Below, one piece after another: positions 1-35,209 of a stretch of 35,209 bases of DNA. Under the pieces are notes generated by a model. The model was given only the letters and a program-made list of their open reading frames with translations. It searched no databases and was not told the DNA's origin. Both the position numbers and the translations under genes were made by a program. Position 1 is the stretch's first letter; each line of letters starts with the position of its first letter. The stretch lies in assembly GCA_011390515.1 (NCBI GenBank), contig JAABSJ010000038.1, positions 1 to 35,209 on the forward strand. The letters run 5' to 3'. This DNA is from Oscillatoria sp. GTDB taxonomy: Bacteria > Cyanobacteriota > Cyanobacteriia > Cyanobacteriales > Laspinemataceae.

Positions 1-99
1 TCGCACCAGTTCCCCAGCAGGCACTAGACCCTCGGATTGCTCCAGGGAATGGCTGACGCCATTCCCTGGAGAGCAACGACTGAAGTCGTTACTACAAAC
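1..99. repeat. Palindromic intergenic repeat, copy A
   Basis: This 99-nt block is repeated directly at 246-344. It contains a hairpin with 13-bp arms (40-52 and 59-71) around the loop CTGACG, followed by a second small hairpin (AACGACT-GA-AGTCGTT, 75-90) and ACTACAAAC. The window starts inside it, so its left limit is unknown. No coding potential is apparent. Such repeats are typical intergenic elements of filamentous cyanobacteria; mobility is not shown. Confidence 0.85.
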
Positions 100-124
100 G
101 GACCCATTCTCCCAATCCTTAGCC

Positions 125-199
125 GTTCTCTTCTTCATGTTCGTAGTAACGACTTCAGTGGTTCTCTTCTTCATGTTCGTAGTAACGACTTCAGTCGTT
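125..199. repeat. 36-nt tandem duplication carrying inverted copies of the AACGACT motif
   Basis: A 36-nt unit (125-160) is followed at once by a second copy (161-195). Each carries GTAGTAACGACTTCAGT, which is the opposite orientation of the motif found at 75-95 and 320-340. The region therefore holds four copies of one short motif, two in each orientation. Confidence 0.8.
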
Positions 200-245
200 T
201 CCGCGTTACTTGGCTACAGCTTTCGTAACACCGCATATCAGGCGA

Positions 246-344
246 TCGCACCAGTTCCCCAGCAGGCACTAGACCCTCGGATTGCTCCAGGGAATGGCGT
301 CAGCCATTCCCTGGAGAGCAACGACTGAAGTCGTTACTACAAAC
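246..344. repeat. Palindromic intergenic repeat, copy B (hairpin loop inverted)
   Basis: This is a direct copy of 1-99 at an offset of 245 nt. The hairpin arms (285-297 and 304-316) are identical to copy A, but the six-base loop reads CGTCAG, the reverse complement of the copy A loop CTGACG. It is followed by a C-rich run (345-392) made of short CCCATC-type units. It lies about 100 nt upstream of the glutathione reductase gene. Confidence 0.85.
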
Positions 345-446
345 ATCTTCCCCATCACCCCCATCCTCCCCATCACCCCCATCCTCCCCATCGCCTTGCG
401 AAAGGGATTACCCTGTTATTAAACGATGATTAACGGAGTGACTTAG

Positions 447-1793
447 ATGACGAACTTTGATTATGACCTATTTGTGATAGGTGCGGGTTCTGGCGGATTA
501 GCGGCATCGAAACGGGCTGCCTCTTATGGGGCTAAAGTGGCGATCGCCGAAGGAGATTTAGTGGGAGGTACCTGTGTCATCCGGGGTTGCGTTCCCAAAA
601 AATTAATGGTGTATGCGTCCCAATTTTCTAAACTGTATCAAAATGCCGTGGGTTACGGTTGGGAAAAAGCTGAACCCAATTTTGATTGGAATAAGCTGGT
701 GGAAGTGGTTCAGAAAGAAGTGATGCGCCTGAATCAGATCCACATTAATAATCTGGAAAAAGCTGGAGTTGAGTTAATCAAGGAAATGGCAACTTTTGTT
801 GATCCCCATACCATTCAAGTGGGCGATCGCCAAGTCACAGCGGACAAAATCTTGATTGCAGTAGGAGGAAAACCCGCGAAACCTGATATTGAGGGCATCG
901 AACATACCATCTCCTCCAACGAAATGTTCCATCTCAGCGAATTTCCCAAACGGTTCGCCGTTTGGGGTGGCGGTTATATCGGCGTCGAATTTGCTTCGAT
1001 TATGAATGGGTTGGGGGCTGAAGTCACCGAAATTATTCGCCGCGACTACATTTTAAATGGCTTCGATGATGATATTGCCCAGAACATCCAAGAAGGCATG
1101 GCTAAACATGGGATTCAATTCAAAACTCAGACAACTCTAGAGAAGATTGAAAAGACCGATGACGGCTTAAACTTGATGTTTGCTGGGGAAGAAAATGAGC
1201 CAGTCACCGTCGATGCGTTACTCTGTGCCACGGGTCGCAAACCGAATTTAAGCCCCTTAAACTTAGAGAAGGCTGGGGTCGAAGTGCTTCTCGGTGCGAT
1301 CGCCGTGACTCCGGATAGTTGCACGAATCAACCCCATATTTATGCCGTGGGAGATTGCACCGATCGCATGAATTTAACCCCCGTGGCGATCGCTGAAGGT
1401 CGTGCTTTTGCCGATACCGTCTTTGGTCATATCCCCCGCCATATTAACCATACCGGCATCCCCACCGCTGTCTTTTCCCAGCCAGAAGCCTCCACAGTCG
1501 GCTTAACTGAAGAGGAAGCCCGAGACAAAGTGGGCGACAATGTAACCATCTATCGCGCCAAATTCCGTCCCATGTTTTATAGTCTCACCGATGCCGATGA
1601 AAAGGTGATGATTAAATTAATTGTGGACAACACCACCGACCGCATTTTAGGCGTCCACATGGTCGGTAAAGATGCGGCAGAAATCGTTCAAGGATTGGCA
1701 ATTGCTGTCAATATGGGGGCGACTAAAAAAGACTTTGATGCCACCATTGGCATTCATCCTTCCACTGCGGAAGAGTTTGTGACTCTACGTTAA
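447..1793 (+). CDS. gor: Glutathione reductase (NADPH)
   Basis: Flavoprotein of the pyridine nucleotide-disulfide oxidoreductase family that reduces glutathione disulfide with NADPH in the cytoplasm. What is seen: the FAD-binding motif GAGSGG (residues 12-17), the redox-active disulfide Cys43/Cys48 in GGTCVIRGCVPKK, a second nucleotide-binding motif GGGYIGVE in the middle, and the C-terminal catalytic GIHPSTAEE (His437, Glu442) that completes the active site across the dimer. Its 448 aa is normal for the family. The ATG at 447 has GGAG eight bases upstream. The GCVPKK context favours glutathione reductase over mercuric reductase or lipoamide dehydrogenase. It appears monocistronic, with a hairpin terminator directly downstream. 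Confidence 0.95.
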   Translation: MTNFDYDLFVIGAGSGGLAASKRAASYGAKVAIAEGDLVGGTCVIRGCVPKKLMVYASQFSKLYQNAVGYGWEKAEPNFDWNKLVEVVQKEVMRLNQIHINNLEKAGVELIKEMATFVDPHTIQVGDRQVTADKILIAVGGKPAKPDIEGIEHTISSNEMFHLSEFPKRFAVWGGGYIGVEFASIMNGLGAEVTEIIRRDYILNGFDDDIAQNIQEGMAKHGIQFKTQTTLEKIEKTDDGLNLMFAGEENEPVTVDALLCATGRKPNLSPLNLEKAGVEVLLGAIAVTPDSCTNQPHIYAVGDCTDRMNLTPVAIAEGRAFADTVFGHIPRHINHTGIPTAVFSQPEASTVGLTEEEARDKVGDNVTIYRAKFRPMFYSLTDADEKVMIKLIVDNTTDRILGVHMVGKDAAEIVQGLAIAVNMGATKKDFDATIGIHPSTAEEFVTLR

Positions 1794-1801
1794 TTTCAAA
1801 A

Positions 1802-1840
1802 AAAAGAAACCGGGCTTCTTCAAAAAAACCGGTTTCTTTT
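1802..1840 (+). terminator. Rho-independent-type terminator after gor
   Basis: An inverted repeat (about 12 bp, AAAGAAACCGG paired with CCGGTTTCTTT) ends in a T run shortly after the gor stop codon. The GAAACCGG/CCGGTTTC core also resembles hairpins elsewhere in the window (22465-22479), so the terminator may derive from a dispersed repeat. Confidence 0.75.
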
Positions 1841-1883
1841 GCACAAAAAAAGGAATGACGCAGGTTTTAAGAATTTACTCTAG

Positions 1884-1921
1884 ATAATGTAGAGGCGATT
1901 CGCGAATCGCCTCTACATTAT
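1884..1921. repeat. 38-bp perfect palindrome centred on TTCGCGAA
   Basis: The arms ATAATGTAGAGGCGATT and their exact reverse complement meet at CGCG with no loop. Shorter inverted pieces surround it (GACGCA near 1857 with TGCGTC near 1943; TTTTAAGA with TCTTAAAA), extending the potential fold. It lies between the convergent gor and lipoprotein genes and could end transcription from either side, although it lacks a T run. Confidence 0.85.
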
Positions 1922-1963
1922 TTAGGGCTTAATGTTAGAAGCTGCGTCAGTCTTAAAACAATT

Positions 1964-2359
1964 TTAAAGATTACTCTGGGCAGAACTTTCCCGTTCGAGT
2001 TGTTCCAGTTCTTTAATGTAAACTTCCCCTAACTCTTGTCCCGCAATGGGAATACTTTGATAGGTCACCTGACCTTTCATGACTATCTGATCCCCTACAT
2101 TTGGCAGGGCTGAATCGGTCATGACCCAAATTGCTCCCGTGGCATCTTGAAGTTGATAAGCCCCCGATTGCAGAAACGGGGCGCGATTTTCAACGGTGCC
2201 TTTTAAATACACCGTATCTTTATTCTGCCAATTGCTTTGGATCTGCTCGATATCGGTGACGCCAACTCCCGACTTAACCAAATTGGTACAGCCCCAAAGT
2301 CCAGCAATCATTAAAGATAAAGAGCCAATTTTAACAGTTTGATTTAAAGCCCGGAACAT
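1964..2359 (-). CDS. Putative OB-fold lipoprotein, function unknown
   Basis: Small exported protein. The N-terminus has basic residues, a hydrophobic stretch (IGSLSLMIAGLW) and a Cys (lipobox-like LWGC, with an unusual Trp at -2), so lipid anchoring is likely but not certain. The mature part (VYLKGTVENRAPF, YQLQDATGAIWV, VGDQIVMKGQV, GEVYIKELEQL) has the strand pattern of a small OB fold of the BOF/tRNA_anti-like type seen in periplasmic proteins. The ATG at 2359 gives the best signal peptide (131 aa). An upstream ATG (2374) and a GTG (2413) are in frame, and none has a convincing ribosome site. It is convergent with gor. No enzymatic role can be assigned. Confidence 0.65.
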   Translation of the reverse strand: MFRALNQTVKIGSLSLMIAGLWGCTNLVKSGVGVTDIEQIQSNWQNKDTVYLKGTVENRAPFLQSGAYQLQDATGAIWVMTDSALPNVGDQIVMKGQVTYQSIPIAGQELGEVYIKELEQLERESSAQSNL

Positions 2360-2487
2360 GACAGTGACAGCCATAACGTTAAAAAGATAGCGGTTATAGG
2401 GGTTAGAATTCACAGCTAGAATGCTTGATTATCCGGAACAGGTGGGGTGGCATTTCCAGAGTTAAAACGACTGAAAAATCTTGATGA

Positions 2488-2637
2488 TTTGAGGGCATCA
2501 ATACGCGGTTTAACTCCGGTGCGATCGCAGCCGCCACAGGAACTGGAGAAGGCGGGTTTCAGCAGAAGGCGATCGCACCCACTCAACCCGAGCAACCCCT
2601 GGAGAATCCGAACATCCAGGGACCACCTCTGCGGATA
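2488..2637 (+). pseudogene. Possible gene remnant, low confidence
   Basis: The frame ending at the TAG near 2640 encodes an Ala/Gly/Gln/Pro-rich stretch (GAIAAATGTGEGG, then APTQPEQPLENPNIQGPP) that looks more like a fragment of a large secreted cyanobacterial protein than random sequence. A stop sits just upstream, and no start codon or ribosome site is visible. An overlapping ATG frame (2447-2638) has no protein-like features. This could be the decayed end of a surface-protein gene or simply repeat-derived DNA. Confidence 0.25.
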
Positions 2638-2640
2638 GAT

Positions 2641-2960
2641 TAGTCTTGCTGATAGTCTATCGCAACCCCCCGGTTTTCAGGGAATCCCAGAGTACCCGTC
2701 TGATACCGTATCCGGTTGTCTCAAGTCGATTTTCTCTTGAGCCCGCGCAGGGCTTCACGGTGAGCAAAACCTGCCCTGAGCCAGTCGAAGCCTGTCCTGA
2801 GCTACGTCGAAGCCTGTCCTGAGCCAGTCGAAGGGGGGGTCGAACCACGGGCTTCGTCTGCGAGTGCCCCACCATGCATGGGTGCGGGTTTTTATAGACC
2901 TTTAAAAACCGGATTCCGTCTGAGGGATTTCCATAAATAAAGTGGGGCATTAGAAGTTTT
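2641..2960. repeat. Composite repeat with 21/22-nt tandem units
   Basis: Three tandem units of the type CCTGTCCTGAGCCAGTCGAAG occupy 2770-2833; the middle one is altered and one base longer. This CCTGAGC..GTCGAAG sequence is a familiar dispersed repeat in bacterial genomes. The array is enclosed by an imperfect inverted repeat (ACCGTATCCGGTT near 2705 and AACCGGATTCCGT near 2906), so the whole block of about 320 bp may be one element. An open frame on the minus strand across it (2657-2950) consists of repeat sequence and is not called. Confidence 0.6.
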
Positions 2961-2975
2961 GCAGAATTGGAAAAG

Positions 2976-2994
2976 CCCCCCTTCTTAAGGGGGG
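2976..2994. repeat. C/G-run hairpin repeat
   Basis: Six C residues, the short loop TTCTTAA and six G residues form a compact hairpin followed by GTTGGGG. It is a common type of intergenic repeat in cyanobacteria. The rest of 2995-3147 shows nothing recognisable. Confidence 0.6.
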
Positions 2995-3147
2995 TTGGGG
3001 GGATCTCTCCTAGAAGATTTTATTTTTTGGAGTTCCCTGAGTACCCCAGATGATTGATTCCGAGGGTCTTCCGGGAGGGAATCCAGGCGATCGCGCTGTT
3101 CGGTGATCCCTGGCAGTGCAGTCTTTTCTAACATTCACCGTCCCAAG

Positions 3148-3257
3148 GATATAGCGGTTCCCGGACTGATGAGGTCCTTTTCAAAGCCCCTCTCCCGTTC
3201 TGGGAGAGGGGTTTGGGGTGAGGGTCTGTACCTTATGGAGATGAGAACCGCTATATC
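3148..3257 (+). mobile_element. MITE-like element, copy 1 (110 bp)
   Basis: Perfect 13-bp terminal inverted repeats (GATATAGCGGTTC at 3148-3160, GAACCGCTATATC at 3245-3257) enclose an internal hairpin (CCCTCTCCC..GGGAGAGGG). A reverse-oriented, more diverged copy lies at about 12215-12323. There is no coding capacity, so any movement would need a transposase encoded elsewhere. No clear target duplication was found at the ends. The open frame at 3103-3309 crosses the element and is not a gene. Confidence 0.75.
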
Positions 3258-3394
3258 AATGCCCCTCACCCGTGATGGTACAATAATTATTCAGAACTTA
3301 GATTCTTAACAGACGACTGCGATTTGCTTTCATCAAGCCGATACAGTCGTCCGGGGTCAATGTCAACTCAGAGGAACATAAGGAAGAGGTTGTC

Positions 3395-3598
3395 GTGACA
3401 GAGACTATTAACTGTGCTGTAGCCTGCGTGAATGGCTGTGTATTGGGGGACAAATGCCCCAACCGCGAATATGCAGAACAAACATCCCAGTTTATCGAGG
3501 AAACGTCCTTAGATAAAATCATAGAAATCGCCGAAGAAGCCATTAGAAAAAAACGGACACAGCCTCCGAAATGGATTATTCCCGATTTTCCCGAATAA
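3395..3598 (+). CDS. Small Cys-rich conserved-type hypothetical protein
   Basis: A 67-aa soluble protein. The N-terminal half has four Cys in a compact pattern (NCAVACVNGCVLGDKCPN), suitable for metal or Fe-S binding; the rest is an amphipathic helix (EETSLDKIIEIAEEAIRKK) and a Pro-rich tail (PPKWIIPDFPE). The start is GTG with a strong AGGAAGAGG ribosome site at 3381-3389, which supports a real gene despite its size. It stands alone between repeats. The overall look matches small conserved cyanobacterial proteins of unknown function; no function is assigned. Confidence 0.7.
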   Translation: MTETINCAVACVNGCVLGDKCPNREYAEQTSQFIEETSLDKIIEIAEEAIRKKRTQPPKWIIPDFPE

Positions 3599-3749
3599 CC
3601 CCTAACCCAATTCAAGGCGATCGCTTCCCTAAACTTAGAAAGAGTCTGGCGATCGCTTTTAAATTGGGGTCTAATTGATAAATTTTATCAATATTTGAGT
3701 TCCCATAACTAAACCTCCAACAAATCTAAATAAATTGGAAAATTCCCCA

Positions 3750-3808
3750 AAGGAGTGGGAGCATCTTGCTCCCTACTGCTATTAGGGAGCAAGATGCTCC
3801 CACTCCTT
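3750..3808. repeat. 26-bp perfect inverted repeat (long hairpin)
   Basis: Arms at 3750-3775 and 3783-3808 are perfectly complementary around the loop CTGCTAT. The arm contains GGAGTGGGAGCATCTTGCTCCC, itself partly self-complementary (GGGAGCA/TGCTCCC). It lies in the roughly 740-bp gap between the Cys-rich gene and psaL. The rest of 3599-4060 contains HIP1 octamers and no supported gene. Confidence 0.85.
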
Positions 3809-4071
3809 AATTGGATTTTCACTCTGATTTAGACTCCCGATCAAGCATCGGGACAGGCGGCGATTTCCCGGACAAAAAACCGGGGGTTTGACCCTTTCTT
3901 GAGTGCAAAACCAACAGAAATGGGGTAAAAACCCCCGGTTGCTCATGGTTTGTACCCCCAGAACCTCGGTCCCGATTCCCCTGAAATCTGCCTTTTGGCC
4001 CGGGGCGATCGCCCTGGACCTATGCCAAAATCTCAGCAGGGGTAGAAAAACTCTGCCTATTCCCGGAAGTT

Positions 4072-4089
4072 GTTAAATTTCTTAACAAA
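4072..4089 (+). promoter_or_regulatory. HLR1-type (RpaB) site upstream of psaL
   Basis: GTTAAATT-TC-TTAACAAA matches the published HLR1 consensus (G/T)TTACA(T/A)(T/A)NN(G/T)TTACA(T/A)(T/A) at 14 of 16 fixed positions. It overlaps an inverted repeat (GTTAAATTT at 4072-4080, AAATTTAAC at 4088-4096). If TCTAAT at 4125-4130 is the -10 box, the site spans about -65 to -48, the position from which RpaB is reported to activate photosystem I genes under low light. Binding is inferred. Confidence 0.55.
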
Positions 4090-4124
4090 ATTTAACAGAA
4101 ACCGAGGTTAAAGCCCGAACCTGC

Positions 4125-4130
4125 TCTAAT
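4125..4130 (+). promoter_or_regulatory. Candidate -10 element of psaL
   Basis: TCTAAT differs from TATAAT at one base. No -35 box stands 17 bp upstream, which is usual for activator-dependent photosystem I promoters. The implied transcript start near 4137 gives a leader of about 200 nt. Confidence 0.4.
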
Positions 4131-4336
4131 CAGAGAATAAAGGCTGGGATCGCGATCGCAAAGATCACCGAACCGGGGTAAATTAAAATCAGTGGTTACC
4201 AGCCCCAGGGGATTTAGGCGCTTTTCATGAAGTTTTTTAAAGCTAGGCACTAATTCTGAGACTAGGCGACCCCTCCTTGCTTAGAATATGACCTTAAGTT
4301 CTTTTACTGATTGTCACACCAAGAGGAAAAACAAAT

Positions 4337-4846
4337 ATGGCCGATGCAAGAGATATTGAAATGGTGAAGCCTTACGGTGGAGACCCCTTTGTAGGTCACC
4401 TCTCCACCCCGATTAGCGATTCTGCCTTCACCAAAGCCTTCATTGGTAACCTGCCTGCCTACCGTCAAGGACTCTCCCCCATTCTCCGTGGGATCGAAAT
4501 TGGCATGGCCCACGGCTATTTCTTAATTGGCCCCTGGATTAAATTGGGTCCCCTGCGCGATTATCCCGAAGCAGCCAACTTAGGCGGATTAGTTTCAGCC
4601 CTGTCTTTAATTTTAATCGCCACCGCCTGTATGTCTGTCTACGGGATTGCCTCGTTCCAAGCCACAGGTGATAATGATTACCCCAGCCAAAATCCCCAAG
4701 CCCCCGCTGGCTTGAAAAGCGCTGAGGGTTGGAGTCAGCTCACCGCTGGGTTCTTCGTCGGTGCAATGGGTGGCGCATTTGTCGCCTATTTCCTGTTGGA
4801 AAATCTGGGTGGCGTCGATGCCATTTTCCGGGGTTTAGTTAACTAA
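4337..4846 (+). CDS. psaL: Photosystem I reaction centre subunit XI (PsaL)
   Basis: Thylakoid membrane subunit that contacts PsaI and PsaM and holds photosystem I monomers together. What is seen: the typical N-terminal VKPYGGDPFVGHLSTPISDS motif, RGIEIGMAHGYFLIGPW, and hydrophobic segments at about residues 83-107 and 136-157. The C-terminus (FLLENLGGVDAIFRGLVN) is full length and resembles trimer-forming PsaL proteins. The 169 aa is within the usual range. The ATG at 4337 follows AGAGGA. psaI follows 194 bp downstream on the same strand. A possible HLR1 site lies upstream. Confidence 0.97.
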   Translation: MADARDIEMVKPYGGDPFVGHLSTPISDSAFTKAFIGNLPAYRQGLSPILRGIEIGMAHGYFLIGPWIKLGPLRDYPEAANLGGLVSALSLILIATACMSVYGIASFQATGDNDYPSQNPQAPAGLKSAEGWSQLTAGFFVGAMGGAFVAYFLLENLGGVDAIFRGLVN

Positions 4847-5040
4847 CTAGACCTTTAGTCCCTTGATAGGGCTTTAATTTGCTGGTTTTTAACCGTGACC
4901 TCCAGTCACCTAAAATTAGCTCATCTGCACCAGCAGACTCTGATTTTTGAAACGTCCAACCTTTTTAGAGGAACATAACCGACTCACCGTCGTTAATCGT
5001 CCTCTCGTCAACCCAAAACTTGAAATAGGAGACATTAGAT

Positions 5041-5157
5041 ATGACAGGTGCTTATGCAGCCGCTTACCTCCCTTGGATTTTGATTCCCGTCGTTTGCTGG
5101 TTAATGCCGACCGTGTTGATGGGTCTGCTGTTCATCTACATTGAAAGCGATAGCTAA
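5041..5157 (+). CDS. psaI: Photosystem I reaction centre subunit VIII (PsaI)
   Basis: A 38-aa single-span thylakoid protein that sits beside PsaL and supports its binding. The product starts [20 protein letters not shown] and ends [10 protein letters not shown], with one transmembrane helix bounded by Pro residues, as expected for PsaI. The start ATG has AGGAG upstream (ATAGGAGACATTAGATATG). It is probably co-transcribed with psaL. Two hairpins downstream end the transcript. Confidence 0.95.
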
Positions 5158-5189
5158 TTCAAGGCTTCATTCCCTGAATTAATCGCAAT

Positions 5190-5253
5190 GGGCCGAAAAA
5201 AGAGCGGTGAGGACAACAACGACCGGCTATTCCTCACCCCTCTTTTTAGGCCC
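5190..5253 (+). terminator. Long hairpin terminator after psaI
   Basis: GGGCCGAAAAAAGAG..GTGAGGA (5190-5212) pairs with TCCTCAC..CTCTTTTTAGGCCC (5230-5253) with a few mismatches. Its position 32 nt after the psaI stop supports a role in ending psaLI transcripts. Confidence 0.65.
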
Positions 5254-5279
5254 TCATTACCAATGCGCCCTCGGGCATA

Positions 5280-5312
5280 AAAAATCCCCCGCTATCATAG
5301 CGGGGGATTTTT
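5280..5312. terminator. Bidirectional terminator between psaI and psaB
   Basis: AAAAATCCCCCGCTA and its reverse complement TAGCGGGGGATTTTT surround the loop TCA. With A runs on one side and T runs on the other it can act on both strands, serving the convergent psaLI and psaAB transcripts. Confidence 0.85.
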
Positions 5313-5385
5313 ATTTAAACTCCCCCTTTACCAACATCATCGGGGTGGGGGGAGTCTGTTCAAATTCTTGCTTTTCTGTGGCAGG

Positions 5386-7599
5386 TTAGCCGAACTTACT
5401 TGCAGTCGAAGCAATCAAGAACGCCGCATAAGTCAGGATATACCCCACCGTAAAGTGAGCCAAACCAATCAAGCGACCTTGAATAATCGACATTGCCACC
5501 GGCTTGTCCTTCCAACGAACCAAATTCGCCAAAGGAGTGCGCTCATGCGCCCAAACCAGAGTCTCAATCAGTTCTTGCCAGTAACCGCGCCAGCTAATCA
5601 GGAACATGAATCCAGTCGCCCAAACCAAATGTCCAAATAAGAACATCCAAGCCCAAACTGCCAGATTATTCATGCCATAAGGGTTGTACCCGTTAATCAA
5701 CTGAGCCGAGTTCAACCACAGATAGTCACGCAACCAACCCATTAAGTAGGTCGAGGACTCGTTGAACTGAGCCACGTTCCCTTGCCAAATCCCCAGATGC
5801 TTCCAGTGCCAGTAGAAGGTTACCCAACCAATGGTATTCAACATCCAGAACATAGACAGATAGAACGCATCCCAGGCCGAGATATCGCAAGTACCGCCCC
5901 GTCCAGGACCATCACAAGGGAACGCATAGCCGAAATCTTTCTTATCCGGCATCAGCTTAGAACCCCGTGCATCCAACGCACCCTTGACCAAAATCAAAGT
6001 CGTCGTATGCAGACCCAAGGCGATCGCATGGTGAACCAAGAAATCCCCAGGACCAATGGTCAAGAACAGAGAATTGGTGCCGCTATTAATCGCATCCAAC
6101 CAACCGGGTAACCAGACATTCCCATTATTCGGCCATGCCGTAGAAGCTAAACTATCCGGATTGGACAGTAACACATCAAACCCATAAAGAGCTTTTCCGT
6201 GAGCCGCTTGAATCCATTGCGCGAATACAGGTTCAATCAGGATTTGCTTTTCGGGAGTGCCGAAAGCTACGACTACATCGTTGTGAACATACAGACCCAG
6301 AGTGTGGAATCCGAGGAACAACGAGACCCAGCTTAAGTGGGAAATAATCGCTTCCTTATGCTCTAAAACGCGATAGAGAACGTTATTTTTGTTCGCTTCC
6401 GGGTCGTAATCACGAACCAAGAAAATCGCGCCGTGAGCAAAGGCTCCCACCATGATGAATCCAGCAATGTACTGGTGGTGGGTGTACAGGGCTGCCTGAG
6501 TGGTGTAATCCCGAGCCATGAAGGCGTAGGGAGGCAGACTGTACATATGTTGCGCGACCAGAGAGGTGACCACACCGAGGGAAGCCAAGGCGAGGGCTAA
6601 CTGGAAGTGCAACGAGTTGTTGAGAGTGTCATAGAGACCTTTGTGACCTTCACCCAGGTTGCCCGAGGGGGGCTTGTGGGCGTTGAGAATCTCTTTGATG
6701 CTGTGACCGATACCGAAGTTGGTACGGTACATATGACCGGCGATGATGAAAATCACCGCGATCGCCAAATGGTGATGGGCGATATCAGTCAACCACAACG
6801 ACTCGGTTTGAGGATGAAATCCACCTAAGAAGGTGAGGATGGCGGTGCCAGACCCTTGAGCGGTGCCAAATACATGGTTGGCTGTGTCAGGGCTTTGAGC
6901 ATACACACCCCAGTTCCCGGTGAAGAACGGTGCTAACCCAGCCGGGTGAGGTTTGACGGAGAGGAAGTTATCCCAACCGACATGAACACCACGAGATTCG
7001 GGGATAGCAACGTGGACGAGGTGACCCGTCCAGGCCAAGGAACTGACACCGAACAGACCGGCCAAGTGGTGGTTCAAGCGGGATTCCGCATTTTTGAACC
7101 AAGACAGGGAAGGACGGAATTTCGGTTGGAGGTGTAACCAACCGGCAAAGAGCATGACTGCTGCCAAGACCAACAAGAAGATGGAACCTTGGTAGAGGTC
7201 AGAGTTCTTGGTCATGCCGATGGTGTACCACCAGTGGTAAACACCGCTATAGGCGATGTTGACCGGGTTAGAAGCGCCCGCTTGGGTGAAGGCATCGACT
7301 GCCGGTGCACCGAATTGGGGGTCCCAAATCGCGTGAGCGATGGGACGGACGTTTAAGGGGTCTTTAATCCACTGCTCGAAGTTGCCTTGCCAAGCGACGT
7401 GGAACAGGTTGCCCGATGTCCAGAGGAAGATGATGGCCAGGTGTCCGAAATGGGAGGCGAAAATCTTTTGGTAAAGATTTTCCTCGGTCATTCCGTCATG
7501 GCTTTCAAAGTCATGGGCGGTTGCAATCCCGTACCAAATCCGACGAGTTGTCGGGTCTGCCGCGAGGTCTTGGCTAAATTTTGGGAATTTTGTTGCCAT
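5386..7599 (-). CDS. psaB: Photosystem I P700 apoprotein A2 (PsaB)
   Basis: One of the two large core subunits of photosystem I, binding P700, the antenna chlorophylls, A1 and, with PsaA, the FX cluster. The protein is 737 aa with about eleven hydrophobic helices and many His ligands. The FX loop is seen as [12 protein letters not shown], supplying two of the four cluster cysteines. The N-terminus [13 protein letters not shown] is the standard form, and its ATG follows a strong GAGGAGG site in the 24-nt gap after psaA. It is the second gene of the psaAB operon. Confidence 0.98.
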
Positions 7600-7623
7600 G
7601 TTTTTTTTAGCTCCTCCTCGCTA

Positions 7624-9894
7624 TCATCCTGAGACTGCAATAATGCGGGCCAGGAAGAATGCCCAGGTCGTCACAATACCTCCTAAGAGATAGTGAGCAA
7701 CCCCAACCGCACGTCCTTGAATGATACTCAGAGCGCGAGGCTGAATTGCCGGGGCAACTTTCAGTTTGTTATGTGCCCAGACGATGGATTCAATCAGTTC
7801 TTGCCAGTAGCCGCGACCGCTGAACAGGAACATCAGGCTGAATGCCCATACAAAGTGAGCACCGAGGAACAGCAGACCGTAAGCGGATAAGGCAGTTCCG
7901 TAGGATTGAATCACCTGAGAGGCTTGCGCCCACAGGAAGTCGCGCAACCAACCATTAATGGTGATCGAGCCTTGGGCAAAGTTACCGCCGGTAATATGAG
8001 CGACGGTGCCATCGGGAGACACTGCACCCCACACATCGGATTGCATTTTCCAGCTAAAGTGGAAAATCACGATGGAGAGGGAGTTGTACATCCAGAACAG
8101 ACCGAGGAACACATGGTCCCAACCGGAAACTTGACAGGTGCCGCCACGACCGGGGCCGTCGCAAGGGAAGCGGAAGCCGAGTTCGCTCTTATCTGGAATC
8201 AGACGAGAGTTACGGGCAAACAGAACCCCTTTGAGCAGGATTAAAACGGTAACGTGAATGGTGAAAGCGTGGATATGGTGAATCAGGAAGTCTGCGGTAC
8301 CGAGGGTAATCGGCATCATGGCAACCTTTCCACCCACCGCGATCACATCTCCACCGAAGGCAAAACTAGCCGGGGCTAGGGCGTTCGGAGCAGTGCTACC
8401 GGGAGCCAAGAAGTGCAGGTTTTGCACCCATTGGGCAAAGATAGGCTGAAGTTGAATGGCCGAGTCCGAGAACATATCTTGGGGACGACCAAACGCTCTC
8501 ATGGTGTCGTTGTGAACGTACAACCCGAAGCTATGGAAGCCCAGGAACATACAGACCCAGTTCAGGTGAGAGATGATGGCATCACGGTGACGCAGGACGC
8601 GATCGAGCAAGTTGTTGACGTTCTTGGCTGGATCGTAGTCGCGCACCATGAAGATGGATGCGTGAGCACCTGCACCGACAATCAGGAAGCCGCCAATCCA
8701 CATATGGTGGGTGAACAGGGACAACTGAGTTGGGTAGTCGGTGGCGATGTATGGATACGGAGGCATCGCATACATATGATGGGCAACGATGATGCTCAAA
8801 GAACCCATCATTGCGAGGTTAATGGCGAGTTGCGCGTGCCAGGAGGTGGTCAGGATTTCGTAGATACCCTTGTGGCCTTCACCTGTGAAAGGACCTTTAT
8901 GGGCTTCCAGAATTTCCTTCATGCTGTGACCGATGCCCCAGTTGGTCCGGTACATATGGCCTGCGATGATGAACAGAACGGCGATCGCCAAGTGATGGTG
9001 TGCCGTATCCGTCAACCACAAACCGCCGGTTACGGGGTTCAAGCCACCTTTGAAGGTGAGGAAGTCGCTATAAACGCCCCAGTTAAGGGTGAAGAACGGA
9101 ATTACTCCTTTGAAGAATCCCCAATCCACGCTCGGATATAGCTGGGTCATCAAGCTCGGGTTCAAGATGAACTCGTGGGGTAAGGGAATGTCTTTCGCAT
9201 TCACCCCAGAATCCAGGAGCTTGTTGATCGGCAATGAGACGTGAATTTGGTGACCCGCCCAGCCCAAAGAGCCGAGACCGAGTAATCCAGCCAGGTGATG
9301 GTTCATCATCGACTCTACGTTCTGAAACCATTCCAGTTTCGGAGCGCGTTTGTGATAATGGAACCAACCGGCGAACAGCATCAAGGCTGCCATCACCAAT
9401 CCACCGATGGCGGTGCAGTAGAGTTGAAACTCATTGGTGATTCCAGAGGCACGCCACAACTGGAATAAACCAGAGGTGATCTGAATGCCGTGGAATCCAC
9501 CACCAACGTTGGCGTTTAAAATTTCTTGTCCGAAGATCGGCCAGACCACTTGTGCACTGGGTTTAATGCCAGTCGGGTCGGTCAGCCATGCTTCATAGTT
9601 GGAAAATTTGGCACCGTGGAAATAGGCACCGCTTAACCAGATGAAGATGACAGCCAGGTGGCCGAAGTGTGCGCTAAAAATTTTGCGCGATACGTCTTCT
9701 AAATCGCTGGTGTGACTATCGAAATCATGAGCATTAGCGTGCAGGTTCCAAATCCAAGTGGTGGTTTTGGGCCCGCGAGACAAGGTACGGTCAAAGTGAC
9801 CCGGTTTGGCCCACTTCTCGAATGAGGTGGGAACGGGATCTTTATCCACCGTTACCTTGACTTTTGCCTCTCGCTCTGGAGGGCTAATCGTCAT
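7624..9894 (-). CDS. psaA: Photosystem I P700 apoprotein A1 (PsaA)
   Basis: Partner of PsaB in the photosystem I core heterodimer. The start is set at the ATG at 9894 because the family begins [14 protein letters not shown] and this ATG follows GAGAGGAGA; the eight codons upstream (MSRERRVS) are just the ribosome site read through. The product is 756 aa, the usual size. The FX-binding loop [12 protein letters not shown] is present, as are the many membrane helices and conserved His residues. A leader of more than 200 nt precedes it, and psaB follows after 24 nt. Confidence 0.98.
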
Positions 9895-10135
9895 CGAGAC
9901 TCTCCTCTCTCTAGACAAGGACCTAATTTACATTCCACCCAAGGTGTTGCTTTGACGCAACGGTTCACTACAAAAGTTGAGTGTTGGGTGGCTTACAACT
10001 TTTTAAAAAACCTTTTAAGGGTTCTTAAGTTTGTTAGTTTAATCCAAACTCGGGATTTTGTGTAGTAACCGCTCTAAAAAACCAGCAAAATGCCGGTCCG
10101 TCGAGCAAGACAACCTTAGTGGCTTCTGTTCGTGC

Positions 10136-10141
10136 ATTATA
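10136..10141 (-). promoter_or_regulatory. Candidate -10 element of psaAB
   Basis: On the minus strand this reads TATAAT exactly. No TTGACA-like box stands 17 bp upstream. The implied transcript start near 10129 would leave a leader of about 235 nt, consistent with the long regulated leaders of cyanobacterial psaAB. The sequence 9895-10135 holds no supported gene. Confidence 0.45.
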
Positions 10142-10170
10142 AGGCTACCTCGGTTATCTGAATGCACTGC

Positions 10171-10188
10171 TTAACAATAATTCAAATT
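10171..10188. promoter_or_regulatory. Weak HLR1-like sequence upstream of psaAB
   Basis: TTAACAAT-AA-TTCAAATT on the plus strand agrees with the HLR1 consensus at 13 of 16 fixed positions. It lies about 42-59 bp upstream of the predicted psaA transcript start but in the opposite orientation to psaA. In AT-rich DNA this level of match can arise by chance. Confidence 0.25.
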
Positions 10189-10300
10189 AGCCACAATTTA
10201 ATGGGCAATTGGCTTTGTGTTTCAAGGTTTTGGGAAAATGTCAAGAGGGTTTGGCATAAATTAACATAACTTAATACTTGGCTGACATCGGTGCTAGGCG

Positions 10301-10483
10301 ATGGAACTGGCGTACAATTGCAAGATGAGGGGATGTCAGGATTTAAGCGGTTTCCAGGGCATTTCAACCGGGGATCGGCTGGTCTGCTTTCACTGCTGCG
10401 ATCGCCTTTCATCTTCCTCATTTGGGCAAATGGCCCATCATTGGTTTTATTTATGGAAAGACTTAACAAGTTTTCATAGTTGA
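10301..10483 (+). CDS. Possible zinc-ribbon-like microprotein
   Basis: A 60-aa frame with two Cys groups, CKMRGC (Cys7, Cys12) and CFHCC (Cys29, Cys32, Cys33), separated by a short loop with GDRL. This resembles small metal-binding ribbons. The ATG has only a weak upstream AGG. It ends 22 nt before the downstream lipoprotein start and may share its transcript. Overlapping frames (10291-10479 plus; 10182-10469 minus) look less protein-like. Without comparison to other genomes this stays tentative. Confidence 0.4.
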   Translation: MELAYNCKMRGCQDLSGFQGISTGDRLVCFHCCDRLSSSSFGQMAHHWFYLWKDLTSFHS

Positions 10484-10505
10484 TTTCATATAGGAGAATT
10501 GCTAA

Positions 10506-11939
10506 GTGTTAGGTATAAATTCCCGATCGCCGATTGTTAAATCGTTAATCTGTGCGATCGCCGCCATCATCCTCCTCTTCGGCTTAGGGGCCTGTAGCGA
10601 TCGCATCGAAGCTCCTCCCAACCTCGAAACCTCCCAAGCCGTCTTCATCGACAGCGAGGCCCAAATCTCGGAAGTTTCTCCCCCCGAAGAAATTCAAAAA
10701 CTCCGACTCGCCTTAGACCAATATCAACCCCAAGTCCAGATATTAAGCCCCAAACCCGGGGAAGTTTTGGACGAGTCCACCGTTGCCGTCCAACTCCAGG
10801 TGCGGGATTTGCCCCTATTTAAAAATCAGGACCTCGGTTTGGGACCCCATCTCCATCTCTTTCTAGACCACCATCCCTATCAAGCCATTTATGACGTTAG
10901 GGAACCGATTGTCTTAACGGACCTCGAACCAGGGACCCACACCCTCCGAGTCTTCGCCTCCCGTCCCTGGCATGAAAGTTTTAAAAATGAAGGGGCCTAC
11001 GCCCAAACCACCTTTCACCTGTTTGCCCCCAGCGAAGACAATCAACCGGATCCCACCAAAGCCCTGCTCACCTACAGCCGTCCCAAAGGCAGTTATGGTG
11101 CGGAACCGATTATGCTGGACTTCTACTTGACCAATGCGCCCTTGCACTTCGTCGCCCAAGAAAATGCTACGGATGAAATTGCCGACTGGCGGATTCGGGT
11201 GACGATTAATGGAGAAAGCTTTGTCCTTGATCGCTGGGACCCGATTTATCTGAAAGGATTTAAGAAAGGGAAAAACTGGGTCAAAGTGGAATTCCTGGAT
11301 GAGAAGGGGAATCCGGTCAACAATGAATTTAATACGACTGTCCAGGCGATCGACTATCAACCGAAGGGCAAAGACACCCTATCGCGGTTAGTTCGGGGGG
11401 ACCTGAAAGCAGAAAAGGCGATCGTTATTGTAGACCCCACCTATAACCCACCTCCAGAACCCATAGCTGAACCTACACCGGAACCCATAGCTGAACCCAT
11501 AGCTGAACCCACACCGGAACCCACACCGGAACCCACACCGGAACCTACACCGGAACCGACACCGGAACCTGAGTCCCTGCTGCCCCTACCTGAACCGGAA
11601 GAGATGCCGGTAGAAGTGGTCCCCGAGGAGTTTATGCCGATGCCGGAGACGGTGGCCCCAGCACCCACGGAAGAATCAGCGGAACTGGTCCCCGAGGAAG
11701 TCCAACCGGAACTGGAAGTGGTGGAACCGGCTGAAGAACCTGTGAGGCGATCGCGATGGGATCAACTGCGCGATCGCTTCCGTCGTTCCACACCCGAACC
11801 TGCCACCTCCGTAGTTCCGGAACCGCAATCTGTACCAGAAGTGATATCAGAACCGAGTGAGACAGAACCTATAGAACTCACCCCCGAACCGGCCCCAACG
11901 GAAAGTGAGGTAGAGGTCACCCTCCAACCCATTGAATAA
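10506..11939 (+). CDS. Lipoprotein with Pro/Glu-rich linker, function unknown
   Basis: Exported protein of 477 aa. A signal peptide with a classic lipobox (LGAC, Cys30) predicts a lipid-anchored envelope protein. Residues about 60-180 form a folded domain with ILSPKPGEVL, LGPHLHLFLDHHPY and EPGTHTLRVFASRPWHES, the pattern of a beta-rich His-containing domain; residues 190-300 form another. From about 315 the chain is a Pro/Glu repeat (TPEP, AEP units) followed by an acidic tail with one basic patch (RRSRWDQLRDRFRRS). The start is GTG behind AGGAGAATTGCTAA. A strong terminator follows. The linker could span peptidoglycan; no enzymatic motif is recognised. Confidence 0.8.
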   Translation: MLGINSRSPIVKSLICAIAAIILLFGLGACSDRIEAPPNLETSQAVFIDSEAQISEVSPPEEIQKLRLALDQYQPQVQILSPKPGEVLDESTVAVQLQVRDLPLFKNQDLGLGPHLHLFLDHHPYQAIYDVREPIVLTDLEPGTHTLRVFASRPWHESFKNEGAYAQTTFHLFAPSEDNQPDPTKALLTYSRPKGSYGAEPIMLDFYLTNAPLHFVAQENATDEIADWRIRVTINGESFVLDRWDPIYLKGFKKGKNWVKVEFLDEKGNPVNNEFNTTVQAIDYQPKGKDTLSRLVRGDLKAEKAIVIVDPTYNPPPEPIAEPTPEPIAEPIAEPTPEPTPEPTPEPTPEPTPEPESLLPLPEPEEMPVEVVPEEFMPMPETVAPAPTEESAELVPEEVQPELEVVEPAEEPVRRSRWDQLRDRFRRSTPEPATSVVPEPQSVPEVISEPSETEPIELTPEPAPTESEVEVTLQPIE

Positions 11940-11959
11940 CCGGCAGTTGAACTATATAC

Positions 11960-11985
11960 AAAAAGCCCGCTTAAGCGGGCTTTTT
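11960..11985 (+). terminator. Terminator after the lipoprotein gene
   Basis: A perfect 26-nt palindrome, AAAAAGCCCGCTT then AAGCGGGCTTTTT, begins about 20 nt after the stop codon and ends in five T residues. It is a textbook intrinsic terminator. Confidence 0.9.
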
Positions 11986-12056
11986 CATAGAGTCGAGTGA
12001 GGAACCAGGTTTCTAGCCCAAATTTAGGCAAACCATCAAAGGTTCAGTCGTGAGAC

Positions 12057-12365
12057 AGTGTTTGAATGGTTAGTGTTCTCTCGTCTGGGGCATCCTGTTA
12101 TGATGCAACACCGGCCTCGGCTAGAATGGATTAAGGGTGATTATTTTGGAGGCATTTGTCATTAATCTTGCAGTCCGGTGATTCTTCAGTCGCTATCCCC
12201 GTCACATTTGAGACAAGTAGCGTTTCTCATGTCCATAAGGAATACGCCCTCACCCCAAACCCCTCTCCCAGAACGGGAGAGGGGCTTTGAAAAGTACATG
12301 ATGAGTCCACCGAACCGCTAAGAGATGAATTTCACACATTCAAACACTTGACAAAATGCCTCCAA
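12057..12365. repeat. Crossed inverted repeats flanking a MITE-like copy
   Basis: AGTGTTTGAATG (12057-12068) is the reverse complement of 12337-12348, and TTGGAGGCATTTGTCA (12146-12161) is the reverse complement of 12349-12365 apart from one extra base. The order is A, B, A', B', so the pairs interlock rather than nest. The MITE-like copy 2 lies between them. No gene is seen. Confidence 0.55.
12215..12323 (-). mobile_element. MITE-like element, copy 2 (reverse orientation)
   Basis: The block matches the reverse complement of 3148-3257 along most of its length, including TTCTCAT.TCCATAAGG and the CCCTCTCCC..GGGAGAGGG hairpin. Its ends are decayed (TAGCGTTTC on the left, GAACCGCTA on the right), so this copy looks older or defective. 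Limits are approximate. Confidence 0.65.
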
Positions 12366-13232
12366 GTCAAAGAGTCATCAAAACAATGATAGACAAAAAC
12401 TGCTGGGGTGTTTGCAGACCATTATTTAATTAAATAAAAAACCTTTTCAAGGTCTAGTTTAGTCTAATTACGGTAAAATAAAACGACATGACTTTTGCTT
12501 TTTATAGCGTGATTCATCTTGACTAGAATGACTAGATTCAAGGAATGAGCCAAGGGAGTGGTAAATTACCACAATTTGCCTAGATTAGCCGCCCATTGTT
12601 TGGCTAATATCTTGTTAATTGAATCGGGGTAATGAGGCAACTGTTCGGGTAAACCGAAGCGCTTTCTGAGCTGTGGTGTGGGGGGCAGCATGGCCTAATT
12701 TGTTCGCCATATTATAGCATATTTATATCTAAAATTATTAAACTTTTAGTATTTTTGTGAATCAACCTGTAAGGGAATTGATTGGGCTGAGTTTTCATCT
12801 CAAACCGCAAGGGAGAACAGAGCTAGATCCGTAAAAATACTGAAGCCAGTAGTCGATGGTGGGAGTTACAATGAAAGAAGGGGTTTATAGGGGGGAAATT
12901 ATCCTTGAGTCTCTTGAGGTGGGTCTCAAATCATTTATAAAATTCGGCACTTTGTTAATACCCCAGGGAGTGAACGAAGGGTCGATACTAGAAGGGATAC
13001 CCTGTACTTTCACTGGATCCGCTAACCCGGATCCCAAAGAGGGCGAATAGGCCCTGACTGGATGAAGTTTTCCCCCAAGGGATTGAAAGTTATGCCCAAG
13101 CTTCAAACCGGAACAGAGTCAGATAGGGGTTGTCTGAAAATTTACACCCTGATCAGTAGGAAATCTACACCGCAGTTAGGTTAAAAGGGCAGAGTCTAGC
13201 TATATCTTGAGTTGTAAATTCTAAATTTCGTA
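12366..13232. other. Long intergenic stretch without a supported gene
   Basis: It is AT-rich around 12420-12520 and 12700-12760. Short frames (12856-13050 plus, 12885-13106 minus) overlap each other and lack ribosome sites or protein-like composition. A small hairpin GGATCC..GGATCC lies near 13015-13034. The purpose of this roughly 870-bp stretch is not visible from sequence alone. Confidence 0.5.
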
Positions 13233-13261
13233 TTGACGATCCCAATAATTATTGGCATAAC
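13233..13261 (+). promoter_or_regulatory. Promoter with palindromic operator-like spacer
   Basis: TTGACG (13233-13238), a 17-bp spacer and CATAAC (13256-13261) form a sigma70-type promoter. The spacer contains the perfect 14-bp palindrome CCAATAATTATTGG (13242-13255), placed where a bound regulator would block RNA polymerase. Transcription would start near 13268, about 120 nt before the DUF928 gene, and would cover the four-gene operon. Confidence 0.5.
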
Positions 13262-13306
13262 AGAAAGGGTGGCTTTTATTACCCGTATTAAAGCAGGCTC
13301 GACAAT

Positions 13307-13322
13307 CTTCCCCTAGGGGAAG
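13307..13322. repeat. 16-bp perfect palindrome in the leader
   Basis: CTTCCCCTAGGGGAAG lies in the predicted leader of the DUF928 gene. It could be a regulator site or an RNA hairpin; there is no T run to suggest termination. Confidence 0.45.
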
Positions 13323-13389
13323 TGGTTGTTAGAAGTGGGTGTTAGGGGCGATCGCGATTATTTGATTAGATGAAGGGAGCTTCCGTATT

Positions 13390-14193
13390 ATGTTTTGGAA
13401 CAAATCGTTACAACAAGTTACCACATTTTCAGTGGCGTTATGTTTGGGAATGGTAATGAGTCCGGGCCTGAATTTGCAGGCGAAGGCCCAAACTGAACCT
13501 GATTCCCTCTCTCCCGCTACTGCTGGTCCGTGGTTACTCAGTCAATCATTCAATCCTCCTGATCGCGGTGCGCCACAACGGACGGCAGAAGGGGGCACTA
13601 GAGGCTGTGGAACCTATCGATCGGGCCAAAAACCTTTGACGGCGTTAACGCCAGGTGATGCGATGCCCTTGACTTTGGCGGAGCATCCCACATTTTACTG
13701 GTATGTGCCCACATCAGGCCCCCAAACCTTAGAGTTTGAATTAGTCGAGGGGGATAATGAGGAGAATGTGGTTTATCAAGCCAAAATCCAGATTCCCCAA
13801 GGGGGGATTATTAGTCACAGTTTACCTGTGGATGATACGACAACCCTTAATCCGGGGAAAAGTTATCATTGGTACTTAAAAATGGTCTGCGATGCGAGCG
13901 ATCGCACTGGGGATATTGTCGTGGATGGCTGGATCGAACGAGTGGAACCGGATGAAACCATCGCCCTAGCACTCAAAAATGCCAAAACACCGAGCAGTCG
14001 GGTTGCGATCTATGCTCGGGAAGGGATTTGGCATGATGCTCTAAACATTCTGGCTCAAATGCGCCGGGATAATCCCGAGGATACCGTCCTGTTTGCCCGG
14101 TGGCAAGAGTTTCTTAATTCTGTGGAATTGGGGGACTTCGCAACCGAACCCCTTGTCGATGCGGTAGATGCGACTCAAATCAGTCAGGAGTAA
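13390..14193 (+). CDS. DUF928 family exported protein
   Basis: A 267-aa secreted or periplasmic protein. The signal peptide runs to about residue 34 (cleavage after AKA). The body matches DUF928: a Gly/Arg-rich TRGCGTYR segment, ALTPGDAMPLTLAEHPTFYWYVP, a beta-rich middle, LNPGKSYHWYLKMVCD, and a C-terminal helical part (ALKNAKTPSSRVAIYAREGIWHDALNILAQMRR). The ATG has GGAG about ten bases upstream. It ends four bases before the start of the haemagglutinin-CHAT gene, so the two are translationally close. DUF928 genes are known neighbours of CHAT, haemagglutinin and CHASE2 genes in cyanobacteria; the molecular function is unknown. Confidence 0.88.
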   Translation: MFWNKSLQQVTTFSVALCLGMVMSPGLNLQAKAQTEPDSLSPATAGPWLLSQSFNPPDRGAPQRTAEGGTRGCGTYRSGQKPLTALTPGDAMPLTLAEHPTFYWYVPTSGPQTLEFELVEGDNEENVVYQAKIQIPQGGIISHSLPVDDTTTLNPGKSYHWYLKMVCDASDRTGDIVVDGWIERVEPDETIALALKNAKTPSSRVAIYAREGIWHDALNILAQMRRDNPEDTVLFARWQEFLNSVELGDFATEPLVDAVDATQISQE

Positions 14194-14197
14194 TGGC

Positions 14198-17100
14198 ATG
14201 AAGTCATCATGGGTAATGGGCCCTTGCACCCTATTGGCCGTAGTTTGTTGGTGGGGCGTTTTCCTAGAAGTGGGAAGGACTCAATCGATAATTCCCGCTG
14301 TGGATGGAACCGGGACCCAAGTTACCCATGATGGCGATCGCATTGATATCCAGGGGGGCAGTACCTCCGGTGATGGCGCCAATCTCTTCCACAGTTTCGA
14401 TCGCTTTGGTTTAGACGCGGGTCAAACCGCTAACTTTTTGGCGAATCCCGACATCCAGAATATCTTCACTCGGGTTGTCGGGGGTAACCCTTCTCTGATT
14501 CAGGGTCTGCTACAAGTCAGCGGCAGCCACTCCAATCTATACTTAATCAACCCCGCAGGCATCCTCTTCGGTCCTACCGCTCAGTTAAACCTCACGGGGT
14601 CCTTTTTTGCGACCACTGCCAACTCCCTCGGATTTAACTCGGGAGCGAGTTTTGATATATTGGGAACCTCTTCCTATCACAGCCTCACCGGGTCCCCCAA
14701 TCAGTTTGATTTTACTCAATCTCAGGGCGGGAGTATTGTCAATGCCGGAGATTTGAGCGTCGGGTTTGGGGAAAATATTACCCTGATGGGGGGAACCGTC
14801 CTGAATACGGGCACCTTAACCGCCCCTGGGGGCAACATTACCATCGCCAGTGTCCCAGGACCCCATCGCGTCCGCTTGTCTCAGGAAGGAATGCTGCTAA
14901 GTCTGGAATTCCAGGCGATCGCCCCTAGGGCCGAAACGGGAATTTCCCCACTACAGTTACCCCAACTCCTCACGGAAGGAAATCTCACTCAGGGACACGC
15001 CCGAGGTGCCGTGGTGAATCCTGATGGCACGATTACCCTAACGGGTTCAAATTTATCCTGGTCCCCAGATCCGGGAACCACAATTGTCAGCGGTGAGATT
15101 TCCGTTGCCGATGGGGTGCAAACTGGGGGAACCGTCACGATTTTAGGGGAAAAAATTGGGGCGATCGCCTCAACTCTCGATGCTTCTGGGGGCAATGGCG
15201 GAGGCGAAGTCTATCTCGGGGGGGATTTCCAAGGCGGAAATCGATTGCCTAGTGCCGATCGCACCTTAATTACTCCCGATTCGACCATTCGAGTGGATGC
15301 CCTGAGTACCGGGAACGGGGGCCGTGCTATTATTTGGAGCGATCGCGTCACCGGATTCTATGGCAACATTAGCGCCCGAGGCGGGTCCAACCCCTTTGCT
15401 CCCTCCCAAAATGGCGGATTTGTAGAAGTTTCCGGCAAAGAACACCTGATTTTTGAGGGCATCGTTGATGTCAGTGCCACCCACGGAATTTCCGGAACCC
15501 TGCTCCTCGACCCCTTAAATATTATCATTTCTAATGATGAGGATAATGATGAGGATAATGATGATGATGATCCATCCAATATCGCGGATTTACTGCCGGA
15601 AATTTTAGCGGGTGACGACGATGAATTTGCCGACGAAACTATTACCATTTCTGCCGAAACCCTGCAAAATCAAAGCGGGAATATCATCCTAGAAGCCACG
15701 AATGATATTGAAATTGCCAATAATGTTTCCCTCGAATTTATCCCCGGGGAAACCATTGTATTTCGGGCGGATGCTGACAACGAAGGAACCGGCGCTTTTG
15801 TGATGAATCCATCCAGCCAGATCCGGGCTCAAGGGCGAGATATTGAGATCTTTGGAGCGAATATCACGGTTTCCACTATCGATACCTCCGCAGAAGGGGA
15901 TGGGGGAAATATCTCCCTCACCAGTAGCGATGGCAATATTCAAGCTCGTGAGCTAATTTCCCAGTCTACGGGTTCGGGGACGGGGGGAGATATTACCCTA
16001 GATGCGAGAGAAACTGGGGCGATCGACATCGGTACAGGCAACGGGATTTTAGATGCCTCTTCCGCCTCTGGGGATGGGGGGACAATCCGCCTGACCACTG
16101 AAACCGGGGATATTACGACCCGCACGATCCTTGCCAACTCCGATGGGGAGGGAACCGGGGGAGAGATTAGTCTCAACGCAGGCGGGGATGGCAACATCAT
16201 TATCGAAACTGGAAATGCAACAATTGATGCGTCTTCGGCATCCGGAGATGGGGGGATAATCGAGCTGAATACTGATGGCGGAGATATCACAACTCAGGAC
16301 CTGTCCACGGATTCTAATGAGACGGCAGGAACCATTACCCTGGATGCCAGCACGGGAACCCTGCGCTTGCGAGGCAACATCAACACGAACAATCTCAATG
16401 TGAGGGCTGATGCGATTGAGGCAACGGGCAACAGTTCCGCGACTGGGCGAGGAAGATTGGTCATAGAACCGGGTTCCGCAGATAGAAATGTGGCGATCGC
16501 CCCGACGGCCAATAACCAACCCGATGACACCTTGACCTTACGCAGCAACCTGTTGGAAGCTCTCACAAATGGATTTGATTCGATTGTCATTGGCAGGTCT
16601 GATAGTACCGGGAATATCACATTATACAATGAATTTGACTTTAATGCGCCGGTAACGATCGCAGGTGGAGAGACGCTCACGGGTCCCAACCAAAATACCA
16701 GATGGACTCTCACCGGCCCTGGCATCGGCACTCTCAGCGGCTATCCCAACGGCATGAGGTTTGAAAATATTGAAAACTTGACTGGCGGCAGTGCCAGTGA
16801 TACGTTTGTCTTTCGCGACGGGGCGCGCTTTGGCAGACTCGATGGTGCCGGAGGAAGCGATCGCCTGGATTATTCCGATTATACTGGGGACGTTACCGTT
16901 GATCTCCCCGAGAATATCGCCACGGGGACGAGCGGTGCTTTTAACATTGAAAATGTCACCCTGCCGGATCAGGAAGAACCTGAACCCGTACCGGAGCCAG
17001 AAGAAAATGAACCCCCTCCACCCCCAGCGAATGAGAACGAGGAGGACAACTCTTTTACCCCGGTGATCCAACCGGCCCCCAACATCGACCCCCTGCCATT

Positions 17101-18835
17101 AGCGCCTTCGCCATCAAGTACACCGGAAACCCCAACCCCTGAACCCACTGTTCCGACTTCTCCAGAACCGGATATCAGTGAGCCAATTCCGGTGGCAGAA
17201 CCCGAGCCAATTCCGGTGGCAGAACCCGCGCCAATTCCTCTACCAGAACCCGAGCCAATTCCGGTGGCAGAACCCGCGCCAATTCCTCTACCAGAACCCG
17301 AGCCAATTCCGGTGGCAGAACCCGCGCCAATTCCGGTGGCAGAACCCGCGCCAATTCCGGTAGTGGCAGAACCGGAGACTCAGGGTGCGGGGGGCTTACC
17401 GGAACCAGCGATCGCCACGCCAGTTCCGGCAGAACCCGCGCTCATTAATGTTCCCTCATTGACTGAAACGGGCTATCCTTGGACACCTGTCCTAGGCGAT
17501 CGGTTTATGGGGTCGCCGGGACTCGAAGAAAGCAATGAACGGGCTGTGTCTGATATTTTGACTCAACCGGCCATTCTCCAGTTGAACAATCGCAGCGACA
17601 TCGATCGCCTGCTAGATTCCGGTGAAATAGAACTGGCGATTGAAATGGGCGATCGCGTTTTTAGTGACGACTTTGAGGAATATTTAGGGCAGAATATTAA
17701 TCTTCCTTATTTATCCTTTGAAAGCATTCAGAACAAACTCCGGGAGATGGAAAACTTGACCGGCAAAAATGCCGGTCTGATTTATGTCTTTTCTCGAAAT
17801 GAGCAATTAGATTTAGTCTTAATCCCTCCCGTTGGCAAACCGATTTACAAAAGTGTTCCTGAAGCCAACCAAGCCGTTCTTTTCCAAGAAGTGCAGCGTT
17901 TGCAGGGAGAGATTGGCAATGTCGCCAGACGGCGCACCACCAGTTATTTAGCCCCGGCCCAGCAACTCTATCAATGGATCATTGCCCCCTTAGAACCCGA
18001 CCTCAAACGGTTGGGAATTGAGACGATCATTTTTAGTATGGATGCGGGATTGCGGATGCTCCCGATTGCCGCCTTACATGATGGAGAGCAGTTTTTAGTC
18101 GAAAAATACAGCCTCACCTTAATTCCCAGCCTGCATTTAACCGATGCCCGTTATAGCAACTGGAAAAATAGCGAAGTGTTAGCGATGGGATTGTCAGAAT
18201 TTTCTGACCAATATCCGTTACCTGCTGTGCCGGTGGAAATTAATACCATAGTTAATCAATTATGGCCTGGGACCGGCTTCCTGAATGAAGCCGTCACCCT
18301 GGCTAAATTGAAAGAACTGCGCCAACAAGAACCGTTCGGGATCATTCACCTCGCGACCCACGGCCAATTTAACTCGGGAGAACGAGATAACTCCTACCTC
18401 CAGTTATGGGGGGAAAAATTACACTTGGATCGGATGCAGCAGTTACAATGGAACGATCCGCCCGTAGAATTGTTAGTGTTGTCCGCCTGTCGCACGGCGA
18501 TCGGAGATTTAGAGGCTGAATTTGGCTTTGCTGGATTAGCTGTGCAAGCCGGGGTCAAATCAGCCGTCGCGAGTCTTTGGTACGCCAATGATGCGGGGAC
18601 ATTGGGACTGATGAGCGAGTTTTACCAAAACTTGCGATCGGCCCCGATTAAGGCAGAAGCATTGAGGAGAGCACAAATCGCCATGATTGGCGGGACCGTG
18701 CATCTGGAAAATGGGGCCTTGGTCGGGTCGTTCGGAAACGTAGAACTCCCACCGGAGCTTTCACGCCTCGGGAATCGAGAGTTAAGACATCCCTATTATT
18801 GGGCGGGCTTTACAATGATTGGCAGTCCCTGGTAG
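14198..18835 (+). CDS. Haemagglutinin-type exoprotein with C-terminal CHAT domain
   Basis: A 1545-aa exported protein. Order: signal peptide (1-29); TpsA-type secretion domain (about 30-140, with LYLINPAGILFGP); Gly-rich beta-helix (to about 860, including SSASGDGG repeats and an acidic Asp/Glu/Asn stretch near 445-460); a GGAGGSDRLDYSDY-type segment (about 880-900); Pro/Glu linker (about 925-1080); CHAT domain (about 1120-1545) with the His/Cys dyad in ATHG (His1388) and SACRTA (Cys1431). CHAT domains are caspase-like proteases. The ATG at 14198 has AGGAG at 14186 within the DUF928 end; an in-frame codon at 14168 would overlap that gene and lacks a site. No TpsB transporter is in the window. 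Substrate unknown. Confidence 0.9.
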   Translation: MKSSWVMGPCTLLAVVCWWGVFLEVGRTQSIIPAVDGTGTQVTHDGDRIDIQGGSTSGDGANLFHSFDRFGLDAGQTANFLANPDIQNIFTRVVGGNPSLIQGLLQVSGSHSNLYLINPAGILFGPTAQLNLTGSFFATTANSLGFNSGASFDILGTSSYHSLTGSPNQFDFTQSQGGSIVNAGDLSVGFGENITLMGGTVLNTGTLTAPGGNITIASVPGPHRVRLSQEGMLLSLEFQAIAPRAETGISPLQLPQLLTEGNLTQGHARGAVVNPDGTITLTGSNLSWSPDPGTTIVSGEISVADGVQTGGTVTILGEKIGAIASTLDASGGNGGGEVYLGGDFQGGNRLPSADRTLITPDSTIRVDALSTGNGGRAIIWSDRVTGFYGNISARGGSNPFAPSQNGGFVEVSGKEHLIFEGIVDVSATHGISGTLLLDPLNIIISNDEDNDEDNDDDDPSNIADLLPEILAGDDDEFADETITISAETLQNQSGNIILEATNDIEIANNVSLEFIPGETIVFRADADNEGTGAFVMNPSSQIRAQGRDIEIFGANITVSTIDTSAEGDGGNISLTSSDGNIQARELISQSTGSGTGGDITLDARETGAIDIGTGNGILDASSASGDGGTIRLTTETGDITTRTILANSDGEGTGGEISLNAGGDGNIIIETGNATIDASSASGDGGIIELNTDGGDITTQDLSTDSNETAGTITLDASTGTLRLRGNINTNNLNVRADAIEATGNSSATGRGRLVIEPGSADRNVAIAPTANNQPDDTLTLRSNLLEALTNGFDSIVIGRSDSTGNITLYNEFDFNAPVTIAGGETLTGPNQNTRWTLTGPGIGTLSGYPNGMRFENIENLTGGSASDTFVFRDGARFGRLDGAGGSDRLDYSDYTGDVTVDLPENIATGTSGAFNIENVTLPDQEEPEPVPEPEENEPPPPPANENEEDNSFTPVIQPAPNIDPLPLAPSPSSTPETPTPEPTVPTSPEPDISEPIPVAEPEPIPVAEPAPIPLPEPEPIPVAEPAPIPLPEPEPIPVAEPAPIPVAEPAPIPVVAEPETQGAGGLPEPAIATPVPAEPALINVPSLTETGYPWTPVLGDRFMGSPGLEESNERAVSDILTQPAILQLNNRSDIDRLLDSGEIELAIEMGDRVFSDDFEEYLGQNINLPYLSFESIQNKLREMENLTGKNAGLIYVFSRNEQLDLVLIPPVGKPIYKSVPEANQAVLFQEVQRLQGEIGNVARRRTTSYLAPAQQLYQWIIAPLEPDLKRLGIETIIFSMDAGLRMLPIAALHDGEQFLVEKYSLTLIPSLHLTDARYSNWKNSEVLAMGLSEFSDQYPLPAVPVEINTIVNQLWPGTGFLNEAVTLAKLKELRQQEPFGIIHLATHGQFNSGERDNSYLQLWGEKLHLDRMQQLQWNDPPVELLVLSACRTAIGDLEAEFGFAGLAVQAGVKSAVASLWYANDAGTLGLMSEFYQNLRSAPIKAEALRRAQIAMIGGTVHLENGALVGSFGNVELPPELSRLGNRELRHPYYWAGFTMIGSPW

Positions 18836-18913
18836 TAATTAAGAATTAGGAATTGAGAATTCAACTTCTCGGCTATCTTGGTTCTTAATTCTTAATTCTT
18901 AATTCTTAATTCT
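18836..18913. repeat. AATTCTTAA-type repeat between CHAT and CHASE2 genes
   Basis: The 78-bp gap consists of TTAAGAATTAGGAATTGAG, a short middle, and four TTCTTAA units, so the two halves can pair into an AT-rich hairpin. It ends directly at the CHASE2 start codon, leaving no recognisable ribosome site. Confidence 0.75.
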
Positions 18914-21100
18914 ATGTGGGCCAAGGTTAAGCTAAAAATTTGGGAATGGCGCAAAGTGTCAATCCTCGCACCGACGGTAGCGGGATTGGCGATTTTGCTG
19001 CGAATGAGTGGGTTATTGCAGGCACTGGAATTATCAACCCTGGATTTATTATTTCAACTGCGGCCTGTGCAGCCCCCGGACCCCCGAATTTTGATTATTG
19101 GAATTAACGAAAATGATTTGACTACTTTGGGAACCTGGCCGATCCCCGATGATGTCCTGGCGGAATTATTAGAGAAAATCAAGGCCCAGAAACCGAGAGT
19201 GATCGGCTTAGATATCTATCGGGATCTGCCCGTAGACCAGGGGTTTGAACAATTAAAAACGGTGTTTGAGACCACTCCGAATTTGATTGGAATTCGCAAA
19301 GTGGTGGGGAATCAACAGCAAGCGGAGATTGCACCGTCTCCCATTCTGGATGGCCTCGCTCAGGTGGGTGCCAATGATTTTCCCTGGGATATGGATAATA
19401 AAATTCGTCGGGGTTTTTTATATTTGAGCGATGAAGAGGGAACACTCGTCTTTAGCTTGGCATTTAAGTTAGCCATGATTTATCTGGAGGGAGAAGGGAT
19501 TGCTCCCCAGATGAAAGATGAGACTCGGATTGAATTAGGAAAAGCAGTATTTTCCCCTTTTAGTGCTTATGATGGCGGTTACGTCCGCGCCTCCGATGAA
19601 GGCTATCAAATTTTGTTAAATTATCGCGGTCCCCAGCGAAGTTTTGATAGTATCTCTTTGATGGATGTGTTAGAAAATCGAATTACCCCGGATTTAATGC
19701 GCGATCGCATCGTGTTAATTGGTTCGACGGCCATTAGTCTGAAAGATTTTTCTTTGACGCCTTATAGTAATACTTTATCGGGCATTCCGGAAGCGATGGC
19801 GGGAATAGAAATTCATGCTAATCTGACCAGCCATCTGATTGCAGCGGCCCTAGAGGGTGAATCAACCATTCACACAGCCTCCGAGGGGTTAGAATGGCTG
19901 TGGATTTTTCTGTGGGGGGTCGTTGGCGCTGGATTTACCTGTCAGTGGCGAGATATTAAAGGGTTACCTTATATCTCTTTTCCCCGGACTGGGGTGATGA
20001 TTTCCCTAGCCTGCTTGGTGTTAATCGTGACGGTTTATAGTGCATTTAGGCTCAGTTGGTGGATTCCCCTGGTTCCTCCGTTGTTAGCGTTAATCGGGTC
20101 AGCGATCACCACAATTGGTTATACGCTTTTAGAAAACCTCCAGTTGTCCTATAAACAAATTGAAGATTATTCGCGCACCTTAGAGCTTAAAGTTGAACAG
20201 CGAACGGTGGAGTTAAGAGATAAAAATCAACAGCTTAAACTTACCCTGGAACAGTTAAAAGCGGCTCAAAAACAAATGATTGCCCAGGAGAAATTGGCTT
20301 CTTTGGGTTCCTTAGCTGCTGGCATTGCTCATGAAATTAGAAATCCCCTCAACTTCGTCAATAACTTTGCTTCGATTTCCGTGGATTTAACCGAAGAACT
20401 GATAGAAGAACTGGATAATCCTCGGGAGAATTTAGAAGACTTAGATGTAGAATATCTGAATGAAACTTTGACTGACTTAAAAGATAGCGTGGTGGATATC
20501 AAACAGCATGGAGAAAGAATAGAAAAAATTGTTGAGGGAATGCTGCTGCTATCTCAGGCAGAACGAGGTCAGCGATCGCGGGTCAATCTTCATGCGATCT
20601 TAAGTGAGTCCATCGAGTTAGCCTCCCACAGTTACCAGAATAAAGACCCGAATTTCTCGATTGCGATCGAAACCGATTATGATAAAGCAATCAGTGAGAT
20701 CTATATTGTACCCCAGGATATGAGCCGCGCCTTTCTGAATCTCGTCAATAACGCCTGTTATGCCCTGTATGAGAAATACCAAGCTGATCCCGATGGATAT
20801 CGTCCTACCCTCACAGTAAAAACCCGTACAAGCAGCGATCGCCCCACCGAACCGGCCAGGGATCCCTGGGTAGAAATTCGGATCAGAGATAATGGTCCTG
20901 GGATTCCCGAGGACATCCTGGATCAAATCTTTAATCCCTTTTTTACCACCAAACCTACGGGAGAAGGCACGGGTTTAGGTTTATCTCTAACATACGAAAC
21001 CATCGTGGGACAGCATGGCGGACAGCTAGAGGTCAATAGCCACCTCGGAGATCATACCGAATTTATGATCATCTTACCCCAAACTAACCCATCTAACTAA
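18914..21100 (+). CDS. CHASE2-domain sensor histidine kinase
   Basis: A 728-aa membrane sensor kinase. Order: N-terminal membrane helix (about 17-35); extracytoplasmic CHASE2 domain (about 40-310; PPDPRILIIGINENDL, DLMRDRIVLIGSTA); three closely spaced helices (about 330-420); coiled coil (about 418-460); dimerisation/phosphoacceptor region with His473 in GIAHEIRNPLNF; HATPase with NLVNNACYAL, DNGPGIP and GTGLGLS. CHASE2 binds unknown extracellular signals. The ATG is backed by the family-typical N-terminus although no ribosome site is visible, so translation may be coupled or inefficient. Likely partner: the hybrid regulator 42 nt downstream. Confidence 0.93.
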   Translation: MWAKVKLKIWEWRKVSILAPTVAGLAILLRMSGLLQALELSTLDLLFQLRPVQPPDPRILIIGINENDLTTLGTWPIPDDVLAELLEKIKAQKPRVIGLDIYRDLPVDQGFEQLKTVFETTPNLIGIRKVVGNQQQAEIAPSPILDGLAQVGANDFPWDMDNKIRRGFLYLSDEEGTLVFSLAFKLAMIYLEGEGIAPQMKDETRIELGKAVFSPFSAYDGGYVRASDEGYQILLNYRGPQRSFDSISLMDVLENRITPDLMRDRIVLIGSTAISLKDFSLTPYSNTLSGIPEAMAGIEIHANLTSHLIAAALEGESTIHTASEGLEWLWIFLWGVVGAGFTCQWRDIKGLPYISFPRTGVMISLACLVLIVTVYSAFRLSWWIPLVPPLLALIGSAITTIGYTLLENLQLSYKQIEDYSRTLELKVEQRTVELRDKNQQLKLTLEQLKAAQKQMIAQEKLASLGSLAAGIAHEIRNPLNFVNNFASISVDLTEELIEELDNPRENLEDLDVEYLNETLTDLKDSVVDIKQHGERIEKIVEGMLLLSQAERGQRSRVNLHAILSESIELASHSYQNKDPNFSIAIETDYDKAISEIYIVPQDMSRAFLNLVNNACYALYEKYQADPDGYRPTLTVKTRTSSDRPTEPARDPWVEIRIRDNGPGIPEDILDQIFNPFFTTKPTGEGTGLGLSLTYETIVGQHGGQLEVNSHLGDHTEFMIILPQTNPSN

Positions 21101-21142
21101 CCCCTTCAATTCACCCTCTAATCCCTATAATCGGAGTAAGCT

Positions 21143-22393
21143 ATGCCACCCAAAATTTTATTTGTAGATGATGAACCTTCCTTTGAAAAATTAATTAGAA
21201 GGCAATTTCGCAAGCAGATTCGCTCAGAACAATATGAATTTATATTTGCCGGTAATGGGGTAGAAGCTCTGGAAGCGTTACAAGCTGACGCCGAAATTAG
21301 GGTGACCATCACCGATATTAATATGCCCCAAATGAATGGCCTAACCTTACTCGAAAAAATCCGCGAACTCGATTCCAGTATCGAAACCGTGGTCGTGTCT
21401 GCCTACAGCGACATGAAAAATATTAGAACTGCCATGAATCGCGGGGCTTTTGACTTTCTGACTAAACCCATCGATTTTGAAGATTTAGAAATAACCATAA
21501 ATAGAGCCTTAAGTCAAGTCCAAAAACTCAGGGAAGACCACAAAAAGCTATTGGATGCCCAAACCCAAATGATCCAAAATGAAAAAATGACCGCCTTGGG
21601 TCAATTAGTGGCAGGGGTCGCCCATGAAATTAATAACCCCGTGGGGTTTATTGCCAGTAATATTGAAATTGCTGAGGATTATATGAATGGACTCATCGAA
21701 CTGATCCAGTCTTATCAAGGGAAGTTTCCCGAACCCGGAGAAGATATTGCTGAGAAAATTCACGAAATTGACCTAGATTACATTGTCAATGACGTTCCCG
21801 AAGTGATTGCCTCCATGAAAGAAGGCAGCGAGCGAATATGTTATTTGAGTAATTCATTACGCACCTTTTCCCGGTCTGACACAACCACCAAAATTCCATT
21901 TAATATTCATGATGGCATCGATAGCACCCTGTTGATTTTAAAACATCGATTAAAATCTAGTGAAGTCAGACCCTCTATTGAAGTTAAAAAAGACTATGCA
22001 GAATTGTCTCCGGTGATTTGTTATCCGGGACAACTCAATCAGGTCTTTATGAATTTAATTGCCAATGCTATTGATGCCCTAGATGAGGCCAGTGTTGGAC
22101 GGGATTGGGCCGAAATGATGAAAAATCAGCCGAATATCATCACCATTCGCACTTACCCAATTGAGGGCGAGCAGGTGGCGATTTCGATTGCCGATAACGG
22201 TCCAGGCATGGGTGATGAAGTGATGGCCCGAGTTTTTGAATACTTATATACCACCAAACCCGTCGGTACCGGCACCGGCTTAGGATTATATATCAGTCAT
22301 CAAATTATCGCCGACAATCATAAGGGAAAATTACGCTGTGTGAGTACGCCAGGACAGGGAGCAGAATTTATTATTGAGATCCCGATGAAATAG
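21143..22393 (+). CDS. Response regulator-histidine kinase hybrid
   Basis: A 416-aa cytoplasmic protein. An N-terminal receiver (about 4-120) has the acidic pair DD (residues 9-10), phosphoacceptor Asp58 in TDINMPQMNG and Lys108 in LTKP. A coiled coil leads to a kinase core with His161 in GVAHEINNP, NLIANAIDAL, DNGPGMG and GTGLGLY. A receiver in front of a kinase suggests it takes phosphate from the CHASE2 kinase and then signals on. GGAG precedes the ATG. It has no DNA-binding domain, so the final output lies elsewhere. It is the last gene of the operon. Confidence 0.92.
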   Translation: MPPKILFVDDEPSFEKLIRRQFRKQIRSEQYEFIFAGNGVEALEALQADAEIRVTITDINMPQMNGLTLLEKIRELDSSIETVVVSAYSDMKNIRTAMNRGAFDFLTKPIDFEDLEITINRALSQVQKLREDHKKLLDAQTQMIQNEKMTALGQLVAGVAHEINNPVGFIASNIEIAEDYMNGLIELIQSYQGKFPEPGEDIAEKIHEIDLDYIVNDVPEVIASMKEGSERICYLSNSLRTFSRSDTTTKIPFNIHDGIDSTLLILKHRLKSSEVRPSIEVKKDYAELSPVICYPGQLNQVFMNLIANAIDALDEASVGRDWAEMMKNQPNIITIRTYPIEGEQVAISIADNGPGMGDEVMARVFEYLYTTKPVGTGTGLGLYISHQIIADNHKGKLRCVSTPGQGAEFIIEIPMK

Positions 22394-22425
22394 GCCGCCT
22401 CCCGGTCCCTCCCATCCTGACTGTA

Positions 22426-22479
22426 GGGACAAGGCACTCCCTTGTCCTCCCCCCAGAATTGCTGAGAAACCGGGTTTCT
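22426..22479 (+). terminator. Two small hairpins after the hybrid kinase gene
   Basis: GGACAAGG/CCTTGTCC (22427-22447) and AGAAACC/GGTTTCT (22465-22479) follow the stop codon. The second resembles the gor terminator core. Neither has a long T run, so termination is possible but not certain. Confidence 0.4.
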
Positions 22480-22655
22480 TGTCCTTGGCGTGGAATCCGC
22501 TACTGGCGTTCTAGGCGATCGCTGGCATGAGATCACCTCCATTCAATTAGAGAATCCCTGTTTTCTTCACTTTAGCAAAATCGTTCCGGTATGATTCACT
22601 AAATTGTCCAGGGGTTGACGCCGGTGACAATCAACTGAAAAAATGCGGAAAACAG

Positions 22656-22687
22656 CCCGGGTTTGTGATGGAAATCACAGACCCGGG
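22656..22687. promoter_or_regulatory. CRP-type palindrome inside a 14-bp hairpin
   Basis: TGTGATGGAAATCACA (22664-22679) is a perfect TGTGA-N6-TCACA palindrome, the recognition pattern of the CRP family, including cyanobacterial SyCRP1. It sits inside a longer inverted repeat (CCCGGGTTTGTGAT and ATCACAGACCCGGG) with a GGAA loop. It is about 400 bp upstream of the dynamin gene set; GATAAT-like sequence follows at 22692. Regulation of that set is inferred. Confidence 0.45.
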
Positions 22688-22822
22688 TCTGGATAATGTT
22701 AAATTTTAAGTAAAAGCAAATCAAAAGAGGTTCTGTCAACAAAACTTCACAAACTCATGCCAAAAAATATCGAGTGTTCCCAAGTCTATGGTCAGGAAAA
22801 TCATAAGCAGGGCTTGTTATTT

Positions 22823-22850
22823 CGTTAAAAAAATATTAATTTTTTTAACG
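22823..22850. repeat. AT-rich 12-bp inverted repeat
   Basis: CGTTAAAAAAAT and ATTTTTTTAACG surround the loop ATTA. It lies about 225 bp upstream of the coiled-coil membrane protein gene and could be a regulator site or a terminator-like hairpin. Nothing else is recognised in 22480-23075 apart from the CRP-type site. Confidence 0.6.
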
Positions 22851-23075
22851 TTTGTTTAAGGGTCAAATAGACTTATCAAAAAAGGGTAAAATGTTTGATA
22901 AAATTGAGCAGTGTATGGAAGTGATTTTGTTCTCAGGCTATATCCAACTTTGAGATGATTAACTGACCAGGAGTGAGGAAAGAGGCTTACCCTAGAAGCG
23001 AAAAAAGTTGCCTGATTGGGAGTAAACGTTTTCAAACAAGGGATGGAACCCATTGTATAGAGAGGGTGAAAACAG

Positions 23076-23426
23076 ATGAATGACAAACGAAACCCAGACT
23101 CAGAAAAGCAAAATCGGCAAAAGGAACTAGCAGAGCGAGAACGAGAAATTGCGGAGCGAGAGCGATCGCTGCGACTGCGGGAAATGGAGATGGAGCTATA
23201 CAAAGGAGAACCTCCCCTGCATCAAACCATTAAACAGGAACCGACGGAATCGAAGCTGCAACGCTGGGGAAGACAACTCAAGCGGGTGGGAAAGTATGCT
23301 CTGATGGTGGTGGTGGTGTTTGCTGCTGTCCGGGTGGGAACGATGGTGGCGAGTGCGGTGATTGTTGGGGCGATCGCTTGGGTCGGTTACAAACTTTTTT
23401 TGGACTCAGATAAAACCAATAAATAG
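23076..23426 (+). CDS. Coiled-coil membrane protein beside dynamin genes
   Basis: A 116-aa protein of unknown function. Residues about 8-42 are a highly charged coiled coil (EREREIAERERSLRLREMEMEL); 60-72 is basic (SKLQRWGRQLKR); about 73-108 is hydrophobic (YALMVVVVFAAVRV, then VASAVIVGAIAWVGYKLF), giving one long or two short membrane segments and a short polar tail. The ATG follows GAGGG. The stop lies 11 nt before the first dynamin gene, whose ribosome site overlaps this stop region, so the two are almost certainly co-transcribed. A role as membrane adaptor for the dynamins is inferred from position alone. Confidence 0.75.
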   Translation: MNDKRNPDSEKQNRQKELAEREREIAERERSLRLREMEMELYKGEPPLHQTIKQEPTESKLQRWGRQLKRVGKYALMVVVVFAAVRVGTMVASAVIVGAIAWVGYKLFLDSDKTNK

Positions 23427-23437
23427 AGGGAATACCA

Positions 23438-25522
23438 ATGGTTTATAAAATGGAAGCCGCAAGTTTTCTTAACAATTTGGAACGAGTGGCTCAAGTCCGA
23501 TTTGAGGTGGCAGCCTGTTTGGATCGAATGGTTGACCTGTTAGAAACTGACGAATCCCAAGGAGAGCAAACTTCTGGAAAACTGGGCTTAGAAAGCAACA
23601 TTGCTGACCTGACTCTCGGGAGCAAGAATTTACGGCAGGGGGTGTTTAGACTGCTGGTTCTGGGCGACATGAAGCGGGGGAAAAGCACCTTCTTGAATGC
23701 CTTAATTGGAGAGAATCTATTACCGGCAGATGTGAATCCTTGTACAGCATTGCTCACCGTGCTACGCTACGGAAAACAGAAAACGGTGACGGTTTACTTC
23801 AAAGAGGGCAAAACCCCAGAACGGTTAGATTTTCCCACCTTCAAGCAGCGTTATACCATTGACCCACAAGAGGCCAAAACCCTAGAACAGGAGAAAAAAT
23901 TAGCCTTTCCCGAAGTGAACTATGCGGTGGTTGAATATCCTTTAGCATTACTGGAAAAGGGTATTGAAATTGTAGACAGTCCGGGGCTGAATGATACGGA
24001 AGCGCGGAATGAAATGTCCCTGACTTATATTAATAACTGTCACGGAATTTTGTTCGTACTTCGGGCGGGTCAGCCGGTAACGTTGGAGGAACGCCGCTAT
24101 TTGGATAATTATATCAAAGGGCGCGGATTAACGGTTTTCTTCCTGATTAATGCTTGGGATGAAATTAAAAAGGGACTAATTGACCCTGATAATGCGGAAG
24201 AACTCCAAGAAGCGGAGGAAAAACTGCGGCAGGTGTTTCATACCAATTTGACCGACTATTGTCAGATGGATGGCTATGATTTGTATCCTGAACGAGTGTT
24301 TGAAATTTCTTCACTACAGGCATTGCGGCGACGAGTGAAAGACCCGGAGCAATCTTTAGAAGGGACGGGATTTCCGGAGTTTATGGGGGCGATTAATCGG
24401 TTTTTGACGGAAGAAAGAGCGGTAGCTCAAATGCGGCAAGCGCGAACTTTAGCCCGCCAGAGTACCGATCGCGTGCGGGAGGCGATCGCCCGTCGGATTC
24501 CTTTACTCGATCGCGATGTCAACGAGTTGAAAGCGCGGATTTCCTCCGTAGAACCGGAATTCGAGAAACTGAATGACATCCGCGATCGCTTCTCCGATGA
24601 AATTAGAACCATCCGGGATCAGAAAGCACGGGGAATTTCCGAGTCATTGCGCGCCTACATTCTTAATCTGGGCAGTACCTTTGAAGCCGATTTTTTACGG
24701 TATCAACCGGATTTAGGCTTTTTTGACTCCTTAAACCAAGGCAAACGGGAAGAATTTAATGCTGCCTTTCAACAGGGATTTGAACAATACCTGAATGATA
24801 AAATCACCGCCTGGGAAAAGACCGCTAACCAAGAAATGCAGGACGCTTTTACCCAACTTGCCAAGCGAGCATCCGAGTATGGTTCAGCCTATAGTCGCAT
24901 CACCCAGACGATGACTGACAAATTAATTGGGCAGCAGATTTATACCCGCAGCAATTTTAATTCAGAAGACGATTCCCCCACCTGGGCGAGTTGGGCAATG
25001 GGATTAGTTTCCCTGGCAACGGGTAACATCGCAGGGGTCTTTTTAGCCGGTGCAGGGTTCGACTGGAAAAACATTCTTGTTAACTCTCTATCGGTTATTG
25101 GGATCTATAGCTTTTTAGCCATTTTTTCGATTCCGGTTCTGTTAACTGGACCCCTGGGCATCTTGCTGGTGGGATTAGGCGTGGGTGCATTGCAAGCAGA
25201 ACAAGGTCGCAAAGAATTGATTAAGGCCACGAAAAAAGAGTTGATTAAATATCTGCCTCAAATCGCCGAGGAACAGTGTCCAGTTATTCATAAAGCGATT
25301 ACGGACTGTTTTGATACTTATGACCGCGAAGTGATGAAACGGCTCAATGATGATATCAAATCTCGCCGTTTGGAATTAGATAATTTGCTCCAACAAAAAC
25401 AGTCCCGAGAAATTAATCGAGACAGTGAGTTAAAACGTTTGCAAAAACTAGAAGCAGACATCATCTCAGAATGCCGGACCGTTAACCGGGTTTATGAGTC
25501 CTTAATCTCATACAATGGCTGA
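23438..25522 (+). CDS. Bacterial dynamin-like protein (BDLP1 type), first copy
   Basis: A 694-aa large GTPase. The structurally characterised Nostoc punctiforme BDLP1 is of almost the same length, and the sequence is recognisably of that type. Seen: P-loop GDMKRGKST (Gly76-Thr84, Lys82), the switch Thr in NPCTALLTVLRYG, G3 motif DSPGLND (Asp180), and NAWDEI at the usual TKxD position. The helical neck and trunk follow, with a hydrophobic paddle at about 515-590 (WAMGLVSLATGNIAGVFL, LLTGPLGILLVGLGVG). Such proteins bind and bend membranes and polymerise in a nucleotide-dependent way. The ATG follows GAGGG. A paralogue lies 113 nt downstream. Confidence 0.93.
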   Translation: MVYKMEAASFLNNLERVAQVRFEVAACLDRMVDLLETDESQGEQTSGKLGLESNIADLTLGSKNLRQGVFRLLVLGDMKRGKSTFLNALIGENLLPADVNPCTALLTVLRYGKQKTVTVYFKEGKTPERLDFPTFKQRYTIDPQEAKTLEQEKKLAFPEVNYAVVEYPLALLEKGIEIVDSPGLNDTEARNEMSLTYINNCHGILFVLRAGQPVTLEERRYLDNYIKGRGLTVFFLINAWDEIKKGLIDPDNAEELQEAEEKLRQVFHTNLTDYCQMDGYDLYPERVFEISSLQALRRRVKDPEQSLEGTGFPEFMGAINRFLTEERAVAQMRQARTLARQSTDRVREAIARRIPLLDRDVNELKARISSVEPEFEKLNDIRDRFSDEIRTIRDQKARGISESLRAYILNLGSTFEADFLRYQPDLGFFDSLNQGKREEFNAAFQQGFEQYLNDKITAWEKTANQEMQDAFTQLAKRASEYGSAYSRITQTMTDKLIGQQIYTRSNFNSEDDSPTWASWAMGLVSLATGNIAGVFLAGAGFDWKNILVNSLSVIGIYSFLAIFSIPVLLTGPLGILLVGLGVGALQAEQGRKELIKATKKELIKYLPQIAEEQCPVIHKAITDCFDTYDREVMKRLNDDIKSRRLELDNLLQQKQSREINRDSELKRLQKLEADIISECRTVNRVYESLISYNG

Positions 25523-25635
25523 AATGGCATCCGGTTTCTAGAACCTTTTTGTCCGGGTCTCGTTTTCAGGTCGAGAAACGACACAGAAGGACTGCGATCG
25601 GATAAACTTGATTGACCGATATTCCCTTAATCAGC

Positions 25636-27714
25636 ATGAGCTATAAAATGGAACCCAAAAGTTTTCTGACGAATTTAGAGCGGGTCGCCGAAGTGCGAGC
25701 AGATGTGGCTAATGCGTTCAGCCAGATAGCCGATATTTTGAAAGAATCTGAAACAGCAGGGGCGAAAAAATCTGGGCAATTGGGCTTAGAACGAGAAATC
25801 GAAGATACTCAGAAAGCCAGCAACAATTTACGGCATGGGGTCTTCCGCCTGCTGGTTTTGGGAGATATGAAGCGGGGGAAAAGCACGTTTCTCAATGCCT
25901 TAATTGGAGAGAATATTTTACCCAGTGATGTCAACCCTTGTACGGCACTGCTGACGGTGTTGCGCTACGGACCGGAAAAGAAGGTAACGGTGTATTTTAA
26001 GGATGGAAAAAGTCCCCAAACGCTAGATTTTAAGAGTTTCAAACAGAACTACACCATCCCTCCCTCGGAAGCGAAACAACTGGAACAGAAGCAGCAACAA
26101 GCGTTTCCTGATGTAGATTATGCGGTGTTAGAGTACCCGCTATCGTTACTGCAAAAAGGAGTGGAAATTGTTGATAGTCCGGGACTGAATGATACGGAAT
26201 CGCGCAATGAATTGTCTCTGGGGTATATTAACAATTGTCATGCGATTTTATTTGTGATGAGGGCATCACAACCTTGCACCCTGGGAGAACGCCGCTATTT
26301 GGAGAATTATATTAAGGGGCGGGGATTGAGTGTGTTCTTTCTGATTAATGCTTGGGATCAGGTGCGGGAGAGTTTAATTGACCCGGATGATGAGGAAGAA
26401 TTGCAGGATTCTGAGACGCGATTGCGGCAAGTTTTTAAGGCAAATTTGGCGGAATATTGTGTGGTGGATGGGCATGATATTTATGAGGAGCGGGTGTTTG
26501 AAATTTCAGCAATTCAAGCGTTGAGACGACGGATTAAGGATGCGATCGCCTCGTTGGAGGGAACGGGATTTTCCAGTTTTTTGGGGGCGCTGAATACGTT
26601 TTTAACCCAGGAACGGGCGGTTTCTGAATTGCGGCAGGCGCGAACTTTAGCACGTCAAACCTCCACCCGAGTGCGGGAGGCGATCGCCCGTCGGATTCCG
26701 TTACTGGATGGGGATGTGAATGAGTTGAAGCAGCGGATTAGTTCGGTTGAACCGGAGTTTAAAGCTTTAACAAATATTCGCGATCGCTTCAAGGATGAAA
26801 TCAAACAGGTTCGGGATAGCAAAGCGCGGGCGATCGCTGATTCATTCCGCACTTATGTCCTCAACTTAGGCAATACCTTTGAAAGCGATTTCTTAACCTA
26901 TCAACCGGATATCAAATTTGGAGACTTTATCGACAAAGCCAAACGAGAAAGCTTTGAAGCGCGGTTTCGGCAGGCATTTGAGCAGTACATTAATGATAAA
27001 TTATCCGCTTGGAGCCTCACCGCCGAACAAGAGATGAATGGGGCGTTCATTCAATTAGCCAAAAGTGCCGAGCAGTACGGGGCCGACTACACCAAAGTCA
27101 CCACTAAAATTACCGAGAAACTCACGGGCCAAAAAATCCATGCCGGTAGCAACAGTTTACCGGAAGATAGCTCTCCCGCCTGGGCAAATTGGGCAATGGG
27201 ATTAGTTTCATTAGCCACAGGAAATATAGCAGGAGCCGCCCTCATGGGAGCGGGCTTTGACTGGAAAAATATCCTGTTAAATATCGTAGCCGTGATTGGA
27301 ATTAGTACGGCAATTACCACGGTTTTTGGGGTGATTTTAGGCCCGATTACTTTAGCCCTAGTGGGGTTAGGCGTGGGTTTGTTCCAAGCCGATCGCGCTC
27401 GCATAGAAGTGGTCAAGGTGACCAAAAAAGAACTGGTCAAATATCTGCCCCAAGTGGCAGAGGAGCAGTGGCAGCCGATTCACGATGCGGTTAAAGAGTG
27501 TTTTGATGCTTATGACCGAGAAGTGACTCAACGCATTGATGATGATATCAAATCCCGTCAAGCGGAATTAGATAATTTGCTGGGACAAAAGCAATCCCAT
27601 GAAATTAATCGCAGCAGTGAATTAGAACGACTCAAAAAGCTAGAGTCGGATGTCAGTTTGGAGGCGCGAAATATTGAGAGCGAATATCAGGATTTACTGA
27701 TTGCTGTAGGTTGA
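25636..27714 (+). CDS. Bacterial dynamin-like protein (BDLP1 type), second copy
   Basis: A 692-aa paralogue of the preceding protein, collinear over its whole length with long identical blocks (for example FRLLVLGDMKRGKSTFLNAL and NPCTALLTVLRYG). All motifs are intact: Lys82 in the P-loop, DSPGLND and NAWDQV. The membrane paddle (WAMGLVSLATGNIAGAAL, LLNIVAVIGISTA) is more diverged. The ATG at 25636 is chosen because MSYKME aligns with MVYKME of the first copy; a TTG 24 nt upstream is in frame. No clear ribosome site is seen. Two intact neighbours suggest a heteromeric machine rather than redundancy, but that is inference. Confidence 0.92.
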   Translation: MSYKMEPKSFLTNLERVAEVRADVANAFSQIADILKESETAGAKKSGQLGLEREIEDTQKASNNLRHGVFRLLVLGDMKRGKSTFLNALIGENILPSDVNPCTALLTVLRYGPEKKVTVYFKDGKSPQTLDFKSFKQNYTIPPSEAKQLEQKQQQAFPDVDYAVLEYPLSLLQKGVEIVDSPGLNDTESRNELSLGYINNCHAILFVMRASQPCTLGERRYLENYIKGRGLSVFFLINAWDQVRESLIDPDDEEELQDSETRLRQVFKANLAEYCVVDGHDIYEERVFEISAIQALRRRIKDAIASLEGTGFSSFLGALNTFLTQERAVSELRQARTLARQTSTRVREAIARRIPLLDGDVNELKQRISSVEPEFKALTNIRDRFKDEIKQVRDSKARAIADSFRTYVLNLGNTFESDFLTYQPDIKFGDFIDKAKRESFEARFRQAFEQYINDKLSAWSLTAEQEMNGAFIQLAKSAEQYGADYTKVTTKITEKLTGQKIHAGSNSLPEDSSPAWANWAMGLVSLATGNIAGAALMGAGFDWKNILLNIVAVIGISTAITTVFGVILGPITLALVGLGVGLFQADRARIEVVKVTKKELVKYLPQVAEEQWQPIHDAVKECFDAYDREVTQRIDDDIKSRQAELDNLLGQKQSHEINRSSELERLKKLESDVSLEARNIESEYQDLLIAVG

Positions 27715-28292
27715 GAGACCTAACCCCCCGGCCCCCTTCCCTAAGAGGGCCGGGGGAGCAAGAGGGTTGGGGGATGAAAGAGACCTAACCCCCCGGCCCC
27801 CTTCCCTAAGAGGGCCGGGGGAGCAAGAGGGCTCAAGAAAGTAGGGGGAGGAAGAGACCTAACCCCCCGGCCCCCTTCCCTAAGAGGGCAGGGGGAGCAA
27901 GAGGGTAGAGGGAGGAAGAGACCTAACCCCCCGGCCCCCTTCCCTAAGAGGGCAGGGGGAGCAAGAGGGTAGGGGGAGGAAGAGACCTAACCCCCCGGCC
28001 CCCTTCCCTAAGCTAATCTTGTAGGGGTTTTGTAGGGGCGCAATGCTTGCGCCCCCTAGCTTTGGAAAACAGACCCTAGCTTTGGAAAACAGACCCTAGC
28101 TTTGGGCGCAAGCATTGCGCCCCTACAAAAAATAACGATTTTTCGTAGGCGGCTTCAAAACCCCTACAAGATTAGTTCCCTAAGAGGGCAGGGGGGGAAG
28201 AGGGTTGGGGGATGAAAGAGACCTAACCCCCCGGCCCCCTTCCCTAAGAGGGCAGGGGGAGCAAGAGGGTTGGGGGAGGAAGAGGGTAGTTA
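27714..28292. repeat. Tandem array of about 64-nt GC-rich repeats, six copies
   Basis: Units beginning AGAGACCTAACCCCCC start at 27714, 27779, 27853, 27917, 27981 and 28217, with periods of 65, 74, 64 and 64 nt before the interruption. Each holds a hairpin (CCCCCGGCCC..CTAAGAGGGCCGGGGG). The fifth unit is split by a MITE (28013-28175). The array follows the second dynamin stop directly and runs into the open frame upstream of the DUF559 gene. Confidence 0.9.
28013..28175. mobile_element. 163-bp MITE with 19-bp terminal repeats and 9-bp target duplication
   Basis: Terminal inverted repeats CTAATCTTGTAGGGGTTTT (28013-28031) and its exact reverse complement (28157-28175). TTCCCTAAG flanks it on both sides (28004-28012 and 28176-28184), although each repeat unit of the host array has this sequence only once, so it is a true target duplication. 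The interior has an inverted GGGGCGCAATGCTTGCGCCCC-type pair and two and a half copies of a 20-nt CTAGCTTTGGAAAACAGACC unit. It has no coding capacity. Confidence 0.9.
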
Positions 28293-28327
28293 TTGTCAAG
28301 GATGAAAATTTAGTCACGAGATCACTC

Positions 28328-28747
28328 ATGGATAAACTACAGCCTAGAAAAGAGGACAGACAAATCCAGGAAGGTCGTCACAATATTGTGATTGGACAAA
28401 AGGTAAGTTCAGATAAAGTGCAGCAAGCCAAGGAATTCCGCCGTAAGATGACCGCAGAAGAGAAAATTTTATGGCAATACCTGCGTGCTAATCGATTGAA
28501 TGGCTGGCACTTTCGGCAACAACAGATTATTGATGGATTTATTACAGATTTCTATTGTCACGCTGCTGGATTAGTCGTAGAAGTGGATGGAAAAATTCAT
28601 GAAAAGCAAGTGGAATATGATTTAGAACGTGACCAAATTATCACCAGCCCTAACCTGCGTGTGTTACGAATAAAAAATGAGGAGATTAGACAAAATATTG
28701 ATCAGGTGATTATGCGTATTGCAGCAGCCTGTCAAGAAGAAATTTAA
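28328..28747 (+). CDS. DUF559 family endonuclease-like protein
   Basis: A 139-aa protein with the DUF559 core of the PD-(D/E)xK nuclease fold, related to very short patch repair nucleases: AKEFRRKMTAEEKILWQYLRANRLNGWHFRQQ, the acidic DGFITDFYC, VVEVDGKIH and the end NLRVLRIKNEEI. The open frame extends back to 28205, but that part is repeat array, so the ATG at 28328 is preferred; its ribosome site is weak. DUF559 proteins are common in repeat-rich cyanobacterial DNA and their substrates are unknown. It lies between dynamin gene sets and may be a passenger. Confidence 0.8.
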   Translation: MDKLQPRKEDRQIQEGRHNIVIGQKVSSDKVQQAKEFRRKMTAEEKILWQYLRANRLNGWHFRQQQIIDGFITDFYCHAAGLVVEVDGKIHEKQVEYDLERDQIITSPNLRVLRIKNEEIRQNIDQVIMRIAAACQEEI

Positions 28748-28885
28748 CCGACCAAACCCCTTCCCACCCCTCCAAAAGCACTTGCTCTCCAGAAGAGAGA
28801 GATCGGGAATCAATGTCTTTCCCGCAACCGGGAAAATCACCAATGAACTCATGTCACCCCCCTCCCACCAATAAAAAAATTTCCT

Positions 28886-29011
28886 TATTCTCCCTCTCCT
28901 AAAAGGAGAGGGCCGGGGAGAGGTCCCTCCGGAATCAAGAGTTTTCCCTATTCTCCCTCTCCTAAAAGGAGAGGGCCGGGGAGAGGTCCCTCCGGAATCA
29001 AAAGTTTTCCC
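28886..29011. repeat. 63-nt direct tandem duplication
   Basis: Two adjacent units (28886-28948, 28949-29011) share TATTCTCCCTCTCCTAAAAG, GGGCCGGGGAGAGGTCCC and TCCGGAATCAA.AGTTTTCCC. Each can form a hairpin (CTCTCCT-AAA-AGGAGAG). The second copy ends 26 nt before the third dynamin-like gene, so it lies in its leader. Confidence 0.85.
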
Positions 29012-29037
29012 TAAAATTGTTAACCCGAGGCAAAAAA

Positions 29038-30717
29038 ATGAAGCAGGAAATTTATCAAGATGTAGTCAGGAATATTAGGGCAGCATTAGGAGCATTGGAA
29101 CTGGATAAAAGTTTACCCCTATATCAAGATAGCCTGACCCTTTGCGAAGCGCTAGAAAATCCCGGCTTTCGGATTGCGGTTTTTGGTCCTTTTAATTATG
29201 GCAAATCTACCTTGCTCAATGCTTTGCTGGGACAACGGACTTTGCCGATTGATTTAATTCCGACAACGGGGGCGGCAATTCATGTTAGATATGGAGAAGA
29301 ACTGAGCGCTAAAATCACTTTAAATGATGGACAGGTGATCGGCGATCGCGGCACGGCTATTCTCAAGCAATATGCTATTTTGGACCAGGATCGCCGGATG
29401 CGAAATGATGTGGCTCAGGTTGAGGTGTTCTGTCCTCATTCTTTCCTACAAATTGGGGTAGAATTTTTAGATTTGCCGGGAACCAATGACCGGGAAGAAC
29501 AGGATAATCTCGTCCGAAAGCAATTGTTAACCGCAGATTTGGTGGTGCAGGTGCTGGATGCTCGTAAGTTGATGACTCTGGGAGAACGGGAAAATCTCAG
29601 GGATTGGCTGCTCGATCGCGGGATTGAAACGGTGGTGTTTGCGGTCAATTTTATGAATTTAATGGACCCGGATGACCAAAAAGAAGTGTCCAGTCGGATG
29701 CGGTTTGTGGCGGAAAGTTTTCGGTCCAATTTACCTCCGGGGGTTAGTAATTTGTATCGGGTTGATGCTTTACCGGCCCTGAGAGCAAGACTGAAAGGGG
29801 ATGCGGCAGCAGCACAGACTACGGGTCTACCGATGTTTGAATCGGCGCTGCAAAGTATTGTGGCGTTTCATCAAGAAAAAACTGTCAATTGGTTGCCGCG
29901 CTTAGAGGCGATCGCCTCTCAAATCTGCCAGTCTCTAACGGTAAAAATTCAAGGGGTGACTACGGAGTTAGCCGTGGCTGAAGAAAAACAGGCGAATAAG
30001 ATTCAGTTGCAACAAAAGGCGGAAAAACTGATTAAACAAGGCTTTGAGGGGAGCGTTTCTGATTTACAAAGTAAGCTGTATTTACCGAACCTGTTAAAGC
30101 GCTATGAACTAGAGGCGATCGCCGCACTCCAACAGGGTCAATTTCGCACCTGGGAAACCCAATCTTTTCAACCGGGAATGGTTCAATATCAGCAAGAGAT
30201 TACCAGTTGGGTGAATAAAGCTTGTGAGTTTTTCAACCACCCCCACCCCGGAACATTAACCCTAAAATTTCCTGAACCTCCCTCTGTTACCGTTCCCCAA
30301 ACTCCCTCGGCCCCTAAGTCATCAAAACCTCCTACCTCTAGCACCGGGGAGAAGACATTGGATTGGCTATTAGAAAGTCCTGTGGGCAATACGGTTGCTC
30401 GAAGCGCTTATTATATCCTGAATCGAATTATTGAACCCAATTCGTCCCGTCCCGTCAGTCCTGTGAATCCTGTGAATCCTGTGAATCCTCCTGATGTACA
30501 AACCGCCTATAAAAAAGCGGTGGAGGATTATTTGACTCAGTTCAGTGAAGCGGCTTTTTCGACCCTGCGCGACTATGAAGAAATCGCCCTGCCTGTGATG
30601 CGATTTCAACCCCCGAAGCCCTCATCGGAGATGATGACAAAGCGCCATCAAATCCAGTTTTTACAGAATGTATTGGAGGCGTTAACTCAGGATTTGCAGG
30701 GGTTGAAGGAGACTTGA
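29038..30717 (+). CDS. Divergent dynamin-like GTPase
   Basis: A 559-aa dynamin-family protein distinct from the two BDLP copies. Seen: P-loop GPFNYGKST (Gly50-Thr58, Lys56), switch region DLIPTTGAAIHVRYG, G3 motif DLPGTND, and NFMNLMDPDD where the base-recognition motif is expected, which departs from N/TKxD. The C-terminal part is helical with a Pro/Ser-rich linker (about 415-445), a weakly hydrophobic stretch (PVGNTVARSAYYILNRII) and a VNPVNPVNP micro-repeat. No strong paddle helices as in BDLP1. The ATG follows GAGG with good spacing; a TTG at 29017 is in frame. The J-domain gene follows 79 nt downstream. Confidence 0.88.
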   Translation: MKQEIYQDVVRNIRAALGALELDKSLPLYQDSLTLCEALENPGFRIAVFGPFNYGKSTLLNALLGQRTLPIDLIPTTGAAIHVRYGEELSAKITLNDGQVIGDRGTAILKQYAILDQDRRMRNDVAQVEVFCPHSFLQIGVEFLDLPGTNDREEQDNLVRKQLLTADLVVQVLDARKLMTLGERENLRDWLLDRGIETVVFAVNFMNLMDPDDQKEVSSRMRFVAESFRSNLPPGVSNLYRVDALPALRARLKGDAAAAQTTGLPMFESALQSIVAFHQEKTVNWLPRLEAIASQICQSLTVKIQGVTTELAVAEEKQANKIQLQQKAEKLIKQGFEGSVSDLQSKLYLPNLLKRYELEAIAALQQGQFRTWETQSFQPGMVQYQQEITSWVNKACEFFNHPHPGTLTLKFPEPPSVTVPQTPSAPKSSKPPTSSTGEKTLDWLLESPVGNTVARSAYYILNRIIEPNSSRPVSPVNPVNPVNPPDVQTAYKKAVEDYLTQFSEAAFSTLRDYEEIALPVMRFQPPKPSSEMMTKRHQIQFLQNVLEALTQDLQGLKET

Positions 30718-30796
30718 CTCTCCCGAGATGAGCTGGAGTGCTGTAAACAAATTTGCTACCCCGTTTGGGGGAAGTTGAACTAAGGAGGTTTTGGGA

Positions 30797-31135
30797 ATGA
30801 TTGACCGATTGGAAGCCAAGTTTCAGGCATTGGAAATGGATGCAGAATTGGCGAAGCTGAAACAGATGAACTGGCGATCGCCTCCCGATGCCACAACTCC
30901 CCCTACCCAAACACCCCCGCCACCTGTCAGCGATCAAATGGCGCGGTTTTACCAAATCCTCGGACTGAACTCTAATGCTTCGTTGCCAGAGGTGAAACAA
31001 GCTTATCGAGCTTTACTGAAAAAATGGCATCCGGATTTATTTTATGATAATCCCGAAAAGCAAAAAAGGGCTCAGGAAGTCGTTCAAAAAATGAATGAAA
31101 TTTATGAGAAACTATGCGATAATCAAGGGAAATAA
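30797..31135 (+). CDS. Small J-domain protein (DnaJ-like co-chaperone)
   Basis: A 112-aa protein: N-terminal helix (LEAKFQALEMDAELAKLKQM), Pro/Thr-rich linker (about 28-45), and a C-terminal J-domain (about 51-107) with YQILGL, EVKQAYRALLKKWHPDLF and the essential HPD motif intact. There is no Gly/Phe region or zinc domain, so it is a type III J-protein that would recruit and stimulate Hsp70 at a specific client. The ribosome site TAAGGAGG is near perfect, eight bases before the ATG. It lies 79 nt after the dynamin-like gene on the same strand, suggesting that this GTPase or its membrane complex is the client. Confidence 0.88.
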   Translation: MIDRLEAKFQALEMDAELAKLKQMNWRSPPDATTPPTQTPPPPVSDQMARFYQILGLNSNASLPEVKQAYRALLKKWHPDLFYDNPEKQKRAQEVVQKMNEIYEKLCDNQGK

Positions 31136-31357
31136 GTGCCGGTGTGTTCATGGGATTACATGGTGTCCGGTTCATCGGAGAGCTTGCACCATTCTCAACT
31201 CCAGCGAGGGTTAAACCAGGACCAGGGATGGAGGTGAAGGCTATCCTCATGTCCGGAAAATATTCTCACAATTTGAGCCTTTTGTCAAGGTGCCTTGGCC
31301 CAGTTGTAATATTTCTATAAACAAAGAGATAAAACTCCATAAAATTTAGCCTAAATT
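31136..31357. other. Intergenic region after the J-domain gene
   Basis: A 56-codon frame starts at the ATG at 31150, but it lacks a ribosome site and recognisable features. The stretch 31260-31357 is AT-rich, as expected upstream of a promoter. No terminator hairpin was found after the J-domain gene. Confidence 0.4.
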
Positions 31358-31373
31358 TGTGATCAATATCACA
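31358..31373 (+). promoter_or_regulatory. CRP-type palindrome upstream of the DUF457 gene
   Basis: TGTGATCAATATCACA is a perfect TGTGA-N6-TCACA site, the pattern recognised by CRP-family regulators including cAMP-bound SyCRP1. TAGATT at 31394-31399 may be the -10 box, which would centre the site at about -41, the class II activator position. The DUF457 start codon is 94 bp further on. Confidence 0.6.
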
Positions 31374-31466
31374 GGATATTGTCAAGGCAGTGATAGATTA
31401 AAAACACAATCAAGTATAAATGCTTACTAAGCGGTCCAAGATTCACGCAGGTTTGATGGAGTCACT

Positions 31467-32066
31467 ATGTCTTCTGCAATGGGTCATGCTTTAGCTGGGT
31501 TGACAATTTATTCATGCCATAAAACGGGAGGGCCTAAATGGCAACGATGGCTGTGGTTAGGGTGGTTAATCTTATTAGCCTTGTTGCCGGATTTAGACCG
31601 GCTGATTCCGTTTTTGCATCAATCGAATCATCATGAAGCTCGGATTAGTCATTCTCTAATTTTTGCCCTATTTGTACCCATCGTGACGATTTTTGTCCTA
31701 TTCCTGCTGGGTGATCGCGGACAACTGTTACGGACTCGTAGTCTTCAGGCGATCGCCGCTGGATTGTCTCATCCCCTGCTGGATTTATTAGTCGGGGTGG
31801 TTGGCATCCATCTCTTTTGGCCCTTTAGTTGGCAGTTGATTAAACTGCCCTGGGGGATTCTCCCTAGCCGAGGTGCACTCTACCTGACGAATTATTACCT
31901 CTATAAAAATTTCTTGATTGAAATGGGAGTATTACTCCCATTATTCTACAGTATTTATTTGAGGTTTAATACTGACTATTTTTCCCAGAGCATTCGCCAC
32001 AAAATCTTTAAACTCTTGCTGGTTTCTAGTGGATTTATGCTCTGGGCTCTGAGCTTGGAACGTTAA
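31467..32066 (+). CDS. DUF457/YdjM-type membrane metal-dependent hydrolase
   Basis: A 199-aa integral membrane protein with about four to five helices. Conserved polar motifs sit at the helix ends: MGHALAG, LLPDLDRLIP, HHEARISHSL, LSHPLLDLL and HLFWPFSW, the His/Asp pattern of the YdjM-like DUF457 family annotated as putative metal-dependent hydrolases. GGAG precedes the ATG. It has its own promoter region with a CRP-type site. The substrate is unknown; the family is linked to membrane lipid and stress roles only loosely. Confidence 0.85.
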   Translation: MSSAMGHALAGLTIYSCHKTGGPKWQRWLWLGWLILLALLPDLDRLIPFLHQSNHHEARISHSLIFALFVPIVTIFVLFLLGDRGQLLRTRSLQAIAAGLSHPLLDLLVGVVGIHLFWPFSWQLIKLPWGILPSRGALYLTNYYLYKNFLIEMGVLLPLFYSIYLRFNTDYFSQSIRHKIFKLLLVSSGFMLWALSLER

Positions 32067-32244
32067 ATGAGGTCGGCTAAAACTGACAACATAGACAGGG
32101 TGCAGTTATCGGTAATTGCGGCTGATGGGAATAGGTCTATAGCCTGCTCCTACAGTTGCGAAAAGAATACCAGTTTTTAACGGTTCTGTGGGAGATTAAC
32201 TGGGTTCTATCAAGTCTATATGTTGATGATTTTGGTGTTTTTAA

Positions 32245-33306
32245 ATGATGCTTCAGCGATTTCCAAACCTGACCGGGTTGTCCATCAAACTGTTCCAGTT
32301 CATTGCCCAGCTATTTATCTATAGCTATCTTCTATTTTTGGTCATTTATGTTGTGTTAAGGTTGATTTTTTGGGATGAACTTTGGATGGTTGCCTTGATT
32401 GGCATTTTAATTCCTTGGATTCTGTTTCCCCTATTTCTCATTCCTGGAATTGCTGGGTTAATTCTCCGACAAAAAAGATTAACGATCGCCTCCTCCATTG
32501 TTTGTTTAATCCTGATTGGTTGGTTGCATTCAACCTATTGGTCCCCCAAACCCGCCTCGATCCCGGATGATGCCTTAACGGTCAAAGTCTTATCCCTGAA
32601 TCTAACTTGGCATAGTACCAAAACCGAGAGTTTAGTGGAGTTACTGCAATCCGAAACGCCGGATATTGTTTTATTGCAAGAAACCACCAAACGAAATACC
32701 CATAAAGTTGTCCCTTATGTGGAGGAATTATACCCCTACACCTTTTTTGGAAATCGAGTCGGGATGTTTAGTCGATATCCCATCGCAGACAAAAAAATGA
32801 TTCACCTGGCGGAACTCGACGAATTTCAGCAACGGGCGATTGTAGACATTGAAGGGCAACCCGTTGTGGTGTATAATGTGCAAACCATCGCCCCTTGGAT
32901 TCGGCCTCAACCCTGGATCGGAAATCTGACGATTCCCACTTACGAATACGGCGATCGCCATCAACAAATTGCTGATTTAATCGATCGCATCCACCAAGAA
33001 ACCCTACCCGTGATTGCTGCTGGCGATTTTAATCTCACCGATACGTCTCAAGATTACCGACGGTTACAAACCGTCATGGAAGATGCCTACAAACAATCTG
33101 GATATGGGTTTGGATTCACTTGGCCTTATGGATGGCCCTTAAGTGACCTGATTAAATCGATTAACTGGAGACTCACCCATCCCCTGTTCAGAATTGATCA
33201 GATTTGGTACTCTGCCGAGTGGAGTGCAACATCGAGTCAGGTTTTACCCCCTACAGGTTCGGAACATCTCCCCATAGAGGCATCGGTTACACTCCCACTG
33301 GACTAA
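32245..33306 (+). CDS. Membrane-anchored endonuclease/exonuclease/phosphatase-fold protein
   Basis: A 353-aa protein. Residues about 12-100 hold three hydrophobic segments (LFIYSYLLFLVIYVVLRLIF, VALIGILIPWILFPLFLIPG, IASSIVCLILIGWL). The remainder is an EEP domain (DNase I/sphingomyelinase fold) with VLSLNL, the metal-binding Glu in IVLLQE, AGDFNLT, RIDQIW and the catalytic SEHLPIEA (His). It probably works on the outer face of the membrane on a phosphodiester or phospholipid. ATG codons at 32245 and 32248 are both possible; no strong ribosome site. It is convergent with the dehydrogenase gene. Confidence 0.87.
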   Translation: MMLQRFPNLTGLSIKLFQFIAQLFIYSYLLFLVIYVVLRLIFWDELWMVALIGILIPWILFPLFLIPGIAGLILRQKRLTIASSIVCLILIGWLHSTYWSPKPASIPDDALTVKVLSLNLTWHSTKTESLVELLQSETPDIVLLQETTKRNTHKVVPYVEELYPYTFFGNRVGMFSRYPIADKKMIHLAELDEFQQRAIVDIEGQPVVVYNVQTIAPWIRPQPWIGNLTIPTYEYGDRHQQIADLIDRIHQETLPVIAAGDFNLTDTSQDYRRLQTVMEDAYKQSGYGFGFTWPYGWPLSDLIKSINWRLTHPLFRIDQIWYSAEWSATSSQVLPPTGSEHLPIEASVTLPLD

Positions 33307-33335
33307 GTTTTCCTCACCGGATCACTTCCCCTGTT

Positions 33336-33995
33336 TTACCACGGTAACACTTCGCCATTGGCGTGCCAAAACGTACCCGAGTTATCCAGGGTGAGATGAT
33401 CCAGGCGCTGAATGATACCATGCGCTGCTTCCCCGGTAGAAATTCCCGTAAAATCCGTCATTCGGGTCTGAACTAACCCCGGATGTACAATCCCGACCGC
33501 GATTTTGCGCGGTTTCAAATCGATCGCCAGGGATTTGCCTGCCATACTGACGGCCACTTTCGACATCCGATACCCGTAATAACCACCGGAACTATTATCC
33601 TCAATGGAACCCATGCGACTGGTGACAATCCCAATCTTGGACCCTTCCCTAAGCAACGGGAGCAGTGCCTGAGTCACCCGCAATGTTCCCAAGGCATTCA
33701 CCTCAAACTGCCGTTGAATGCTGTCAAAATCCAGGCGATCGAGACTGTCTGCTTCTAAAATGCCCGCATTATTGACCAATATATCTAAGGAGACCCCTTG
33801 CAATCGCTGCACCAGTTCTTTGAGGGTCGGATCCGAAGTGATATCAATTCCGGTTTCAACTCGAATCCCTAATGCATCTAACTCGGGGGAGGACTGACGG
33901 CAAACTGCGATCGCCGTATCCCCCCGTTCCTGTAACTGCTGGCACAATGCTAACCCAATGCCGCGAGCAGTTCCTGTTACTAAATAAGTTGCCAT
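33336..33995 (-). CDS. Short-chain dehydrogenase/reductase
   Basis: A 219-aa cytoplasmic SDR-family oxidoreductase, at the short end of the classical type. Seen: cofactor motif TGTARGIG (residues 7-14), NNAG, catalytic Ser in GIVTSRMGS and the YGYRMSK (YxxxK) motif. The Arg in the segment after the first strand (AVCRQS) suggests NADP(H). HPGLVQTRMT is typical of the C-factor/carbonyl reductase-like group. The start ATG follows GGTGAG. It ends 29 bp from the oppositely oriented EEP gene. The substrate cannot be told from the sequence. Confidence 0.92.
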   Translation of the reverse strand: MATYLVTGTARGIGLALCQQLQERGDTAIAVCRQSSPELDALGIRVETGIDITSDPTLKELVQRLQGVSLDILVNNAGILEADSLDRLDFDSIQRQFEVNALGTLRVTQALLPLLREGSKIGIVTSRMGSIEDNSSGGYYGYRMSKVAVSMAGKSLAIDLKPRKIAVGIVHPGLVQTRMTDFTGISTGEAAHGIIQRLDHLTLDNSGTFWHANGEVLPW

Positions 33996-34049
33996 GTTTG
34001 TGTTGATCTCACCCTAAATCGTTCGCTCCTTATTGTAAATCAATTTGTT

Positions 34050-34268
34050 TTATTCTTGGACGGGCGGTTCCCCAGAATCCGAGCGCACTTCCTGACCCTC
34101 TGCTGTCTTGAGGGATGGAGAGAGGTTCGATAAAGGTTTAGCAGGATGACAATGGCGATCGCTGGGCAGTTTCGGATTTTTGAGCACGATCCATTGTCCC
34201 GTGAGTGGATCTCGATAAACCTCATAAGGATTTTTCCGCAATTGTTGGGTGACTCTTGTCACGTCCAT
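34050..34268 (-). CDS. Small conserved-type hypothetical protein
   Basis: A 72-aa soluble protein. The N-terminal half (VTQQLRKNPYEVYRDPLTGQ) looks folded and conserved; the C-terminal half is polar and probably disordered. The ATG has a strong GAGGAG ribosome site, which decides in favour of this frame over the overlapping 61-codon frame (34040-34225). It is upstream of the dehydrogenase gene on the same strand, with 54 bp between. Function unknown. Confidence 0.72.
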   Translation of the reverse strand: MDVTRVTQQLRKNPYEVYRDPLTGQWIVLKNPKLPSDRHCHPAKPLSNLSPSLKTAEGQEVRSDSGEPPVQE

Positions 34269-35209
34269 TTCCTATTCTCCTCAATTATCCCAGATGTTTA
34301 TACTGAATGGGTTTAGACCCTATCTTAGAGAGATTGTTCTCCCGATGAAACCCCAGGTAACAGTCCAAATCTTCCCCGTTCTTAAAGGTATGGAGGAGGG
34401 GAACTGTTCAGAATGAAGTCAGAAATTGATTCAGGAGGGTTCCCCCGAACCTGAGTGAACAAAACAGTAATTTCTAGATGCCCCTGCTCTTTTTCAAGTT
34501 TTCCTGCTGTCGGAGAACCTGAAATGAGCAACTGTGCCACTTCTTCAGGGGGACCGGATTTCACTGGGGGCGGTTGAAAGTCGTGGGGTCAGTCGTCTCT
34601 GTAGACCGGACTTCCGCCTAAACCCATTAGGGTGTCAGGTTTTCCAGCCAATCAACCCTCTGATTAGGGTTCCATCTTAAATAATCCGTCACTACGGTTA
34701 GACATCACCGGATGATCACCTGATGCACTGGCATAATCACTACACCGAATAGACCCTGATTGATTTCTTTATCCGATCAAGGGGTGAGAACCCGGAAAAA
34801 ATGCAGTCCAGGCAGATTTAACTCAAATATTCCCACAACGCGAGCGATCGCCCAAGTCATTCTCGGACCCCTCCCCGGCAAACTAGAAAAGCAGTGATTG
34901 CCCGGATTATTATAAATATTATTTTACCCGATCGCATCTGATCCACCACTCGCGGCTGAAATTGCGTAAAAAAGCGATAGGCTTGTGTGGGTTATTCCCA
35001 TCAGGGTTCACAGAGGCAGCGGATGACGACCCGTGTCACCCCCCGCCCCCTGTAGCAATGCCCCTTATAAACCTTGGAAAACCATTACTGCTTTATTTTA
35101 ATAAATCTCCCACTTTCATCCGTAGCTCGGTTCAGTTAAATGTAGTAAATGTAGGTAGAATTTGCCTGAGATGTTTTTTGTCTTGCAACTGAGTTTATTC
35201 TGATGCCTT
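34269..35209. other. Terminal 940 bp without a supported gene
   Basis: A minus-strand frame from a GTG (34382-34564, 60 codons) has protein-like composition but no ribosome site and a stop just upstream; it could be the tail of a decayed gene. The frame at 34962-35192 (plus) looks random. 34905-34930 is very AT-rich. No repeat, tRNA or terminator was recognised. The window ends here, so a promoter for a gene beyond 35209 is possible. Confidence 0.45.

Follow-up and report, generated by a model that had tools for sequence, protein, structure and literature searches.

A helix resembling ESCRT-III alpha5 precedes the J-domain of a conserved cyanobacterial dynamin module

Comparisons of motifs and profiles showed that the J-domain accompanying a group of cyanobacterial dynamin-like GTPases is preceded by a putative helix of about 25 residues, common to a separate J-domain protein (JP), to dynamins of the same group with a fused J-domain (DLP3-J), to the C-terminal helix of the TIGR04376 family and, more weakly, to helix alpha5 of Vipp1/PspA. 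This raises the prospect, which we hold tentatively and at a little short of an even chance, that the second dynamin of the group would bind PspA-family polymers and bring Hsp70 (DnaK) to them, in the way that algal CDJ2 serves VIPP1. The group includes relatives of BDLP1, a founding bacterial dynamin structure, whose cellular function is described as unclear (PMC5827413, PMC9950537).

The genes lie in a stretch of 35,209 nucleotides from Oscillatoria sp. (contig JAABSJ010000038.1, positions 1 to 35,209; hereafter the window). The cluster of dynamins, a coiled-coil membrane protein and a J-domain protein that an earlier note had described there was recovered at 23076-31135, with all features on the + strand and with intact P-loop, DSPG/DLPG and HPD motifs in the translated reading frames. 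It opens with MP (23076..23426), a coiled-coil membrane protein of 116 aa, followed after 11 bp by BDLP1-a (23438..25522) and after a further 89 bp by its tandem copy BDLP1-b (25612..27714), both full-length BDLP1-type dynamins with PF00350 and PF21808. A repeat-rich insert (27715..29016) separates these from DLP3 (29017..30717), a divergent dynamin-like GTPase with a Dynamin_N domain (PF00350), and after another 73 bp comes JP (30791..31135), which combines a PF00226 J-domain with the N-terminal alpha5-like helix at about residues 5-28 (30803..30874). The ATG codons at 29038 and 30797 appear the likelier starts of DLP3 and JP, respectively. The five genes named in the note stand, and between BDLP1-b and DLP3 there is a sixth that it had left out, a DUF559 gene (28205-28747, PF04480). 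We rejected this gene as a component and judge it not to be core, since it sits within the repeat-rich insert and the BDLP1-to-DLP3 gap measures only 75-76 bp in the close relatives L038 and L041, as against the 1.3-kb repeat/DUF559 stretch of the window; by the same comparison the block probably represents a single operon that the insert interrupts in the window. The nearest named DLP3 relatives of the source genome (G000, Laspinema/Oscillatoria-like) are those of loci L038-L041, at 86-91% identity.

BDLP1-a and BDLP1-b are 66% identical and over their full length combine a Dynamin_N domain with PF21808, the helical domain of bacterial dynamins (592 and 614 bits in Pfam), the combination by which the BDLP1 type is recognized; BDLP1-b further matches the BDLP chain 2j68_A with 1043.6 bits. 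A search of the source genome with BDLP1-a returned three strong matches, all at this locus, the others having E of 0.014 or worse. DLP3 matches Dynamin_N with 89.5 bits in Pfam, PF21808 was not found in it by Pfam at E up to 0.1, and on these domain matches it is a dynamin-like GTPase of a clade other than BDLP1. A Foldseek search with the model of a fused DLP3-J relative returned 2j69 as top match, together with the expected dynamins, at a poor superposition (TM 0.29). A second dynamin is known as the neighbor of BDLP1, and such tandem pairs have been described as Tandem A/B (PMC5827413). BDLP1 and DLP3 are likewise two unlike adjacent dynamins of which one is BDLP1, and DLP3 is the probable "Tandem A" partner, a naming that we infer. 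In locus L069 the BDLP1 beside a DLP3-J fusion matches nearly all of 2j68 (1417 bits over residues 2-693), so that the crystallized BDLP1 very probably belongs to the same MP-BDLP1-DLP3 module.

The distribution of these genes was surveyed in 194 cyanobacterial genomes of one class, the source genome included, in which only the best first-look candidates were scored and misses are possible. Taking matches of 458 bits or more as full-length DLP3 (the next ones, for the most part other dynamins, do not exceed 110 bits) and E of 1e-60 or better as BDLP1, we found DLP3 in 23 genomes and BDLP1 in 31. BDLP1 is present in all 23 DLP3 genomes, and among the best candidates scored no DLP3 was found in any of the 163 genomes without BDLP1, a co-occurrence with a Fisher p-value of 2e-23, which ignores phylogeny; eight BDLP1 genomes (G136, G012, G109, G118, G135, G145, G159 and G176) gave no DLP3 match in this survey. 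BDLP1 lies upstream of DLP3 on the same strand and within 1.6 kb in 14 of the 23 genomes; in eight of the other nine the two are on separate contigs, several of these assemblies being fragmented, and in the ninth, G162, a large distance separates them on a single contig. Among 37 named loci BDLP1 precedes DLP3 in 33, with gaps of -4 bp to 3.9 kb, and of the remaining four, L048 and L062 stop at a contig edge, L071 has a truncated DLP3 and L051 is truly without an upstream BDLP1 in 10 kb. The conserved flanks vary by lineage, with a CHASE2 histidine kinase in four Laspinema relatives, a gene that we take to be cysteine synthase-like in 17 of the Nostocales loci and different genes in Microcoleus relatives. 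The retention of the same block amid differing surroundings argues for MP-BDLP1-DLP3 being a conserved functional unit. Adjacency, whose rarity would have told against the earlier note, is thus frequent though not universal, and the idea of one system holds for MP, BDLP1 and DLP3, with co-occurrence, order and strand kept while the flanks differ, whereas the J-domain protein joins them only in some lineages.

MP combines a charged N-terminal coiled coil with a hydrophobic C-terminal stretch by hydropathy, and its AF2 model, of low confidence (pLDDT 70.6, pTM 0.24), consists of two long helices. Its relatives lie upstream in 32 of the 37 named loci and occur in 30 of the 194 genomes, namely 22 of the 31 with BDLP1 and eight without it; 21 of the 23 DLP3 genomes encode MP, the exceptions being G161 and G189. 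In G162, where the two dynamins are far apart, an MP match lies about 115 bp upstream of DLP3. MP might act as the membrane anchor or recruiter of the module.

The J element takes several forms. The window JP matches PF00226 with 54.8 bits, and all 16 rows of the J-segment alignment retain the HPD motif that marks a J-domain. A segment homologous to JP is fused to the C-terminus of DLP3 in 20 of the 37 loci, which all bear Nostocales names and in which DLP3 reaches 708-764 aa; the segment is a separate gene, as in the window, in four loci of Laspinema relatives, and was not found in the other 13, three of which are partial or at a contig edge (L042, L071, L073). At E of 1e-25 or better, a helix+J protein occurs in five of the 23 DLP3 genomes, fused in G191, G116, G107 and G129 and separate in G000. 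Only a few lineages have the J part, and, given the loci and genomes without it, the core module works without the J element. A standalone helix+J protein also occurs in G171, which has no DLP3 match in the survey, suggesting that the helix accompanies the J-domain and not the dynamin. In G131 a J-protein is directly preceded by a membrane protein whose tail is similar. In a tree of the J-domains a branch parts the fused rows from the separate ones; support for the fork at which they meet is weak (87/81), two long-branch rows attach at the same place, and we draw no history from it.

The helix preceding the J-domain is conserved whether the J element is separate or fused, with the consensus EELEAKFxxWELDEEIARMKA over 16 rows and a Phe invariant in all of them. 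When the 30-position motif alone was searched against five whole genomes (G000, G191, G129, G107 and G171), the DLP3-J, JP and helix-J proteins matched first, and the next match in every genome was the C-terminus of a protein of about 190 aa (E 5e-6 to 1.3e-4). In G000 and G129 these proteins are TIGR04376 members at 275 and 285 bits, and the other three look alike. Weaker matches, at alpha5 by position, were to PspA of G000 (E 0.2) and, at E 0.6 and 0.8, to PspA/Vipp1 of G191; in the same searches unrelated proteins appear from E 0.98 upward. In hhalign comparisons the motif scored 57.9 against TIGR04376 and 36.7 against PspA/Vipp1, where 100 column shuffles reached at most 17.4 and 18.9, respectively; among 31 comparison cluster families JP itself (family 23) scored higher and the other 30 scored 16.6 or less. 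NCBIfam aligns JP residues 4-25 with positions 166-187 of the 189 in TIGR04376 (E 0.009); it gives E of only 0.059 for the G171 protein and, at E up to 0.1, no TIGR04376 match for the fused tail of L057. The best ungapped identity with a TIGR04376 tail is 15/23 for the JP helix of L039, 13/23 for the window JP and 10/23 for the fused L057. Conversely, when 603 ORFs and added rows were ranked with a profile of alpha5 built from 23 distinct PspA/Vipp1 segments, DLP3-J/JP took the first 11 places outside PspA, all of these matches being weak (best E 0.012) and the one family counting as one observation. The L..F..L/W pattern aligns with L193, F197 and L200 of Nostoc punctiforme Vipp1, the invariant Phe corresponding to F197, and Vipp1/PspA have about four extra residues inside the motif. 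The motif retrieved no Vipp1/PspA from PDB sequences at E up to 10, and in the AF2 model the helix is of low confidence (block pLDDT 33-46).

TIGR04376, in which the shared helix forms the extreme C-terminus, occurs in 89 of the 96 cyanobacterial genomes examined and, among 14 controls, only in Synechococcus elongatus. Its profile aligns with that of PspA/Vipp1 over 182 columns, from the first residues through alpha5 (hhalign probability 95.1), which makes the family a relative of PspA/Vipp1 (ESCRT-III) at the profile level; PF04012 reaches 22.1 bits in one TIGR04376 protein, below its cut-off of 33.9, and did not match a second. JP and DLP3-J share with these families the C-terminal/alpha5 helix, but JP shares that segment only: its alignment with PspA/Vipp1 spans 23 columns, hhalign found no alpha1-alpha2/3 hairpin in JP/DLP3-J, and they are not members of the PspA/Vipp1/ESCRT-III superfamily. 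In Vipp1 the double change F197K/L200K at Interface 3 severely inhibits assembly, deletion of alpha5/6 abolishes rings and filaments so that no assembly occurs, and the alpha5-equivalent helix contacts the hairpin directly (PMC8281802).

The helix of the J element could accordingly be pictured as docking on the hairpin of a PspA-family (ESCRT-III) polymer in the manner of alpha5 between subunits, the J-domain as recruiting DnaK, and polymer assembly or disassembly as being coupled to the dynamin, while a BDLP1-DLP3 pair, perhaps dimerized, would remodel or seal the membrane. TIGR04376 is the PspA-family member closest to the helix in sequence among the possible clients. In its specific form, in which DLP3-J docks on TIGR04376/PspA/Vipp1 polymers via the alpha5-like helix and passes them on to DnaK, with BDLP1 as its GTPase partner remodeling that membrane, we regard this scheme as less likely than not.

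Alternatively, the J-domain might act on the dynamins themselves: DnaK would disassemble BDLP1/DLP3 polymers via DLP3-J, or, in line with a suggestion in PMC6104087, the C-terminal extension would be the assembly domain of a BDLP1-DLP3 heterodimer, the helix providing a coiled coil or a means of docking for BDLP1, DLP3 or MP. Such a role fits the co-occurrence of BDLP1 with DLP3, the fusion of the J segment to the dynamin and the DnaK genes downstream of another cyanobacterial dynamin clade, the "chaperone" clade (PMC5827413); further, the dynamin beside BDLP1 in N. punctiforme (B2IZD2) was reported to have a DnaJ-like C-terminus, for which binding of DnaK and dimerization with BDLP1 were proposed (PMC6104087). 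However, it leaves unexplained both the match of the linker helix to TIGR04376 and to alpha5 of PspA/Vipp1 and the helix+J protein of G171, and we consider it somewhat unlikely. Less likely still, the helix could be an address tag, with a third protein that reads TIGR04376/PspA C-termini bringing the J-protein to the same membrane site and leaving the polymer untouched. The terminal position of the helix in TIGR04376 suits this, the extreme C-terminus being a usual place for a tag. Against it stands that no reader protein for such a helix tag is known to us. The direct contact of the equivalent Vipp1 helix with the hairpin (PMC8281802) likewise speaks against it.

As to defence, the LeoA/LeoBC models of PADLOC match the three dynamins weakly, at 39-61 bits (best 60.8), the LeoA subfamily of NCBIfam reaches 21 bits against a cut-off of 325 and only in BDLP1-b, and neither resource indicated a Leo-type LeoA/B/C set at the locus. 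The conserved flanking clusters include metabolic genes, which we take to be cysteine synthase-, ketol-acid reductoisomerase- and MnmE-like, and one (C5) that presumably resembles the restriction-endonuclease-fold Uma2 family; on reading, no defence system was recognized among the conserved neighbors listed. The membrane-defence role offered by the earlier note thus found no support, and that MP, BDLP1, DLP3 and JP form an anti-phage or membrane-defence system is highly improbable, the weak Leo matches and the delay of lysis by DynA after phage infection (PMC9950537) notwithstanding.

The statement that this composition had not been described proved too strong, as the tandem pair is in PMC5827413 and the DnaJ-like domain in PMC6104087; for the latter reason we rejected the dynamin pair with a J-domain as an undescribed arrangement. 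The cluster resembles the N. punctiforme pair, BDLP1 (2j68/2j69/2w6d) and B2IZD2, in that BDLP1 stands beside a divergent dynamin and a J-like domain is present, there on the neighbor itself; unlike that pair, it has a duplicated BDLP1 and the J-domain as a separate gene, and neither MP as a third partner nor a PspA-like helix is mentioned in the available text of PMC6104087 and PMC5827413. Campylobacter Cj-DLP1/2 and other bacterial dynamin pairs are likewise heterotypic and there share one operon, but for Cj-DLP1/2 no J-domain or MP-like gene is mentioned in the available text (PMC6104087). The proposed action of DLP3-J on PspA-family polymers is closest to CDJ2-HSP70B-VIPP1 of Chlamydomonas, where Hsp70 is brought to an ESCRT-III-like polymer by a J-protein and HSP70B-CDJ2-CGE1 both assembles and disassembles VIPP1 in vitro (PMC10602608); unlike our module, that system has no stated dynamin, the word having 0 occurrences in PMC10602608. 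A literature search, with most subscription journals and supplementary files outside it, returned no earlier description of an ESCRT-III-like helix on a J element, and in the available text of the papers found on dynamin, J-domain, Vipp1 and PspA subjects neither MP as a third member nor the split J form was met.

The helix also bears on the question of which J-protein serves cyanobacterial Vipp1/PspA: in Synechocystis Vipp1 co-purifies with DnaK2 and DnaK3, "DnaJ" being absent from the main text of that report (PMC4297356), and no CDJ2 homologue was found in cyanobacteria (PMC3720927). The shared helix offers one testable answer both to this question and to that of BDLP1 function. If the docking proposal is true, DLP3-J would be the cyanobacterial functional counterpart of CDJ2 and would connect bacterial dynamins physically and directly with bacterial ESCRT-III, a single polypeptide combining dynamin, Hsp70 co-chaperone and ESCRT-III-type helix.

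Upstream of the dynamin module, which comprises genes for a coiled-coil membrane protein (MP), BDLP1-type dynamins and a divergent dynamin-like GTPase (DLP3), the window encodes a CHASE2 histidine kinase and, after it, a hybrid of response regulator and histidine kinase (18914-22393); the four Laspinema relatives likewise carry both genes ahead of their modules. The CHASE2 kinase comes just after a 1555-aa protein that combines a TPS secretion domain with a C-terminal CHAT domain (14168-18835). The remaining window genes include ordinary photosystem I genes, namely psaL and the psaA/psaB pair (4337-9918), and a 477-aa ORF (10506-11939) that recovered zero Pfam matches at E 0.001. Inserted in the module itself, at 27714-28300, are imperfect repeats of roughly 60 bp, CCCCCGGCCCCC-rich by eye, which surround a DUF559 gene.

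At the Spirirestis locus (L071) MP is followed by a truncated DLP3, a 230-aa ORF, and BDLP1 is absent from the locus; this looks like a module in decay.

At L122 (G131:C70) a helix resembling the motif that precedes the J-domain lies at the end of a membrane protein with a J-protein gene directly downstream, and the DLP3 search of 194 genomes gave no match in this genome. A search of genome G191 with the motif returned a weak match (E 0.67) to L164 (G191:C1:5026015), a 268-aa protein that is PspA-like by eye, with seemingly repeated hairpin segments.

The 'hypothetical' family TIGR04376, whose C-terminal helix the motif matches, is widespread in cyanobacteria (89/96 genomes), being represented in the window's own genome at G000:C9:12557-13123 (L156, L172), and L170-L199 also belong to it. 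In profile comparisons Vipp1/PspA aligns with TIGR04376 across the length of the latter, and on these sequence grounds TIGR04376 is possibly an additional ESCRT-III-like protein.
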